Shown here: positions 1 through 64,000 of the stretch, in pieces
Layout of the letters: each line of letters opens with the position of its first letter
Position numbering within the stretch: position 1 is the stretch's first letter
Origin: Mangrovimonas aestuarii
GTDB lineage: Bacteria > Bacteroidota > Bacteroidia > Flavobacteriales > Flavobacteriaceae
Assembly (NCBI RefSeq): GCF_028767185.1
Contig: NZ_JARACK010000005.1
Location: forward strand, 1 to 64,000
Direction of reading: 5' to 3'
DNA: 64,000 nt
The notes under the pieces: generated by a model
Told to the model about the DNA's origin: nothing
Seen by the model: the letters and a program-made list of their open reading frames with translations, nothing else
Databases searched by the model: none
Translations under genes and position numbers: made by a program

Positions 1-160
1 GAGAACATGACTCACCGTTGCAACACCGTTGCGAGAACATGACTCACCGTTGCAACACCGTTGCGAGAACATGACTCACCGTTGCAACACCGTTGCGAGA
101 ACATGACTCACCGTTGCAACACCGTTGCGAGAACATGACTCACCGTTGCAACACCGTTGA
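1..160. repeat. 32-bp tandem repeat array, five copies
   Basis: Five head-to-tail copies of a 32-bp unit begin at 1, 33, 65, 97 and 129. The unit starts GAGAACATGACTCACC and ends CAACACCGTTGC, and the copies are identical except that the last ends GA instead of GC. Each unit also holds the short internal repeat CACCGTTGCAA / CACCGTTGCGA. The array begins at the window edge, so the true copy number is unknown. A 32-bp period is not a multiple of three, so it is unlikely to encode a repeat protein. Copies touch each other with no spacers, so it is not a CRISPR array. Confidence 0.95.
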
Positions 161-187
161 TTTGACTACGTTCGTAGTCAAATCAAC
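156..187. repeat. Perfect 32-nt palindrome abutting the tandem array
   Basis: Arms of 15 bp (GTTGATTTGACTACG and its exact reverse complement) flank a 2-nt centre at 171-172. The left arm overlaps the last five bases of the final tandem repeat. No T tract follows, so it does not look like a terminator. It could be a protein-binding or recombination site. From 188 to 392 I see nothing recognisable before the next gene. Confidence 0.85.
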
Positions 188-392
188 TAGACTACACGGC
201 ATTTTGGTTACCATTGTATCTTTTTTGATAATGTTTGGAGATATTTCCCTAAAAACTGTTTCCAGTATCCGGGATTACAATTAAATTGAGCCTGTATTTA
301 ACAAATACATACTAACTATATGATTACATATGTATTCATAAAACAATAAAAAACACTAATTATACGTAAAACGTACGTTAATTTAACGCTAA

Positions 393-815
393 ATGGATTC
401 ACCAACATATATCTGCGAATACTGTCATAAAGAATTTGAACCCAAACGCAGACGCGTTCAAAAGTACTGTTCTGATAGTTGCCGTGTAAAAGCACATCAT
501 GCAAGAAAAAATAAAGAGGATAAGAAAAAGGAAAGTACTCCTACTCTATCTCCTCAAAAACAAAAAGTAGAACAAGTTACTTTAGCAGGGGTTGGTAATT
601 CGGCCTTTGGTACATTGGCCGCCGATGCAGCAAAACACATTTTTACAGCAGAAAAAAATAGACCTGCAACAAAAGGTGATCTTGCCGATCTAAAAAGTAC
701 AATTCTATCTAGATATCATTTAGTGAAAAACTTTCAACCTAGAAATGGCTCATACCCATATTTTGATATTGAGACAAATGAGGTTGTTTATTTGAATCCA
801 GGTTTAATCAAATAA
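393..815 (+). CDS. Small zinc-finger protein, function unknown
   Basis: This 140-aa protein has an N-terminal Cys4 zinc-binding module: a CxxC pair at about residues 8-11 (CEYC) and a CxxxC pair at about 26-30 (CSDSC). A Lys/Arg-rich linker (about 31-55) and an uncharacterised C-terminal half follow. The Cys pairs and basic linker suggest nucleic-acid binding, but this is inference. No signal peptide or membrane segment is visible. It stands alone on the plus strand, 140 bp upstream of the PLD-like gene, at the edge of the defence island. I do not recognise a named family. Confidence 0.6.
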   Translation: MDSPTYICEYCHKEFEPKRRRVQKYCSDSCRVKAHHARKNKEDKKKESTPTLSPQKQKVEQVTLAGVGNSAFGTLAADAAKHIFTAEKNRPATKGDLADLKSTILSRYHLVKNFQPRNGSYPYFDIETNEVVYLNPGLIK

Positions 816-955
816 TTGGCATGCTATGTACACCATATTAATGAAAACTTCCTTATTAGTATTTAAACTTCAATTATTGCGATTTTGACTAAAAATGTAG
901 TTTAGTTTATATTCACTATCTACCTTATAATTAATTAAAAATACAACCATCTATT

Positions 956-1834
956 ATGAGCAAATTCCTTACAGGTGAGAACTTAGATAATGCCATCTGT
1001 GATATTATTTGGAAAGCTGAGAGAACTCTATTAATTGTTTCACCATTTATTAAGTTAGACGATTATTTTAAAAAGCTATTCAATAATCACGAAAACAATC
1101 CCAAACTACATATTATTATTGTTTTTGGAAAAAACGAAAAAGCAGTTAGACGAAGTTTAAGCCGCGATGATTTTGACTTCTTTAAGAAATTTTTGAATGT
1201 CAGCATTATCTATGTACCAAATCTACATGCAAAATATTATGGTAACGAAAAACAAGGAGTAATAACTTCAATCAACCTATATGACTATTCCTTTAAGAAT
1301 AATATTGAATTTGGAGTATTTTCCGAACAAAGCCTTATGGACAAGTTTAAACAATCTCCAGATAATGACGCTTGGAATGAATGCATGGAAATTGCCCATG
1401 AAAATGAAGTGGTTTTTATAAAAAGACCTGTGTTCGAAAACAAAAAAGTAATTATCAACCTTGGTAAGAATTATGTTAAATCAGATGTTTTGTTTGATTC
1501 AACAAAAAAATTCTACGGGGTATTTAAAAGCAAAGGCAAAGAAGCACAAAAATTAAGCGACTTTCCTCAGGAATTACTTTTAGGAACAACTCCTGTAGAT
1601 CGACCTAAACGAGAAGTTGAAGAAAAGAAAAAGGAAAAAGCGCGCTTTTCAAAGTCAGGGTATTGTATAAGAACCGGAGTTGAGATACCATATAACCCAA
1701 ATCAACCCATGACGTATGAGTCTTGGAAAGTGTGGAACCAATTTGGTGACCCGGACTATCCTGAAAGTTTTTGTCATCAGACGGGAAGAAAATCACATGG
1801 AAAAACTTCAATGAGAAGACCTATAATGTATTAA
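956..1834 (+). CDS. PLD-like phosphodiesterase/nuclease family protein
   Basis: This 292-aa protein starts with a phospholipase D-like fold. The active-site signature HxK is at H91-x-K93 (NLHAKYY), followed about 14 residues later by the SxN element SINLYDYS (S105, N107). Only one HKD half-site is present, so if active it should work as a dimer, as in Nuc/BfiI-type nucleases. The C-terminal ~60 residues (SGYCIRTGVEIPYNPNQP ... FCHQTGRKS) resemble a zinc-ribbon tail in which several Cys positions have been replaced. Stand-alone PLD nucleases are frequent in defence islands, and this one converges on a CBASS operon. A nuclease is the likeliest role; the substrate is unknown. Confidence 0.65.
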   Translation: MSKFLTGENLDNAICDIIWKAERTLLIVSPFIKLDDYFKKLFNNHENNPKLHIIIVFGKNEKAVRRSLSRDDFDFFKKFLNVSIIYVPNLHAKYYGNEKQGVITSINLYDYSFKNNIEFGVFSEQSLMDKFKQSPDNDAWNECMEIAHENEVVFIKRPVFENKKVIINLGKNYVKSDVLFDSTKKFYGVFKSKGKEAQKLSDFPQELLLGTTPVDRPKREVEEKKKEKARFSKSGYCIRTGVEIPYNPNQPMTYESWKVWNQFGDPDYPESFCHQTGRKSHGKTSMRRPIMY

Positions 1835-1851
1835 TACTTTGTATTAGTCAT

Positions 1852-1890
1852 TAAAAACAAAACCAAGAGCAAGTCTTGGTTTTGTTTTTA
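1852..1890. terminator. Bidirectional rho-independent terminator
   Basis: A perfect 16-bp stem with a 7-nt loop (left arm 1852-1867, right arm 1875-1890) has A-rich and T-rich sides, so it can end transcripts from both directions. It lies between the convergent PLD gene (ends 1834) and the CBASS operon (ends 1943). Confidence 0.85.
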
Positions 1891-1942
1891 TAATATTATA
1901 CTGGAACTATAAGTTCTTTTATCTATAAATAATATGGAAGAC

Positions 1943-2599
1943 TTAGTCCTTTTTAGATTTATCAAGGTACTTTTCAATTTCCTCGTTAAAAGCTTCTAAA
2001 TCACTCCTCAACACTTCCTTATCAATCAAGTACAATTTCCTCAAATTGGTAAGATGTTTACGGTTACTGCATTTTCTTAATCTACGACCAGAACCACAAT
2101 AACAGTTTTGATGAACATTTAGCTTGCTGTTTTTATGAGCCAGCACAATAGCTCTTGCTGTGTTTATAGTGTTGTCGATATCTAAAATGTCTTTGTATGC
2201 TTCTATTATACCGTTACCCCCATGAGAATATTCATCGGAAAAATACTTCTTGTTAATTTCATAATATGAGTTGTTTTCAAAATATCTTACAGCTATTTCA
2301 TCAATAAATTGAAGTAACGTTTTAATAACAGTTTTCAACAATACCTGAGACTTAGCTCTTGTTGTAAAACAACAAGAGCCTGAATCAGGATAAATATGTC
2401 TATCCATTTTATGAGGTATCCTTCCATCGGTTTCATATACAGTTGGAAAAAAACTTGGATAAGGATCAAGCTCTATAAAAACATTGTAGCTATCTCCATC
2501 AGGCAATAACAACTCCCCCTCCAAAGTGTTATTTATTGATTTATATGATAACCCCTGATGCTTTTGAAGCACTTCTTCTATTTGAGCACTAATCTGCAT
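1943..2599 (-). CDS. E2-like (UBC-fold) CBASS protein with SEC-C zinc motif
   Basis: A 218-aa protein when started at the ATG at 2599. A longer frame opens at 2638, but it would add 13 residues deep inside the upstream gene. Residues 1-110 match the prokaryotic E2 family: a central beta-meander (DSYNVFIELDPYPSFFP) is followed by HIYPDSGSCCF, where C77 (or C76) sits at the catalytic Cys position of a ubiquitin-conjugating enzyme. Residues 166-182 carry a SEC-C motif (CYCGSG ... C ... H). In type II-short CBASS, an E2 without a separate E1 or JAB protease conjugates or primes the cognate CD-NTase. The start overlaps the CD-NTase gene by 11 bp, indicating translational coupling. The SEC-C tail may bind zinc or a partner protein. 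Confidence 0.8.
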   Translation of the reverse strand: MQISAQIEEVLQKHQGLSYKSINNTLEGELLLPDGDSYNVFIELDPYPSFFPTVYETDGRIPHKMDRHIYPDSGSCCFTTRAKSQVLLKTVIKTLLQFIDEIAVRYFENNSYYEINKKYFSDEYSHGGNGIIEAYKDILDIDNTINTARAIVLAHKNSKLNVHQNCYCGSGRRLRKCSNRKHLTNLRKLYLIDKEVLRSDLEAFNEEIEKYLDKSKKD

Positions 2600-3596
2600 A
2601 TGGTTTAGGTGTAATTTTAGCTGCAGCCATAGAAGCACCTAAAGCATGGCTTCTTACTGACTCATCCTTATTTTCTCCTTTAGGAAATCGTTCGCCAAAT
2701 TGCTTTGATCTTAAGATTTCAGAAGCCTTTTCATAGTTGTTTTCTTGGGAAGCTTTTTCGCAATCAATCTTTAAACTATTCAGAGCATTAAGAAAACCTG
2801 TCCTACGCGTATCACTATAATCTAAAAACACATCTTCGTTCTTTGGTGTTGTAGGCCTAAGGCATTTGAATCCGTTAGTTTTATTAAGTGCTGAATCTAT
2901 TGCTATAACCGTTTCTCTAAAGGCTTCATCAAGATTATCTGCATCTACATAATGAACAGTAGCTAAAATTGTCAATTCAAATCCACTTGGCAGTTTAAGT
3001 CCAGTATTATTGTTTTCCCTATAATTCTTCCACGCTTTTAAACATCTTACAATGGCCTCCAATCTGGGCTTAGTTCTTTTCTCCTCATTAAACCACTCAT
3101 AAAACGCCTTAGGATCACTAAGAAGCCAATCTTTAGACTTATGTGCTAGTTTTATTGTATCGTCTTGTTTATAGTAAATTGGCAGATCTATATGCCTACC
3201 ATCACTAAATACAACTCTAACACAAGTGGTCTTTCTTATTGGGTTTTTATTGCTATGATTTTCAACAGCTTTATAAACCCAATTATGCCAAGTATTAATA
3301 GGTTGCTTTTTATCTTCGCCATCTTTCTCAATAAAATAAACACCATAGTCCAAGTCATATTTTCTTAGAATATTGCCATCTGCATCATGCTCAACAATTG
3401 GATTAATAGCGGTATTCATTTCATATGATCCTTGACCATGGAACTTAGGCTGAATTTCATCAGATTTATTATCCTTAAACCATTTTCTGATTTTCTTCCT
3501 AATCTCTTTCCTGCTAGTAGCCAAGGATGCTTTACGACTACTATTTAATTTAATCTCCTTATCGAATTTGATAAATTCTTTATGTAATACTGCCAT
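2589..3596 (-). CDS. CBASS CD-NTase (cGAS/DncV-like nucleotidyltransferase)
   Basis: This 335-aa enzyme carries the CD-NTase signature: an activation-loop GS motif (HGQGSYEM, residues 53-60), the metal-binding pair D81-x-D83 (YDLDYGVYF) and the third acid at about D137 (HIDLPIYY). The family makes a cyclic di- or trinucleotide upon phage infection; which one cannot be read from the sequence. The C-terminal alpha-helical half (about 150-300) is typical of DncV-like members. The protein ends in KPYAD, the end an E2 partner would be expected to modify. It lies 2 bp after the Cap15-like gene and overlaps the E2 gene, so the effector, synthase and E2 form one operon. Confidence 0.88.
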   Translation of the reverse strand: MAVLHKEFIKFDKEIKLNSSRKASLATSRKEIRKKIRKWFKDNKSDEIQPKFHGQGSYEMNTAINPIVEHDADGNILRKYDLDYGVYFIEKDGEDKKQPINTWHNWVYKAVENHSNKNPIRKTTCVRVVFSDGRHIDLPIYYKQDDTIKLAHKSKDWLLSDPKAFYEWFNEEKRTKPRLEAIVRCLKAWKNYRENNNTGLKLPSGFELTILATVHYVDADNLDEAFRETVIAIDSALNKTNGFKCLRPTTPKNEDVFLDYSDTRRTGFLNALNSLKIDCEKASQENNYEKASEILRSKQFGERFPKGENKDESVRSHALGASMAAAKITPKPYAD

Positions 3597-3598
3597 TG

Positions 3599-4216
3599 TT
3601 AAAAGTCATGTTTTTTACTGTTACTAACCCATTTCAGATCCTTGAACTCCCCTTTGGTTTGAAAAGGAGCTCTATTCGTGTAATATCCACCAGAGAGCCG
3701 TTTTTCATCACCATCCTTAATGAACTTAACTACCTCAGTACCATAATGAGGAGGAAACCCTTGCTCATGGCTTCCTTCATTTAAATAGTTATAAATCATA
3801 TTAAAATGCTGATTATCATGGGTAGCTTCAACATACATGCCTTTATTTACAGAAGGAGATGATAAGCTACCATCAGCCTTTTTGGTAAAAGAGGTGATAT
3901 TTATTCTACTTCCTGTTTGAGCTACAATCTTTATATGATCCAATTCACCAGTTTGCAATAATCCATTTTCATCCAAATATTGATAGACGATCTTACCTTC
4001 GTATCGACCGGAAAAATCATCAAACCAAAACATCCAAGAAAAAGGCTTAATATTCCATAGATACTTAGTAATCACAACTATTACAAGAGTTAGAACACTA
4101 AAAACAGAAATTGATAAACCAAACGATTCTTTGGTTAAATAAATTAATACAAATGCAATTATAACCATACCTATTAACACATTAGGGTGGTAATATTTTA
4201 AGTAATCTTTCTCCAT
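3599..4216 (-). CDS. Cap15-like CBASS membrane effector (2TM + beta-barrel)
   Basis: This 205-aa protein has two closely spaced hydrophobic helices (about residues 12-28 and 34-52) followed by a beta-rich soluble domain starting at SGRYEGKI (about 69). This is the architecture of Cap15, whose small beta-barrel senses the cyclic nucleotide and whose two transmembrane helices disrupt the inner membrane to kill the infected cell. Its position just upstream of the CD-NTase (2-bp gap) is also typical of Cap15. Assignment rests on architecture and context. The closest alternative is another two-TM effector of the S-2TM type, which is less likely because of the C-terminal barrel. Confidence 0.75.
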   Translation of the reverse strand: MEKDYLKYYHPNVLIGMVIIAFVLIYLTKESFGLSISVFSVLTLVIVVITKYLWNIKPFSWMFWFDDFSGRYEGKIVYQYLDENGLLQTGELDHIKIVAQTGSRINITSFTKKADGSLSSPSVNKGMYVEATHDNQHFNMIYNYLNEGSHEQGFPPHYGTEVVKFIKDGDEKRLSGGYYTNRAPFQTKGEFKDLKWVSNSKKHDF

Positions 4217-4219
4217 ACT

Positions 4220-4450
4220 CTATCCTTTAGATTGTTTTGGGTCAATAGATTTCGGGTAAGTACGTTCTTCTTGAAAACCACCACTGTTTTTGTGGATTTT
4301 CAAAGAACCTCCTCCTTGGTTTAGAATAAATTCTTTTGCCGCCTTTATAGCCTCAGGCTTATTGGCGTCGATAATTTTAGAAGCGCGTTGCGCATTCTCC
4401 TGTTTGAGTTTGTACACACCATCGTCGTGTACTAAATGATAATTTTTCAT
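4220..4450 (-). CDS. DUF2188-family small protein leading the CBASS operon
   Basis: This 76-aa protein matches DUF2188: an N-terminal YHLVHDDGVYKLKQENA strand pair, an alanine-rich helix around 30-45 (EAIKAAKEFI), and a C-terminal GGGSLKIHKNSG ... ERTYP segment. DUF2188 proteins are small, soluble and functionally unassigned. It is the first gene of the CBASS transcript: its stop codon is 3 bp before the Cap15-like start, so it is co-transcribed. Whether it takes part in defence (for example as regulator or binding partner) or rides along cannot be decided from sequence. Confidence 0.75.
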   Translation of the reverse strand: MKNYHLVHDDGVYKLKQENAQRASKIIDANKPEAIKAAKEFILNQGGGSLKIHKNSGGFQEERTYPKSIDPKQSKG

Positions 4451-4610
4451 TATTATAATGGTATTAATTAATTACAACAGTGATTACGGACACTATCCAA
4501 TAAACCGTGAAAGAAATTCGGAATATTTTGTAGAGAAGATTCTAGTGTTATTTAACACCTACAAAATATGGAGCAGTATCCTTTACATTATACTACTCAC
4601 TTTGAATATA

Positions 4611-4646
4611 AAAAGCCCTTTCGAGGGACTGTTGGGACTTTTTTTA
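4611..4646 (+). terminator. Possible imperfect terminator hairpin
   Basis: AAAAAG-CCC at 4611 pairs with GGG-(A)-CTTTTT around 4635-4645, with one bulged A and a 15-nt loop, followed by a T tract. No convincing plus-strand gene precedes it. Tentative. Confidence 0.35.
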
Positions 4647-4847
4647 TGCCTAACTGTTAGTCAATCACCATTCCAAGATTGTTAAGACATTCTTAAAAGA
4701 GGCAAGATGTCATGCAGAATTATCAGAAATGGCGCAATAATAGATTAAAGGTTTTCTTACTTCGTTAAACTGTAATTTTGGGTGTTTTTTGAGGACTGTC
4801 ATAATTTCACATCATTATATATTTATATCTGATGCAATATTACAACA

Positions 4848-4880
4848 AAACTATGCAGCGTAATTGCATAGTTTATTTTT
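4848..4880 (+). terminator. Hairpin with 10-bp perfect stem and T tract
   Basis: AAACTATGCA (4848-4857) and TGCATAGTTT (4865-4874) pair perfectly around a 7-nt loop and are followed by ATTTTT, which gives a rho-independent terminator shape on the plus strand. No plus-strand gene is supported upstream, so it may mark the end of a lost gene or a small transcript. The whole stretch 4451-5498 otherwise holds only a doubtful small ORF and the structured element at 5223-5325. Confidence 0.5.
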
Positions 4881-4972
4881 CTACTAAAAAAGTAATAAAA
4901 CGGTATTGTAGAATGGATATATACACCACTGCATAAAGGTCAATAACTCTAGTAGACTAATTAGAGAAACTA

Positions 4973-5188
4973 TTATGATATAGCCTTGATTGTAAAAGGA
5001 CCACAAAGGATACTTCTCTGTAAACTTTGAAAAGGCAATGGATTGACTGAGTCCTTAATTTGATTAGGGCTATTAATAACATCAGTATTAAAAACTATGT
5101 TGCAATGATGGTCACCTGCTATGCTTAATAATGTACTATGCTGATTAGTATAGGTAGAGCTCTTATTTAATAATTTGATTTCTTTCAT
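4973..5188 (-). CDS. Doubtful small ORF in island spacer
   Basis: A 71-aa reading frame beginning MKEIKLLNKSS; a longer start exists at 5221 inside the GC-rich element. I recognise no family, signal peptide or domain. It contains two Cys and no strong repeats. It sits alone between the CBASS operon and hsdR, in a stretch with shifted base composition. It may be a remnant of an accessory gene or a chance ORF. Confidence 0.22.
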   Translation of the reverse strand: MKEIKLLNKSSTYTNQHSTLLSIAGDHHCNIVFNTDVINSPNQIKDSVNPLPFQSLQRSILCGPFTIKAIS

Positions 5189-5222
5189 TTTTCCTTGATG
5201 AAAAACGAAACAAAAAATCAAG

Positions 5223-5330
5223 ACGGGCCAAGGAAATTGCTACGCACCGCCCGCTTTAGGGACTTCATGCGTTGTGCTGTGCACCGCACTTTCGTCCCTT
5301 CTCGGGCTATTTCTGCGCCCCGTCGGGGGA
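5223..5330. other. GC-rich long imperfect stem-loop element
   Basis: A block of about 60% G+C in otherwise AT-rich DNA. Seven nested segments can pair in register: GACGGG 5223-5228 with CCCGTC 5320-5325; CGCA 5244 with TGCG 5315; GCCCG 5250 with CGGGC 5304; AGGGAC 5259 with GTCCCT 5295; TGCG 5269 with CGCA 5286; GTGC 5275 with GCAC 5282 around a TGT loop. Internal loops separate the segments. An alternative terminal hairpin CCCC/GGGG lies at 5319-5329. Such a structure suits a structured RNA or a folded single-strand recombination or REP-like site. I cannot find integron core sites at its ends. The class is unknown. Confidence 0.6.
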
Positions 5331-5498
5331 TAAATCTATAGTTATGACCATATAACTACTAATCAAAACCCAGCCGTTAATTAATTTCCACTTTAGAGGG
5401 CTATCACAGAAAGGGACAGGACTATTTATTTTAACCACTACATTTAACATAGATCCCTAAATATTGGCACTATGCTTATAAGCTTATAGTAGCTTATT

Positions 5499-8400
5499 CT
5501 AATTAGCCTGGTTAAAATCTTCTACAATTTTAAAAATAGCATCTGCCTGTTGAGTTGTGAACACACCGTCTATGCCCATGCTGTGATAATTTTTAAAAGG
5601 TGCTTCGTATAGTTTGCTTGGCTCTATCTTACCATTAGTGGTCAAGAATTTTTTAATGGTATCTAAAAACTGAATTTGAATCGCATTTAAGTGGTAGTCG
5701 TTAATGAATTGCGCAAAAGCAGCATCCACTTTTTCGGGGCTTAATCCCATTAAGGATATTACAAATTGGACAATATTAAATTGAGTGCCCAACTCCTTTT
5801 CAATAGCTTGTTTATCTATGCCATTATCGAAAAGCATGCTTTCCAGTGCCAACAGCTCCTCTTTGGTAATGGCCTCACCCTTACGAATACGATTTATGGT
5901 TATGTGGTTTTCATTTTCTCTAATGATCTTTTCCAAACGATGAAGATTGTTTTGGAATGGAGATCCATTATTATTCATCGATCCATTCACCATGTCTCCA
6001 TGCTTAATATCATCCTCAATAATATAATCCGCAAAATCGGTTGTTACGTATCTTTGGTCTACTGGATCGATATACTTTACCAACTCCCTGACTCCCTTTC
6101 TTAATTTTTCCAAGTGGGCGATTCCTTCAATCTTCCAAAAGTTTTCCTGTAAAGGCATTTTTATTAGCTCCTCTTTGGATTTAACTTCGGGCACTGAGGT
6201 TTTCTTCAATAATTTTTGAGAAGTAGTAGCCACCTTAGAAATAGGAACCATAAAACTATTTAAATAGTTTTCGGTGTTTGGGGTTTCAAGTCGTTTGGCA
6301 ATTAAATTATAAAGGAGTTTATCATAATATCGTGCCATATCTGTGTCTCCTTTTTGTGGTTTGACCAAAGGTGCCAACTTATCTTCAATTCGTTTGACAT
6401 CTCGTTTAGACAAATGGCTCCAAAGCTCTCTATTATCGTTACCAAACTCGTGAACGATCTGTAGATTCATTTTCACATCAAATCGTTCCAAATCCAAGGT
6501 TGCAATATCATTATGTAAACCATCCAATAATTCTGTTCTAAACAATTGCAATTGGTCGTTATCCTTAAATTGGTCACTTCTCAAGTATTCGGCAAGGCGA
6601 AGGCGTAAACCGAATATTATTTCAGTCAACCCTTTTTGAGAACTTGTTTCAATTCCCTCAGGATTTTCTTCAAAAAACTCGAAATTACCACATAGATCGA
6701 AAATCAAGAAATGTGTTTTATCCTCATCGGGGCCAAACAAATCTGGTCGTAAACGGGATCCTCTACCTATCATTTGCCAAAATTTAGTATAGGACTTCAC
6801 TTGTTTATAGAATACCAGATTCACACAACTTGGAGCGTCTATACCCGTATCCATCATATCTACAGAAATCGCTATTTGTGGTAAGCGGTCTTTTTCCTCA
6901 TCGCAAAAACGATTGATGAACTCTTTAGCTTTAGGTTCACTATGTGTGATAACTTTAACATAGTCGTTTCCAAACTGCTCTTTATCCAGTTCCATAAAGG
7001 TATCCTTCAAGAACTGGGCATGTTTTCTGTTTTTAGCGAAAATAATGGTTTTACCCAGTTCATCACCTCCTCGTTTTTTGATACCATGCTTTAAAATGAA
7101 ACGTAAGGTTTTAATAGCTGTAGGCTTGTTGAAAAGCCAGGTATTCATTTCTGAAGAGGAAATCCATTCATTACCTGTAGCTTCCTCCCCATCTAATATC
7201 TCTTCTTCAAACTGTTCCTTTTCTTCATCTGAAAGTTCACTATACTTAATACCTTCCCTCAAGAATTTTGTTGGAACCTCAATAGATTTATAGGGTACTA
7301 GATGCTTATTAGACACAGCTTCATCAAAGGTATAGGCATCTGTAGGTGATTTATCGGCTAAGCCAAACACATGGTATGTATTTTTATCAATACTATTTTT
7401 AGGGGTAGCTGTCAACCCTAGAAAGATCGCATCGAAATACTCAAAAATGGCCTGATACTTTTTGTAAATGGAGCGGTGTGCTTCATCAACAATAACAAGA
7501 TCAAAATGACCAACACCATAAAAACGAGCTTCACCATCACGGCTACCGTCTATTAACCCCATCATGGTTTTATAAGTAGAAAAGGCAATACGGGCATCGG
7601 GATTATCCTTTTCTTCCAATAAATTTACGCAAGCGTGTTCAGGCAAATGCTTTACGAAGTTTCGCTTTGCCTGATCTACCAAGCTTATTCGATCTGCCAA
7701 AAACAATATCCGTTTTGCCCAATTGCATTCCAACATTAATTTTGAAAATGCTATAGATGTTCTTGTTTTCCCTGTACCTGTAGCCAAAACCAACAAGGCC
7801 CCGCGATGGGTACCTATTAATTTCCCATTGCTTTTATCTGTTCCCGCTATATGCTCTGCAATACTTTTTATGGAACGCATTTGATAAATACGTCCAGCAA
7901 TAAAGTCATCTATGGGAGCAGTTCTAATATCCTGTCGATGTGAGCGACGAAACATTAAAGTCTGTAGTTCGGCTTTTGTATAAAAGCCATGTACTGGTCT
8001 GGATTGTTTATAAAACTGGTCGTCCCAAAGATAGATTTCGTAACCATTGCTATAATACATTACTGGGCGACGACCAAACATTTTCTCCAAACAGTCTGCA
8101 TACAACTGTGCTTGGTTTTCTCCTTTGGTAACACTTTCCATCGTTTTTTTAGCTTCAACCAAAGCCAAAGGCAGACCATCGTCATCCCATAGTACATAAT
8201 CTACAGAACCAAGACCTGAAGGGTTTGTGGAAATTGGCATATACTTAACTCCAAATTCCTTATCATTAACTCCCTGTAAATCCCAACCAGCCTCACGTAA
8301 GTTTATATCAATAATATACTTACGGGTTTCGTATTCATTTCGAGGATGTACCACCTCATCCTGAGCATTGGCGAGCTGCTTGTTTGTTTCAAAGGCTTGC

Positions 8401-8984
8401 TGTTTTAATTGCAATTGGCGCTTTAACAATTCATTTTCGGCTGCCAGTGCTTGCTTCTCCTCCTCTTGTTTTTTAATTTCTTGCTGAAAAGAAGACAACT
8501 TATCATCAAGGGATTTTTCAAGCGCTTGTATTTCTTTTTTAGAAAGTGTAACGCCACCCTTTTCTGGAATAACTTCGAAGTTAAACAGACCAGGATCATC
8601 AACTGGACTTTGAGCGTATGATTTAGCAAACCATTTTGCGAAATAGAATAAATATTCTATGGTATTATGGGAATCTACATCATTAACCGATTTATTATGC
8701 GCTGCTAAATTCCCCGTTTTTTTAATAAGGTGTAGCTCATTGTACAGTTTATGATTAAACTGCTCCTTAAAGCTCGCTTGAACCATTAAGCTATTTAAAG
8801 TCTTATCATTAGGTAATTCGAGCTCATCATCATTGACATACATCCAATTTACAGCAACTTCGAGTGCCATACGGGCATAAAAGAGCGATGCTCGAGGGTC
8901 TGTAATCACTAATTTTTCTGCATTTACTGCCCTATCGAAAAAGGTTGCAAACTCGCTTTGAAGAAACTGGAAATTTGTATTCAT
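5499..8984 (-). CDS. hsdR: Type I restriction enzyme R subunit (HsdR) with DUF4145 domain
   Basis: This 1161-aa restriction and translocation subunit is longer than usual because of added N-terminal modules. Residues 1-120 are a DUF4145-like helical domain (ARMALEVAVNWMY ... LHLIKKTGNLAAH), and about 150-205 form a charged coiled coil. The HsdR_N nuclease follows at about 215-325, with VDYVLW (D262) and the catalytic VEAKK (E277, K279). The SF2 motor has Walker A ATGTGKT at 401-407, DEAH at 500-503, LTATPK at 524-529 and a QMIGRGSR motif VI, followed by a helical C-terminal domain that should dock on HsdM. It is the last gene of the cluster, 12 bp after the GIY-YIG gene. EcoEI-type HsdR is the closest family. 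Confidence 0.93.
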   Translation of the reverse strand: MNTNFQFLQSEFATFFDRAVNAEKLVITDPRASLFYARMALEVAVNWMYVNDDELELPNDKTLNSLMVQASFKEQFNHKLYNELHLIKKTGNLAAHNKSVNDVDSHNTIEYLFYFAKWFAKSYAQSPVDDPGLFNFEVIPEKGGVTLSKKEIQALEKSLDDKLSSFQQEIKKQEEEKQALAAENELLKRQLQLKQQAFETNKQLANAQDEVVHPRNEYETRKYIIDINLREAGWDLQGVNDKEFGVKYMPISTNPSGLGSVDYVLWDDDGLPLALVEAKKTMESVTKGENQAQLYADCLEKMFGRRPVMYYSNGYEIYLWDDQFYKQSRPVHGFYTKAELQTLMFRRSHRQDIRTAPIDDFIAGRIYQMRSIKSIAEHIAGTDKSNGKLIGTHRGALLVLATGTGKTRTSIAFSKLMLECNWAKRILFLADRISLVDQAKRNFVKHLPEHACVNLLEEKDNPDARIAFSTYKTMMGLIDGSRDGEARFYGVGHFDLVIVDEAHRSIYKKYQAIFEYFDAIFLGLTATPKNSIDKNTYHVFGLADKSPTDAYTFDEAVSNKHLVPYKSIEVPTKFLREGIKYSELSDEEKEQFEEEILDGEEATGNEWISSSEMNTWLFNKPTAIKTLRFILKHGIKKRGGDELGKTIIFAKNRKHAQFLKDTFMELDKEQFGNDYVKVITHSEPKAKEFINRFCDEEKDRLPQIAISVDMMDTGIDAPSCVNLVFYKQVKSYTKFWQMIGRGSRLRPDLFGPDEDKTHFLIFDLCGNFEFFEENPEGIETSSQKGLTEIIFGLRLRLAEYLRSDQFKDNDQLQLFRTELLDGLHNDIATLDLERFDVKMNLQIVHEFGNDNRELWSHLSKRDVKRIEDKLAPLVKPQKGDTDMARYYDKLLYNLIAKRLETPNTENYLNSFMVPISKVATTSQKLLKKTSVPEVKSKEELIKMPLQENFWKIEGIAHLEKLRKGVRELVKYIDPVDQRYVTTDFADYIIEDDIKHGDMVNGSMNNNGSPFQNNLHRLEKIIRENENHITINRIRKGEAITKEELLALESMLFDNGIDKQAIEKELGTQFNIVQFVISLMGLSPEKVDAAFAQFINDYHLNAIQIQFLDTIKKFLTTNGKIEPSKLYEAPFKNYHSMGIDGVFTTQQADAIFKIVEDFNQAN

Positions 8985-8996
8985 AGCTCTAATATA

Positions 8997-9554
8997 CTAA
9001 TGTGTTCTAAAACTATTCCATTTAGCCCTAAAGATTCCTGCCAAAGCAACTTCTAAAAAATACAGGTTATAATCTTCTTCTACAGCATGTAATACAACCT
9101 TATAGTTTCTGAGTTGTTCTTTAGAGGTGTTCAAAATTTCATTTGTAACATTGGCTCTTGTTATGTTTGGATCTTCATGATTAGAAAGTAAATAAGCCAA
9201 GGAACATTCGTTATGTAATTTGCCCCAGCCGTGCTGACGCAGTCTTCTGAATATTGTACGGCTTATTCCAACATATACAGGAACAACCTTATCTCCTTGT
9301 TGTTCACCAAAAACATAAATCCCCTTTAATTCGTTCTCTGTACTAGATTTTCCCGACTTATTATTGGGAAAATAACCTAAACTTTCGAAAAGCTTTGTTT
9401 GTCTCCAAACTTTATCATTGACCACCTTATATAAATCGTTAAGTATTGGGGTAGAATCATGAGATAGTTTATCTTTTAACTCTATTGCCAATTCATGTGC
9501 TTCCAATAGCAACTGTTCTAAACTTTTTGGATAAGGTTCTTTTCTATAATTCAT
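8997..9554 (-). CDS. GIY-YIG nuclease family protein in hsd operon
   Basis: In this 185-aa protein residues 78-170 form a GIY-YIG catalytic domain: GIY at 78-80, the YVG variant at 94-96, the catalytic Arg around R104 (FRRLRQH) and the metal-binding Glu at about E168 (FLEVAL). All key residues appear present, so an active endonuclease is plausible. The N-terminal ~75 residues are helical and unassigned. Its start overlaps the end of the PD-(D/E)XK-like gene by 4 bp and hsdR follows after 12 bp, so it is part of the same operon. Standard type I systems do not contain such a gene. It may add a second cleavage activity. Confidence 0.8.
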   Translation of the reverse strand: MNYRKEPYPKSLEQLLLEAHELAIELKDKLSHDSTPILNDLYKVVNDKVWRQTKLFESLGYFPNNKSGKSSTENELKGIYVFGEQQGDKVVPVYVGISRTIFRRLRQHGWGKLHNECSLAYLLSNHEDPNITRANVTNEILNTSKEQLRNYKVVLHAVEEDYNLYFLEVALAGIFRAKWNSFRTH

Positions 9555-10894
9555 TTTGGTAGAAACAAATTTTTATAGCTCATTTTCATAGCTAATATAA
9601 AATCGGCCAATGGCTTTATATTATCCATTGTTGTATCTATTTGTTGCAAGTAACTTAATGGCACTGTAGTTTCTATAAAATAGCCTGCAGACATGGTTAA
9701 ATAATTTCTATTGGTGTTTTCGAAATTACCCTCCCAATTCATCTTTGTTTTCCAGTCGTAACCATCGATAGTATATTCCTCCAAGAAGTCTTTTAGTTTG
9801 CCCCACTCATCCCGGTTGTATTTCCCTGTATGATGCCAATGCACATATGATGAAATTAACTCCTTACCTTCTTTAATTTCTTCATCACTAAGGAGTATAT
9901 TACAGATGTATTTATTGAAATGGCAAAATTTTAATTCATAGCCAGCATCTACGTCGAATGAGTGTGAATTAACTTGAATACTGTGGGGAGGCGACCACCC
10001 CTTGTTCTTTTTTAAAAGATTTAAAAGTACAGTGCCCTGTCCTTTTGTATTACCTGGCCAAATTCCAAAAATAAGATTTAACTTGCCGTCACCACCTTTA
10101 GATAAATAGAGCAGGATTTCGCGAGCCCAACCAAAATCCAATTGCAAGCCAATTCGATCGTTATATTCGAGAATAGGATGTTCCTCTGAATCTATGAACT
10201 TTAAAGCAGCTACAAGACGTTGATATATTTTATGTTTTTCTGTAATACTGTTAGATAAGCTAGCCAAAGGAGCGATAGGAATCCAATTTGGATTATGGCT
10301 TTGCACCAAGCCAATAAAATCTTCCAGTAGCACTGAAGGTGTATTCATTAAGCTATGGAATCCATTGATACGATTCACTAACAACATTAACTTTTCCCAG
10401 TTATAATCAACAGGGAACACATTTTCCTTACTTACAGCAACAGTCCCTAAAAGTGCTGCTACCTGTTGGTGCAATTGTTTTGTACAATCTGTATTATCTC
10501 TTTTTACCTCTATACAAAATGCAATATCATTGATAGTGATAAAAATATCGGTGATATGTTTTTTATTGATGTTTGGTGAGTGATTAAAGAAACCTGCAAG
10601 GCCCATAGGTAGTCCACTCATTGCTATTGCAAAAACCTTAGAAAACTCACCTTGCACATCTGTAGTTTCTACCTGAATATCGATTTGCCAATTATCCTTA
10701 TCGGTTATATCGGCAAAAAGATTATCGAAAATCTTCTCTTGACTACTTTCTTTAAAAACACTTTTCAAAAACTCATACAGTAATAAGGGATCATTTTTTA
10801 AGCAGATTACAAAAGCCCTGCTTAAATTATCTTCTATATTTTCTGCTGACAAGTTTTGGCTAAAAAACCTAAATGTATTTAAATGTCTATTCAT
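9551..10894 (-). CDS. PD-(D/E)XK nuclease-like protein in hsd operon
   Basis: This 447-aa protein is not a standard type I subunit. Its N-terminal third carries the pattern of a PD-(D/E)XK nuclease: an early acidic helix IEDNLSRAF (about 20-28), the strand ITDIFITIND with D116, then FCIEVKRDN with E129 and K131. The remainder (about 150-447) is of unknown fold. The start codon overlaps the hsdS stop by one base, and it overlaps the GIY-YIG gene at its own end, so the pair is translated together between hsdS and hsdR. I infer a DNA-cleaving or DNA-end-binding accessory protein. The nuclease call needs structural confirmation. Confidence 0.6.
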   Translation of the reverse strand: MNRHLNTFRFFSQNLSAENIEDNLSRAFVICLKNDPLLLYEFLKSVFKESSQEKIFDNLFADITDKDNWQIDIQVETTDVQGEFSKVFAIAMSGLPMGLAGFFNHSPNINKKHITDIFITINDIAFCIEVKRDNTDCTKQLHQQVAALLGTVAVSKENVFPVDYNWEKLMLLVNRINGFHSLMNTPSVLLEDFIGLVQSHNPNWIPIAPLASLSNSITEKHKIYQRLVAALKFIDSEEHPILEYNDRIGLQLDFGWAREILLYLSKGGDGKLNLIFGIWPGNTKGQGTVLLNLLKKNKGWSPPHSIQVNSHSFDVDAGYELKFCHFNKYICNILLSDEEIKEGKELISSYVHWHHTGKYNRDEWGKLKDFLEEYTIDGYDWKTKMNWEGNFENTNRNYLTMSAGYFIETTVPLSYLQQIDTTMDNIKPLADFILAMKMSYKNLFLPK

Positions 10895-12087
10895 TATACC
10901 AACTCCCCTTTAAACGCTTTTTGCAGTAAGCAGTTAAACAAATCTTCTGCTTCCTTAAGCTCTTGTTTGGCCAATTCCTTTTGTTGCTCTATCAAGGCTA
11001 TTTTATCCGCAAATTGGTTTTGAAGATCAATAGGCGGAATCGGTATTTCAAAATTTTGAAGTTGTTCTTTTGTTATTGCTTCTCTAGTAGCCCCATTCCT
11101 TGTTCCAATACCCAATAATTTAACTTTAACATTTGGAGAAATAACAAGATGTAATAGAAAAACCGGGTTCAATTCTTCTCTTTTTACTCTTAAAATTGAA
11201 ACGTGTTGATTTACCCTAGCTGGTAAGATTTCCTTTGGAACTATTGCACATCTAGCCACAGAAGCCCCTGTTATATTTAATAACACATCATTTTCTTCAA
11301 TAATCACATTCTTTAACTTAGCCGCCTGAGCATCATCTATAAAAGCTAAATCTTTATTCTTAAAACAATTATCATGAATATTCAAACTTCTTATCAATGA
11401 AATCCCTTCCATTTTATATGCATCTTTACCTCCTTTAGGCGTTGACCCACTTCCTATTTTTGAAGTTAAAACTTTCATTTTTTGCTCTTGCCATCCCTTG
11501 GGATTGATAACCGGATCCCCAAACATATCCAAGAAAATGGACTGTGCGAGTTTATCATACTCTTCGAGCAGCTGTTTGGTTTTATCGCGCAGTGCAGCGG
11601 CATCGTCGAGGATTTGAGCGATACGTTTTTGGGTGTCGAGGTCTGGGAGTGGGATTTCTAACTTATTTATATAACGCGGTAACTGTAAATTTATAATGCC
11701 TGTTGTCTTATTTTGAAACATTCCTGTAACTCCAAAACGGTGACTGCCGTAAAGTAAATAATGTAAATATCTTGGGAATACTTTATCTTTTTTAGGTCTA
11801 AGAATAGAAGTGAAATTATTACATAAATAAACACCTTCTTCGTTGAAAAAAACGACACGACCTACAGGCTGTTTTGGACTACCTCCCGATTTTTCAATAA
11901 TAATATCACCTTTCAACAACTTCTTTTGTTCAACTTTTTTACTCGAAATATTTCTTTTAACTACTTCGGACAAGTCAAGCACGCCTAAATTGGTAAAATT
12001 GGTGGTTCTTAAAACCTTCACATCTTCTCCTTCATCACCCCATTCTCCAGTAATAGGTTTTTCAATAATATCTTTTAAAAAAGTCAT
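10894..12087 (-). CDS. hsdS: Type I restriction enzyme specificity subunit HsdS
   Basis: The 397-aa length fits a full two-domain specificity subunit. The first target-recognition domain spans about 1-145, the first conserved helix about 150-190 (PLPDLDTQKRIAQILDDA), the second recognition domain about 200-350, and the closing helix about 355-397 (PIPPIDLQNQFADKIALIEQQ). The repeated 'P-P-x-x-x-Q' turns before each helix are diagnostic. The two halves specify the two parts of a bipartite recognition site, which cannot be read from sequence. It lies 3 bp after hsdM and touches the next gene by one base. Confidence 0.93.
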   Translation of the reverse strand: MTFLKDIIEKPITGEWGDEGEDVKVLRTTNFTNLGVLDLSEVVKRNISSKKVEQKKLLKGDIIIEKSGGSPKQPVGRVVFFNEEGVYLCNNFTSILRPKKDKVFPRYLHYLLYGSHRFGVTGMFQNKTTGIINLQLPRYINKLEIPLPDLDTQKRIAQILDDAAALRDKTKQLLEEYDKLAQSIFLDMFGDPVINPKGWQEQKMKVLTSKIGSGSTPKGGKDAYKMEGISLIRSLNIHDNCFKNKDLAFIDDAQAAKLKNVIIEENDVLLNITGASVARCAIVPKEILPARVNQHVSILRVKREELNPVFLLHLVISPNVKVKLLGIGTRNGATREAITKEQLQNFEIPIPPIDLQNQFADKIALIEQQKELAKQELKEAEDLFNCLLQKAFKGELV

Positions 12088-12090
12088 TAA

Positions 12091-13728
12091 CTATAAAAGT
12101 TTAGATAATTTCTCATTTATTTCCATTCGTTCTTTATTCAGAAAATTAATCTTTCCTAATATTTCTGAAGGTGCGTCGTACTTCACTTCTTCATAAACGA
12201 TTTCCTTGTAACGGTTAATTGAGAGGTCCCAGTCGTTTTCCTTAATTTCCTTAAATGGAACCAGGAAACTTTGAGAAGTACGGTCTGCAAAATTGTGGGT
12301 GCAGGTACCATCCAAAAACTTATCGAATCCTAAGTTTTGAGGCACATTGTTTACGTGAAGTAGGTTTCCTTCGTTATCGTGCATCATCCCAAAATACTCA
12401 CTTTTTAAATAACGGTAGTGGTCTAACACTTGCGGTAAATTAAAATTGTTGTGCACCTTGGAAAGTTCTGCCAACTTTTCTTTTGTTAAATCTTCTGCAA
12501 AAGCAAAATCATTAAACAACTCCTCATCTACCAATAAGTTTCGTTTATCATCGAGACTTTTGCCATCGGCTTGCATATCGTAAAACCAAACATTATCTGT
12601 ACCTCCACTTCCTGTTTTGGTGAATATCATTATGGCGGTACTTACCCCTGTATAAGGTTTAAACACCCCACTAGGCATAGAAATAATGGCTTCCAGTTTA
12701 TTGTTCTCCACAATTTCCTGACGAATACTTTTATGGGCTTTACCGCTACCAAATAACACTCCATCTGGCACTATAACAGCTGCTCTTCCACCAATTTTTA
12801 ACTGGCGTAACATAAGTGCCAAAAACAGCAGTTCGGTTTTGGTGGTGTTTGTTACGTTTACAAGACTAGGAGCAATACTAGCTTTATCAATCTTGCCTGT
12901 AAACGGGGGATTTGCCAAAATTAAAGTATGAGCATTACTTATTTCATTATCCTTGCTCACCGCATTGACATCTACAATATTAGGCTCTTCCACTCCATGT
13001 AGGTAAAGGTTCATAGAGGCAATACGTAACATCGTGGCATCGAACTCCGTACCATTAAACATGGTTTTATTGATATGATCGCTGTTTTTATCCAATTCAG
13101 TAACATCGTAATGCTTGTCGATATATTCCTTGGCCGCCACCAAAAAGCCAGCAGTACCCACCGAAGGATCACAGATTACATCCTCTAGGGTTGGCTGCAT
13201 TAACTCCACCATAAGCTTAATAATGTGGCGTGGGGTTCTGAACTGTCCTGCGGTACCACCACCTTCCAATTTAGACAAAAGATATTCGTATATATCTCCT
13301 TTGGTATCTTGATTGGTCATATCGATACGCTCTAACTTTTCCATTACCTGGTCCAATACTGCGGGTTTGGAAATACCAAAGGTAGCACCACTCATGTAGG
13401 TACTGAACAAGCTTTTTTCACTCCCCAATGAACGAATAAAAGGAAATATACCATCTACAGTATTAGAAAATATCGCATGACGTGGATTAACGTCCATTTC
13501 TTTCAAGTTCTTCCAACGAAAGTCTTGTTGGTCGGGACCGAAAATTGGATTGAACTCTTTATTCAATCGTTTTGCCTTACGCTCATTACGCGTTTCGGTC
13601 TCATCTAAATCTTTTATAAAAATGAGGTAGGTTAACTGCTCAACGATGGTGATGGTGTTTGAAATACCTCCCGTCCAGAAAGTATTCCATATTTGATCTA
13701 TTTGTGATTTTAATTCTCCTGTAATCAT
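12091..13728 (-). CDS. hsdM: Type I restriction enzyme methyltransferase subunit HsdM
   Basis: This 545-aa protein is an N6-adenine methyltransferase that modifies the host recognition sites. Visible parts are the N-terminal helical HsdM_N domain (about 10-140), the SAM-binding motif I DPSVGTAGFL at 187-196 and the catalytic NPPF at 273-276 (LANPPFTGK), all intact. It lies 15 bp downstream of the DUF2130 gene and 3 bp before hsdS. This intact NPPF contrasts with the degenerate site in the second methylase-like protein upstream (16252-18723), so HsdM is the likely functional methylase of the cluster. Confidence 0.95.
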   Translation of the reverse strand: MITGELKSQIDQIWNTFWTGGISNTITIVEQLTYLIFIKDLDETETRNERKAKRLNKEFNPIFGPDQQDFRWKNLKEMDVNPRHAIFSNTVDGIFPFIRSLGSEKSLFSTYMSGATFGISKPAVLDQVMEKLERIDMTNQDTKGDIYEYLLSKLEGGGTAGQFRTPRHIIKLMVELMQPTLEDVICDPSVGTAGFLVAAKEYIDKHYDVTELDKNSDHINKTMFNGTEFDATMLRIASMNLYLHGVEEPNIVDVNAVSKDNEISNAHTLILANPPFTGKIDKASIAPSLVNVTNTTKTELLFLALMLRQLKIGGRAAVIVPDGVLFGSGKAHKSIRQEIVENNKLEAIISMPSGVFKPYTGVSTAIMIFTKTGSGGTDNVWFYDMQADGKSLDDKRNLLVDEELFNDFAFAEDLTKEKLAELSKVHNNFNLPQVLDHYRYLKSEYFGMMHDNEGNLLHVNNVPQNLGFDKFLDGTCTHNFADRTSQSFLVPFKEIKENDWDLSINRYKEIVYEEVKYDAPSEILGKINFLNKERMEINEKLSKLL

Positions 13729-13743
13729 AGCTGTATTTTACGC

Positions 13744-15024
13744 TTAATTGTTGTTTAAGCCGTTAAATTTTTCTTTCATAGTTGGATTGTTGTAGGTAAG
13801 CTTTTTGATCGTCAGATCTTCCGCTTTGTTGTTTGCCAATCGCAAATTGTTTACCGATGAAAGCAGTGCATCCTTGGTTTTTTGTAAGTGATTCATTGTT
13901 TTATCGATCTCATCAATTGCCGTTTTAAATTGACGACTTGCCAAATCGTAGTTTCTAGCAAAACCATGTTTAAACTCGTTAATTTTTTCTTCAAAATTAG
14001 TAATGTCGATGTTCTGGTTTCTCATTACATTCAATTCTGATTTATACTGTAATGATTTCATTCCAGCATTTTTTAGCAATGTAATAATTGGAATAAAAAA
14101 CTGCGGGCGGATAACATACATTTTATCATATTTATAAGACACATCTACAATACCGGTATTGTAAAACTCGTTATCTGATTCGAGTAAAGACACCAGTACA
14201 GCATATTCACATCCTTTATCCCTACGGTCTTTGTCAAGTTTTGCAAAGAAATCTTCGTTTTTCTTCTTGGTCGCCGTATGGTCATTTTCGTTTTTCATCT
14301 CGAACATGATGGATACAATTTCATTGCCTTCATGATCGGTTTCTCTGTAGATATAATCTCCTTTGGTACCACCGGAAGCATCGTTGTCTTTTTCGAAATA
14401 AGCCCCTTGAAAAGCTGTAGCCCTTAGTTTGTTAAACTCTGTTTCGCAATGCTGCTCTAGAGTTTCCCCCACCATTTTAGTAGATAGCTTTTGCTTGTAA
14501 TCCTGAAGACGTTCTATTTCCTGGTCACGGAATTTGATTAATTCATCTTTAGCACTTAATTGACTGGCAAACTTCTCCTTCAAAGAGCTTTCCAACAATT
14601 GTCTTTCACTATCCTTGTTTTTTAAATCGTTAACGAGTTGGTCTCTTTCTTTTTCAATCTGGTTAACAGCCGTGGACACTTCAAGTGTTTTTACCGTTTC
14701 AGCTTTTTCCAATTTTGACTGTAAATCGCGAATAAGCTCATCTTTCTTAGACACCTCATCAACCAGCTCTTCCTTACTTTTTAACTTTAGATTACTGATC
14801 TCCTGATTTTTTTTAGCTATTAGATCCTGGTAAAAACTTTTAATTTTAGATTCGGTGAGTTCTACAGCCGATTGCTTTTCTTTTTCAGCAACCTCTAATC
14901 GGCTGTTTATTTCTGTTTGAAACTGCTGATCCCTTACTTGCTTAACGATATCATTGTAAACAGAGTCGTCAACTTTAAAAACTTCTTTACAGTTTGGGCA
15001 TTTTACTTTTGTATTCTCACTCAT
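13744..15024 (-). CDS. DUF2130 family protein
   Basis: This 426-aa protein starts with one CxxC pair (C9, C12; VKCPNCKEVF) and continues with a long charged coiled coil from about 30 to 190. The DUF2130 domain follows (ETLEQHCETEFNKLR ... GTKGDYIYRE). Within it D223 and the later FEMKNE (E242, K244) have the spacing of a PD-(D/E)XK nuclease core. DUF2130 proteins often sit beside restriction systems, and their function is not established. It lies 15 bp upstream of hsdM and 68 bp downstream of the receiver gene, so it is probably co-transcribed with both. A DNA-end or structure-specific role is inference. Confidence 0.8.
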   Translation of the reverse strand: MSENTKVKCPNCKEVFKVDDSVYNDIVKQVRDQQFQTEINSRLEVAEKEKQSAVELTESKIKSFYQDLIAKKNQEISNLKLKSKEELVDEVSKKDELIRDLQSKLEKAETVKTLEVSTAVNQIEKERDQLVNDLKNKDSERQLLESSLKEKFASQLSAKDELIKFRDQEIERLQDYKQKLSTKMVGETLEQHCETEFNKLRATAFQGAYFEKDNDASGGTKGDYIYRETDHEGNEIVSIMFEMKNENDHTATKKKNEDFFAKLDKDRRDKGCEYAVLVSLLESDNEFYNTGIVDVSYKYDKMYVIRPQFFIPIITLLKNAGMKSLQYKSELNVMRNQNIDITNFEEKINEFKHGFARNYDLASRQFKTAIDEIDKTMNHLQKTKDALLSSVNNLRLANNKAEDLTIKKLTYNNPTMKEKFNGLNNN

Positions 15025-15092
15025 AACTTGAATCTTTAAAAATTAATAACATTACAAATGTAGGGTTGAAGTGTGCAGGGTGATTGCATAGA

Positions 15093-16259
15093 TTAATTGG
15101 CTCGTTTTATCAAATCAATAAAAGTTTTCGTTCCACAAGGGCTAGGTTTTGTTGTAACTTCAATATTGTCCCCCTCGCGGAATGAAAATTCATCCATTAT
15201 TTTTGGCAATATTGTTAATTCAATAACGCCATCCGAAGACCGAAACGTTCCAAAGTTATTACCGGCGACTCTAATTAATTTGCCAGCAATCCATTCACCC
15301 GAAACTTCTGATTCAACTTGTTTTTTCTCCCATTTTGATAGATTTCTTTCTTTAACCAAATTACTATCAATAAATGTTTTGAAATAATCTAGTACATCAA
15401 ATAAAAGAAGCACCGTACTTTGGTATAGAAACGTATTTGAGACTGAAGCCATGTATGAATCAACCCCTAATTTACTTCCATTATCGTGGGATCCATCCTG
15501 TGTAACCATCAAAATTTTATAAATATTAAAAGCAATTACAGAGTGAATTATCTCTTGGTTATGAACGTATCCACTATGACGATTTGATAAAAAGGCTCCT
15601 GATCCATTAATCCAACCTTTATCCTCGATAATTTCATCTGGTATACATCCAATTTCATTAAGCTTTCTGAAGAGTGCTTCAATAATTTTTCTTATTCCAG
15701 TTAATGAATCTTGAGCTATTTTAATCTGATTTGGGTTTTCAATATCCAAAACCAAATGATGCAACCTATCGAAATGCTTTTTGCCTAAATAAGCTTCAGT
15801 ACATATTTCAAATTGATTGGAATACTTATGCTTTAATTTTGTTAATTCTCGATTCTTACAAGCCTCAACAAGCATATTAAAAAGTTTATCCTCATCTTCA
15901 TCCTTTCCTTTTTCAAATACATTCGGGAAGGCATTATTAAACTCTTCTGATGCATAGGTTTTGGCTTGCCCTGTCAAAACAAAGTAGGCTAAAGTTCTAT
16001 CCAAATCCCTTATCCTGTCTTTTGCCTGATGTACCCATTTAGTGTCTTCTGACCCAGGAACATCCGTTTCATTTTCAAAGAATTTAGCATCTAATAATAC
16101 TGCATCATATTTTGAAAGATTAACTTCTAGTTCTTTACAACCACCATTCATTGATTTGAATGGCCAAAATTGGATATTGTAGTCTATTGCCGTTTTATGA
16201 ACCGCTTCCAAAGACTCATGCTGATCATCTATCCAAAGTACATTGTATTTTTTACTCAT
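15093..16259 (-). CDS. CheY-like receiver-domain protein, partner of methylase-kinase
   Basis: In this 388-aa protein residues 1-130 are a response-regulator receiver domain with a complete active site: acidic pair D11-D12 (VLWIDDQ), phospho-acceptor D57 (VLLDAKF), T96 (VLTGQ) and K117 (VFEKG). A helical middle region (about 135-320) has no family I recognise; it includes YVHNQEIIHS and QDGSHDNGSK. The last ~65 residues (IAGKLIRVAGNNFGTF ... IEVTTKPS) look like a small beta-barrel of OB or cold-shock type. There is no classical DNA-binding output domain. It overlaps the upstream kinase gene by 8 bp, so the two are a cognate pair. Output could be through nucleic-acid or protein binding. Confidence 0.75.
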   Translation of the reverse strand: MSKKYNVLWIDDQHESLEAVHKTAIDYNIQFWPFKSMNGGCKELEVNLSKYDAVLLDAKFFENETDVPGSEDTKWVHQAKDRIRDLDRTLAYFVLTGQAKTYASEEFNNAFPNVFEKGKDEDEDKLFNMLVEACKNRELTKLKHKYSNQFEICTEAYLGKKHFDRLHHLVLDIENPNQIKIAQDSLTGIRKIIEALFRKLNEIGCIPDEIIEDKGWINGSGAFLSNRHSGYVHNQEIIHSVIAFNIYKILMVTQDGSHDNGSKLGVDSYMASVSNTFLYQSTVLLLFDVLDYFKTFIDSNLVKERNLSKWEKKQVESEVSGEWIAGKLIRVAGNNFGTFRSSDGVIELTILPKIMDEFSFREGDNIEVTTKPSPCGTKTFIDLIKRAN

Positions 16260-18723
16260 TTAATATTGGTATTACAGGAAAATTAAACCTAAAAATCACT
16301 GGAAAAACACTGTTTTCATCTAATATTAGTTCCCAGTCTGGATTATTAAAATATTTTGCTATTCTATTTATATCATATCCCCCTAACCCTGAGCCATTAT
16401 CTTCATTAGAAGTTGAAAATTTAGATATAAACTTATCTCTGTTAAAATTATTTGGAAATGGTAAACCATTATTTCGAATTTCCAGTTGCATGACCTCTTC
16501 TGTAACCTTTAATTCTACGACTAAAAGATTCAACCCACTTTTTTCTCTAAACGCATATTTGTTAGCATTAGAAAGGATGTTATCTAAGAGTATCTGGAAT
16601 AAAGTAAGGTTAGCCCGAATGGCTTTATTTTTCATCTCTTCAGCTAATGCTCTTTCATAATGAAAAGTGTAATTCTCTCTTACCTTTTTTAGCTTATTTA
16701 AAAGTTGGTTTAAATCTTTTATAGAAATAGCACTGAGCTCATAGTCACTCATAACTAATCCATTTTCACCTTTTTCTAATATTGTAGAGATGTGATTAAC
16801 ATCATTTTTAATTTGAACTAAATCGTCAATCAGATTTGTATTATATCGCTCATTATATAAATCTTTAACTTCACTAAAAGCTGAAGAATCATTATTTTCA
16901 AAAAAACGAATTAAACTTTTCGCATTGGACAAAATGTTTTGTCTAGGCGTACCCAACGAATGCTTTAGCGAAGCGAACTCATCAAAACTGGACACTTGTT
17001 CTCCATGAGCTAATCTATTCCTTTCTTCTTGAAGTATTTTGAATTTTTCAGATAATTCGAGAATTCCTTTAACTTTTGCTCTTTGTTCCTGTATTGAAGG
17101 TAACTTAATAACAATCTTAATAAGATCATTGTTACGCAGCATAGGCTGTACAGATCCAACCCTATATTTGTTTAATTGGTCTTCCACATAATCTGCGGAA
17201 AACTCATTTATCAAGAATATTGGATCAACCTCATCTTCATCAAGTTTTAAGGCTACTATAGCTGAAGAAACAACAATTGGCTCACCGGAATACTCAAAAT
17301 ATGTTGGTTTTAGGGTATTCCATTTAGTAGCTAAAAGCAAACATGATTCACTTATTATTCTAAAACTATTTCTAGATACTAATGAAGACTCTAGTTCATA
17401 AGTATTCAAAACACAGTCGAAAACATCTTTTTTAAGATCTCTGATTTGGACCTGCTTCATCCTTGTACTAAGAGGCGCCTTTTCGCCTTTGATAATTCTA
17501 GAAAAAGCATGTAATTTAAAACCATCAATACTTTTCAAAAAATACCTTCCAACCGATAAGTCGAGATCATTTGCATAAATCTCCTCATCACTCACATATC
17601 TTAGAAACTCATTTTCAACATCAGTATTAATAAGGTCTTTAAGTTCCTTTTCATTTAATACTTTTTTACGACTCCCTTCTTTTCTAAAAAAAGTAGAACC
17701 ATCAACTAATTTAATATACCCTGGTCTTCTGGAAGTAACCTTAAAAACCACTATACAAAGTGGTATAGCCGTATTAGAAAGCAATCCTGCGGGCAAGTTG
17801 ATTATAGTGTCAATTAAGCAGTTTTCTATTAAATTATGTCTAAGTCTTTTTTGACGACCACCACCGAACAGAAAAGATAAAGAAAATACACCAATAAATT
17901 GACCGTCTGCTTTTATGGAATGAATTCCTTTATCAATTAAGAAACTTTCTACATCACCATAACTATCTCCAGTTAAATTTGAATGAAACTCCTTTGGAAT
18001 AGGTAATTTTAATGGAGGCGCAGACACGATAAGATCGTACTTCTGAAAATCGTACCAATATTCAATAGAATCACCAATCACATATTCAGAAGAATGCTCT
18101 CTGTTATGAGCCTTTAACCTTAATTGACCAATAGCCCAAACGATAGAATTTATTTCTTGGCCAAAATATGTTTGCCCTTCATTAAGATTAACACCAAATG
18201 ATGCTAACCCTGCAAATGGGTTATAAACAGATGCATTACTATCTAATTGAGCAAGATCAATAATTAACCTAGTTACTTCTTTAGGTAATACTGATTCACC
18301 TGAACTTTTACCCTTAATTTCTATAACCCTTTGTAGTATATTTTCAAATACCTCGGCAAAATGTGTTCTAAGTGCATGAGTATCTATATTAGTAATACAT
18401 AATGACAAATCAACAATTACATAGGATGGCAACTTTGTAAAAAGAGGTGAATAAATATCAAAAATTCTCCTATCCAGCTCATTCAAATTTTGTGATTGAA
18501 TGTTATTGGAATATGAATCTATTTTATCAACATATCTTAATTCTGTCCAAGATATATCCCAATTGTCCCTAAGTGCTGTAATAAGAAATAGCAAAATATC
18601 TACTCTATCCCTTAAACGTGTTTTATGTAACACGTCAGTACATTTCCAAACTTGCTCGGTAAGTTGATTAACTACTAAATCTGACTTGATTTTATCTTCC
18701 CTCATAAATATGATTAAATTCAA
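16252..18723 (-). CDS. Fusion: HsdM-like methylase + HsdS-like TRD + histidine kinase
   Basis: This 823-aa protein has an unusual architecture. Residues about 120-340 are an N6-DNA-methylase-like domain with the SAM motif YNPFAGLASFG (167-177), but the catalytic motif reads SAPPLK (234-239) instead of NPPF, so methylation is probably lost. Residues about 400-570 resemble an HsdS target-recognition domain ending in KLPSIQEQRAKV and a helix. Residues 584-597 form a histidine-kinase H-box with H588 (LKHSLGTPRQNI). Residues about 705-815 are a HATPase domain with an N-box (LLDNILSNANKYAF), a G1-like NNG at 751-753 and a G2 GSGLGG at 777-782. The gene lies 42 bp below the WYL regulator and overlaps the receiver gene by 8 bp. 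I infer a DNA-reading sensor kinase. Confidence 0.8.
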   Translation of the reverse strand: MNLIIFMREDKIKSDLVVNQLTEQVWKCTDVLHKTRLRDRVDILLFLITALRDNWDISWTELRYVDKIDSYSNNIQSQNLNELDRRIFDIYSPLFTKLPSYVIVDLSLCITNIDTHALRTHFAEVFENILQRVIEIKGKSSGESVLPKEVTRLIIDLAQLDSNASVYNPFAGLASFGVNLNEGQTYFGQEINSIVWAIGQLRLKAHNREHSSEYVIGDSIEYWYDFQKYDLIVSAPPLKLPIPKEFHSNLTGDSYGDVESFLIDKGIHSIKADGQFIGVFSLSFLFGGGRQKRLRHNLIENCLIDTIINLPAGLLSNTAIPLCIVVFKVTSRRPGYIKLVDGSTFFRKEGSRKKVLNEKELKDLINTDVENEFLRYVSDEEIYANDLDLSVGRYFLKSIDGFKLHAFSRIIKGEKAPLSTRMKQVQIRDLKKDVFDCVLNTYELESSLVSRNSFRIISESCLLLATKWNTLKPTYFEYSGEPIVVSSAIVALKLDEDEVDPIFLINEFSADYVEDQLNKYRVGSVQPMLRNNDLIKIVIKLPSIQEQRAKVKGILELSEKFKILQEERNRLAHGEQVSSFDEFASLKHSLGTPRQNILSNAKSLIRFFENNDSSAFSEVKDLYNERYNTNLIDDLVQIKNDVNHISTILEKGENGLVMSDYELSAISIKDLNQLLNKLKKVRENYTFHYERALAEEMKNKAIRANLTLFQILLDNILSNANKYAFREKSGLNLLVVELKVTEEVMQLEIRNNGLPFPNNFNRDKFISKFSTSNEDNGSGLGGYDINRIAKYFNNPDWELILDENSVFPVIFRFNFPVIPILNE

Positions 18724-18765
18724 CTCTGCAAATAAACAATAAAAATATGCAGAGTTACCGCACAG

Positions 18766-19764
18766 TTATTTATTGTAATATTGATGCATTGCGTTAGCAT
18801 GTTCTCTCATCTGATAAATTAAATGCTCTGGCTCGAGCACTTCTAAATCCTGACCAAAAGATAATAGTTGCTGTACTAGCTCCTTATTGATAATTGTTTC
18901 GAACCACACTTGATCTTGTTTATCATCTTCAAAAAACTCCTCATAATCTGGTTGAAAAGGTTTTGTTTTGAAATAATACTCTCTCCCATTATAAAACTTT
19001 AGTACTACTTTTTCAACTTTTGCATCTCTGGGTCTCACCACCCCTACCATAGTTCTGAAGAATGCATCCCAAGCAGTATCTGATTCGATGTAATCGACAT
19101 CGTCTACTAAATCAAAATCAATAAGCCTTTCATCTAACGGAATACTCCATTCTTTAACGTCTTTAGTTGCATTATATCCAAACACAAACCACCTTCTGTT
19201 ATATTGCTTAAGTATATGCGGATGGAATTGATACACTACAGGCGATTCATCTTTAAACCCTTTGAAAGTAACCTGAAGAACCTGTTTTTTCTTTATTGCC
19301 AGGTATAACGGCTTTAAGTGAACTATACCCCTATACTCCTCATTGTGGTCATAAAATAAAATTCTAGAGTCGTCGTCTTGCTCTTCTTCATCTTGAAATT
19401 TAATTAAGGCTTCGGCCAGTCTGTTGTATTTAGGATGGTTCTCAAATCGCTCCAATAATTGTTGTGCAGCATCAATTAAATATTGTTCGTATTCAAGCAA
19501 TGGTCGTTGAGCAATAGAGAAATTGGGGTCTGAATACTTTAAAACCCTTACCTTTTCTGGTAATGGTGCTCCAAAACCGTTGACTTTATCCCTAAAAACC
19601 TTAAGGTCGTCACGTAATGTTCTAACGGATATGCCCTCTCCACGATATTGCCTATCAATCCCTTCATTTACATATCTTAATAACTCTTCAAATCTAAACT
19701 CCCTATTACGAAAACAATAATCCAGAATATTGTATCTTAAATGAGCATGGGTGCTATTTGCCAT
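18766..19764 (-). CDS. WYL-domain transcriptional regulator
   Basis: This 332-aa protein has an N-terminal winged helix (about 1-70, with SVRTLRDDLKVF as the likely recognition region), a WYL domain at about 145-235 (LKPLYLAIKKKQVLQVTF ... RRWFVFGYN) and a WCX-type C-terminal domain (about 245-325). WYL regulators such as BrxR and CapW repress defence operons and respond to nucleic acid or nucleotide signals. It is the first gene of the nine-gene hsd/kinase run and is followed after 42 bp by the methylase-kinase gene, so it probably autoregulates the whole operon. The 150-bp upstream gap (19765-19914) should hold its operator, but no clear palindrome is visible by eye. Confidence 0.85.
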   Translation of the reverse strand: MANSTHAHLRYNILDYCFRNREFRFEELLRYVNEGIDRQYRGEGISVRTLRDDLKVFRDKVNGFGAPLPEKVRVLKYSDPNFSIAQRPLLEYEQYLIDAAQQLLERFENHPKYNRLAEALIKFQDEEEQDDDSRILFYDHNEEYRGIVHLKPLYLAIKKKQVLQVTFKGFKDESPVVYQFHPHILKQYNRRWFVFGYNATKDVKEWSIPLDERLIDFDLVDDVDYIESDTAWDAFFRTMVGVVRPRDAKVEKVVLKFYNGREYYFKTKPFQPDYEEFFEDDKQDQVWFETIINKELVQQLLSFGQDLEVLEPEHLIYQMREHANAMHQYYNK

Positions 19765-19914
19765 AATTTAGGGTTTTACAAGTTATGTATTAGCTGAGTC
19801 ATTAATATACAAGCTTACCGGACCTCCCACCACACAAATAACCTTTTTATTAAGTTCTCCAAAAGGATGGACTACTCTTTTAATTAGTTTATAGTTTGCA
19901 GTTGTATTATTCAC

Positions 19915-20424
19915 TTAAAATCGTTTTTCGAGTTCGTCAATGGCCATTTTTTGCTCTCTTACATTACCAAGTCTGATAGCATCTACCAATGCCAACAGCT
20001 CATGGAGTTTTTCATCCTCCTGAACAGCTTTAGGCACATTGGGATGAAGGGGCTCTATTGAAAAACCTCTTTCATTCCCTTCTGCAAAGGGCCAAACAAT
20101 GGCTTTGTTACTTTGAATATGTTGATTCAGAGGTGGTGCACTATGAGCAGTGGCCACGCCCCTATCCATAGCACTTGGTTTTTGTGGATAGACGTATTTA
20201 AGCCCTGAAGAAATAAATTCCAACAAAGCTGTTTTCATTATTCTCTTTTTGTCACTCCCAATTAAGCCAGCCATGACACTTCTATTTAGGGATTCACTCA
20301 CTTCGCTGTTGGAAATAAAGAGTTCATTAGCTATATCTTTCATTAGCCAATTTTCATCTCCTTTGGATACTATTTTAAGTAAAATAACGATGTCATGGGG
20401 ACGCATACCATTGTGCTTTTTCAT
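19915..20424 (-). CDS. Winged-helix (MarR-like) DNA-binding protein
   Basis: This 169-aa protein has a winged-helix domain in its first ~75 residues (HDIVILLKIVSKGDENW ... ISNSEVSESLNRSVMAGL), with the recognition helix near residues 38-52. The rest is a proline-containing linker and a C-terminal helix (DEKLHELLALVDAIR). Similar proteins are often the DNA-binding half of two-gene modules with a nucleotidyltransferase or other toxin partner. No partner is next to it here, so it may be an orphan. A perfect 19-bp palindrome lies 15 bp upstream of its start (20439-20457), pointing to autoregulation. It is the last gene of the island before the tRNAs. Confidence 0.6.
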   Translation of the reverse strand: MKKHNGMRPHDIVILLKIVSKGDENWLMKDIANELFISNSEVSESLNRSVMAGLIGSDKKRIMKTALLEFISSGLKYVYPQKPSAMDRGVATAHSAPPLNQHIQSNKAIVWPFAEGNERGFSIEPLHPNVPKAVQEDEKLHELLALVDAIRLGNVREQKMAIDELEKRF

Positions 20425-20438
20425 AGCCGTTAATTTGC

Positions 20439-20457
20439 ATTTCGCGAATCGCGAAAT
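20439..20457. promoter_or_regulatory. Perfect palindromic operator upstream of winged-helix gene
   Basis: Two 9-bp arms, ATTTCGCGA and TCGCGAAAT, flank a single central A. It is strikingly G+C-rich for this intergenic region and lies 15 bp before the start of the winged-helix gene on the minus strand, the classic place for an autorepressor. The rest of 20458-20700 is AT-rich with no gene I can support. Confidence 0.65.
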
Positions 20458-20700
20458 ACGAATATACTACTTGGCTTAGACTTAACAAACCAAATGAAAT
20501 CAAAATAGAAAAAAGATTATAATGAAGATTCCTTGAGGATTGATTGATTCAAATGTCAAATTTGAATATGTGTAGAATTAACAAACCATTAACACTCTAA
20601 AAAATCACAAATTTCAGTCAAAAAAAAGGTGAAAAACCACCTAAAAATGCATCGATAAAGAGTAAAAACTGTAAAAATTTGCTGTCCGTAAGAAGAGATT

Positions 20701-20722
20701 TTTGTGCACATTTTGTGCACAT
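20701..20722. repeat. 11-bp direct repeat near tRNA-Arg 3' end
   Basis: TTTGTGCACAT occurs twice in tandem (20701-20711 and 20712-20722), each with the palindrome GTGCAC. It lies 50 bp beyond the 3' end of tRNA-Arg, where an integrase arm-type site or a regulator site of an integrated element could be. No integrase gene is in the window, so function is inferred from position. Confidence 0.5.
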
Positions 20723-20723
20723 T

Positions 20724-20760
20724 GGCAAAAATAAAAGGGTCTCGATTTCTCGAAACCCTT
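20724..20760 (-). terminator. Terminator of the tRNA cluster
   Basis: On the minus strand an 11-bp stem with one mismatch (20735-20745 with 20750-20760; loop 20746-20749) is followed by a T-rich tract (20724-20734). It lies 10 bp downstream of the tRNA-Arg 3' end. Confidence 0.75.
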
Positions 20761-20770
20761 GCTATTACTG

Positions 20771-20844
20771 TGATCGCGACAGGATTCGAACCTGTGACCG
20801 TCTGCTTAGAAGGCAGATGCTCTATCCAGCTGAGCTACGCGACC
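20771..20844 (-). tRNA. tRNA-Arg (anticodon TCT)
   Basis: A 74-nt cloverleaf on the minus strand. The acceptor stem GGTCGCG pairs with CGCGATC (one G-T), the D arm is GCTCAGCTGGATAGAGC, the anticodon loop CTTCTAA presents TCT, and the T arm is ACAGGTTCGAATCCTGT. The CCA end is not encoded. It is last in a three-tRNA transcript, and its 3' end faces the defence island. Confidence 0.95.
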
Positions 20845-20878
20845 CTTCAAGGATTACTCCTGAATATAAACAAAAAAG

Positions 20879-20953
20879 TCGGGGTGGCAGGATTCGAACC
20901 TGCGACCTCCTGCTCCCAAAGCAGGCGCGATAACCGGGCTACGCTACACCCCG
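20879..20953 (-). tRNA. tRNA-Pro (anticodon TGG)
   Basis: A 75-nt cloverleaf on the minus strand. The acceptor stem CGGGGTG pairs with CACCCCG, the anticodon stem-loop CTGCTTTGGGAGCAG gives TGG, and the T arm is GCAGGTTCGAATCCTGC. The CCA end is not encoded. Confidence 0.95.
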
Positions 20954-20980
20954 ATAGAACAATATTTTGTTCTCCGGTTG

Positions 20981-21064
20981 CGGAGAGACAGGGATTCGAA
21001 CCCTGGCAACACTTACGCGTTGACAGATTAGCAATCTGCTCCATTACCACTCTGGCACCTCTCC
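20981..21064 (-). tRNA. tRNA-Ser (anticodon GCT)
   Basis: An 84-nt class II tRNA on the minus strand. The acceptor GGAGAGG pairs with TCTCTCC, the anticodon stem-loop CAGATTGCTAATCTG gives GCT, there is a long variable arm, and the T arm is CAGGGTTCGAATCCCTG. It is first in the tRNA-Ser/Pro/Arg run. Confidence 0.95.
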
Positions 21065-21164
21065 TTTATTCAATATTATTGTGAACGTTTCTTTGTTTTT
21101 GCGGTTGCAAATGTAGGGTATGGCGCTTAATCACGCAACTATTTTATCTAATTTTTTAAAAAAA

Positions 21165-23213
21165 TTATTCGGGATATTCTATCCTTAAATGGTAAATATT
21201 TGCAAGCTTGTGTTTTAGCACTTTTTTAATCGCTTGAATTTCTTTGAAAGTAATATTCGCATTTAAAAACTGTCCAACATCCATCTGCTTATTAATAATA
21301 TTTTCCACAAAAACATCAATTTTTGTTGATGTTGGTTCCTTTAAACTTTTAGAGGCCGCCTCCACACTATCGCACATCATTAAAATAGCCGTTTCCTTAC
21401 TAAATGGTTTCGGACCTGGATAAGTATAGTCAACTTCATCAAAATCTTGATCTGTAGCCTGAGCCATTCTATAGAAATAATAAACTGTTGTGGTACCGTG
21501 ATGTGTTCTAATGAAATCGATAACACGATCTGGCAACTTATGCTTTCGAGCCATTTCAATACCATTCAGAACATGATCAATGATTATCGAAGCACTTTCC
21601 TTAGGAGATAACTCATCATGAGGGTTTAAGCCCGTAGATTGGTTTTCGGTAAAGTAGGTTGGGTTCTTCATCTTCCCTATATCGTGATATAAGGCCCCTA
21701 CCCTAACCAGCATCGCATTTGCCCCTATTTCATTGGCAGATGCTTCTGCTAGGTTAGCAACATTTAATGAATGGTGAAATGTTCCAGGTGCTTTATTGGC
21801 CAATTCTTTTAAAAGCTTTGAGTTAGTATCTGATAACTCCAATAACGATACATCTGACACCAAACCGAACAATTTTTCGTAGGCATAAATCAATGGTTGC
21901 ACAAACAAGGTGGCCAAACCATTAAGTATAAATAATCCGAAGGTTTGCCATTTAATCGTTTCAACACTTCCTTCATGTATAACAAAAAAAGCGAAATAGG
22001 CGATAATATAAATCAATGTAATCTGTCCAACCGAAATAAAAAGATTAGCGCGCTTATAAAGCTCAGACACGGTGAGAATTGTAACTATTCCTGCAATAAT
22101 CTGCAGAAACATATACTCATAACTGTTAGGAACAATAGACCCCAACAACAATACGGTAACCACATGCGAAAAGAGCCCTAGACGAGCATCGAAAAAAGCT
22201 TTCAACACCAACGGTAGGACACATATGGGAACTACATAAATGTACTTAGCATTGAAATTGACAACCAAAGTAGTAATGAGAACAATTGTTAGAATATTAA
22301 AAAATATAAATGTCACTTTGGTATTATTCTCAAAAACATCCGGTCTGTATTTTCTGAGGAACAGCAGTAACATTAATAGAGCTAAAGCTACCAGTAGAGT
22401 GTATGCAAATACTATCCAATTATAGTTGGAATCGGTCCAAACTTGTGACTCATACTCGGCTTCAAGAGATTTCAATATTTGGAATTTATCACCTTCAACA
22501 ACCTCTCCCTTCGAGATTATCAGTGTTTCTTTCTCTACACTCCCTCTAGTGAAAGATATTTTACCCAAAGCTTCTTGAATCGCTTGATCTGTAAAGGTCT
22601 TGTTATACTTTAAATTAGGCTCTATAACATCAAAAAACAAAGCTGTAAGAGGGATTGTCAGAGCCTTATCCAGATTACTTACTAATGAGTTATTTATTAT
22701 GGAAGTAATACTGTCTTGTACTATTAATTTTCCATAATCTATATTAACTGCCTCCTTTCTATCTTCAAGTAAAACAACATGAGTTTCAGGATTGAAATTA
22801 TAATTCTCCTCCAATACACCAAACTGGTAGAGGTTATCTAAAATTGTTATGCCAGTTTTGTGAATATGATTTAACTCTCTTTTGTTTATACTATCTCCAA
22901 AAATATTTGGAAATTCATCTTCAAAAGCTTTTACTACTTTGGTTTTCACTTGAACATCCCTATCGAAATAACGTGTTGCCTGTTGTTGTATCTGTTCTTT
23001 TTCGACCTCAAGCTCTGCATCAGTTTTTTTGATTGCAAAATTAAAAGGTGCATAAAGGTTTTCGGATTGCCAAGGTTTACCTCGTTCAAAATTATATCTA
23101 AAGCGTCCACTTTTTGGGAAAAGATATACAATTAACACAGTGGTGGCGATATACAATAATACTTTATAAACCAAGGAATGGTTTCTATATATCATGTTTA
23201 TGAAGTCTTTCAT
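21165..23213 (-). CDS. pgpH: 7TMR-HDED/HD-domain phosphodiesterase (PgpH-like)
   Basis: A membrane protein of about 682 aa when started at the ATG at 23213. The frame opens at 23234, but that start falls on a -7 element. It has one N-terminal transmembrane helix, an extracytoplasmic 7TMR-HDED domain (about 50-260), several transmembrane helices (about 270-440) and a cytoplasmic HD hydrolase domain: HHSLNVANLAE, YHDIGKM and the later HHGTT. Members hydrolyse cyclic di-AMP to pApA, and the Bacteroidota homologues keep the same layout. The cytoplasmic C-terminal segment is helical. It stands alone on the minus strand, divergent from the thiolase gene. Confidence 0.85.
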   Translation of the reverse strand: MKDFINMIYRNHSLVYKVLLYIATTVLIVYLFPKSGRFRYNFERGKPWQSENLYAPFNFAIKKTDAELEVEKEQIQQQATRYFDRDVQVKTKVVKAFEDEFPNIFGDSINKRELNHIHKTGITILDNLYQFGVLEENYNFNPETHVVLLEDRKEAVNIDYGKLIVQDSITSIINNSLVSNLDKALTIPLTALFFDVIEPNLKYNKTFTDQAIQEALGKISFTRGSVEKETLIISKGEVVEGDKFQILKSLEAEYESQVWTDSNYNWIVFAYTLLVALALLMLLLFLRKYRPDVFENNTKVTFIFFNILTIVLITTLVVNFNAKYIYVVPICVLPLVLKAFFDARLGLFSHVVTVLLLGSIVPNSYEYMFLQIIAGIVTILTVSELYKRANLFISVGQITLIYIIAYFAFFVIHEGSVETIKWQTFGLFILNGLATLFVQPLIYAYEKLFGLVSDVSLLELSDTNSKLLKELANKAPGTFHHSLNVANLAEASANEIGANAMLVRVGALYHDIGKMKNPTYFTENQSTGLNPHDELSPKESASIIIDHVLNGIEMARKHKLPDRVIDFIRTHHGTTTVYYFYRMAQATDQDFDEVDYTYPGPKPFSKETAILMMCDSVEAASKSLKEPTSTKIDVFVENIINKQMDVGQFLNANITFKEIQAIKKVLKHKLANIYHLRIEYPE

Positions 23214-23231
23214 AAAAAACGTTAAGGTTTT

Positions 23232-23239
23232 CAAATGTA
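23232..23239 (-). promoter_or_regulatory. Bacteroidota -7 element for pgpH
   Basis: On the minus strand the bases read TACATTTG, an exact match to the TAnnTTTG -7 consensus. I see no good -33 TTTG at the usual distance. Its position implies that translation starts at 23213 rather than 23234. Confidence 0.45.
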
Positions 23240-23346
23240 ATAAAAATATGAGTGCCTTTAACGATTTATAAAGAAGGCGTGCTGACTCCCTTTTCTAGTA
23301 AAAATTGATTAAATTCGCGACAGTTAAAATAAAACACATTTAAAAG

Positions 23347-24522
23347 ATGAATAAAGAAGTTGTTATTGTTTCGGCTGCTAGAACTCCAATAGGAAGCTTT
23401 ATGGGGTCTCTTTCAACAATACCAGCTCCTAAGTTAGGAGCAATTGCCATTAAAGGAGCCCTTGAAAAAATCAACCTTAACCCAGAATTGGTACAAGAAG
23501 TAATTATGGGTAATGTAGTTCAGGCGGGAACAGGACAAGCTCCTGCAAGACAAGCAGCCATTTATGCTGGTCTTTCGAATACTGTACCTTGTACTACGGT
23601 TAATAAGGTTTGTGCTTCCGGGATGAAAGCCGTTATGCAGGGAGCTCAGGCTATTGCATTGGGAGACGCTGATATAGTTGTAGCCGGCGGTATGGAAAAC
23701 ATGAGTTTGATTCCTCATTATTACCATGCAAGAACTGCTGCTAAATTTGGCCCAGTGACCATGGAAGATGGTATGCAAAAAGATGGTCTAGTTGATGCTT
23801 ACGATCAAGTTGCCATGGGGGTTTGTGCAGATGCATGTGCAACTGAATACAATTTCTCAAGAGAAGATCAAGACAACTTTGCTACACAGTCTTACCAAAG
23901 ATCTGCTGCTGCTTGGAATGCTGGAAAATTTGACAATGAAGTTGTACCAGTTGAAGTTCCTCAACGTCGAGGCGAACCAATAGTTGTAAATAAAGATGAG
24001 GAGTATACCCATTTCAAAATGGAAAAGATTGGTGCTTTACGCCCAGCCTTCACAAAAGAAGGAACTGTAACTGCAGCCAATGCATCGACAATTAATGATG
24101 GTGCAGGCGCTGTTGTTTTAATGAGCAGACAGAAAGCGGAAGAACTAGGACTTGAACCTTTGGCTACGATTAAGAGTTATGCCGATGCTGCCCAAGAACC
24201 AAAATGGTTTACCACTGCTCCTGCCAAAGCTCTACCTAAAGCTCTTGACAAAGCAGGCATTTCGATTAACGACGTTGACTACTTCGAATTTAATGAGGCT
24301 TTTTCTGTTGTTGGTCTTGCTAACATGAAGATTTTAGATCTTAGTGAGGATAAAGTAAACGTAAATGGTGGAGCTGTCTCTTTAGGTCATCCACTGGGTT
24401 GTTCTGGTGTTAGAATTATCATTACCTTGTTAAATGTATTGGAACAAAACAACGCCAAAATTGGAGCTGCTGCTATTTGTAATGGTGGTGGAGGTGCATC
24501 AGCTATTGTAATTGAGCGCTAA
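23347..24522 (+). CDS. Acetyl-CoA C-acetyltransferase (thiolase)
   Basis: A 391-aa thiolase of typical length that condenses or cleaves acyl-CoA with acetyl-CoA. The acylated Cys is C89 (NKVCASGMK), and the C-terminal signature GGAVSLGHPLGCSGVR carries the catalytic His. The final AICNGGGGASAIVIE carries the second catalytic Cys. It lies 46 bp before the NlpC/P60 gene. No beta-oxidation partners are next to it, so it may serve in acetoacetyl-CoA metabolism or fatty-acid or amino-acid breakdown. Confidence 0.93.
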   Translation: MNKEVVIVSAARTPIGSFMGSLSTIPAPKLGAIAIKGALEKINLNPELVQEVIMGNVVQAGTGQAPARQAAIYAGLSNTVPCTTVNKVCASGMKAVMQGAQAIALGDADIVVAGGMENMSLIPHYYHARTAAKFGPVTMEDGMQKDGLVDAYDQVAMGVCADACATEYNFSREDQDNFATQSYQRSAAAWNAGKFDNEVVPVEVPQRRGEPIVVNKDEEYTHFKMEKIGALRPAFTKEGTVTAANASTINDGAGAVVLMSRQKAEELGLEPLATIKSYADAAQEPKWFTTAPAKALPKALDKAGISINDVDYFEFNEAFSVVGLANMKILDLSEDKVNVNGGAVSLGHPLGCSGVRIIITLLNVLEQNNAKIGAAAICNGGGGASAIVIER

Positions 24523-24567
24523 TTAGTAATTTGACATTGGATTAACTGACCCACTTAACCTAATTGA

Positions 24568-25317
24568 ATGCAATACGGCCTTTGTAACTTAAGCATTGTC
24601 CCCTTAAGATTGGATCCTTCTGATAAAAGCGAACTGGTTTCGCAATTGTTGTATGGTGAACATTTTAAGATATTGGAACAACGTAAATATTGGAGTAAGA
24701 TTAGACTTTCCTTTGACAAATATGAAGGATGGATTGATAATAAACAGTATCTGGAAATTACAAAGGAGAATTATGAGATGTTGAACAACTCTCCTACCCG
24801 TTTATCTTCGGACTTGGTGGAGTTTGTAGAAGACAAAGAAAAACATTTATACCCTATTCCCTTAGGCTCTAACTTAAATGCGCTTTCTCTTCTAAATCAT
24901 TATCATGATGGTAATAGTATTAGTGGTGTACAGCCTAAAGAGCAATTAATTAAAACAGCATTTATGTATTTGAACGCTCCTTATTTATGGGGGGGCCGTA
25001 CTAGCTTTGGAATTGATTGTTCTGGTTTTACCCAAATGGTTTACAAGCTTAATGGTTATAAAGTCTTACGTGATGCCTCACAACAGGCCACCCAAGGTGA
25101 ACCCTTGAGTTTTATTGAAGAAAGTGAGCCTGGTGACTTGGCTTTTTTCGATAACAGCGAGGGACAAATTGTTCATGTAGGGATTATCATGAGGGACAAC
25201 TATATTATACATGCACACGGAAAGGTACGTATAGACCGATTGGACCATTCCGGAATTTATAACGTAGACAAAGGTATCCACACCCATAAGCTAAGGGTTA
25301 TCAAAAAGATTGTTTAA
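24568..25317 (+). CDS. C40 (NlpC/P60) peptidase with SH3-like domain
   Basis: In this 249-aa protein an N-terminal bacterial SH3-like domain (about 1-65, ending YEGWIDNKQYLE) precedes an NlpC/P60 catalytic domain (about 125-245). The triad is visible as C151 (FGIDCSGF), H203 (IVHVGI) and H215 (IIHAHG). Such enzymes cleave peptidoglycan stem peptides, often gamma-D-Glu-diamino acid bonds. No signal peptide is apparent, which fits a cytoplasmic recycling role or an unrecognised export route. It follows the thiolase by 46 bp and ends at a strong terminator. Confidence 0.9.
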   Translation: MQYGLCNLSIVPLRLDPSDKSELVSQLLYGEHFKILEQRKYWSKIRLSFDKYEGWIDNKQYLEITKENYEMLNNSPTRLSSDLVEFVEDKEKHLYPIPLGSNLNALSLLNHYHDGNSISGVQPKEQLIKTAFMYLNAPYLWGGRTSFGIDCSGFTQMVYKLNGYKVLRDASQQATQGEPLSFIEESEPGDLAFFDNSEGQIVHVGIIMRDNYIIHAHGKVRIDRLDHSGIYNVDKGIHTHKLRVIKKIV

Positions 25318-25330
25318 GTTATTTATATAA

Positions 25331-25362
25331 TAAAAAAAGCCGCTTTGAAAGCGGCTTTTTTA
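25331..25362. terminator. Bidirectional terminator
   Basis: AAAAAAGCCGCTTT (25333-25346) pairs with AAAGCGGCTTTTTT (25348-25361), giving A and T tracts on both strands. It lies between the convergent NlpC/P60 and TPR genes. Confidence 0.9.
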
Positions 25363-25379
25363 TTATATGTGATTAAAGT

Positions 25380-26624
25380 TTAGTTCCCAGCTTCAAGTTC
25401 TGCAACCTTAGCTTTCATTTTATTTTCATTTTGGGTATCACCTATAGCCACATAGATATTTAATAATGTTTTGGCAGCTTGTAAATTAGTAGGATCTACT
25501 TTTAAAGCACCTTCAAGGTAAGGAATAGCTTCTCTATACAAATTCATTCGCTCTTCCTTTAATTCATCATAACGTTTGTTATCAGCAGCCGAAGTCCCCA
25601 AATTATTCATTTCACTTACTATTTTTTGCTCCTCGCCTAAAATCAATGCAGCCATATTGATTTGTGCATTAACATAAGAAGGATCTAACGAAATAGCTTT
25701 CTGGTAGAATTTCTTAGCAGATTCAACATCTCCCGTTTCAGCCGACACAACCCCTAAGTTATATTGCAGCTCCGCATTATTTGGATCTTTTTGGGTAGCC
25801 TCTTCAAGCAATCTCTTAAACTCGGCCGTATTCCCCATTTTAAAGTTAATATTAGCTTCTGTTATCAATAAACTTATATCTTCTGGATTAGCTTTACGAG
25901 CTTCATCCATAGCCTCAATAGCTTTTTGATCATTTCCTTGTCCGACATAAATCAAAGCTATGTTCTTTACTATTTCGGCTCTTCTTGATTGAGATTGTCG
26001 ATCTGAAGGTTTAATATGAGTTCCAGACTTAACTGAAGCATCCCTCAACTCTTTATTTGGGAATGACTCTTCAACCCCTGTTTCTTTATTAGCGGCAAAG
26101 TATTCGGTTTGAATACCAGTATACCCTAAATCTCTTAACTCTTCATAAATCGGAAGTGCGCGATCAAAATCTTGTCCTTGCACAGCTGCAGATGCAGAAT
26201 AGTACAAATATGTAGTGTCTTTAGTCGATGCACGATAGGCTTTTTCAAAATAAATGGAAGCATTTCCTAAATCCTTTTTTTCATAAGCATCATTTCCTTT
26301 TGTTAAAAAAGATTGTAACATAGCCTGCTTTAATTCATCAGCCTCTTTACTGTTGACATTGCTTAGGCTCTTTAAAGCCATATCTATATCTGCATCAGAT
26401 CCCGCTCCATTGGCATATAAAGCTTCTGCATTCAAGTAATAATATTGTTCCTTGTATTTGTCATCCATAGAAGATAACATACCCTCTACTTGCCCTAAAG
26501 CGGTTTTAGCTTCAGCATAGTTATTTTTCTTTAATGCCTTCTCTGCTGTTTTTAGCTCTTTTTTTTGAGCAAATGAGAAAGCTGAAACAGATAGTGCTAA
26601 AGCAACGATAACTTGTTTTTTCAT
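25380..26624 (-). CDS. Tetratricopeptide-repeat secreted/periplasmic protein
   Basis: This 414-aa protein has a signal peptide (MKKQVIVALALSVSAFSFAQ) and TPR units through most of its length, for example EDISLLITEANINFKMG, NAELQYNLGVVSAETGD and PSYVNAQINMAALILGE. The last unit precedes QAAKTLLNIYVAIGDTQ. It is a periplasmic scaffold of unknown partner. It lies 24 bp downstream of gyrA on the same strand and may be co-transcribed with it; such a TPR gene after gyrA is common in Flavobacteriia. Confidence 0.85.
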   Translation of the reverse strand: MKKQVIVALALSVSAFSFAQKKELKTAEKALKKNNYAEAKTALGQVEGMLSSMDDKYKEQYYYLNAEALYANGAGSDADIDMALKSLSNVNSKEADELKQAMLQSFLTKGNDAYEKKDLGNASIYFEKAYRASTKDTTYLYYSASAAVQGQDFDRALPIYEELRDLGYTGIQTEYFAANKETGVEESFPNKELRDASVKSGTHIKPSDRQSQSRRAEIVKNIALIYVGQGNDQKAIEAMDEARKANPEDISLLITEANINFKMGNTAEFKRLLEEATQKDPNNAELQYNLGVVSAETGDVESAKKFYQKAISLDPSYVNAQINMAALILGEEQKIVSEMNNLGTSAADNKRYDELKEERMNLYREAIPYLEGALKVDPTNLQAAKTLLNIYVAIGDTQNENKMKAKVAELEAGN

Positions 26625-26648
26625 TGTAGTTTGTCTTTACTTATTATG

Positions 26649-29180
26649 TTAGTTGTTTTCTGTGTCCTGAGGGTTATCAATTGTTGTGCCGTTTTCCTCA
26701 TTCACCATCGCATCTAGATTCTCCTCTCCATTTACATCCTCTTCGTCATGCATAACTTTGGCAACCGCAGCAATGGAGTCTTTTCCTTTAAGGTTAATTA
26801 AACGGACCCCTTGTGTTGCCCGTCCCATAACACGTAAATCCATTACTGCTAACCTAATAGCTATACCTGATTTATTGATAATCATTAAATCATCATTATC
26901 AGTTACATTCTTGATAGCAACTAAGTTACCTGTTTTTTCTGTAATAGAAATGGTTTTCACTCCTTTTCCTCCACGGTTTGTAATTCTATAGTCATCAAGA
27001 CTAGACCGTTTACCATAACCGTTTTCAGAAACTACCAAAATATTACTCTCCATGTCATCTACAGCAATCATTCCTACAACTTCATCATCGTCATGTGCTA
27101 AAGTAATTCCTCTAACCCCTGAAGCACTTCTTCCCATAGGTCTGGTTTTAGCTTCTTCAAATCGAATTGCCTTACCAGATTTAAGAGCCAGCATTACTTG
27201 GCTTTCACCAGTGGTTAATTTAGCTTCTAATAACTCATCACCGTCCTTAATAGTAATTGCATTAATACCATTAGTTCTTGGACGGGAATATTGCTCTAAA
27301 GATGTTTTCTTTACCTGACCTTTTTTGGTCGCCATAATCACATAATGGTTGTTGATGTAATCTTCATCTTTAAGATCCTGGGTACAGATAAAGGCTTTTA
27401 CTTTATCGTCTTGCTCTATATTGATAAGGTTTTGGATAGCTCGTCCTTTAGAACTTCTGCTTCCTTCTGGAATTTCGTAAACACGCATCCAAAAACATTT
27501 ACCCTTTTGAGTGAAGAACAACATATACTGATGATTTGTTCCAACAAACAAATGCTCTAGGAAGTCTTCATTCCTCGTATTTGAAGCCTTTTGCCCTACT
27601 CCACCTCTATTTTGGGTTTTATACTCAGTAAGAGATGTACGTTTGATATATCCAGCATGCGAGATTGTGATAACCACTTTCTCATTAGGGATCATATCTT
27701 CAATGCTCAAATCTCCACCAGCGTACTCAATCACAGAACGTCTAGCATCTCCATATTTATCTTTGACCTCTAGGAGTTCATTTTTAATGATCTCCATTCT
27801 ACGATCCTTCTTTTGAAGGATATCTTTAAGATCTTCAATGGTCTTTATCAATTCTTCGTACTCAACCCGTAGTTTATCTTGCTCTAGTCCAGTTAATTGA
27901 CGAAGACGCATTTCTACAATTGCACGCGCTTGAATTTCGGTGAGTTTGAAACGCTCCATCAACTTCTCACGAGCTTCATCTGCATTAGATGATGCTCTGA
28001 TTAGAGCTATAACTTCATCAATATTATCAGAAGCAATGATCAAACCTTCAAGAATGTGGGCACGTTCTTCAGCTTTTCTCAATTCATATTCTGTACGACG
28101 CACTACAACTTCATGACGGTGCTCAACAAAATGATGGATAAGGTCTTTTAAATTGAGTAATTGAGGTCGTCCATTAACCAATGCAATATTGTTAACACTA
28201 AAAGACGATTGTAATGCAGTATACTTGTATAATTTGTTAAGTACAATATTAGGAATAGCATCACGCTTTAGAACGTAAACAACTCGCATTCCTTTTCTAT
28301 CAGACTCGTCTCTGATAGTAGAAATACCGTCGATTTTCTTTTCGTTAACAAGATCGGCCGTTTTCTTAATCATTTCGGCTTTGTTAACCTGATAAGGAAT
28401 CTCTGTAACAATAATACATTCCCTACCATTTACTTCCTCTATATTGGCTTTCCCTCTTAAAACAATACGGCCTCTTCCTGTTTTAAAGGCTTCCTTCACA
28501 CCATCATAACCATAAATAGTTCCTCCCGTAGGAAAATCTGGAGCTTTGACATGGGTAATCAACTCATCGATTTCAATATCATGATTATCAATATAGGCAG
28601 TGATACCATCAACAACTTCACTAAGGTTATGTGGTGGCATATTTGTCGCCATACCTACTGCTATACCAGATGCTCCATTAACCAATAGGCCAGGAATTCT
28701 AGTTGGCAATACTGTAGGCTCTTTTAAGGTATCGTCGAAGTTCAATTTATGATCTACAGTTTCTTTGTCGATATCGGCAAGCATATCCTCTGATATCTTA
28801 CGCATACGAGCTTCTGTATAACGCATTGCAGCAGGACTATCACCATCAATCGATCCAAAGTTCCCTTGACCATCAACCAGCATGTAACGTAGGCTCCAAT
28901 CTTGGGCCATACGTACCATCGTATCGTATACGGAAGTATCTCCGTGTGGGTGGTACTTACCGAGTACTTCCCCTACTATTCTTGCCGATTTTTTATACGC
29001 TGAATTAGCCTTAACACCCAATTCGTGCATTCCAAACAACACACGACGGTGAACAGGTTTCAATCCATCTCTTACATCAGGAAGGGCTCTTGACACAATC
29101 ACCGACATCGAATAGTCGATGTAAGCCGACTTCATTTCATCTTCTATGTTAATAGGAATGAGTTTTTCTCCTTCTGCCAT
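26649..29180 (-). CDS. gyrA: DNA gyrase subunit A
   Basis: This 843-aa topoisomerase subunit breaks and rejoins DNA to introduce negative supercoils. The catalytic Tyr is Y121 (MRYTEARM). The quinolone region reads [10 protein letters not shown], so the position equivalent to E. coli Ser83 is Thr82. The C-terminal beta-pinwheel spans about 500-810 with GyrA-box-like segments ([18 protein letters not shown]), followed by an acidic tail. The gene is minus strand and followed by the TPR gene after 24 bp. Length and motifs are normal. Confidence 0.96.
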
Positions 29181-29440
29181 ATATAAAATTAATTAGTTTC
29201 TTCAGTTTTTCAAATCGTGCTAATATAACCATTTCAAATGTCACGACGCCCTTACATACTGTGTTTTTTAACATTTTTTATTAACAATTTATCTCCTCGC
29301 TGTGGTTGATAAATATGACTGCATTTTTTTTGAATTTATGGACTTTTTTTGTCTATTAGCTAAACGCATATAATTTAAGGTATAGTTTTTGCCTTTGGTA
29401 ATATGATTTAGTATTTTTAATGCAGAAAGGAACCTAATTT

Positions 29441-31984
29441 ATGGATGATAATTTTTCACCAAGAGTAAAAGACGTAATAGCATATAGTAAAGAAGAAGCA
29501 TTACGCTTAGGCCATGATTTTATTGGCACCGAACATCTTATGCTCGGCTTGCTTAGAGATGGTAATGGCAAAGCTATTGATATATTGAACGCACTGGATA
29601 TAGACCTTAATCACTTAAGACGTAAAGTAGAAATACTAAGTCCTGCTAACCCTAATATTGCAGTAGCCTCAAACGAAAAGAAAAACCTACACCTATCCCG
29701 ACAAGCAGAACGTGCTCTTAAGACTACTTTTTTGGAGGCTAAACTATTCCAAAGCAGCTCAATTAATACCGCACATTTACTTCTTTGCATTTTACGCAAT
29801 GAAAATGACCCGACTACTAAACTTTTGAATAAACTGCATGTTGATTACGACAGTGCAAAAGAACAATTTAAGTATATGATTACAAACGATGATGACTATA
29901 TAGAACCAAAAGCGGAATCGTTTCAAGATGACGATACACGAGACGACGATAGCAAGGAAAATATTTTCAACTCTCCATCAGGTAAAAGCACCAAGAAGTC
30001 AAAAACTCCTGTTTTAGATAACTTTGGAAGAGATTTAACCGCTATGGCAGAGGAAGGGAAACTAGACCCCGTAGTAGGCCGAGAGAAAGAAATTGAACGT
30101 GTTTCCCAAATACTAAGCCGTCGAAAAAAGAACAACCCATTATTAATTGGTGAACCTGGTGTTGGTAAAAGTGCCATTGCAGAAGGATTAGCTAATCGTA
30201 TTGTTAAACGAAAAGTATCTCGAATTCTTTTCAATAAACGAGTAGTTACATTAGATCTGGCCAGTCTTGTTGCAGGAACTAAATATCGCGGACAGTTTGA
30301 AGAACGTATGAAAGCGGTGATGAACGAACTTGAAAAGAATGATGATATCATCCTTTTCATTGATGAAATTCATACAATTGTAGGTGCAGGAGGTGCAACA
30401 GGAAGTTTAGATGCCTCTAACATGTTCAAACCTGCTCTAGCAAGGGGAGAAATTCAATGTATAGGTGCTACAACTTTAGACGAATACCGTCAGTATATTG
30501 AAAAAGATGGAGCATTGGAACGTCGTTTCCAAAAGGTTATAATTGAACCTACTACAGTAGAGGAAACCATCGAAATCCTCAATAACATAAAGGAAAAATA
30601 CGAAAACCACCATAATGTTGATTACACTCCTGAAGCTATTGAAGCTTGTGTAAAGCTCACAAATAGGTACATGACTGATCGCTTTCTGCCAGACAAGGCA
30701 ATTGATGCCTTAGATGAGGCTGGCTCACGCGTTCACATTACCAATATTGATGTACCCAAACAAATTCTTGAGCTTGAAAAGCAACTTGAGGAAGTTAAGG
30801 AGCTAAAAACCACAGTGGTTAAAAAGCAAAAATACGAAGAAGCCGCTAAGTTAAGAGATGACGAGAAACGTATTGAAAAGGAATTACTTCTAGCACAGGA
30901 AAAATGGGAGGAAGAAACCAAATTACACCGTGAAGTTGTCACAGAGGACAATGTGGCAGATGTTGTTTCTATGATGACAGGTATTCCTGTTAACCGAATC
31001 GCTCAAACCGAAAGTAATAAACTCGCTAAATTACCAGAACTTATTAAAGGTAAGGTAATTGGTCAGGATGAAGCAGTTGTTAAAGTCGTTAAAGCTATTC
31101 AGCGTAATCGTGCTGGTTTAAAAGACCCGAATAAACCTATTGGATCATTTATTTTCCTTGGACAAACAGGTGTTGGTAAAACCCAGTTGGCAAAGGTTCT
31201 TTCCAGAGAATTATTTGACAGTGATGATTCTTTGGTAAGAATAGACATGAGTGAATACATGGAGAAATTTGCCATTTCGAGACTGGTTGGTGCACCTCCA
31301 GGATACGTAGGGTATGAAGAAGGAGGCCAACTGACCGAAAAGGTAAGACGTAAACCTTATGCCGTAATTCTTTTAGATGAAATCGAGAAGGCTCATCCAG
31401 ATGTATTCAATATGTTACTTCAGGTTCTTGATGATGGTTACCTTACGGATAGCTTAGGTCGTAAGATAGATTTTAGAAATACAATAATTATCATGACTTC
31501 TAACATTGGAGCCAGAAAACTTAAGGATTTTGGTACAGGAGTTGGTTTTGGGACAGCAGCCCAAAAAGCACAAGAAGATGCCAATGCAAGAAGTGTTATT
31601 GAAAATGCCCTTAAAAAGGCATTTGCACCTGAATTCCTAAACAGAATAGATGATGTGGTAGTCTTTAACACTCTTGAAAAAGAAGATATTGATAAGATTA
31701 TAGATATAGAATTAGCTAAACTTTTCACTAGAATCAAAGATTTAGGTTACACCTTAAAACTAAGCACTAAAGCCAAGGGGTTCATTGCAAATAAAGGATT
31801 TGACAAACAATATGGAGCTCGACCTTTAAAACGTGCTATACAAAAGTATGTAGAAGACGCATTGGCTGAGGAAATTATCGCTTCAAAAGTTCAAGAGGGC
31901 GACACTATTGTAATGGATTTGGATGAAAAATCTGATGAACTTACAGTAAACATTCAACATACTGAAAAGCCTACCGAAGGATAA
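29441..31984 (+). CDS. clpC: ATP-dependent Clp protease ATP-binding subunit ClpC
   Basis: This 847-aa AAA+ unfoldase feeds substrates to ClpP. Two Clp_N repeats occupy about 1-145. The first AAA module has GEPGVGKS near 215 and the second has GQTGVGKT near 565. Between them the UVR/M-domain segment (KKQKYEEAAKLRDDEKR) distinguishes ClpC from ClpB and ClpA. A D2-small domain closes the protein. The gene is single, with a terminator at 32014-32045. Confidence 0.94.
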   Translation: MDDNFSPRVKDVIAYSKEEALRLGHDFIGTEHLMLGLLRDGNGKAIDILNALDIDLNHLRRKVEILSPANPNIAVASNEKKNLHLSRQAERALKTTFLEAKLFQSSSINTAHLLLCILRNENDPTTKLLNKLHVDYDSAKEQFKYMITNDDDYIEPKAESFQDDDTRDDDSKENIFNSPSGKSTKKSKTPVLDNFGRDLTAMAEEGKLDPVVGREKEIERVSQILSRRKKNNPLLIGEPGVGKSAIAEGLANRIVKRKVSRILFNKRVVTLDLASLVAGTKYRGQFEERMKAVMNELEKNDDIILFIDEIHTIVGAGGATGSLDASNMFKPALARGEIQCIGATTLDEYRQYIEKDGALERRFQKVIIEPTTVEETIEILNNIKEKYENHHNVDYTPEAIEACVKLTNRYMTDRFLPDKAIDALDEAGSRVHITNIDVPKQILELEKQLEEVKELKTTVVKKQKYEEAAKLRDDEKRIEKELLLAQEKWEEETKLHREVVTEDNVADVVSMMTGIPVNRIAQTESNKLAKLPELIKGKVIGQDEAVVKVVKAIQRNRAGLKDPNKPIGSFIFLGQTGVGKTQLAKVLSRELFDSDDSLVRIDMSEYMEKFAISRLVGAPPGYVGYEEGGQLTEKVRRKPYAVILLDEIEKAHPDVFNMLLQVLDDGYLTDSLGRKIDFRNTIIIMTSNIGARKLKDFGTGVGFGTAAQKAQEDANARSVIENALKKAFAPEFLNRIDDVVVFNTLEKEDIDKIIDIELAKLFTRIKDLGYTLKLSTKAKGFIANKGFDKQYGARPLKRAIQKYVEDALAEEIIASKVQEGDTIVMDLDEKSDELTVNIQHTEKPTEG

Positions 31985-32013
31985 ATTTAACTTCTATTGT
32001 CATTTGAATAAAT

Positions 32014-32046
32014 AAACTCTGTCTATCTTCGACAGGGTTTTTTTAT
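32014..32046 (+). terminator. Terminator after clpC
   Basis: AAACTCTGTC (32014-32023) and GACAGGGTTT (32031-32040) pair with one G-T and are followed by TTTT. Confidence 0.75.
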
Positions 32047-32079
32047 TATCTAGAGATAAATATATAACTGATTTTAAAC

Positions 32080-32457
32080 ATGACTAAAACCATTAAATAC
32101 AGATTTGCTACAGTAATTATTGATGAAGATTTAGTTATTGCAACCATGAATGAAGGAATAACAATTGTTTCTGAACACAATAACGAATTAGAGCGAATAG
32201 CCAATAAATATTTTAAAGACAAACCATTTGTTTATATATCCAATAGAACAAACTCTTATTCTATAGACCCTTCTACCTACCTGAGAACATCGCATATTGA
32301 CAACCTAATTGGTTTTGCTGTTGTATCAGAAACGCAGATTGTATTAAGCAACACTCAATTAGAAAAGCTATTTATGGATAAGCCTTTTCAAGCATTTACT
32401 ACAATAGAAAAAGCTAAACAATGGGCCAAAGAATTGCTTGTACAGCATCATATTTAA
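32080..32457 (+). CDS. Small Bacteroidota protein, possible STAS/SpoIIAA-like fold
   Basis: This 125-aa soluble protein has no signal peptide. The alternating strand/helix pattern (FATVIIDEDLVIATMN, KPFVYISNRTNSYS, IGFAVVSE) resembles SpoIIAA/STAS-like proteins seen throughout Flavobacteriia, with a conserved PFVYISNR-type strand. Function is unknown. It follows the clpC terminator by 35 bp with its own terminator behind it, so it is a single-gene unit. Confidence 0.7.
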   Translation: MTKTIKYRFATVIIDEDLVIATMNEGITIVSEHNNELERIANKYFKDKPFVYISNRTNSYSIDPSTYLRTSHIDNLIGFAVVSETQIVLSNTQLEKLFMDKPFQAFTTIEKAKQWAKELLVQHHI

Positions 32458-32465
32458 TCAAAAAA

Positions 32466-32502
32466 AAAAAAGCATTACAAACTAATTTGCAATGCTTTTT
32501 TT
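32466..32502. terminator. Terminator between convergent genes
   Basis: The stem AAAAAAGCATT (32466-32476) / AATGCTTTTTT (32491-32501) has an inner CAAA/TTTG extension. It separates the small STAS-like gene and hutH. Confidence 0.8.
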
Positions 32503-32520
32503 ATATCAACATTTGATGCT

Positions 32521-34026
32521 CTACAATAAATCGAACTCTACTTCCAAATTACTTACGAATGAAATAGCAGTCTGAATATCATCGTGTAAAACACGATCGT
32601 CTGAAACAAAAGGAACTTCTGTTTTAAACGACTGCACAAAAGACTCTATAAAAGCTGATGATTGTAATGGTCTACGGAATTCCAATGCTTGAGATGCATT
32701 AAATAATTCTATTGCCAATACACGTTCTACATTATAAACCAACCTGAACGCCTGAGTTGCTGCATTTGCGCCCATACTTACATGGTCTTCCTGTCCGTTT
32801 GAAGAAACAATAGAATCTACACTAGCAGGACTAGCTAACTGCTTGTTTGCACTTACAATACTCGCTGCAGTATATTGAGGAATCATGAACCCAGAGTTAA
32901 GCCCTGGATTATCAACAAGAAATGCTGGTAATCCACGTAATCCTGAAATTAGCTGATATGTTCTTCTCTCTGAGATATTACCCAATTCTGCCATAGCAAT
33001 CTTCAAATAATCCAACGCTAGAGCTAACGGTTGACCATGGAAATTACCTCCTGAGATAATTTCATCCTCCTTAGAAAACACATTTGGGTTATCTGTCACA
33101 GAATTTATTTCAGTCAAGAATGTTTTTTCCACAAATGCTAAAGTATCCTTGCTCGCTCCATGAACTTGAGGCATACATCTAAATGAATATGGGTCTTGAA
33201 CATGTTGCTTAGCTTGTTTTATCAATTCACTACCATCTAAAAATTCGCGAACACGTTCGGCGGTTTTTAATTGTCCATTGTGTGGACGAACTATGTGCAC
33301 TAACTCATTGAACGGCTCGATTCTTCCATCAAAGCCTTCCAAGGAAACACATCCAATCAAATCTGCTAAATATGATAATTTTAAAGATTTTAATAACAAG
33401 TGTACACCATAGGCGCTCATAAATTGAGTACCATTTAACAAAGCAAGACCTTCCTTGGAGCGCAATTGTATTGGTTCCCATTTAAACGCTTTCAATAGGT
33501 CTTCTCCAGAAATAATTTCTCCTTTATACCAAACCTCTCCCTTACCAATTAAAGGAAGTGACAAGTGTGCTAAAGGAGCTAAATCTCCTGACGCTCCTAA
33601 CGAACCCTGAGTATAAATTACCGGTAGTATATCATGGTTAAAAAAGTCAACCAGGCGGTTTACAGTTTCTAACTGAACACCACTATGACCATAACTTAAT
33701 GACTGGATTTTTAGGAACAACATTAACTTAACAACTTCATTAGGAACAATCTCCCCTGTGCCACAGGCATGTGACATCACCAGGTTCTCCTGAAGTTGCG
33801 TTAATTTATCCTTAGTAATCTTTACATTATATAACGATCCAAAACCCGTATTGATTCCATAAATAGGCTCATCTTGAGCTTTCATCTTTTCGTCAAGATA
33901 ATTTCTACAAGCAGTAATATTTTCAATACTTTCCTCTGAAAGTTTTATTTTTTTGTTTTCTAAAATTACCGATTGAACGACCTGTAAATCAATTGTATCG
34001 GTCGATATATAATGAAAGTTTTCCAT
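32521..34026 (-). CDS. hutH: Histidine ammonia-lyase
   Basis: This 501-aa enzyme deaminates histidine to urocanate. The self-processing MIO triad A145-S146-G147 (GSLGASGDLAPLAHL) and the Tyr loop YGINTGFG (57-64) are intact, and the length is typical. The other hut genes (hutU, hutI, hutG/F) are absent from this neighbourhood. Another aromatic amino-acid ammonia-lyase is possible but less likely, given the overall HutH-like sequence. Confidence 0.9.
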   Translation of the reverse strand: MENFHYISTDTIDLQVVQSVILENKKIKLSEESIENITACRNYLDEKMKAQDEPIYGINTGFGSLYNVKITKDKLTQLQENLVMSHACGTGEIVPNEVVKLMLFLKIQSLSYGHSGVQLETVNRLVDFFNHDILPVIYTQGSLGASGDLAPLAHLSLPLIGKGEVWYKGEIISGEDLLKAFKWEPIQLRSKEGLALLNGTQFMSAYGVHLLLKSLKLSYLADLIGCVSLEGFDGRIEPFNELVHIVRPHNGQLKTAERVREFLDGSELIKQAKQHVQDPYSFRCMPQVHGASKDTLAFVEKTFLTEINSVTDNPNVFSKEDEIISGGNFHGQPLALALDYLKIAMAELGNISERRTYQLISGLRGLPAFLVDNPGLNSGFMIPQYTAASIVSANKQLASPASVDSIVSSNGQEDHVSMGANAATQAFRLVYNVERVLAIELFNASQALEFRRPLQSSAFIESFVQSFKTEVPFVSDDRVLHDDIQTAISFVSNLEVEFDLL

Positions 34027-34105
34027 GTTCTGAGTTTAAGTGTCGCAAAAATCCATATTCATATCAAATTATCCAAACATATGTTAATAATTAAATAATT
34101 TACCT

Positions 34106-34134
34106 TTTGATAATGATAGAAAAGTTTATTTTTG
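34106..34134 (+). promoter_or_regulatory. Bacteroidota-type promoter for TlpA-like gene
   Basis: TTTG (34106-34109), 17 bp, then TATTTTTG (34127-34134) matches the TTTG/TAnnTTTG consensus, 21 bp before the start codon. Confidence 0.55.
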
Positions 34135-34155
34135 GATGAACAAAAACCTATTTAG

Positions 34156-35193
34156 ATGAAAAAAACACTTATTCTTCTTAGTGCTTTGGCTATAATAGCA
34201 TGTAAAGAAGAGCCCAAAGACTATGCAACCCTATCTGGTAAAATAACCAATCCACACCCGGATAAAACACTTAAAATATTTAAAGGAAAGGAATACGAAA
34301 AACTTATTCCTATCAATGACGACGGGACTTTTAAGGACACTTTAAAAGTTGAAGAGGGAAAGTATATGTTTTTTGATGGTACTGAATATGGAGAACTCTA
34401 TCTTAAAAACGATAATGAAACAGCGTTTACACTAGACACGAAATCTTTTGACGAGTCTCTAACTTTTTCCGGGGATGCATCAGACATCAATAACTTCTTT
34501 ATCAAATCAACGCTTTTGAGACAAAAGCATTTAAGCGATGAGCTGTTTGAAACTCCAAACATGGAAACTTTCAACACAGCAACAGAAAACCTGAATTCTG
34601 ATTTTGATGCTTTATTAAAAGAATATCCAACCATAGATTCATCGTTAACTAACAAAGAGAAAAGCAACCTTGAAAAAACCTTAAGATCATACCAAGGATA
34701 CATCCAATCTAAATTAGCATTATTAGAGGCTATGCCTAAAGGCTCTGCTTCTCCAGTTTTTACTGATTATGAAAACATAGATGGCACTAAAACATCACTT
34801 GCAGACCTTAAGGGAAAGTATGTTTATATTGATGTTTGGGCTACGTGGTGTGGCCCTTGTAAACGTGAAATCCCTGCATTAAAAGAACTTGATAAAGAAT
34901 ATCATGACAAAAACATTTCTTTTGTAAGTATCTCTATTGATGACGATCGTACTCACAAAGGCTCTTGGGAACAAGCCAACGCTGATTGGAAAGCAATGGT
35001 AAAGGATAAGGAATTGGAAGGTATACAGTTATTTGCACCAAAAGGGTGGCAATCGCAGTTTGTTCAGGATTATCAAATAAAAGGTATTCCAAGATTCATT
35101 CTTGTAGATCCAGAAGGAAATATAGTTACACCAGATGCTCCTAGGCCATCAAGTAATCAAATAAAAGAACTATTTAATAGTTTAGAAATATAA
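34156..35193 (+). CDS. TlpA-family thiol-disulfide oxidoreductase lipoprotein
   Basis: This 345-aa protein begins with a lipoprotein signal ending at C16 (LAIIACKEE). Residues about 25-190 contain a DUF4369-like beta domain and helices. A thioredoxin fold from about 195 carries the redox motif WATWC232-G-P-C235, with the cis-Pro at KGIPRFIL. Such proteins reduce periplasmic disulfides, for example in cytochrome maturation. It has its own promoter and is followed by a terminator. Confidence 0.9.
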   Translation: MKKTLILLSALAIIACKEEPKDYATLSGKITNPHPDKTLKIFKGKEYEKLIPINDDGTFKDTLKVEEGKYMFFDGTEYGELYLKNDNETAFTLDTKSFDESLTFSGDASDINNFFIKSTLLRQKHLSDELFETPNMETFNTATENLNSDFDALLKEYPTIDSSLTNKEKSNLEKTLRSYQGYIQSKLALLEAMPKGSASPVFTDYENIDGTKTSLADLKGKYVYIDVWATWCGPCKREIPALKELDKEYHDKNISFVSISIDDDRTHKGSWEQANADWKAMVKDKELEGIQLFAPKGWQSQFVQDYQIKGIPRFILVDPEGNIVTPDAPRPSSNQIKELFNSLEI

Positions 35194-35196
35194 TAG

Positions 35197-35226
35197 AAAA
35201 GCCGCTTAATAAGCGGCTTTTTCTTT
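35197..35226. terminator. Bidirectional terminator
   Basis: AAAAGCCGCTT (35197-35207) pairs with AAGCGGCTTTT (35211-35221) around a 3-nt loop, followed by TTCTTTTT. It lies between the convergent TlpA-like and nnr genes. Confidence 0.88.
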
Positions 35227-35232
35227 TTAACG

Positions 35233-36786
35233 TCAATTCTTCTTGTCTTCTTGTTTATTTTGTTCAACGGGCTCAGGTTGTTTGAACAAATCCAAAAAGG
35301 CTTCTCCTAAATATTCAATAACATGTGAAGCTATCAAACTTTGATAACCATAATCCTCTACAGCAATATCGGCAGATTTACCGTGTATATATACCCCGAA
35401 CAAAGAAGCTTCCAATGCATTATACCCTTGTGCAATCAACCCCGTAATAATTCCTGTTAAAACGTCTCCCGTCCCTCCTGTAGCCAACCCTGGATTTCCA
35501 GTAACATTTATATAGTACTTATCCCCAGAAACCGTAATGGTATTGGCACCCTTAATAATTATTATTAAATCGTGTTTTTTAGAAAGGGAACTTACCTTAT
35601 CCAACTTATCAAAATCGTCCTTCCACTTTCCTATTAATCGCTCCAATTCTTTTGGATGTGGAGTTAAAACAGTATTTTTTGGTAAGAGCTTAAACCAATC
35701 TTTGTTTTTTGACAATTGGTTTAATCCGTCTGCATCAATTACTAATGGGATTTTATTGCTTTCAAAAAATGAATTCAATGCTGCTTCTGTAGCATCACTA
35801 GTTCCTATTCCCGGTCCTAAACCAATGACAGTAGGTTCAACACTATACCCTATCTTGGTAATCTCCAGTTCTTCATTATCCGTTACTACCATAACCTCTG
35901 GAATTGCAGTTTGAAGGACCTGATAACCACACTTAGGAATAAAAGCCGTTACCAACCCAGACCCCACTTGTAAAGCTGCCCTACTAGCTAGGGTAGCGGC
36001 ACCTATTTTCCCATAACTCCCTCCAATAACTAAACTATGACCAAATGTTCCTTTATGAGAAAACTTATCCCGAGGTCTATAAAAAGTTAACACTTCATTT
36101 TTTCCAATCAAGTTTGCTTGGGTTACTGTTTTTTGTAAAAACTCCCGATCAATACCTATATCCAAAACTTCCCAATTCTGAGTATATTTTGAAGTATCAG
36201 GTAAAAAGAACGCCAATTTCGGTGCTTGAAAACTTAAAGTGTAATTGGCCCAAACTACACCATTCTCATCTTCAGGAACCTTATCAGCATATAATCCAGA
36301 AGGCATATCAATAGCCAATGTAAACGCTTTAGATAACTTAAAATGTTGAAATAATTTTTTAACCCAGTCAGAAGCTGGTCTGTTTAGCCCAATACCAAAA
36401 ATGGCATCAACAATAATATCTTCGGGTTTTATATCTGGAAAATCATCTTCTCCCCCCATTAAAACAGGCCAATCTTTACTAACCTGTTTAATTCTATCGT
36501 AATTGATTAAAAAATCCTTGCTTCGTTTATCACTATAATTTACAATATATGTTTTCACATTATAGCCATGGGTAATTAGGTGTCTTGATAACACCAGTCC
36601 ATCTCCCCCATTATTACCTATTCCGCAAAACACATGAATGGGGATTTGTGTTCCTTGTAATTTGGCGTGCAACCAATTAAAAATCTGAGTTGCCGCCCGC
36701 TCCATCAATTCGGTTGATGAAATACCTTGCTTTTTTGCTGTGAGCTGATCTCCTTCATATATCTGTTCTTTGGAAAATATTTTCAT
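35233..36786 (-). CDS. nnr: Bifunctional NAD(P)HX epimerase/ADP-dependent dehydratase
   Basis: This 517-aa repair enzyme restores hydrated NAD(P)H. The N-terminal YjeF_N epimerase spans about 1-215, with the GIGNNGGDGLVLSRHL nucleotide loop. The C-terminal ADP-dependent dehydratase spans about 225-500, with GLGPGIG and the catalytic Asp in GGTGDVLTGI. Both halves look complete. It is a single gene on the minus strand. Confidence 0.94.
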   Translation of the reverse strand: MKIFSKEQIYEGDQLTAKKQGISSTELMERAATQIFNWLHAKLQGTQIPIHVFCGIGNNGGDGLVLSRHLITHGYNVKTYIVNYSDKRSKDFLINYDRIKQVSKDWPVLMGGEDDFPDIKPEDIIVDAIFGIGLNRPASDWVKKLFQHFKLSKAFTLAIDMPSGLYADKVPEDENGVVWANYTLSFQAPKLAFFLPDTSKYTQNWEVLDIGIDREFLQKTVTQANLIGKNEVLTFYRPRDKFSHKGTFGHSLVIGGSYGKIGAATLASRAALQVGSGLVTAFIPKCGYQVLQTAIPEVMVVTDNEELEITKIGYSVEPTVIGLGPGIGTSDATEAALNSFFESNKIPLVIDADGLNQLSKNKDWFKLLPKNTVLTPHPKELERLIGKWKDDFDKLDKVSSLSKKHDLIIIIKGANTITVSGDKYYINVTGNPGLATGGTGDVLTGIITGLIAQGYNALEASLFGVYIHGKSADIAVEDYGYQSLIASHVIEYLGEAFLDLFKQPEPVEQNKQEDKKN

Positions 36787-36913
36787 TACTATTTTTATGA
36801 TTTTTGATTACCCTTAAAATTAGTATAAAAAGTGGGGATTACCGTATTTATTTGTATGATTACAATGAAGCTAAATCCACTGTATTATGCCTGCCCAACT
36901 CAATAATTTTAGG

Positions 36914-36921
36914 TACATTTG
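36914..36921 (+). promoter_or_regulatory. -7 promoter element for gcvT
   Basis: TACATTTG matches TAnnTTTG. It lies 28 bp before the ATG at 36949, which argues against the in-frame ATG at 36919 inside the element. Confidence 0.5.
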
Positions 36922-36948
36922 CGCAACTCTAATTATCAAAACAAAACA

Positions 36949-38031
36949 ATGAAAAATACAGCTTTAACTGATACACATATCGCTTTAGGAGCTAAAATGG
37001 TTCCTTTTGCAGGATACAACATGCCAGTACAATATGAAGGGGTTAACATCGAACACGAAACAGTAAGAAATGCCGTTGGAGTTTTTGATGTAAGCCATAT
37101 GGGAGAATTTTTTATTGAAGGGCCTCATGCTTTAGAATTAATTCAAAAGGTATGTAGTAATGATGCTTCAAAACTCACTGTAGGAAAGGCTCAGTATAGC
37201 TGTTTGCCAAATGATAATGGAGGGGTTGTAGACGATTTAATTGTTTACAGAATGGCTGAAGAAACTTATTTGTTGGTTGTAAATGCCAGTAATATTGAAA
37301 AAGACTGGAACTGGATTTCATCTAAAAACGATGTTGGTGCCGAAATGAAAAATTTATCGGATGAATATTCGTTATTAGCTATACAAGGTCCAAAAGCTGT
37401 TGAAGCTATGCAATCGCTTTCAAGCCATGATTTGGGAGCCATTAAGTTTTACAACTTCGTAGTAGGCGATTTTGCAGGGTTTGACGACATCATTATCTCA
37501 GCAACTGGATATACCGGAAGTGGTGGATTTGAAATTTATTGTAAAAATGATCAAGTTCAAACCGTTTGGGATAAAGTTCTTGAAGCTGGTGCTGATTTTG
37601 GTATTAAACCTATTGGTTTAGCCGCTCGTGATACGCTGCGTTTGGAAATGGGTTACTGCCTATATGGAAATGATATAGATGATACTACATCTCCAATTGA
37701 AGCTGGATTAGGATGGATTACCAAATTCACTAAGCCATTCACTAATCACGAAGCTCTAAAAGCAGAAAAAGAAGCTGGACCAAGCAGAAAATTAGTTGCT
37801 TTTGAGGTTGAAGGGAAAGGTATTCCTCGTCAAGGATACGAAATCGTTAACGGAGAAGGTGAAGTAATAGGTAATGTAACCTCTGGAACCATGTCACCAT
37901 CAATGGGTAAAGGTATTGGTCTAGGTTATGTGCCAACAGAACTAAGTTCAGTAGATAGTAAAATAAACATCCAAATACGTAAAAAGGTTATTCCTGCTAC
38001 CGTAGTTAAATTGCCTTTTTACAAAAGCTAG
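36949..38031 (+). CDS. gcvT: Glycine cleavage system T protein (aminomethyltransferase)
   Basis: This 360-aa enzyme moves the aminomethyl carbon from lipoylated GcvH to tetrahydrofolate. Folate-binding and T-protein signatures are visible ([50 protein letters not shown]). The start at 36949 is chosen because the upstream ATG (36919) lies within the -7 element. The gcvH and gcvP genes are not nearby. The epimerase-like gene follows after 24 bp. Confidence 0.94.
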
Positions 38032-38055
38032 TAATAGCTTGGGTGAAAGGTAATA

Positions 38056-38883
38056 ATGAAAGAGAGCTGTAAACATAAAATATTAATAATAGGAGCAAGT
38101 GGCTTTTTAGGGGGATCCCTTTACAAAGAACTTTGCTCCTATTTTAATACATATGGCACCTACTCTACTGCTACAAGAGCATTAAAGTATAACCAACACT
38201 TCTACTACTATAATCATCAAGAAGATGACATTCACCCTATTTTAGAGAAAGTACGACCAAGCATTATTATATCAGCCATTCGCGGTAATTTTGCTACCCA
38301 ACTAACCGCCCACCAACATATTGTAGAGTATATTAAAAGTCATCGCTGTAAGTTACTGTTTTTATCATCTGCCAACGTTTTTGATGCCTATAGTAAATAC
38401 CCCAGTTACGAATATGACAAAACCCTAAGCCATAGCGTTTATGGGCATTTCAAAGTGAAAATTGAGAATATGCTCATGCGATTACAGCGACATAAATGGG
38501 CTATTTTACGATTGCCAATGGTTTTTGGTAAATCCTCTCCACGTATTGAAGAATTAAAAATGTTTCTAGATGAAGGAGAACCTATTGAAGTTTTTCCAAA
38601 CTTGATAATGAACGTTACAACAGACTCAAAACTGAGTCAGCAGGTTCATTATATTATTAATCGTAATTGCTCCGGAATTTATCACTTAGGAAGTGAAGAC
38701 CTTGTGCACCATGACGATTTTACAAAGGAACTGATTGCTGGGTTAGGCAATAAAAAACCAATTTATAAACAGGTTTATACAACAAACGATGAGCGGTACC
38801 TCGCTGTATTGCCAAAAGATAATCGCCTACCAAAACATCTACAGTTAAAAAGCGACGAAATAGTTTCTGAATTGGCACTTTAA
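38056..38883 (+). CDS. NAD-dependent epimerase/RmlD-like reductase
   Basis: This 275-aa Rossmann-fold protein carries the nucleotide loop GASGFLGG at 13-20 and a YxxxK catalytic pair (SVYGHFKVK, about 135-139), as in extended short-chain dehydrogenases of the RmlD/epimerase group. The substrate is unknown; a sugar nucleotide is the family expectation. It follows gcvT by 24 bp and is followed closely by the PCD gene, so all three may share a transcript. Confidence 0.8.
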   Translation: MKESCKHKILIIGASGFLGGSLYKELCSYFNTYGTYSTATRALKYNQHFYYYNHQEDDIHPILEKVRPSIIISAIRGNFATQLTAHQHIVEYIKSHRCKLLFLSSANVFDAYSKYPSYEYDKTLSHSVYGHFKVKIENMLMRLQRHKWAILRLPMVFGKSSPRIEELKMFLDEGEPIEVFPNLIMNVTTDSKLSQQVHYIINRNCSGIYHLGSEDLVHHDDFTKELIAGLGNKKPIYKQVYTTNDERYLAVLPKDNRLPKHLQLKSDEIVSELAL

Positions 38884-38946
38884 ACTTTGCCATTAAACTC
38901 AATTATGGTTACATTTAAGGGTAATAATTCTAAATCTATTCATACC

Positions 38947-39237
38947 ATGAAACGACTATCGGAAGAAGACATTGAAAAAAGATTGTTAAAGCTACCTGAT
39001 TGGGAATATTTCGATAATGCTATCCATGCAGAATTTGAGTTCGACAATTTCAAGGATTGCTTTAGCGCAATGAGTCGAATTGCTTTTGAGTGCGAAGCGC
39101 TTAACCATCACCCCAATTGGTCTAATGTATACAACGTATTAAACATAACCATTTACACTCACGATGCTGGAGGTGTAACTGAAAAGGACTTTAAACTTGC
39201 CGAGGCTATTGAAGCTATTGTTGAAGTTCAGGAGTAA
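38947..39237 (+). CDS. 4a-hydroxytetrahydrobiopterin dehydratase (PCD)
   Basis: A protein of about 96 aa from the ATG at 38947 (MKRLSEEDI). In-frame upstream ATGs at 38887 and 38905 would add a non-conserved extension. The family signature ALNHHPNW ... TIYTHDAGGVTEKDF is complete, including the HH pair that handles the pterin. It recycles carbinolamine for aromatic amino-acid hydroxylases. No phenylalanine hydroxylase is nearby. Confidence 0.9.
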   Translation: MKRLSEEDIEKRLLKLPDWEYFDNAIHAEFEFDNFKDCFSAMSRIAFECEALNHHPNWSNVYNVLNITIYTHDAGGVTEKDFKLAEAIEAIVEVQE

Positions 39238-39293
39238 TCCTTTCCGTATAATTATTTTTTATTACTTTTCGCAACTAAACCAAATTTCATTTA

Positions 39294-41354
39294 ATGAAGC
39301 TTAACTTCAGTTGCGTTTTCGTATCTTTTTTATTTCTATTTAAGGCTCAATCTCAAGATAGAAGTCTGTTTTGCAACCAAGTTGATGCCTTGACCAAACT
39401 TGTTGCCACATCACATTTCAAGCCAAAGCCCATAGATGATACCATGTCGGTTTCTGTTTATAAACTATTCCTAGAAGGAATAGATGACAATAATCGATTT
39501 TTAACAGAAGAAGATCTAAAAAAACTTGGCAAAGATTCCCTTTTGCTTGACGATTATATTCAAAACAAATCCTGTGATTTTATAAATCCATACATCACGA
39601 CTTTATCTGCTCGAATAGAATATTCACAAAATGTTCTAAAACAACTTGAAACGGAAACATTAAACTATAGTGGTAAAGACACTATTTACTTCTACTCTAA
39701 GGATGTTGTTAAGTATTTGAGGAATGAAAACGACATTAAACGGTATTGGAACAAAAAAATACGATACGAAATACTTTCGAAAATTGTTGAAATTGACTCA
39801 AGTTTAAATCAATTACAAAAGGACTTTAAAACACTTGAAAGAAAAATAAAGCCTCAAATCATCCAGAAGCAAATTTGCGTACTCAATGAATTGATGAACC
39901 AAAATGGAGGTATTTCTGAATTTGTTGAGGAAGCTTTATTAAACGCTTACGTTAAATACCAAGACCCACATTCTACTTTTTTTAATCCTACCGATAAAAC
40001 TATATATGAAAATTATCTCTCTAACGATCAATTATCTTTCGGAATAACTACAGACAAAAACAACTCAGGAGAAATTGTAGTAAGCTACATTAGCCCCGGA
40101 AGTCCAGCTTTTAATAACGGTAATATAGAAATAAATGACGTTATTAAATCTCTTCAATCCGAAAACGATACATTAGAGACCTATTGTGTCTCTAATGCAG
40201 ATGTACAAGGATTTATGAGTAATAATGATCATAATTCAGTAACATTTACACTTCAAAAGAAAAACGGAACATTAGCTGCCATAGAGCTTACAAAAACTTT
40301 AAGCAAAGTAGAAGACAATACAATTGATGGTTACATAATAGGTGATGAAGAGCGTTTTGGATATATTGAAATTCCTTTATTCTATACAGATTTTGAGTCT
40401 CCCAATGGTTTAGGTGTTGCCAACGATGTTGCCAAACAAATCTATAAATTAGAAAAGGACAATATTGATGGCTTGATTTTGGATTTAAGATTCAATGCTG
40501 GAGGATCGATGAAAGAAGCCGCCGATCTAGTTGGAATGTTCATAAACAAAGGACCTCTGTCCATTTTAAAATATAGTGACGGGGAAACCTTTACTATGAG
40601 AGATTCAAACCGCGGTACAGTTTTCAATAAACCCTTAATTATTTTAACAAACAACTATAGCGCTTCAGCTTCGGAGTTTTTTGCAGCCGCTATGCAAGAT
40701 TATAACCGAGCAATTCTTGTAGGTAGCTCTACTTTTGGAAAATCAACAGCTCAAGTTATTCTTCCTCTTGATGACGCAGAAACTCTAGGCTATTCTAAAT
40801 TAACCGTTGAGAAATTCTATCGGGTTACAGGTAAAAGCCATCAGGGGAATGGTGTAACTCCTGATATTATTCTACCTTCTATTTATGACGGGTTTAGTGA
40901 AAAAGAAAATGCTAAACGCTATGCATTAGTTGCCGACACCATAGATATTACTTTAACTCCAATTCCATATGCTCCTCTTCCATTAGAAGTATTGAGAACT
41001 CAAAATAAAACAAGACTTAAAGTTAATAATCAATTTAAAACCATAGAGAAGTTCAATCATGATTTAGTGGAAAACTATATCAATAAAAACATTGAATACA
41101 CGTTAACTTTAGAGAATGTATTTAACGATCACCATTCTTATAATCAAATATGGCAATCACTAGAGAAAAGCAATGATTCTCTAAAACCGCTCTGCAAAGT
41201 CAAAAATACCAGAGCAATGGATGAACTTTTAAAATACGACCTTGTAAGACAGGAAGAAAACCAAATAATTTTGGAAGTTATATCGAAAGACATTTACATC
41301 AATGAGTCTAAGGAAATCCTTCACGATTACATTCAATTATTAAACAACTATTAA
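39294..41354 (+). CDS. Tail-specific protease (S41 family, Prc/Tsp-like)
   Basis: This 686-aa protein has a signal peptide (cleavage after AQSQ, about residue 21), a TSP N-terminal helical domain (about 30-215), a PDZ domain (about 235-335) and an S41 catalytic core. The serine is in NNYSASASEFF (S456 or S458 by the Tsp pattern) and the lysine is K483 (FGKST). It degrades periplasmic proteins from their C-termini. The next gene starts 23 bp after it and is probably co-transcribed. Confidence 0.92.
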   Translation: MKLNFSCVFVSFLFLFKAQSQDRSLFCNQVDALTKLVATSHFKPKPIDDTMSVSVYKLFLEGIDDNNRFLTEEDLKKLGKDSLLLDDYIQNKSCDFINPYITTLSARIEYSQNVLKQLETETLNYSGKDTIYFYSKDVVKYLRNENDIKRYWNKKIRYEILSKIVEIDSSLNQLQKDFKTLERKIKPQIIQKQICVLNELMNQNGGISEFVEEALLNAYVKYQDPHSTFFNPTDKTIYENYLSNDQLSFGITTDKNNSGEIVVSYISPGSPAFNNGNIEINDVIKSLQSENDTLETYCVSNADVQGFMSNNDHNSVTFTLQKKNGTLAAIELTKTLSKVEDNTIDGYIIGDEERFGYIEIPLFYTDFESPNGLGVANDVAKQIYKLEKDNIDGLILDLRFNAGGSMKEAADLVGMFINKGPLSILKYSDGETFTMRDSNRGTVFNKPLIILTNNYSASASEFFAAAMQDYNRAILVGSSTFGKSTAQVILPLDDAETLGYSKLTVEKFYRVTGKSHQGNGVTPDIILPSIYDGFSEKENAKRYALVADTIDITLTPIPYAPLPLEVLRTQNKTRLKVNNQFKTIEKFNHDLVENYINKNIEYTLTLENVFNDHHSYNQIWQSLEKSNDSLKPLCKVKNTRAMDELLKYDLVRQEENQIILEVISKDIYINESKEILHDYIQLLNNY

Positions 41355-41376
41355 AACACAAATTATATAACCAAAA

Positions 41377-42414
41377 ATGAAAAAATTAATTTTAGTTGCG
41401 GGGTTTGCCTGCTTGTTACTAAACACTCACCGTGTATTTTCCCAAAGTTTTAAAAATGCCAATGAATATTTAGAATTTGTATCAGAAGAACACGAAAATA
41501 TTTCAAAAAGCATGTGGAAATATACCAAAGCGGTAGCCCATAACAAAAGTGACCGAAGCATAAATAACAAACGTGAAACCCTTATTAAAACTGTAGAACG
41601 TTCCATTAAAAAGATTGAGAAAGCAGATGGTTATGATGGTAATGAGTTTAAAAATCAGGTTCTAGATCATTTAAAGTTCAATGAAAGTCTTTTAAAAGAG
41701 GATTATGCCAAGATTATAGACATGAAAGCTGTAGCAGAACAATCTTACGACTTAATGGAAGCCTATATCATTGCGCAAGAGATGACAGATAAAAAAATGG
41801 AAGAAGCTCAAGAGACTTACGAAAGAAATTTCCATGCCTTTGCAGATAAACACAACATTGAAATTATTGAGAATGAAACCGATCTTGCCAAGAAAATGGA
41901 AACCTCAAATGCGGTATTCAAATATTATAACAAACTTTATCTTATCTACTTTAAGGTATATGTTAATGAAATATACCTTATGGATGCTTTAAACATTAGC
42001 GACATATCTGCTATTCAGCAAAGCACCAATGCCCTTAGTACAAGTGCCAAGGAGGGTCTGTTAGAATTACAAAAAGTAGCACCATATAACAACGATAAAT
42101 CTCTAATTGAAGCTACTAAAAAAGCTTTTGAATTCTACATAGACGAAGCAGACAATAAAATGCCTATTCTTTTGGACTTCTTAATGCTTAGTGAAAATTT
42201 CCAGGCTATTAATGAGTCTTTACAAAACACGCCAGAAAATAAGCGTACAAAGGAACAGGTAGCCGATTACAACAAAAAAGTAAACGAAGTTAACAAAGGG
42301 GTTAACACATTTAATAAAACCAATTCTCAGTTAAACGCAAAACGTCAGGAAATGCTTAATAATTTGAATGCAGCCAACGAGAAATTTTTAGATAAACACA
42401 TTCCTAACGACTAA
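41377..42414 (+). CDS. LIC11966-family secreted surface protein
   Basis: This 345-aa protein has a signal peptide (about 1-23, ending FSQ) followed by an almost entirely alpha-helical, charged domain (NANEYLEFVSEEHENIS ... NKRETLIKTVERSIKKI). This matches the Bacteroidota/Leptospira LIC11966 family, whose function is unknown. It lies 23 bp downstream of the tail-specific protease gene. Confidence 0.7.
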   Translation: MKKLILVAGFACLLLNTHRVFSQSFKNANEYLEFVSEEHENISKSMWKYTKAVAHNKSDRSINNKRETLIKTVERSIKKIEKADGYDGNEFKNQVLDHLKFNESLLKEDYAKIIDMKAVAEQSYDLMEAYIIAQEMTDKKMEEAQETYERNFHAFADKHNIEIIENETDLAKKMETSNAVFKYYNKLYLIYFKVYVNEIYLMDALNISDISAIQQSTNALSTSAKEGLLELQKVAPYNNDKSLIEATKKAFEFYIDEADNKMPILLDFLMLSENFQAINESLQNTPENKRTKEQVADYNKKVNEVNKGVNTFNKTNSQLNAKRQEMLNNLNAANEKFLDKHIPND

Positions 42415-42425
42415 AAGGAATTTTT

Positions 42426-42433
42426 TAAATTTG
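42426..42433 (+). promoter_or_regulatory. -7 promoter element for yebC-family gene
   Basis: TAAATTTG matches TAnnTTTG, 37 bp before the ATG. No clear -33 is visible. Confidence 0.4.
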
Positions 42434-42470
42434 TTGAGAATTTTAACAGACAAGTAAAAACATTATATTT

Positions 42471-43181
42471 ATGGGAAGAGCTTTTGAATTTCGTAAAGCA
42501 CGAAAAATGAAGCGTTGGTCAGCAATGAGCAAGGCCTTTACACGCATTGGTAAGGATATAGTAATGGCAGTAAAGGAAGGAGGCCCCGACCCAGATAACA
42601 ATGCACGTTTAAGGGCTGTAATACAGAATGCTAAGGCTGTTAACATGCCCAAAGACAATGTTGAACGTGCCATAAAACGTGCTTCTGATAAAAATCAAGG
42701 AGACTATAAAGAAGTAATTTTTGAAGGATATGGCCCTCATGGAATTGCCGTACTAGTTGAAACTGCAACCGACAACAATACACGTACAGTTGCGAATATT
42801 AGGAGCTATTTCAACAAATGTGACGGAAGTTTAGGTACTTCTGGCTCGGTTGTCTTTATGTTCGATCACACTTGTAACTTCCGTATTAACGGAGATGGTT
42901 TAGACGCTGAAGAACTTGAACTTGAAATGATAGATTTTGGAGCCGAAGAGGTTTTTGTTGATGATGATGGCATTCTTATTTATGCTCCTTTTGAAAGCTT
43001 TGGAGCTATTCAAGCAGAATTGGAATCGAGAGGTATTGAAATTTTATCCTCTGGATTCGAGCGCATACCTCAAGTCACAAAAGAGCTAACAGAAGAACAA
43101 CAAGCTGATGTTGAAAAGCTTCTTGAAAAGATTGAGGAGGATGATGACGTTCAAAATGTTTACCACACCATGCAAGAGTAA
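42471..43181 (+). CDS. YebC/PmpR-family translation or transcription regulator
   Basis: This 236-aa protein has a basic N-terminus (MGRAFEFRKARKMKRWSAMSK) and the conserved NMPKDNVERAIKRA, YEGYGPHG-type and FFNKCDGSLG-like segments of the YebC/TACO1 family. Older work calls these DNA-binding regulators; newer work on some members shows they relieve ribosome stalling. It is a single gene with a terminator after it. Confidence 0.92.
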   Translation: MGRAFEFRKARKMKRWSAMSKAFTRIGKDIVMAVKEGGPDPDNNARLRAVIQNAKAVNMPKDNVERAIKRASDKNQGDYKEVIFEGYGPHGIAVLVETATDNNTRTVANIRSYFNKCDGSLGTSGSVVFMFDHTCNFRINGDGLDAEELELEMIDFGAEEVFVDDDGILIYAPFESFGAIQAELESRGIEILSSGFERIPQVTKELTEEQQADVEKLLEKIEEDDDVQNVYHTMQE

Positions 43182-43193
43182 CAATCAATAATA

Positions 43194-43230
43194 GCGGCGG
43201 ATTCGAGAGTTTCTGCCGTTTTTCTTTTCT
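43194..43230 (+). terminator. Terminator after yebC-family gene
   Basis: GGCGGA (43196-43201) pairs with TCTGCC (43212-43217) and is followed by GTTTTTCTTTT. Confidence 0.7.
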
Positions 43231-43421
43231 ACCTTTATATCATTAACTCTTTATAGTAATACATATCGGTATTATTTAATAACCAGTAGCTACTCATACT
43301 TTATCTACCATATCATTAAATGTAATTAAAATCAAAGGAGTTATATTTTCTATGTACTTGAAACTTGAAAAGAATATAAAGATCTTGTTATTCCCTAAAC
43401 ATATATCTGAATTAAAATAAA

Positions 43422-43468
43422 AAAAGCTACTTCAACAAACCAAAAAGGTACTGAAGTAGCTTTTCAAG
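43422..43468. other. Orphan 13-bp hairpin in a 500-bp gene-free gap
   Basis: AAAAGCTACTTCA (43422-43434) pairs perfectly with TGAAGTAGCTTTT (43452-43464) around a 17-nt loop. The shape is that of a terminator, but it lies about 240 bp beyond yebC and 225 bp short of the minus-strand gene. It could end a small RNA, or serve the long 3' end of the formylglycine-enzyme transcript. The rest of 43231-43689 shows nothing I can name. Confidence 0.5.
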
Positions 43469-43689
43469 GGGTAGAGCGTAATGTTTCTTTTTAGGGACAG
43501 AGGCTGTTTACTTTATGTTTCACTAAACTCTATACAAATTTAACAAACATCACTCTAAAATCCCAACAAAAACACCTTTAAACCGCATTTTTATCTGATT
43601 ATTAACATTTATAGTAAGGTATTTCTTAGCAAAAGGTGAACTATTATTTTAAAATTTTACAAGTTAGAAGTTACAATTGTGTAATTATA

Positions 43690-44847
43690 TTATTTAACAT
43701 CCTTTACACACCTAAAGCCAACGTGGTTCAAGCTTGAAGTTACTTCTAAAGGCATTCTGGCCGAAACTCTATAACTGGCGCAGTAAGAATCATTACATAA
43801 AAAAGATCCGCCTCTAAGTGTTTTAAATTGCTCATACTGATTGGGCGGATTATAGCTTCTTGTTGGTCCAATGGGATTCATTAAAGTTTCGGAAGCATTT
43901 ATCCTCTTATAATATTCGACATCAAACCAATCGGTACAGATCTCCCAAACATTACCTGCCATGTCATAAAGTCCATATCCATTAGGTTCATAAGATTCTA
44001 CAGGAGCTGTATAGCGAAACCCATCGGCTTCGGTATTATCATAAGGAAACTTTCCTGTCCAATAATTACATTTAGGATCGCCAACTTCAACATGTTCATC
44101 ACCCCAAGGATATTTACTATGTTCTAAACCTCCTCTGGAGGCCCACTCCCACTCAGCCTCTGTAGGCAATCGTTTGCCTGCCCATGTGGCATAAGCTTTA
44201 GCATCTTCAATACTAACCTGCACTACCGGGTGGTTGTCCATTCCCTCAATACTACTATCTGGTCCAAACGGATGCTTCCAATTGGCTCCAGTAACCCAAC
44301 GCCACCATTGAGAAAAATCGTTTAAAGGGACTGGACCTGACGTAGGTGTAAATACCAATGAACCCGCTTTTAATGAGCTATCTGCAGGTTTTGGTGTATT
44401 GGGTGGCAACTGTTTTTTTAATTCTTCCCAATCCACATCGCGTTCTGCAGAAGTAATATAACCTGTTTCCTTTACAAATTCAGCAAATTGAGCATTAGTA
44501 ACTTCATGAGTATCCATATAAAATGCCGATACTTGTACCGGATGCTTTGGAAATTCTCTATCTAAAGCCAATTTATCTGGTTCTCCACCCATCATAAACT
44601 CCCCCTCTGGTATAAAAACCATACCCTTTGGTTCATTTTTATTCGACGCATTCAAAATCATACTACGCTTACTTAATCCACTCCCACAAGCTCCTTTGGC
44701 TGTAATCAAACTATCTTTTCTGTCTTCTGCCATCGATTGATCTAATTGATTCGCGCTTTCTTTCTCATTTAATTGATTACAGGACAGTACCAAAAAAACC
44801 AACAAAACAACAGAACTCAGGCTAAAAATTGAAGCTGTTTTTCTCAT
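43690..44847 (-). CDS. Formylglycine-generating enzyme (SUMF1 family), lipoprotein
   Basis: This 385-aa protein has a lipoprotein signal with the lipobox Cys at about 23 (VLSCNQ). The FGE-sulfatase domain covers about 72-383. Unlike many relatives with this fold, it keeps both catalytic cysteines, C351 and C356 (GGSFLCNDSYCASYRVSARM), at the places of the human SUMF1 pair. It should therefore convert a sulfatase Cys to formylglycine, outside the cytoplasm given the lipoprotein signal. It is divergent from an arylsulfatase gene that carries a Cys-type site. The 44848-45218 gap between them shows no clear promoter motif. Confidence 0.88.
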   Translation of the reverse strand: MRKTASIFSLSSVVLLVFLVLSCNQLNEKESANQLDQSMAEDRKDSLITAKGACGSGLSKRSMILNASNKNEPKGMVFIPEGEFMMGGEPDKLALDREFPKHPVQVSAFYMDTHEVTNAQFAEFVKETGYITSAERDVDWEELKKQLPPNTPKPADSSLKAGSLVFTPTSGPVPLNDFSQWWRWVTGANWKHPFGPDSSIEGMDNHPVVQVSIEDAKAYATWAGKRLPTEAEWEWASRGGLEHSKYPWGDEHVEVGDPKCNYWTGKFPYDNTEADGFRYTAPVESYEPNGYGLYDMAGNVWEICTDWFDVEYYKRINASETLMNPIGPTRSYNPPNQYEQFKTLRGGSFLCNDSYCASYRVSARMPLEVTSSLNHVGFRCVKDVK

Positions 44848-45218
44848 AATTAATGAATTAAGCGATATTCTATGTTATTAAAAATAACCATTTCATCTTA
44901 ATATTTACAATTGAAACATTATGAAAATGAAAACACTATTGTTAAGTAGCTACTTTACTAAGCTCTATTTTTAGCACTGCTACTTAATTATTTAAAAATC
45001 GTTAAAACAAAAATTAATCTAATGGCTTTTATTAATCTATAGATTTTGAATGGTGGAAATGAACTTCATTTATTGATGTCTTAACACTAGATACCATCAT
45101 CATAAACCACAAAACAATTCAACTTAATTAACTGTAATTCAGCGTTTTTAAACTAAACAAACGAATCTCTTTGATTAACTTTAAAAGACATTAATATTTT
45201 AACTTAACCATTAATATT

Positions 45219-46769
45219 ATGAAAAAAACAGTGCTACAACTATTGTTATGTGGCTTATTTGTTATACTTACAATTTCTGTTCATGCACAGAAAAAGCCAA
45301 ACATTTTGGTACTCTGGGGAGACGATATTGGAACCTGGAACATTAGCCACAATAACCGAGGTATGATGGGTTACAAAACACCAAACATTGATAAAATTGC
45401 CAAAGAAGGTGTGTCTTTTACAGATTATTATGCGCAACAATCATGTACAGCTGGTAGAGCGGCCTTTATTGGTGGAAATGTTCCCGTAAGAACCGGAATG
45501 ACCAAGGTAGGTTTGCCAGGTGCTGAACAAGGTTGGCAGGAAAGCGATGTAACTATGGCAACCGTACTAAAGAGTCAAGGTTACGCTACTGGTCAATTTG
45601 GAAAGAATCACCAAGGAGATCTGGACACTCATTTACCTACCAATCATGGATTTGATGAATTTTTAGGGAATCTATATCACTTAAACGCAGAAGAAGAACC
45701 TGAAAATTATGATTACCCCGGAGATATGAAATTAAAAGATGGTAAAACCTTTAGGGAAAAGTTTGGTCCCAGAGGTGTTATCCACTCAACGGCAAATGGT
45801 AAAATAGAAGACACCGGACCATTAACAAAAAAACGTATGGAAACCATTGATGACGAAACATCGGATGCTGCTATTGCTTTTATAAAAAAACAAGTGAATG
45901 CAGGAAAGCCATTTTTTGTTTGGTGGAACGGTACACGCATGCATTTCAGAACCCATGTTAAAGAAGAACGCAGACACAAAGGACATGATGAATACACTGA
46001 TGGGATGATTGAGCATGATATGCACGTTGGCAAATTTTTAACTCTATTGGACGAACTAGGCATTACAGATAATACCATTGTCATGTATTCCACAGATAAT
46101 GGGCCTCATTACAATACTTGGCCTGATGCTGGCACCACACCATTTAGAGGAGAGAAAAACTCCAACTGGGAAGGAGCATATAGAGTACCAACCTTTGTGA
46201 AATGGCCTGGCCACTGGCAAAAAGGTGTTACCTTAAATGGAATTGTAGCTCATGAAGATTGGTTGCCTACGTTTGCAACTGCTGCGGGAGCTCCAAATAT
46301 CAAAGATAAAATTAAGTCTGGTGTCTCTTTGAATGGCAGGTCTTACAAAAACTATATTGATGGATATGACTTGAATGACTATCTCTCAGGAAAATCAACT
46401 GAGTCTCCAAGACATGAATTTTGGTACGTGAATGATGACGGTCAAATTGTAGCAGCTCGTTATGATGATTGGAAAGTCGTCTTCTTGGAAAATCGAGGAC
46501 AACAATTTGGGGTTTGGATAGAGCCGTTTCAAGAGTTAAGAGTTCCATTAATTTTTAATCTCAGAAGAGATCCCTTTGAAAAAGCACAGCACAATGCCAA
46601 TATCTATTATGATTGGCTATTAGATCGCGCTTATGTATTGGTTCCTATTCAACAATTGGCGACTAACTTTCTGATGACAATGAAGGAATACCCTCCAAGT
46701 CAAACACCTGGATCCTTTAATTTAAGTGCAATTGAGAAAAAAATAAATTCTACCATTGGGGGAAATTAA
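45219..46769 (+). CDS. Arylsulfatase (S1 family)
   Basis: This 516-aa secreted enzyme has a signal peptide (about 1-24, ending VHAQ). The metal-binding WGDD (D35, D36) is followed by the active-site SCTAGRAAF with C76, the residue matured to formylglycine (CxAxR variant). The C-terminal part follows the arylsulfatase pattern (MYSTDNGPHYNTWPDAG, FRGEKNSNWEGAYRVP). It removes sulfate from an unknown ester, probably of an algal polysaccharide or small aryl sulfate. It is divergent from the FGE-like gene, which is its likely activator, and ends at a strong terminator. Confidence 0.92.
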   Translation: MKKTVLQLLLCGLFVILTISVHAQKKPNILVLWGDDIGTWNISHNNRGMMGYKTPNIDKIAKEGVSFTDYYAQQSCTAGRAAFIGGNVPVRTGMTKVGLPGAEQGWQESDVTMATVLKSQGYATGQFGKNHQGDLDTHLPTNHGFDEFLGNLYHLNAEEEPENYDYPGDMKLKDGKTFREKFGPRGVIHSTANGKIEDTGPLTKKRMETIDDETSDAAIAFIKKQVNAGKPFFVWWNGTRMHFRTHVKEERRHKGHDEYTDGMIEHDMHVGKFLTLLDELGITDNTIVMYSTDNGPHYNTWPDAGTTPFRGEKNSNWEGAYRVPTFVKWPGHWQKGVTLNGIVAHEDWLPTFATAAGAPNIKDKIKSGVSLNGRSYKNYIDGYDLNDYLSGKSTESPRHEFWYVNDDGQIVAARYDDWKVVFLENRGQQFGVWIEPFQELRVPLIFNLRRDPFEKAQHNANIYYDWLLDRAYVLVPIQQLATNFLMTMKEYPPSQTPGSFNLSAIEKKINSTIGGN

Positions 46770-46787
46770 ATTTTTGCTAAAGTTAAA

Positions 46788-46830
46788 AAAAGGGTTGTTA
46801 AGCATTAATTAACAACCCTTTTACTTTTAT
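46788..46830 (+). terminator. Terminator after arylsulfatase
   Basis: A 14-bp perfect stem (46788-46801 with 46809-46822) and a T-rich tail. Confidence 0.88.
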
Positions 46831-46989
46831 AAGCAAAAAAAAGTCTAAAGCTCTCTGAGATAAAAATGTAACAAACTTATATTCAATTAATTAATGTAAG
46901 ATAATTCATTTTTCATTAACTTTAATAAGTGCATAACTCTTTTGGTAATTTAATATAAAACCTCTGACTAACCTGAAATACCAGTTACA

Positions 46990-47910
46990 ATGCGTAAGGA
47001 CTATTACTCTCGAATGGCAATCATCTGGATACCCCTCATGTTTCTCTCTTTTTTGTCTTACGGCCAAGAGAGCAATAATGATACAACTTTAACAGATGAA
47101 CTAAATATTGATTTTAATACAAAGAAAAAGAAGCACGATTATATATTACCACCATGGCGTGCAAGGCGATTTAACGCAAGTGCTGGATTATTTTTCCCAC
47201 TGAATAATACCGAAGTAAGAGTTGGAGCCACTAACAGAGATCTCTCAACTACAATAGACCTTGAGGATGATTTAGGTTTTGAAAAAACCACTTTTTCGTT
47301 TATGGCAAAGTTCCAATGGCGCTTTTCTAAACGCTCTCGTGTAGAATTTGAATATTTCTATCTAGACAGAAAATCTACCAAGCGCTTAGAAAGAGAAATT
47401 GATTTTGGAGATGAAATCTACCCTATTAATGCTGAAGCAACGGCATTTTTTAACTTCAGTATAATCCGATTTTCATATAGTTATGCTATAATTAATAAAC
47501 CCACGTATGAAATTGGGGTTTTAATAGGTTCGCATATCATGCTGGGAGACATAGGTATAAGAGCTAGGGTTAATGCTACGGAAGCTGAATTGAACAACAG
47601 TTTTGACTTTGTAGCTCCAATTCCTGATATTGGGCTATGGACAGATATTCAACTCTCTCCTAAGTTTGGAGTATATGGAAATATCAATTATCTGTCCTTA
47701 AGCATAGGAGATGTAAGTGGTAAGGTATTAAGCACTAATGCAGCTCTACTGTACAATATCCATAATAACTGGAATATTAAAGCTGGGTACAATTTACTCG
47801 ATATTAAAGTAGACGTTGAAAAGCAAAGATTGGAAGGTAGTTTTGAATGGGGGTATAACGGCCCTACGTTATCTATTTGCTACACGTTTGGTGAACAGTT
47901 GAAAATTTAA
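46990..47910 (+). CDS. Outer-membrane beta-barrel protein, unknown function
   Basis: This 306-aa protein has a signal peptide (about 1-26, ending LSYGQ), a short disordered acidic stretch, and then alternating amphipathic strands with aromatic ends (RFNASAGLFFPL, SFMAKFQWRFSKRSRVEFEYFYLDRK), closing in LSICYTFGEQLKI. This pattern predicts an outer-membrane barrel. It is the first of three consecutive barrel-like genes (76 bp to the next). No substrate can be inferred. Confidence 0.7.
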   Translation: MRKDYYSRMAIIWIPLMFLSFLSYGQESNNDTTLTDELNIDFNTKKKKHDYILPPWRARRFNASAGLFFPLNNTEVRVGATNRDLSTTIDLEDDLGFEKTTFSFMAKFQWRFSKRSRVEFEYFYLDRKSTKRLEREIDFGDEIYPINAEATAFFNFSIIRFSYSYAIINKPTYEIGVLIGSHIMLGDIGIRARVNATEAELNNSFDFVAPIPDIGLWTDIQLSPKFGVYGNINYLSLSIGDVSGKVLSTNAALLYNIHNNWNIKAGYNLLDIKVDVEKQRLEGSFEWGYNGPTLSICYTFGEQLKI

Positions 47911-47986
47911 GCACTAACTAACATTCCCGGTTACATGAAATTAAGATCCCTTAATTATTAGCTGAAATAACAATTCATCACTTTAT

Positions 47987-48724
47987 ATGAGACAAGGTAT
48001 TCTATCTATAAAAAAAACTTTCATATTTACTGTTTTGTTTTTGTTCATTGGGGTTGAATATGCGAATAGTCAAGTTCTCATATCCTTGATTTTTGGAGAC
48101 AAACTTAATTCAGATAAAATTGAGTTTGGTTTAGATGGAGGTCTAGCCATAAGTGACATTAACGGCATTGATCATGCTAAAGCTAGACAAAACTTTAATC
48201 TTGGATTTTATTTTGATTTTAAATTAAAACCAGAGCGGTTAAAGCTTCACACAGGTGTAATTGTAAAGTCTCCTGTAGGAGCTAAAGATATATCTACATA
48301 TTCAATTGGAGACCAAGAAATAGACTCTTTATTTGAAGATGGAAATGTAAGTCGTAAACTAAATTACTTTTACATACCTGTCGCGGTTAAATACAATTTT
48401 GTTGATGATTTCTTTTTTGAGATTGGCCCTCAGATTGGTTTACTTTACAAAGCAAGAGACACATTTGAAAGTGAGACAGTAAACGGTCAGGATTTGGAAT
48501 TGGAAAATGATGTTCGTAATGAATACAAAACTTTTGATTTAGGCCTCACAGCAGGTTTAGGGTATAAATTAATGAAAGGTACAGGGATTAATCTAGGAAT
48601 ACGATACTATTCTGGATTTTTAAATATTGCCAAGAACGATACAATGGGTAACCAGCGAAACCAAGTGTTTTATTTTTTTGCTGGTATTCCTATAGGAGCA
48701 GGAAAAAAATCAAAACAAAACTAA
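47987..48724 (+). CDS. Porin-family outer-membrane beta-barrel protein
   Basis: This 245-aa protein has a signal peptide (about 1-29, ending ANSQ), then an OmpW/PorT-like barrel pattern: FGLDGGLAISDING, NLGFYFDFKLKP, YFYIPVAVKYNF, FFFEIGPQIGLLYKA, LGLTAGLGYKL. PF13568-type barrels of this size are abundant in Bacteroidota. The next gene starts 2 bp after its stop, so they are co-transcribed. Confidence 0.75.
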   Translation: MRQGILSIKKTFIFTVLFLFIGVEYANSQVLISLIFGDKLNSDKIEFGLDGGLAISDINGIDHAKARQNFNLGFYFDFKLKPERLKLHTGVIVKSPVGAKDISTYSIGDQEIDSLFEDGNVSRKLNYFYIPVAVKYNFVDDFFFEIGPQIGLLYKARDTFESETVNGQDLELENDVRNEYKTFDLGLTAGLGYKLMKGTGINLGIRYYSGFLNIAKNDTMGNQRNQVFYFFAGIPIGAGKKSKQN

Positions 48725-48726
48725 TT

Positions 48727-49761
48727 ATGAAAACAGTAAAGAACATTTGGACTATACAAACTATTTTGGTACTGTTTTTTACCTCATTTATTTGTAATGC
48801 ACAAAGTCCAACGAAACTAGACAGTCATCTAGCACAATCGTATTACGATAGCATACAGAAAATGAATTACAATAAAGTGTTTCCCATTTGGGGTGCTAAA
48901 GCCTATAAAAAAGGGTACGACTTGCCCTTTCCTTGGGGAATAAGTGTTGTTTATTTTACACAACGCCAAGAAATTACTATAGATCGAACTTTAATTGGAT
49001 TCAATGGTGGAGAAAAAGTTGATTTAAGCAATTTCATAAGTTTCGGACCAACAATAGCCACAACAAACGCCTACACGGTTAGACCCGATATTTGGATTTT
49101 TCCCTTTTTAAATATTTATGCCATAATTGGTGGAGGGACAACTGATACAAATGTGAATCTATTAGAACCAGTGGGTTTTAAAACCGATCAACATTTTGGT
49201 GCTAGTTCATTTGGTATTGGAGCTACTCTTGCTGGTGCAGTAGGTCCTGTTTGGTTGGCTTGGGATAACAATTATAATTTTGCAGATATTGAAGCAATTG
49301 TAGAACCCGTGCCAGCATTTAACTCTAGCTTTAGAATAGGCCATACTTTTTTTATGAACCCAAGCAAGCCTACAAAAACCTTCGCTGTTTGGGGTGGAGT
49401 ATTTTACCAAAGCATTCAAAATGATACCAACGGAAGTATTGCTGTAAAAGACCTATTTCCCAATCTAGGTAGCGGAAATACCATAGAAAACTTAAGAGAT
49501 TGGGCTTCTACTTTACCGCCTGCTCAACGCTTGGTGGCAAACCAAATTATAAATAAACTAGAAGATATAGGAAACGGTATTGATTCAGAAAACGCTACAG
49601 TCGATTATAAATTAGATAAAAAGGTAACTGCCCCTTTTAATTTAATTTTCGGAGCACAATATCAATTTAATAAACATTGGATGCTTAGAACAGAATTAGG
49701 TGTGTTTGGTAAGCGCAGTCAGTTTCTTCTTAATCTGAATTATAGATTCCAAGGATTTTAG
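48727..49761 (+). CDS. Putative outer-membrane protein
   Basis: This 344-aa protein has a signal peptide (ending CNAQ, about 26) and many beta-strand segments (DLPFPWGISVVYFTQ, DIWIFPFLNIYAIIGGG, PFNLIFGAQYQFNKHW). It ends SQFLLNLNYRFQGF with the terminal aromatic typical of outer-membrane barrels. A central soluble insert spans roughly 235-290. It is coupled to the preceding barrel gene. Its 3' end overlaps the convergent acyltransferase gene by 4 bp. Confidence 0.7.
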   Translation: MKTVKNIWTIQTILVLFFTSFICNAQSPTKLDSHLAQSYYDSIQKMNYNKVFPIWGAKAYKKGYDLPFPWGISVVYFTQRQEITIDRTLIGFNGGEKVDLSNFISFGPTIATTNAYTVRPDIWIFPFLNIYAIIGGGTTDTNVNLLEPVGFKTDQHFGASSFGIGATLAGAVGPVWLAWDNNYNFADIEAIVEPVPAFNSSFRIGHTFFMNPSKPTKTFAVWGGVFYQSIQNDTNGSIAVKDLFPNLGSGNTIENLRDWASTLPPAQRLVANQIINKLEDIGNGIDSENATVDYKLDKKVTAPFNLIFGAQYQFNKHWMLRTELGVFGKRSQFLLNLNYRFQGF

Positions 49762-50306
49762 GAGTGCTTTGGAACTTTCCCAATTACACCTAGGTAAAAA
49801 CCACGAATAGCTTTAATATCTGCTTGTGCATCATTTCCTGGATAAAATGGCTCTGATACATGATTGGTTTTATTAGCAAAATCGAGTGTGAACATTATAA
49901 TAGGCACATTTGCTTCTTTCGCTATATAGTAAAAACCTGTTTTCCATTCCATCACTTTTTTTCGGGTACCTTCTGGAGCTAAAGCCAATCGAAATTCATC
50001 TTTCTTTTGAAACAACGAGGCTATAGCTCCCACCTTATTTTGACCTGGAGTTCTGTCTAAAGGGGCTCCACCTACGGCCTTAAAATACAATCCAAAAGGC
50101 CACCTAAAAAGCTCTTTTTTAGCAATAAAATTAGTTTTTACACCAGTTACCTTACGTAACAATAAACTAATATAAAAGTCATGCCAGCTAGTATGTGGAG
50201 CGCCTATAATAACACATTTTTTAATACTATCCTTGGAGAAATTGACATTGCCCGTAATCTGCCAACCCAATAGTTTAAAATAAATGAACCTGGCAAACCA
50301 ACGCAT
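49758..50306 (-). CDS. PlsC-like 1-acylglycerol-3-phosphate acyltransferase
   Basis: A protein of about 182 aa from the ATG at 50306 (MRWFARFIY); the frame extends to 50411, but that would lie inside the preceding gene. The acyltransferase motif H-x4-D is present as HTSWHDF and the second motif as PEGTRKK. It acylates lysophosphatidic acid or a related acceptor at the membrane. It starts 1 bp after the KdnB stop, so it is coupled to that gene and may act on lipid A or a phospholipid. Confidence 0.85.
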   Translation of the reverse strand: MRWFARFIYFKLLGWQITGNVNFSKDSIKKCVIIGAPHTSWHDFYISLLLRKVTGVKTNFIAKKELFRWPFGLYFKAVGGAPLDRTPGQNKVGAIASLFQKKDEFRLALAPEGTRKKVMEWKTGFYYIAKEANVPIIMFTLDFANKTNHVSEPFYPGNDAQADIKAIRGFYLGVIGKVPKHS

Positions 50307-50307
50307 T

Positions 50308-51390
50308 TTACATTTTCTTATATAGTTGACGTAATTTCTCTCTATTAATGGTATTCTGCCATTGTTCCCCCAAAGCATTTTCCCATAACGGTACCAACCC
50401 CAAAGCCACATCGATCATGGTATTGATTTGCTCTTCAGGCAGGTTTTTACACAAACCTTGTGGAAGTTCAATACCGTGCTTCTCTTTCATTGCCTTAAAG
50501 TGTTTAACTCCTTCAGGGTAAAACTCCTCAAGATGATTAAACACAATACAGTTTCCAATTCCATGTTTTGTTCCCAAAACATACGAAAGCCCATAACTCA
50601 TAGCATGAGCAACACCTACTTGAGAATAAGCTATGCTCATTCCTCCATGCCATGATGCCATCATCAATTTATCTTGCATCTCTTCTTCAGACAAAGTATC
50701 ATTCAGAAATATCTCCATACAAAGCTCGTATGCTTTTTCCCCATAACTTTGACTAAACGCATTTAAATATGTCCCACTAAGCGATTCTACACAGTGAATA
50801 TAACAATCCATCCCAGTATAGAACCATTGGTTTTTTGGAACATCCTTAGTTAGCTCTGGGTCCAGAATCACTTGATCAAAAGGCGTATGGTCTGAATTAA
50901 TTCCTAATTTTTTATCTGGTCCGGTTAATACTGTTGTACGCGAAACCTCTGCGCCTGTACCAGAAATAGTAGGTATTCCAACATGATAAATAGCTGGTTG
51001 CTTAACCAAATCCCATCCTTGGTACTCCTTAGCATCTCCTTCATTTGTTAACATAATGGCTACAGCTTTAGCTACATCCATTACTGTTCCACCTCCAATA
51101 CCAATAATACCGGAAGGCCTATCTTTATGCTCTAAAATGATTTGCTCTACCAACTCATCTATTTGAGATGTTTTGGGTTCCTCTTCAGTAGAAATATAGA
51201 TAATCCTATCATTGTAGGCTAAAGGTATTCTGGAGGTTAACCAAGCGTTACCTTTAAAAACATCGTCTACAAAAAAGATAAAAGGGGCATTTGTATTTAA
51301 ACGTTTCGGTTCCAAGATATCACCGATTTGATCGAAACTACCACGACCAAAGACAACTCGAGATACCATTGGAAAATTCTTATATTTCAT
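50308..51390 (-). CDS. kdnB: Iron-containing alcohol dehydrogenase, KdnB-like
   Basis: This 360-aa group III metal-dependent dehydrogenase has the dinucleotide loop GIGGGTVMDVAKAVA (about 97-111) and the metal-site region GVAHAMSYGLSYVLGTKHG with conserved His. The sequence resembles KdnB, which oxidises C8 of Kdo as the first step to 8-amino-8-deoxy-Kdo in Shewanella-type lipid A. Its location in one strand run with kdsB supports this. The aminotransferase partner KdnA is not seen in the window. Another short-alcohol substrate is possible. Confidence 0.72.
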   Translation of the reverse strand: MKYKNFPMVSRVVFGRGSFDQIGDILEPKRLNTNAPFIFFVDDVFKGNAWLTSRIPLAYNDRIIYISTEEEPKTSQIDELVEQIILEHKDRPSGIIGIGGGTVMDVAKAVAIMLTNEGDAKEYQGWDLVKQPAIYHVGIPTISGTGAEVSRTTVLTGPDKKLGINSDHTPFDQVILDPELTKDVPKNQWFYTGMDCYIHCVESLSGTYLNAFSQSYGEKAYELCMEIFLNDTLSEEEMQDKLMMASWHGGMSIAYSQVGVAHAMSYGLSYVLGTKHGIGNCIVFNHLEEFYPEGVKHFKAMKEKHGIELPQGLCKNLPEEQINTMIDVALGLVPLWENALGEQWQNTINREKLRQLYKKM

Positions 51391-51406
51391 TTACTAATCT
51401 TTCTTT

Positions 51407-52030
51407 TTACTCATTTAAAAATTCCTGAAAGCGTTCTGCAAATTGGCTTAGGTGGTAACCATCCACCAATGCATGGTTTACATTGATAGCTACTTGCATT
51501 ATTAAACTTCCATTAATGTTTACAGCCTTTCCAAAAGCAAGTTTTGGTACCGAATCCAGCTTACCTGATACAGGTTCTTTATGACCTGTGAAATTAACCC
51601 ACGGCAAAGCAGAACAGTGTATACAATCCAGACTGTTTTTTGGAGGGTATAATTCTCTAGAGTCGAAAATACGCTGCTTTTCAGCCTCAAGATTATCTAA
51701 AAAACGACTAAGATTTTCATCAAAATCGATAAACGAAAATCCAAAGGTTTTATTCTTACGCATAATCGTAGCGGAAGCATGAATTGTATCAAATTCCACT
51801 ACTTCATCCTCTTTAATTCTATATTTAAAATTTTGTTCTGCATTAATTGCTCGCATACAATCGTGCAAATAACGTCCAAAAAAACTAACATTGTTAGCTT
51901 TGGAAAATTTGTTTGCTTTCGTTACATCGAATGGGATAATTACACCAAAATAAGGGTCTGACATAACCTTAAAATGCTCGTAGTGTTGTTTCCTATCCCA
52001 ACTCGATATATCAATTATTCTGTAGTTCAA
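51407..52030 (-). CDS. CAT-fold (chloramphenicol acetyltransferase-like) acyltransferase
   Basis: This 207-aa enzyme of type A CAT fold carries the catalytic motif NHALVDGYH with H186 and structural D190 near the C-terminus, as in classical CATs. CAT-fold proteins also acylate other substrates. Its position between kdsB/HAD and kdnB in a core-like cluster makes a housekeeping acetylation as likely as drug resistance. Confidence 0.8.
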   Translation of the reverse strand: MNYRIIDISSWDRKQHYEHFKVMSDPYFGVIIPFDVTKANKFSKANNVSFFGRYLHDCMRAINAEQNFKYRIKEDEVVEFDTIHASATIMRKNKTFGFSFIDFDENLSRFLDNLEAEKQRIFDSRELYPPKNSLDCIHCSALPWVNFTGHKEPVSGKLDSVPKLAFGKAVNINGSLIMQVAINVNHALVDGYHLSQFAERFQEFLNE

Positions 52031-52032
52031 AA

Positions 52033-52737
52033 TTAATTCATCAACTTTAAAACATCTGATAATTTACTTATTGTTTGATATTCCTTTCCGTTAGATTCAC
52101 TTTCATGAACTTGTTCATGAATCCAAGTTGTATGAAAAGGTACATGTATTGCCTTAGCCTTTAGGTTTACCAAAGGTAAAATGTCTGACTTTAAAGAATT
52201 TCCAATCATTAAAAATTCCGAGGGTTTGATATCTAAATGGTTTAGCAGCTTACTGTAGTTAGCTTCCTTTTTATCACTCAGAACCTCTATATGATGGAAG
52301 TAGTCCAACAAACCAGATTTTTCTAGTTTCCTTTCCTGATCCAATAAATCTCCTTTTGTAACCAATATTAGCTTATACTTCTCTGAAAGATGCTCCAGCA
52401 CTTCTTCTACACCTTCCAATAACTCCACTGGCTTATTTATCATATCCTTACCAATGTCCAAAATCGCTTCAATAGTTTTATTAGACGTTCTGTAATTGGA
52501 CAACTCTAATGCCATTTCTACCATAGATAAAATAAAGCCTTTCACCCCATAACCGTAAAGCGATAGGTTTTTCATTTCCATCTTAAAGAGCTCTTGATCT
52601 ATTTTGTTAGCGGTTTCATATTCTGCAAACAATTTTGCAAATTCAACTTCTGCTTCCCTAAAATATGTCTCGTTTACCCATAGGGTATCATCGGCATCAA
52701 ACCCAATTACTTTTATGTTACTGTAATCTACTTCCAT
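52033..52737 (-). CDS. HAD-superfamily phosphatase-like hydrolase
   Basis: This 234-aa protein has the HAD motif I DADDT at 14-18 (nucleophile D14, general acid D16), a helical cap (about 22-95), motif II around LILVTKG and a motif IV-like [10 protein letters not shown]. It overlaps kdsB by 10 bp and precedes the CAT-like gene by 2 bp. The location suggests a phosphatase of Kdo or sugar metabolism, but unlike KdsC it has a C1 cap, so it is not a standard KdsC. Confidence 0.82.
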
Positions 52738-53456
52738 AACTTTTTGGCTCGTTCTAAATCTTCTGGCGTATCGATTTCAACTCCCTGAACATCAGTCTCT
52801 ATCATTTTTATACGCTTTCCATATTCTAAATAGCGAATACATTCAATTTTTTCAGATGCTTCCAAACTAAGCATTGGCAATCGATAAAAATCCAACAATG
52901 CATCTTTTCGAAAAGCATAAACGCCTTTGTGCTTATAGTGTTTAACATCCACTTCCGGGTCTCTGGGAAATGGAATTGGGAAACGAGAAAAATACAATGC
53001 AAAATTATTTTGATCTACAATTACTTTAACTGTATTTGGGTTTTCTATCTCCTCCCTATCTGTGATTTGAACCATTAGTGACGCTAAATCAATGTTTTTA
53101 TCGTGATCATCGTTGAAAACCTCTATAAGCTTTTTTAAAGAAGATACTTCTGTAAATGGTTCATCACCCTGAACATTTACAACAATATCAACATCCATGA
53201 ACTCTACAGCTTCTGCAATACGGTCACTTCCACATTGATGCTCTTTTTTACTCATAATGGCCTTACCACCATTGGAGGTAATAACATCGTAGATTATATC
53301 ACTATCGGTAACCACATAAATTTCATGGAACAATTTAGTGGCCACGGTAGCCTCATAAGTTCTTAAAATTACCGGTTTTCCTCCTAAATCCTGCATTAAT
53401 TTTCCTGGAAAACGGGAAGCCGCGTAACGTGCGGGAATCATAGAAATAATTTTCAT
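52728..53456 (-). CDS. kdsB: CMP-Kdo synthetase
   Basis: This 242-aa enzyme activates Kdo (or its 8-amino form) with CTP for lipid A core assembly. Recognisable segments are [28 protein letters not shown] and [10 protein letters not shown]. It is the first gene of the run kdsB-HAD-CAT-like-kdnB-plsC. In organisms with KdnB, the KdsB homologue may prefer the amino sugar, which cannot be judged from the motifs alone. Confidence 0.93.
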
Positions 53457-53586
53457 AAGTATAATCTACATTTCTGTTTCAAAAATAAATAAATAAGCAC
53501 GAATTCAAGATGCTTTCACTTTAAAGTTATTGCAAAACGAATCATTTTAAAACTTCAAATATTAGGATAGCCTGTACCCCAAAGCT

Positions 53587-55017
53587 TTAGTCCATTGAGA
53601 CAAAATCTTCATCTTTAAACCCTATTAGATAAAGTTTACTCCTAGCCCTGGTTACTGCAGTATATAACCACCTTAAATATTCCTTATCAACTCCATTTGG
53701 CAGGTAAGGTCTCTCTACAAAAACAGTTTCCCATTGCCCTCCTTGTGATTTATGACATGTAATGGCATAAGAAAATTTAACTTGTAAAGCATTAAAGAAT
53801 TTGTTGTTTTTGACACTCAAGAACTTTTTATAGTTACTTGTTTCATTTTGATAGTCTTCCATTACCGCTTGGTACATTCGATTTGAGTCTTCATATGTAA
53901 GCGAAGGGGTTTCTGCTTCAATGGTGTCAAGAAGTAAAACCGTTTCAAAAGGTTTCATTTTAGGATAATCGACCATTCGAATTTTAACTTCTGCAAATCG
54001 AAACCCATACAACTCCTTGATGCTAAAAATTTCCAATACTTCAACAATATCTCCATTAGCAATAAAGCCTGCTTCACTTGTTGGTTTTACCCAGAAATAG
54101 TTATTCTTTACAACCATTAAATAATCGCCAGCCGTCAATTCATTTTCATTGAATAGAATTCGACTTCGTATTTGTTTGTTATAAAGATTGGCCCTCTTAT
54201 TACTCCTTACTATAATTACAGAATCCTCGTTTCCTAAAGTACTGTAGGAATCGTTGATAGCATCCATGATTTCGTGGCCGTCTATCAAACGAACAATGTC
54301 ATGAAACCCCTTTAGATTAAACTTAAAACTATCGAAAAATTCATCATGAATAGTTTCACGTATTTCAGTTGCGTTAAATAAAATACCCGACTCCTGTTCT
54401 TGTCGAACAACTTCATCCAACTCCATTCTGGACACCTCTTTATTATAGTTTAACTCCAACGTTTGTTCGTTCAAGGCCGGACTCAAATCCAGTTTAACAG
54501 GTGGAAGCTGAGCCGTATCACCTATCAATAACAATTTGCACTTATGACCTGAATATACATATTGTACTAGATCGTCAAGTAGTGAGCCATTTTCAAAAAG
54601 TTTGGAATCTCCTGGTGTATCTGAAATCATCGAAGCTTCATCAACTATAAAAATTGTATCTCTATGTTTATTGGGTTGAAGTACGAACTTCACGCCTCCT
54701 CCTCGCTCCTTTCTTGGGAAATATATCTTTTTATGAATAGTGAACGCTTCCTTTCCTGAATAATTTGCTATAACCTTAGCTGCACGGCCTGTTGGTGCTA
54801 ACAACACCGCACTTTTTCTTGCTTTCCACAAATGAGTTACTATAGTACTTACAATAGTTGTTTTACCAGTTCCAGCGTAACCTTTAAGCACATAAGCAGC
54901 ATTTTTAGTATCTTTAAAAATAAAATTGGCCAATTGTTGAAGTACTATATCCTGTTTTAGTGTGGGGGAAAATGGAAATTCTTGTTTTATAAGGGAATAG
55001 AATTCGGAAGCGGTCAT
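53587..55017 (-). CDS. ATP-dependent RecD-like SF1 helicase
   Basis: This 476-aa helicase has Walker A GYAGTGKTT at 46-54, a motif II-like IVDEASM, motif III LLIGDTAQLPPV and a C-terminal UvrD_C_2 region (YAITCHKSQGGQW) with YTAVTRARSKLYLIG. It lacks the N-terminal domains of long RecD2. It probably works in DNA repair. A 130-bp gap separates it from kdsB (53457-53586) and it is divergent from the next gene. Confidence 0.88.
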   Translation of the reverse strand: MTASEFYSLIKQEFPFSPTLKQDIVLQQLANFIFKDTKNAAYVLKGYAGTGKTTIVSTIVTHLWKARKSAVLLAPTGRAAKVIANYSGKEAFTIHKKIYFPRKERGGGVKFVLQPNKHRDTIFIVDEASMISDTPGDSKLFENGSLLDDLVQYVYSGHKCKLLLIGDTAQLPPVKLDLSPALNEQTLELNYNKEVSRMELDEVVRQEQESGILFNATEIRETIHDEFFDSFKFNLKGFHDIVRLIDGHEIMDAINDSYSTLGNEDSVIIVRSNKRANLYNKQIRSRILFNENELTAGDYLMVVKNNYFWVKPTSEAGFIANGDIVEVLEIFSIKELYGFRFAEVKIRMVDYPKMKPFETVLLLDTIEAETPSLTYEDSNRMYQAVMEDYQNETSNYKKFLSVKNNKFFNALQVKFSYAITCHKSQGGQWETVFVERPYLPNGVDKEYLRWLYTAVTRARSKLYLIGFKDEDFVSMD

Positions 55018-55099
55018 TGAAAGCCTGTTCTTGTTAAAATTTAATCAAAGATAGTAATGATTTTTACTAGCATTGGTTTTTACGAATAAAAAAAAATTG

Positions 55100-55107
55100 T
55101 AGATTTG
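55100..55107 (+). promoter_or_regulatory. -7 promoter element
   Basis: TAGATTTG followed by CG matches TAnnTTTG, 37 bp before the ATG at 55145, in the divergent gap with the helicase gene. Confidence 0.5.
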
Positions 55108-55144
55108 CGAAAGACCTTTTAATAAAATTTAACTAAATCGCGTC

Positions 55145-55882
55145 ATGTTCACAATACTCTTAATTGCAGTTGCCGTAATTCTTTTAACAATTGCTTTAGT
55201 ATGGATAGTAGACAAATTTTTGCCTACCAAACTTAAGCCTGTTCTACTTATTGGACTATGGATTTTAATTGGCTTCTTAGGTTATCAAACCTACATGTCC
55301 ATATATGAACCTATAAAATTCAACAAGCTTAAAAATAATCGTTATGCGAAAGTTATTGAGCGTTTAGTTGATATTAGAGATGCACAATTAGCACACAAGC
55401 AAATTACAGGAAAGTTTGCAGGAAACTTTGACGATTTAATTACTTTTATCGATACTGCACAATTTACTATCACGCAACGTAGAGACTCCACTGTTAAAGA
55501 TGTAGAAGCGTCAAAGAGCTACGGTGTAGATATGTTCAAAGATATTACCCTAACAGACACTTTAGGCTTTGTACCTGTAAAGGATTCATTGTTTAAAGGT
55601 TCTGATCGCTATAAAACAATGATGAATGTTCCTGTTGGAGAACAAGGAGCTAAATTTAAAATGGAATCTGGTTTAATAAACCAAAATGATGTTAATATTC
55701 CAGTGTTTGAAGCATCTGTAAAAAAGGACATCATTCTTTTCGACCAAAACAAGGATCTTTTAGTACAAGAAAACCAAGTGATGTCTGTTGATGCTGTTAA
55801 TGGTGATGCTCTAAAAGTGGGATCTATGACTGAAGTAAACACATCTGGAAACTGGCCTAAAGTATATGGCTCTAACGAGTAA
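55145..55882 (+). CDS. Membrane-anchored protein of unknown function
   Basis: This 245-aa protein has two N-terminal transmembrane helices (about 2-24 and 33-50) and a hydrophilic C-terminal domain (IRDAQLAHKQITGKFAGNF, typical of pilin-like or type II secretion-like soluble folds). No family with known function is recognised. It overlaps the DUF3822 gene by 17 bp and heads the unit with DUF3822 and rsmD, an arrangement common in Flavobacteriia. Confidence 0.75.
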   Translation: MFTILLIAVAVILLTIALVWIVDKFLPTKLKPVLLIGLWILIGFLGYQTYMSIYEPIKFNKLKNNRYAKVIERLVDIRDAQLAHKQITGKFAGNFDDLITFIDTAQFTITQRRDSTVKDVEASKSYGVDMFKDITLTDTLGFVPVKDSLFKGSDRYKTMMNVPVGEQGAKFKMESGLINQNDVNIPVFEASVKKDIILFDQNKDLLVQENQVMSVDAVNGDALKVGSMTEVNTSGNWPKVYGSNE

Positions 55883-56687
55883 AAAACCATCAAAACTAAC
55901 TAACCAAGAGTTGTCCATTCAAATCAGTTTGAGTGGACTTTCTTTTTGTATCCTACAGAAAGATACCCTGACAGTTACCTATCTCAAGCATTTTAAAAAA
56001 GAGCAAAAATGTAACCCAATAGAATTATTGGACTGGATTAAGGAAGCTTTTGATAATGAGGAGGAATTGAGTCAGCTTTTTCGGAAAGTCCAACTCATAC
56101 ATTCTAATGAATTGGCTTCGCTTGTCCCCGATAAATTTTTTGATGAAGCCCATTTAGCCGATTATCTTAAATATAATGCTAAGATATTAGTATCTGACTA
56201 TATATCTTACGACACAATAGATATTAATCGCTCTAAAAACGTTTATGTTCCATACGTTAATGTAAACAATTTTATTTACGATCAATTTGGAGAATTCACA
56301 TTCAAGCATTCTGCCACAATACTTATTGAGAATGTCTTAAAGCAAGAACAACAGACAATCGAATCTGTTATGTATATAAATGTTGACCATCCTCATTTTG
56401 AAATTGTAGTCATAAAATCTGGAGAGCTTCAATTTTATAATCGATTTGAATTCACTACTAAAGAGGACTTTATTTATTATGTACTTTTTACAGTAGAGCA
56501 ACTGGAATTAAACCCAGAAACTGTTAAGGTCAAGCTCGTAGGCTCTATTAACGAAAATGACGAACTTTACAATATGGTTTACAAATACATTAGAGAGGTG
56601 AATTTTGGAAAGAATACTCATAATTTAAACTTCACCAAATCTCCAAAAAACAACCATAGCAATTTTATTATATTAAACAGTTTTTAA
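55866..56687 (+). CDS. DUF3822 family protein
   Basis: This 273-aa soluble protein of the DUF3822 family likely has an ASKHA-like duplicated alpha/beta fold (LSIQISLSGLSFCILQ ... FEIVVIKSGELQFYNRFEFTT). The family resembles PilM-like actin-fold proteins but has no known function. It is regularly found just before rsmD in Bacteroidota, and here rsmD starts 3 bp after it. It overlaps the preceding gene by 17 bp. Confidence 0.82.
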   Translation: MALTSKKPSKLTNQELSIQISLSGLSFCILQKDTLTVTYLKHFKKEQKCNPIELLDWIKEAFDNEEELSQLFRKVQLIHSNELASLVPDKFFDEAHLADYLKYNAKILVSDYISYDTIDINRSKNVYVPYVNVNNFIYDQFGEFTFKHSATILIENVLKQEQQTIESVMYINVDHPHFEIVVIKSGELQFYNRFEFTTKEDFIYYVLFTVEQLELNPETVKVKLVGSINENDELYNMVYKYIREVNFGKNTHNLNFTKSPKNNHSNFIILNSF

Positions 56688-56690
56688 AGC

Positions 56691-57239
56691 ATGCGGATAA
56701 TTTCCGGAAAATATAAAGGACGAAAGATTGTAGCTCCAAAAAAGTTACCGGTACGCCCTACTACGGATATGGCCAAAGAGGCCCTATTCAACATTGTAAA
56801 TAACCTGTATTATTTCGACTCAATTTCTGTTTTAGACCTATTTTCTGGTACAGGTAACATAAGTTATGAGTTTGCCTCGAGAGGAACCACAGAAATTACA
56901 GCAGTTGATCAAAATTTTGGCTGTATAAAGTTTATAAACCAAACTGCCGAAAGTTTTGACATGCCTATTCGTACTATTAAAAGTGATGTTTTTAAATTTT
57001 TAGAACAAAGCAAGCAAAAATACACACTCATTTTTGCAGACCCTCCATACGATATTGGTGATGACGAATTCGCTAAAGTGCCAGTTCTTGTGTTTGAAAA
57101 TGATTTACTTGAAAACGAAGGTGTTTTGATTGTTGAGCATGCTAAGCATACTAATTTGTCTTCACTACCCCATTTTAGTTATTCAAGATCATACGGTGGA
57201 AGTGTGTTTAGTTTTTTTGAGAAAGAAGAAGCCGAATAA
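56691..57239 (+). CDS. rsmD: 16S rRNA (guanine966-N2)-methyltransferase RsmD
   Basis: This 182-aa SAM-dependent enzyme methylates G966 of 16S rRNA. The start MRIISGKYKGRKI, motif I DLFSGTGN (49-56) and catalytic DPPY (117-120) are all present. It is last of a three-gene operon and converges on recQ with a 10-bp gap. Confidence 0.93.
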   Translation: MRIISGKYKGRKIVAPKKLPVRPTTDMAKEALFNIVNNLYYFDSISVLDLFSGTGNISYEFASRGTTEITAVDQNFGCIKFINQTAESFDMPIRTIKSDVFKFLEQSKQKYTLIFADPPYDIGDDEFAKVPVLVFENDLLENEGVLIVEHAKHTNLSSLPHFSYSRSYGGSVFSFFEKEEAE

Positions 57240-57249
57240 GGATAACAAA

Positions 57250-59364
57250 CTATCCCCTTTCAATAACACTTAACGCCAAACGAATCTTAAAATAGTCCAA
57301 TTGTTCATTAAAGTGTTCAAAATACGGTTTTAAAACTGAAGGATTGTTCAATTCCACTTTAGCCTGTTTTACAGCTTGTATTTCGCTTTTCGATACAAAA
57401 TCGTAAATATTAATCTCTTTTCCATCCAGATATAACTTAGCGATATGAGAATAGATGGTTGTTTGATTCAATTTTCTTTTTTGAGCAATTTCCTCAACAG
57501 AACAACCTGATTCATAAAGTTTAAACGTTTCTAAATACGTATCCTTCTTTCTAGGCTTCTTACGCTTTGAAGCCATAAAATCAATGATCTCTGCTATAAA
57601 CTCATCCCCATAAACTTCCAGCTTCCTCTGTCCTACTCCGCTTATCGTAAGGAATTCCGATTCACTCATTGGTCGTACTTGTTCCATCTCCTTTAGAGTA
57701 GCATCATTAAAAACTAGATACGGCGGAATATCCTCTTCTTGTGCAATTTTATAACGTAGTTTCCGCAAACGCTCAAATAGATTGTTATCCTGTGCTTGTT
57801 TAATTGGTTTAGGCTTCTTGGGCTTAGCAATAGCTTCTGATTGATGTACAGCATGTGTTAGCAATACATTATGACTTTGAAACAAAACCTTATTTGCAAG
57901 ATGAGTAAGTTGCAAATTATTATGATCGTGAAAAGCAATTTCGCAATACCCTTGATTAATAAGCTGGACAATATAGTGCTGCCAGTCTTTCCATGAAATG
58001 TCCTGTCCAATCCCATAAGTTGACAATCCATCCAAAGCCTTTTCAATTATATTAGTATTACGAGCACCTCTTAAAACATCTATTATTGTTCCTATAGCTT
58101 CATTTTGATTGGCTCTAGCTATTGTTGAAAGTATTTTTTGGGCTATAATAGTTCCATCAAAAAACTGAGGTGGATTTTTACAGATATCACAATTACCACA
58201 ATTTTCTTCCAACAGTTCCCCAAAATACCCTAACAGAATTTTTCTTCGGCAGGTAGTAGCCTCGCTAAACTGCTTCATCCTATCCAATTTGGCCAATTGC
58301 ACTGCTTCATTCGATGACCCTTTAGCAAATTTCTGAAGCTGAATCACATCAGCATAGCTGTGAAATAGCAATGCATAAGAAGGCAGACCGTCCCGACCTG
58401 CACGTCCTATCTCCTGATAATAGCCTTCAATATTCTTTGGCATATTATGGTGAATCACCCATCTCACATTTGATTTATCTATTCCCATACCAAAAGCAAT
58501 GGTAGCGCAAATCACCTGTGAGTCATCAAAAATAAAGTCTTCTTGTATTCTGGTACGCTCCTCAAAACTCAATCCTGCATGATATGCCTTAGCCGGGATA
58601 CCATTATCTGAAAGTTTTTGAGCCAATTGTTCGGTATTCTTTCTACTTAGGCAGTAAACAATCCCAGATTGATTGGGGCGCTTTTTTATAAATCGGACGA
58701 TTTGTTGAGTTCTTCCATCAGCAGGACGTACTTCTATTTCTATATTCTTCCTATCGAAAGAAGAAATAAACTGCTTAGCATGGGAAATATTAAGCTGATT
58801 GACAATATCCTGTCTCGTAGCTTTATCAGCAGTAGCTGTTAAAGCAATAATAGGCGTATTGGGCAATTGCTTTTTAAGAAACCCTAATTGCTGATAAGAT
58901 GGTCTAAAATCCGGCCCCCATGACGAAATACAGTGTGCCTCATCAATAGCTAAACAACTTATATAACTTTCCTTTAATACATTTTCCAACCCAGCAAGAC
59001 TCTCTGGTGCAACATAAAGTAGTTTAATTTCAGCTCGTGCTACACGATCTAATACTCTTTCTTGATCTGCTACATCCTGACTACTGTTAAAAAAAGCTGC
59101 AGGAATACCGTTGGCCAACAATCCATCCACCTGATCTTTCATTAAGGCTATCAAAGGTGAAATAACAACAGTGACTCCAGGAAACAATAGCGCTGGCAAC
59201 TGAAAACAAATAGACTTTCCTCCTCCAGTTGGCATAATTACCAAACAATCACTTTTACTTAAAACCGACTCTACAATGTCTTGCTGTGTCGCCCTAAAGG
59301 TATCGTAACCAAAATATTGTTTTAGAGTATTATGAATATCAGATTGTATTGGTTTGATTGCCAT
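57250..59364 (-). CDS. recQ: ATP-dependent DNA helicase RecQ
   Basis: This 704-aa 3'-5' helicase has Walker A TGGGKS with K50, the DEAH box (AIDEAHCISSWG), motif VI QEIGRAGRDG, a zinc-binding Cys set in the RQC domain (CRRKI ... CGNCDICK), an HRDC domain (about 520-600) and a C-terminal helix-turn-helix extension (CSVEEIAQKRKLNQTTIYSHIAKL). Length is normal for Bacteroidota RecQ. Confidence 0.94.
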   Translation of the reverse strand: MAIKPIQSDIHNTLKQYFGYDTFRATQQDIVESVLSKSDCLVIMPTGGGKSICFQLPALLFPGVTVVISPLIALMKDQVDGLLANGIPAAFFNSSQDVADQERVLDRVARAEIKLLYVAPESLAGLENVLKESYISCLAIDEAHCISSWGPDFRPSYQQLGFLKKQLPNTPIIALTATADKATRQDIVNQLNISHAKQFISSFDRKNIEIEVRPADGRTQQIVRFIKKRPNQSGIVYCLSRKNTEQLAQKLSDNGIPAKAYHAGLSFEERTRIQEDFIFDDSQVICATIAFGMGIDKSNVRWVIHHNMPKNIEGYYQEIGRAGRDGLPSYALLFHSYADVIQLQKFAKGSSNEAVQLAKLDRMKQFSEATTCRRKILLGYFGELLEENCGNCDICKNPPQFFDGTIIAQKILSTIARANQNEAIGTIIDVLRGARNTNIIEKALDGLSTYGIGQDISWKDWQHYIVQLINQGYCEIAFHDHNNLQLTHLANKVLFQSHNVLLTHAVHQSEAIAKPKKPKPIKQAQDNNLFERLRKLRYKIAQEEDIPPYLVFNDATLKEMEQVRPMSESEFLTISGVGQRKLEVYGDEFIAEIIDFMASKRKKPRKKDTYLETFKLYESGCSVEEIAQKRKLNQTTIYSHIAKLYLDGKEINIYDFVSKSEIQAVKQAKVELNNPSVLKPYFEHFNEQLDYFKIRLALSVIERG

Positions 59365-59386
59365 TGAGGATAGGTATTTCGTGCTG

Positions 59387-59418
59387 CAAAAGTAGTTTGA
59401 TTATTAAAAGAGTACAAA
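59387..59418 (-). promoter_or_regulatory. Bacteroidota-type promoter for recQ
   Basis: On the minus strand TTTG (59418-59415), 20 bp, then TACTTTTG (59394-59387) gives a full -33/-7 match 23 bp upstream of the start codon. Confidence 0.62.
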
Positions 59419-59636
59419 TAATGTAAGCATTCAATTTCTATAAAAAAGCGCTTCAATTAAACCTTCTAAATTCTTCAACTTTAATATGTTTTTTTTTGAA
59501 TCATTTAGAATAAATATCAAAATAGTTTACAGATATTTATTAGCGAAATCTCTAATGTGGTTTTAGAGAATTAAAAAACAAAAAAACACTCATTAACAAT
59601 GCATTACAATACAACTGAACTGTTTCAGGATTAGAG

Positions 59637-61595
59637 ATGAACATCACTATAAGAAAGGCTAAAACAGACGATTTGGAGTTCCTATGGGCTTTGGAAAACA
59701 AATCCTTTCCTGAATTTCAGAGAAACACCAAACAGAATATAAAAAACAGTATAGTTAGCCAATTTCAAGAACTGCTAATTGTTGAAACTGGCCATAAAAA
59801 GAAACAGTCCATAGGTTCTGTTATTTTGTTCAAATACAAGTACAGTTTAAGAATCTATTCCATTGCTGTTTTGCCAGAGCACCAAAACAAGGGTATTGGA
59901 GAGGTTTTATTAAACCATGTGAAAGAATATGCCATTCGCGGTAATTTTGAAAAAATCATTCTTGAAGTCAACGCCAAAAACCAAAAATTAACTAATTGGT
60001 ACAAGACCAGAGCGTTTCAGGTTACAGATACCTTAAAGGATTATTATGGCAGCAATGAAGATGCTCTTAAGATGCAATTAAGTGTACAAGCACCTCCTAG
60101 ATCTAAAAAGACACAAAACCTGATTGTAATGAACAAACCCTATAGTTGGAACCAAACCGATATAAATGCACAAATTGTTTCTGTTAGGGACTATATCAAT
60201 AACCCCATTTACCATAACAGTACAGATTATAGAGTATTTAACCTTTGTAGTTCCTATAAATACCAAAGTTATGGGTATTATGTCTCACTATTGGCTTCGG
60301 CTCGGGGGCAACGTGTTATACCAAGCATTACTACAATACGGGATTTAAGGATATTAAATGTAATCCAGTCTGCTGCTTATGAGGTTGACGATATAATCAA
60401 CAAAAAACTGGAGCGTATTAAGGATACTTCCTTTTCGCTGAACATTTATTTTGGGCAAACACCCAACAAGGGATTTCAAACCTTAGTAAAAAAGTTATAC
60501 CTGCTTTTTGAAGCCCCGTTGTTTAAAGTGAACTTTATTAAACCAGACAGATGGTTGATCAAGGATATCAAGATTCTCAACATCAATCAGGTAGCAGAAG
60601 ATGACATTGAGAAGATGCATGAATTTGCAGCAAATCATCTAAGTCGCAAACGGTATAACGTCTCTAAACTCACGAATTTTAAATACGATCTAGCAATACT
60701 GACAAACCCGCTAGAGGAAAATCCGCCTTCTAACATACAAGCCCTGCAAAAATTAAAAAAAGAAGCCAATCAAAAAGGGGTTTATGTCGAATTTATAACT
60801 AAGACTGATATAGACAAAATCAATGAATTTGATGCTCTATTTATTAGAGAAACCACTAATGTAAATCATCATACATACGAAATTTCAAGACTAGCATTTG
60901 CTGAAGGACTCGTTGTAATAGATGATCCTTGGTCTATTTTAAAATGTTCGAATAAAATTTATCAAAACGAACTTTTTAAGAAACATAAAATACTAACACC
61001 AGCCACTAGAGTGTTTACAAAAAATCTATTTGATAAAAAGCTGCTTAACAACTTAAACTACCCTATGGTATTAAAACAACCAGATAGTGCCTTCTCATTG
61101 GGAGTAACCAAAGTAAGTACAAAAGAAGAAGCTTTAAAGGAACTTAACCGATACTTTAAAACATCGGATATGGTGATATGTCAAGATTTTCTCTACTCGG
61201 AATACGATTGGCGTATAGGTATTTTAGACAACAAACCCCTTTACGCCTGCAAATACTATATGTCTCCAAATCATTGGCAAATATATGATTGGAACAGCGA
61301 TAGTACTGACAAATCTGGTGATTCTGAAACTCTGGCGTTGGAAGATGTCCCAAGTAGTGTACTGCAGACGGCTCTGAAAGCAGCTTCACTAATCGGAGAC
61401 GGTCTCTACGGTGTTGATTTAAAATTTGTTGATGAAAAAATATATGTTGTTGAAGTAAATGACAATCCTAATATTGATACTGATGTTGAAGATTTGGTCC
61501 TGGGGGACAAATTGTATGAAAGAATTATCGATTCCATAATAAGTAAAATTGAAATCGCGAAAAACATTAGTAAAATCAATTTTAATATCAATTGA
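59637..61595 (+). CDS. GNAT + RLAN + RimK-type ATP-grasp fusion ligase
   Basis: This 652-aa fusion has residues about 1-145 as a GNAT acetyltransferase (SIAVLPEHQNKGIGEVLLNH gives the acetyl-CoA loop). About 155-310 is the RimK-like ATP-grasp N-terminal (RLAN) domain (NLCSSYKYQSYGYYVSLLA). About 390-645 is an ATP-grasp ligase (PMVLKQPDSAFSLGVTKV; metal ligands in VVEVNDNPNID). It should couple an amino acid or amine to a carboxylate and acetylate a related substrate. It converges on the PLP-decarboxylase gene. A role in making a small peptide or modified amine is inference. Confidence 0.85.
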   Translation: MNITIRKAKTDDLEFLWALENKSFPEFQRNTKQNIKNSIVSQFQELLIVETGHKKKQSIGSVILFKYKYSLRIYSIAVLPEHQNKGIGEVLLNHVKEYAIRGNFEKIILEVNAKNQKLTNWYKTRAFQVTDTLKDYYGSNEDALKMQLSVQAPPRSKKTQNLIVMNKPYSWNQTDINAQIVSVRDYINNPIYHNSTDYRVFNLCSSYKYQSYGYYVSLLASARGQRVIPSITTIRDLRILNVIQSAAYEVDDIINKKLERIKDTSFSLNIYFGQTPNKGFQTLVKKLYLLFEAPLFKVNFIKPDRWLIKDIKILNINQVAEDDIEKMHEFAANHLSRKRYNVSKLTNFKYDLAILTNPLEENPPSNIQALQKLKKEANQKGVYVEFITKTDIDKINEFDALFIRETTNVNHHTYEISRLAFAEGLVVIDDPWSILKCSNKIYQNELFKKHKILTPATRVFTKNLFDKKLLNNLNYPMVLKQPDSAFSLGVTKVSTKEEALKELNRYFKTSDMVICQDFLYSEYDWRIGILDNKPLYACKYYMSPNHWQIYDWNSDSTDKSGDSETLALEDVPSSVLQTALKAASLIGDGLYGVDLKFVDEKIYVVEVNDNPNIDTDVEDLVLGDKLYERIIDSIISKIEIAKNISKINFNIN

Positions 61596-61616
61596 TGAAG
61601 ATCCCTTTAAAAGGTA

Positions 61617-61669
61617 GAGCTACCTAACATCAATTTTTACTATTGATACTTTAGGTAGCTCTTATTATT
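61617..61669. terminator. Terminator between convergent genes
   Basis: An 11-bp stem (61617-61627 with 61651-61661) with an inner ATCAA/TTGAT pairing. The T tract is weak (TTATTATT). Confidence 0.6.
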
Positions 61670-61683
61670 GGGTAATAACATAC

Positions 61684-62787
61684 TTAACTGGCTAATGTCT
61701 TTTGGAGTCTTATGTCATTTATAAATGTATCTATGCTTTCCTTTTGCAATCCTGGCACACAAATAATATGAGCAATATCGCCCTCTGAAGCCAATTGATA
61801 TTTTTTACAAAGCATTTCCGATGGTTTTTCCATTACAACCGTCAGAGCCTCATTGTTTCTCCAAGCCTTTACTCCTAAGTCATTCAACTCCTTTTCTGTA
61901 TAGGCAGCTAATTCTTGGCATTTTTTAACACGATTAGCTAAACCTTCTTTACCATATGTTTTAATCAGTTGCCACATAAACAAAGGCGTTAATCCATTTC
62001 TGGAACCTGTGATAGTAGTATCCATTGTTCCTACATACGAAATAGAATTTGCAATTCTGTTTCTATGCTGACGCCTTGCCATTACTACACCACAAGGTAT
62101 TGGGCCTCCAAGAAATTTATGTCCAGAAATAGCAATACTATCCACTCCCTCAGAAAAATCAAATTTAGGTTTTGGTTCAACAAAAGGGGCAATGCTTCCC
62201 AAGAAAGCAGCATCACAATGGATATAATAGTCCTTGATAGCATACTGACGGATAATACGCTTTATCTCATCAAGCTTATCGACAGCCTCTGTCATTGTTG
62301 TTCCTATATTAAGAAAAAATATTGCTGGTTTATCACGACGTAACATCACAGATTGTTCTAAATCCTGATAATCGATTTCACCATTTTCTTGGCTTCGAAT
62401 TACAATATTATCGAGTTTAAGCAGATGTAAATTCTTTTTAACACTGTAATGGGTTGACTCACTATAATATACAACTGCATTTGGATAACGCTCTCTAGCC
62501 AAATACAAACCATAAAGATTACCTTCGGTACCACCGTTAGTGATGTACCCCCAAACCTCATTTGTATTGGTGGACAATATATCCGCAAAAAATGAAATAC
62601 ATTGATTTTCTATATCCTTAGTGTCTATAGCTAATGTTGAAGGTGATTCTGGGTCACCAACATTATTGATACACAGGTCTAAAAATGGTGCAAAGTCGCT
62701 AAAGGAAAAATCCTTTGCCAAGGGATAACCCAAAAAACCATTTGTATTGGCTTTAATTCTATTGTAAATAGCTTCTATCTCATTCAT
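61684..62787 (-). CDS. PLP-dependent decarboxylase, histidine decarboxylase-like
   Basis: This 367-aa group II PLP decarboxylase has the cofactor lysine K224 in SGHKFLGGPIPCG, H113 (STHYSVKK) stacking on the ring and D192 (HCDAAFLG) binding the pyridine nitrogen. The short length and sequence pattern fit bacterial histidine decarboxylases (histamine formation), although related enzymes use other amino acids. It is divergent from an Lrp-type regulator, its likely controller. Confidence 0.82.
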   Translation of the reverse strand: MNEIEAIYNRIKANTNGFLGYPLAKDFSFSDFAPFLDLCINNVGDPESPSTLAIDTKDIENQCISFFADILSTNTNEVWGYITNGGTEGNLYGLYLARERYPNAVVYYSESTHYSVKKNLHLLKLDNIVIRSQENGEIDYQDLEQSVMLRRDKPAIFFLNIGTTMTEAVDKLDEIKRIIRQYAIKDYYIHCDAAFLGSIAPFVEPKPKFDFSEGVDSIAISGHKFLGGPIPCGVVMARRQHRNRIANSISYVGTMDTTITGSRNGLTPLFMWQLIKTYGKEGLANRVKKCQELAAYTEKELNDLGVKAWRNNEALTVVMEKPSEMLCKKYQLASEGDIAHIICVPGLQKESIDTFINDIRLQKTLAS

Positions 62788-62810
62788 AACTAAACTATTA
62801 TTTTCTGACG

Positions 62811-62818
62811 CAAAGATA
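62811..62818 (-). promoter_or_regulatory. -7 promoter element for the decarboxylase gene
   Basis: The minus strand reads TATCTTTG (TAnnTTTG), 24 bp upstream of the start. No clear -33. The 155-bp divergent gap to the Lrp gene also contains AT-rich dyads where Lrp could bind. Confidence 0.42.
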
Positions 62819-62942
62819 GTACAACAGTATTTTTTAATACTAAAAAAGCTTACAATAACAAATTATTACCACAAAATAGGTATTAAAAAGAATTTTATAC
62901 TGGAATTTAGTTATATTCATATTGTAATCGAAAATAATTACC

Positions 62943-63404
62943 ATGATACAATTAGATGATACGGATAGAATATTAATAAATGAACTTCAAAAAGACAGTA
63001 AACAATCCATAAAACAGCTAGCAAAGAAGGTAAACTTATCCATTACGCCAGTTCATGAGCGTTTAAAAAAGATAGAAGCAAGTGGAATAATCCAAAAGTA
63101 TGTGGCCATAGTAAATCCGGAATTGGTAAACAAGAACCTAATTGTTTACTGCCAGGTTACTTTGAGAAAACACCAAGAATCTGATTTCAAAACATTTGAA
63201 AAATATATAGAAACTTTAGATGATATACTTGAGGTATCATACATTGCTGGAAACTACGATTTACTTCTTAAGATTCTTTTAAAGGATATGAAGGAGTATG
63301 AAGAGTTTATATTGAGAAAGATGTCTCAATTGGATATTATTTCAAACGTACAAAGCTCGTTTGTTATTCGACAAATAAAAAACGAAACAAAAATAATCGT
63401 TTAG
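62943..63404 (+). CDS. Lrp/AsnC-family transcriptional regulator
   Basis: This 153-aa protein has an N-terminal helix-turn-helix (DTDRILINELQKDSKQSIK ... VNLSITPVHERLKKIEASG, about 5-55) and a C-terminal RAM/AsnC ligand-binding domain (about 65-145, VSYIAGNYDLLLKI). Members sense amino acids. It is divergent from the PLP decarboxylase gene and probably regulates it and perhaps the nearby ligase gene. Confidence 0.93.
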   Translation: MIQLDDTDRILINELQKDSKQSIKQLAKKVNLSITPVHERLKKIEASGIIQKYVAIVNPELVNKNLIVYCQVTLRKHQESDFKTFEKYIETLDDILEVSYIAGNYDLLLKILLKDMKEYEEFILRKMSQLDIISNVQSSFVIRQIKNETKIIV

Positions 63405-63443
63405 AAAGTAGTGAAAATAAAAATAGACCAATCTTAACTCAAA

Positions 63444-63474
63444 TTGTTATTTTGATCAAAAAAAAGTAACTTTA
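63444..63474 (+). promoter_or_regulatory. Possible promoter for crystallin-repeat gene
   Basis: TTG (63444-63446), 20 bp, then TAACTTTA (63467-63474) approximates the Bacteroidota consensus, with the last base of -7 differing, 29 bp before the ATG. Confidence 0.35.
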
Positions 63475-63503
63475 TAAAGCTATTAATCAACACCTTAAAA
63501 AAA

Positions 63504-64000
63504 ATGAAACTCAAAATCAGCATTATAGCTTTTCTCTTTATTTCAATATTTTCTTATGGCCAAAGAGGGGTAACTTTATTTAGTGACTGTGATTATAGAG
63601 GAAAAAGAGCAACTTTAAATGAAGGTCACCATAATCTTCATGATTTAGGAGTTGGAAATGATAATTTATCATCAATAGAGATACCTAGAGGGTACTCTAT
63701 TACTCTTTTTTCTGATGAAGATTATAGAGGAAGTAAAAAAACGTATTATGATGATGTTGATTGCTTGAATGGATCTGGATGGAATGACAGAGCATCCAGT
63801 GTTATAGTTAATAGAGAATCTAGTCATCATGGATATAGAGATCATGATAATAGGCACGAAGATCGTGACAGAGACAACTATTATAGCGGAAATAATCATC
63901 ACTCAGATAATGCTGTAACCTTATATAGTGACTGCGATTACAAAGGAAGCCGTTCTACATTGCGAATCGGTGACCACAATATTCATGATTTGGGCATTAA
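63504..64000 (+). CDS. Secreted beta/gamma-crystallin repeat protein (partial, cut by window end)
   Basis: Reading from the ATG at 63504 there is no stop before the window end (165 complete codons). A signal peptide (MKLKISIIAFLFISIFSYGQ) is followed by beta/gamma-crystallin-type motifs. The first is VTLFSDCDYRGKRATL ... LGVGNDNLSSIEIP, the second ITLFSDEDYRGSKKTY ... WNDRASSVIV. A His/Asp/Arg-rich linker (about 118-152) comes next, and a further copy starts VTLYSDCDYKGSRSTL. The (N/D)(D/N)xxS(S)-like segments are potential calcium sites. It is an extracellular or periplasmic binding protein of unknown role. The C-terminal extent is unknown. Confidence 0.82.
   Translation, partial: MKLKISIIAFLFISIFSYGQRGVTLFSDCDYRGKRATLNEGHHNLHDLGVGNDNLSSIEIPRGYSITLFSDEDYRGSKKTYYDDVDCLNGSGWNDRASSVIVNRESSHHGYRDHDNRHEDRDRDNYYSGNNHHSDNAVTLYSDCDYKGSRSTLRIGDHNIHDLGI

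Follow-up and report, generated by a model that had tools for sequence, protein, structure and literature searches.

A putative sensor kinase with a type I methylase-like input, and its response regulator, in a Bacteroidota defence locus

Introduction

What would a histidine kinase do with half of a DNA methylase? Restriction-modification (RM) is usually viewed as a matter of cutting or protecting DNA without signalling, and the locus considered here has a restriction-type DNA-recognition part that feeds an apparent phosphorelay. It lies in a stretch of 64,000 nucleotides of Mangrovimonas aestuarii DNA (contig NZ_JARACK010000005.1, positions 1 to 64,000; 'the window' below). A first-pass annotation of the letters had described one protein with an HsdM-like domain, an HsdS-like recognition domain, an H-box histidine and a HATPase, in that order, and had taken it for a sensor of DNA sequence or methylation state. 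Our preferred answer, to which we assign a probability of about 0.6, is that this protein is the sensor in a two-component system dedicated to defence, with a relaxed type I M-TRD half-enzyme as its input and an output encoded by the next gene.

Results

Relatives were collected by an alignment-based motif scan of genome contigs; a scan of genome contigs with the single kinase sequence found none. Counts out of 81 refer to the window together with loci L012 and L020-L098, with L013-L019, which come from the same genomes as seven of the 79, left out. A profile search made without the motif pattern placed a full kinase, as judged by the listed ranges, in 12 of 345 Bacteroidota genomes, and the regulator described below adjoins it in 12/12 of these (11 by position; the twelfth is G573, at 74 bits). 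Viral contigs scanned with one pattern yielded no relative. A plasmid search matched 1783 records, only 3 of which, all from Myroides odoratimimus and with the same coordinates, covered at least 80% of the query.

The kinase gene occupies 16252..18723 on the minus strand, as do the other features below unless stated otherwise. Read from TTG it encodes 823 residues, the numbering kept here; judging from the alignment, in which M7 is M in 69 of the 77 rows with a residue there, the ATG at 18705 is the likelier start, and it would give 817 residues with H588 renumbered H582. Pfam finds N6_Mtase at residues 121-395 (E 1.4e-32), Methylase_S at 475-571 (E 9.3e-5, barely above its cut-off) and HATPase_c at 709-790 (E 5.9e-4; 20.7 bits, under the cut-off of 26.4), and several NCBIfam histidine-kinase models match the C-terminal part, the best being PrsK (626-788, E 3.3e-6), all far under their cut-offs. 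When 51 members were scanned singly at E<=0.01, N6_Mtase was found in 51, HATPase_c in 48 and Methylase_S in 30. The AlphaFold2 model (pLDDT 86.8) shows the M fold first and then the TRD; H588 sits on a long helix (544-610), after which come another helix and, at 664-819, an alpha/beta domain. Pfam, member scans and model agree with the domain order first proposed. By these signs the original observation holds, and the kinase belongs to a family in which an M-subunit fold of type I is combined with a single HsdS-type TRD, a helix bearing the histidine and a HATPase.

In the kinase half, a DHp-like long helix pair (residues 544-655; 16759..17094), delimited by the model and the conservation of H588, contains the candidate phospho-accepting histidine itself (16960..16962), which is H in 80/81 members and in 51/51 rows of alignment A4, bearing out the H-box first noticed there; model confidence near it is low (pLDDT 57 and 61 in the blocks 571-590). 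The HATPase or CA domain (664-819; 16267..16734) is placed by Pfam, conservation and member scans, and its boxes, of which the N-box and G2 had been recognised before, are well kept: N719 78/79, G753 78/79, G779 79/79 and G781 78/79. The structure matches listed for the kinase span residues 15-558 only, which is the methylase part, so the HATPase is assigned from profile hits and motifs, not from a fold match. An acid usually stands after an H-box histidine. Several features speak against a sensor kinase: S follows H588, the G1 box is N-x-G and not D-x-G, the HATPase match is below its cut-off, a fold match to the kinase half is lacking, and HisKA has no Pfam match in the window's kinase or in the 51 members scanned, the helices being present in the model. 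On the other side, a conserved histidine in a DHp-like helix and a HATPase with N, G1 and G2 boxes are both present, as one would expect of a sensor kinase judged by its sequence.

The input half begins with a type I M-subunit-like methyltransferase fold (residues 121-395; 17539..18363), found by Pfam and by structure comparison of the model, in which residues 13-398 match PacII M1 with Z 36.4 and rmsd 2.5 over 370 aligned residues. It is followed by an HsdS-type TRD (404-541; 17101..17514), supported by the Methylase_S match, the model and an alignment of M part plus TRD to 7eew over residues 22-559, although at rmsd 22.9 M part and TRD cannot be fitted together as a single rigid unit. With one Methylase_S stretch and one TRD, the kinase falls short of a two-TRD HsdS. 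Neither motif of an active type I methyltransferase (DPxxG and NPP[FY]) is found in the window's kinase. Motif I reads NPFAGLAS (168-175; 18199..18222), with N where neighbouring HsdM have D (58/58); since the scan pattern itself contained N, its presence across the 79 scanned loci is built in, and the argument relies on the nine rows of alignment A1, found without that pattern, in which N stands in 9/9. Motif IV is replaced by APPL (235-238; 18010..18021), as the annotation had noted; the replacement is not a family trait, however, and 45/81 members keep the motif IV N as against 58/58 neighbouring HsdM, while 36/81, the window's included, do not. The annotation had also named NPPF homologues lacking the H-box as a pattern that would speak against it; those found with NPPF have the H-box. 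E190 is E in 81/81 members. Catalysis thus appears to be less constrained in the sensor M part than in neighbouring HsdM, and the best reading of these comparisons is that the input keeps landmarks of the cofactor fold, such as E190, and has lost a strict need for methyl-transfer chemistry.

One might suppose instead that the NPPF-bearing members methylate DNA and that the kinase half controls this activity, as the retained motif IV N of those members and the invariant E190 would allow. However, we regard a regulated methyltransferase as very improbable, considering that more than two-fifths of the family, the window's kinase included, lacks a residue kept in 58/58 HsdM of the same loci, that motif I is altered as well, and that H588 and the receiver described next are much better conserved.

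Directly downstream of the kinase gene, which it overlaps by 8 bases, lies a gene for a 388-residue response regulator (15093..16259; model pLDDT 93.0), recognised from model, conservation and profiles, a partner that the first-pass annotation overlooked. Such a regulator follows the kinase in 78/81 loci, and in two of the other three (L054, L060) the contig stops within the kinase gene or where that gene ends. Its receiver (REC, residues 4-136; 15852..16250) matches the PorX receiver with Z 15.5 and rmsd 1.8 over 114 aligned residues, other receivers being tied below, and, as far as conservation can tell, is complete: the acid pair (D11 76/78, D12 77/78), the phospho-acceptor D57 (78/78), T/S96 (78/78) and K117 (78/78) are all in place.

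The receiver is followed by a helical output domain, MID (residues 150-302; 15354..15812), in which R190 (15690-15692) and H258 (15486-15488) are each conserved in 78/78 and E194 in 74/78 regulators. Profile comparisons assigned it no family, and the fold search with the regulator lists receiver matches only. A HEPN identity is suggestive only. The motif RX4-6H is absent, the invariant H258 having no conserved R 4-6 residues earlier and R190 standing 68 away; by hhalign, MID compared with DUF4145 gave P 0.013 in the full set (seven other profiles, P >=0.2) and 0.034-0.15 in subsets, where an unrelated control reached 0.027; DUF4145 matched 2/76 regulators (best E 0.014), and a single-sequence comparison gave P 0.1. 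Against the N-termini of 19 HsdR, MID gave P 0.025 (seven controls, P >=0.2). We note that DUF4145 and HepT, two true HEPN families, reached only P 0.14 with each other, so this comparison is a weak instrument here. A separate candidate, the phage ssDNA-binding family PF17878, matched 14/76 regulators at E<=1 (best 3.2e-5); it was rejected as the identity of MID, 4/10 members examined matching over about 54-64 residues at 18.4-24.2 bits, below the cut-off of 27. A cold-shock/S1-like OB domain (324-386; 15102..15290) closes the window's regulator, as indicated by PDB profile matches to cold-shock chains (best E 0.0045) and by family matches (at E<=0.1, S1CSD-TOTE-2 in 17/64 and OB_RNB in 16/64 regulators); 18/78 regulators, with fewer than 330 residues, are too short to contain it.

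In most loci the kinase-regulator pair is preceded by a WYL regulator and followed by type I RM genes. In the window the unit opens with a 332-residue WYL-domain protein (18766..19764; WCX E 1.2e-10, WYL E 4.7e-5), and 64/81 loci have a WYL gene no more than 3 kb upstream of the kinase. Just past it and ahead of the kinase gene is an operator-like site, TGCG-N7-TGCA (18748..18762); the consensus TGCA-N7-TGCA, with at least 7 of 8 letters, stands upstream of the kinase gene in 69/81 loci (4.3% of shuffles), after the WYL gene in 60/64 loci and before it in 9/64. It also stands in 9/17 loci whose upstream 3 kb contain no WYL gene, several of which have one further away. The TTTG at 18729..18732, which recurs at similar spacing after the site in many loci when compared by eye, we take to resemble the -7 element of Bacteroidota promoters. 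Expression of the unit is probably set by the WYL regulator, which would bind these sites. Because the half-sites with their spacer resemble the target of a type I system, the kinase might be imagined to read the site in its own promoter; this idea was set aside, provisionally in view of the 9/17 loci above, as the site also occurs at the WYL stop codon with no kinase match in flanks of about 1.5 kb, in 4 of 25 WYL loci (L155, L156, L162, L163; 30 of 42 matches were sampled and five with a kinase-profile match removed). In L148, one of those five, the next gene does not look like the kinase of this family. A 9-bp inverted repeat at 18722-18756 was likewise dropped as a shared feature: its arms and loops differ among loci, and arms of at least 8 occur in 9/59 loci compared with 7% of shuffles, those of at least 9 in 4/59 compared with 1.4%.

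Beyond the regulator gene comes a second operator-like site, TGCA-N7-TGCA (15074..15088, no strand assigned), and then the genes for a DUF2130 protein (13744..15024, E 5.3e-91), HsdM with intact motifs DPSVGTAG and NPPF (12091..13728), HsdS with two Methylase_S stretches (10894..12087), a 447-residue protein without a Pfam, NCBIfam or good PADLOC match (9551..10894), a weakly GIY-YIG-like protein (8997..9554; E 0.0067, below cut-off) and HsdR with an N-terminal DUF4145 domain (5499..8984). Of the 81 stretches, many of which are truncated, the number with a profile match is 61 for HsdM, 57 for HsdS and 50 for HsdR; Druantia III, GmrSD and other defence genes are found near some cassettes.

Since promoter-like sites precede the kinase gene and, in part of the loci, the RM genes too, the system could perhaps be a plain expression switch, whose output binds RNA or single-stranded DNA through its cold-shock-like domain and adjusts defence-operon transcripts with no effector involved. 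Most regulators do have the OB domain, and part of MID is weakly like the phage ssDNA-binding family, below cut-off as given above. Yet the regulators too short for an OB domain still have the helical domain, R190 and H258 being present in every case, and we think such a switch unlikely.

The assignment of the regulator to the kinase draws further support from covariation. Across 73 of the 81 loci (near-duplicates L027 and L079 and six truncated, broken or regulator-less loci were dropped), the identities computed pair by pair for DHp, CA and REC show correlations of 0.94-0.95 (0.74-0.77 by Spearman), with the reservation that such correlations do not model the tree; the partial correlation between CA and REC is 0.90, a value reached by 0/500 permutations, and that between REC and MID, which share one polypeptide, is 0.07. 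Another comparison, of kinase with receiver, used 75 loci and likewise found the two to co-vary. Adjacency and covariation together identify the receiver as the likely cognate of the sensor kinase, in keeping with the phosphotransfer signalling first proposed. Two natural pairs illustrate the exchange of modules: L024 and L040 share 0.91-0.97 identity in M, TRD, DHp, CA and REC and only 0.20 in MID, their DNA identity dropping at the receiver's end and recovering near HsdM, and L024 and L055 share 0.72 in M and 0.80 in MID but only 0.17-0.29 in TRD, DHp, CA and REC. By these identities, a co-varying kinase-receiver pair has had its input and output domains exchanged.

The same comparisons bear on what the sensor might sense. 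If it read whether host sites are methylated by the neighbouring RM system, and tuned restriction, it would be natural for it to have the M-TRD architecture of type I enzymes and to adjoin type I RM genes, and the closest sensor pairs (M part >=0.70, 14 pairs) do have similar HsdM (mean 0.71), which suggests some joint inheritance of sensor and RM genes. However, sensor TRD identity does not follow partner HsdS identity (r = -0.05, 47 loci), so sensing of the partner's methylation sites, the more specific part of the original proposal, is not supported; in addition, the M parts of the L051 and L030 sensors share 72% and the neighbouring HsdM of these two loci 31%, and such partner exchange would break target matching. 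We consider a methylation-state sensor quite unlikely; DNA reading as such by the putative sensor is plausible.

That the TRD ignores its partner's specificity might instead mean that the thing read is common to many RM types. The M-TRD part could mimic an RM methylase, so that phage anti-restriction proteins that imitate DNA (Ocr or ArdA, for example) would be caught by it and trigger the kinase, and the output would halt the infected cell, for which PrrC with EcoprrI offers a precedent (PMC12707154). The retained methylase fold and the exchange of output domains among regulators would suit such a decoy, and the methylase that heads the Foldseek list, 7eew, was crystallised together with Ocr, which shows only that a fold of this kind can be so bound. 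But HsdM is matched in only three-quarters of the stretches, other defence genes stand beside some cassettes and the effector chemistry is putative, and on balance we find a decoy doubtful, if worth keeping in mind. The odds of these readings overlap, since the methylation-state sensor and the decoy differ from our preferred reading only in trigger and the expression switch only in output.

Discussion

Returning to the two-component reading that we prefer, let us assume that the DHp helix, a continuation of the HsdS-type helix, is where two chains pair. Pairing would then form an M-TRD/TRD-M clamp resembling a type I methylase; if DNA in some particular state, or else a DNA mimic from a phage, engaged this clamp, the helix register might shift. 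The shift perhaps would permit autophosphorylation at H588, from which the phosphate would pass to D57 of the regulator, and the output domain of the phosphorylated regulator would either serve as an effector or target the defence genes nearby. The output in this scheme is a receiver with an exchangeable helical domain and usually an OB domain of nucleic-acid-binding type.

In one genome, a type III CRISPR locus includes a related core of kinase, receiver and output whose input is a different one. It is a single locus in 1/345 genomes; a second copy was sought without success in 79 genomes of its family, and its regulator had no plasmid match at E<=1e-3. Tentatively, and with rather less confidence than we have in the main reading, we entertain a general defence signalling chassis, in which one kinase-receiver core is fitted with nucleic-acid-recognising inputs borrowed from immune enzymes, here the clamp of a type I methylase and in the type III CRISPR locus a different input, as well as with interchangeable helical effectors whose Arg and His are invariant. 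If so, detection of nucleic acid that invades the cell, or of the anti-restriction proteins that come with it, would be converted by phosphorelay into a cell-level response. The present system would in any case add a two-component route to the defence repertoire in about 12/345 sampled Bacteroidota genomes. Bacteria seem to have made a signalling device from a DNA-reading enzyme. Whether they signal on DNA state or on anti-restriction attack can be put directly to experiment with this system, for which the natural swaps between L024 and L040 and between L024 and L055, a partner gene and exchangeable modules are at hand.

A description of this system was not found among the open-access papers listed in the literature searches, which fits the first impression that no described system has this domain order. 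Detocs is an anti-phage two-component system in which a kinase works with a receiver that has an exchangeable output, its input being TPR-like and its output phosphorylase-like; here the input is M-TRD, and neither a TPR-like nor a phosphorylase-like part is among the families listed. PrrC is itself a nuclease and is not known to come with a kinase or receiver, and this sets it apart from the pair considered here. The likeness is that it, too, is a module accessory to a type I RM system, encoded in the same locus and responding to inhibition of EcoprrI (PMC12707154). Schlafen-type RNases of BREX loci are fused to a minimal histidine kinase (PMC12839542), again a histidine-kinase piece on a defence protein, with a different partner domain and no methylase input mentioned in that passage. 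Cam2 is, like our CRISPR-linked regulator, a receiver-domain protein of type III CRISPR loci, and differs in its membrane-helix part and in having, as its authors state, no associated histidine kinase (PMC11229360). As with BrxR and CapW, a WYL gene heads the defence unit and repeat sites lie close to it. The repeat bound by BrxR is upstream of the brxR gene (PMC12707154), whereas here the site usually comes after the WYL gene and the kinase-regulator pair follows. PorXY, a Bacteroidota two-component system, supplies the top structure matches for the receiver, tied with others, but PorX carries a PglZ-type output (PMC12839542), where the present regulator has a helical domain and the present kinase a methylase input. 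Closest to the input are the type I RM methylases themselves (HsdM2-HsdS; PacII, EcoR124I, 7eew), with which the kinase shares the M fold (Z up to 36.4) and an HsdS-type TRD with trailing helix, and from which it differs in fusing a single TRD to M, in its relaxed motifs I and IV and in its C-terminal kinase.

Architecture and distribution of the sensor kinase

The minus-strand ORF at 16252-18723 codes for 823 aa, and the ATG at 18705, giving 817 aa, is the more likely start judging from the alignment, in which M7 is methionine in 69 of 77 rows. The order read in the first-pass annotation, a type I methylase-like part (M), a target-recognition-like part (TRD) and a histidine kinase in one chain, is confirmed. 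In the Pfam scan N6_Mtase comes first (E 1.4e-32), then Methylase_S (E 9.3e-5) and finally HATPase_c (E 5.9e-4, under its cut-off); 51 relatives scanned singly at E<=0.01 matched these families in 51, 30 and 48 cases, respectively; and the first half of the AlphaFold2 model (pLDDT 86.8) resembles type I M subunits, with Z up to 36.4. The kinase half is assigned from its motifs and profiles, with no fold match among the structures listed.

Searching the same family at E<=1e-30, we found matches to the sensor kinase in 8 of 397 genomes, the window genome among them. An alignment scan of named genomes yielded 79 loci, by their record labels nearly all from Bacteroidota, with one each from Leptospiraceae, Fibrobacter and Balneolaceae; adding the window and a plasmid from Myroides brings the comparison set to 81. 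Of 345 genomes sampled from the phylum, 121 had a match at E<=1e-40; most of these matches end inside the methylase part, as expected of HsdM, and in 12 genomes the listed ranges, as we read them, run through the kinase half. The candidate phosphoacceptor H588 is histidine in 80 of the 81 members, the sole exception (L096) being a protein from which all kinase motifs are absent. The kinase gene of another locus (L048, 10001-12351) lies in two frames (658 + 110 aa), so it is broken or misassembled. In Myroides odoratimimus (L012), a plasmid of 43 kb, classed as mobilizable, carries the entire unit from the WYL gene to HsdR.

Replacement of the catalytic NPPF, also proposed from the window sequence, stands as a property of some members and not of the family: the first letter of motif IV is N in 45 of 81 sensor kinases and T, S, H, C, A or other in 36, whereas HsdM of the same loci retains both D of motif I and N of motif IV in 58 of 58. 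Methyl-transfer catalysis in the family, as judged from these motifs, is relaxed rather than uniformly lost. Because S is tolerated at this position in some cytosine methylases, it is uncertain how many members are truly dead. Motif I of the sensor kinases approximates NPFAG, its N being present in 9 of 9 rows gathered without that pattern, and one row has H instead of F. Since E190 is kept in all 81, a cofactor or ligand pocket may be retained.

A probable cognate response regulator

Phosphotransfer signalling, the function first proposed, gains support from a receiver gene that the first-pass annotation did not include. This gene (15093-16259, minus strand) lies directly downstream of the kinase gene, overlapping it by 8 bases. 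In the model of the regulator (pLDDT 93.0), the receiver (REC) superimposes on that of PorX (Z 15.5, rmsd 1.8, 114 aligned), a score tied with other receivers, and D57 and K117 are present in 78 of 78 regulators. The middle domain (MID) is almost wholly helical in the predicted model; R190 and H258 are invariant (78/78 each) and E194 nearly so (74/78), in sequences down to 17-24% alike between members. A cold-shock/S1-like tail follows, absent, judging by length, from the 18 of 78 regulators shorter than 330 aa. MID has no Pfam match above cut-off among the matches listed and no significant solved relative. Aligned by hhalign with DUF4145, which PMC3710099 classes as a HEPN type, it gives P 0.013 with R..E and G..H in register, a result unsteady across subsets, and the HEPN RX4-6H motif is absent from MID. 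In 14 of 76 members there is also a match to a phage ssDNA-binding family, under that family's cut-off.

Pairwise identities over 73 loci, compared by a statistic without a tree model, correlate closely among the kinase dimerization (DHp) and catalytic (CA) parts and REC (r 0.94-0.95, Spearman 0.74-0.77), values reached in 0 of 500 label permutations for kinase and receiver. M and TRD correlate at r 0.84; REC and MID, though one chain, at only r 0.54 (partial 0.07). Two pairs of loci display the same modularity. Between L024 and L040, M, TRD, DHp, CA and REC are 91-97% alike and MID 20%, DNA identity being 0.82-1.00 up to about 12857 of L024, falling, and reaching 0.95 again from 13638. Between L024 and L055, identity is 0.72 for M and 0.80 for MID, and merely 0.17-0.29 for TRD, DHp, CA and REC. 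Kinase and receiver have thus been exchanged as one, as would be expected of a cognate pair; such a pair is strongly indicated by the genomics, and we infer its trigger and output.

Relation to the neighbouring restriction-modification system

The first proposal was a sensor of DNA sequence or methylation state; one form of it, in which the methylation sites of the RM neighbour are read, is argued against by the 47 loci with both genes. In these, TRD similarity follows the M part of the same protein (0.78), with no such relation to the partner HsdS (-0.05). Sensor pairs that are closest to each other (14 pairs) weigh the opposite way, their HsdM being similar too (mean 0.71) and HsdS somewhat (0.38), a likeness such as recent common descent would give. 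On balance, the input seems more likely to be one common to many RM types, perhaps one fixed target in DNA, a cofactor or anti-restriction proteins made by phages.

Defence neighbourhood and a putative operator

Profile matches over the 81 stretches include HsdM in 61, HsdS in 57 and HsdR in 50, many of the stretches being truncated. In 64 of 81 loci the 3 kb upstream of the kinase gene contain a WYL gene, codirectional in 63; anywhere in the stretch, one is present in 70. A PADLOC scan of ten large unlabelled neighbours matched DruH and DruE of Druantia III (L031), a helicase (L071; C3a193, DpdF-like), GmrSD/HEC-06 (L038), HerA (L026), a C5 methylase (L072) and an AAA protein (L068), and found no match for three of the ten (L041, L098, L062). 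Proximity alone is no proof of a functional link. Large gene pairs of about 1000 + 1950 aa adjoin the cassette in L031, L043, L078, L047 and L044; those of L031 are the DruH and DruE matches, and the other four are judged by size and position. In the window, a CBASS-like set (1943-4216; PADLOC cyclase E 1.1e-113, E2 E 7.3e-66, 2TM effector E 8.3e-106) stands beside the RM operon, a protein of 292 aa that weakly matches DrmC (956-1834, E 2e-6) lies on the opposite strand, and a 169-aa protein matching the PADLOC candidate defence family PDC-M21A (19915-20424, E 9.5e-50) is encoded upstream of the WYL gene.

Upstream of the kinase gene, 69 of 81 loci have TGCA-N7-TGCA with at least 7 of 8 letters (shuffles 4.3%), and 49 have an exact copy (shuffles 0.25%). 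The regulator gene is preceded by the repeat in 3 of 78 cases, and other ORFs of at least 250 aa in 82 of 611 (shuffles 5.4%), an excess to which sites preceding RM genes contribute. Spacer 7 is prominent, with 70 loci where about 5 are expected; spacer 17, which comes second (55 loci), probably arises from a following TTTGCA. The window holds four exact sites against 1.2 expected. The repeat is found at 15074-15088 before the RM genes, at 4854-4868 between the CBASS-like set and HsdR, and, as an exact copy, at 20705-20719, noted with the PDC-M21A-like gene. Because 4 of 25 WYL loci with no kinase match nearby also bear it, the simplest reading is a putative WYL operator. In L156, the WYL gene and site are followed, without the kinase-regulator pair between, by a gene that by eye starts like the window's DUF2130 gene, a natural version without the module.

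A related pair in a type III CRISPR locus

One genome of the phylum sample (G467) has the regulator without an M-TRD kinase. Its CRISPR locus (L144, 605-12185), which we read as type III-A from Csm1 and Csm4, comprises Cas10/Csm1, RAMP proteins including Csm4, a 763-aa protein, the regulator, a Csx1-type CARF-HEPN protein and Cas6, the kinase-like protein and regulator standing between the RAMP and Csx1-type genes. The 763-aa protein has a weak HATPase match (E 0.0026) and is matched by the kinase-half profile and not by the M-TRD profile (E-values from a two-sequence search); the regulator consists of receiver and MID, with R, E and H retained. This is a single locus, with no second copy in 79 genomes of its family at E<=1e-10.

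Comparison with known systems

The earlier remark that no described system is known with this domain order fits our literature search, in which open-access papers gave no description of an M-TRD-kinase protein; a term search over the available text of an RM review (PMC12707154) returned no histidine kinase, two-component or response regulator. The defence signalling module is real and, within the reach of these searches, undescribed. Related elements are known separately: RptR represses type I RM (PMC12255303), a BREX survey mentions RNases of the Schlafen type joined to a minimal histidine kinase (PMC12839542), and a BarA/UvrY-like pair regulates CRISPR (PMC8523701). Cam2 differs from the present module in having a receiver without a kinase (PMC11229360).
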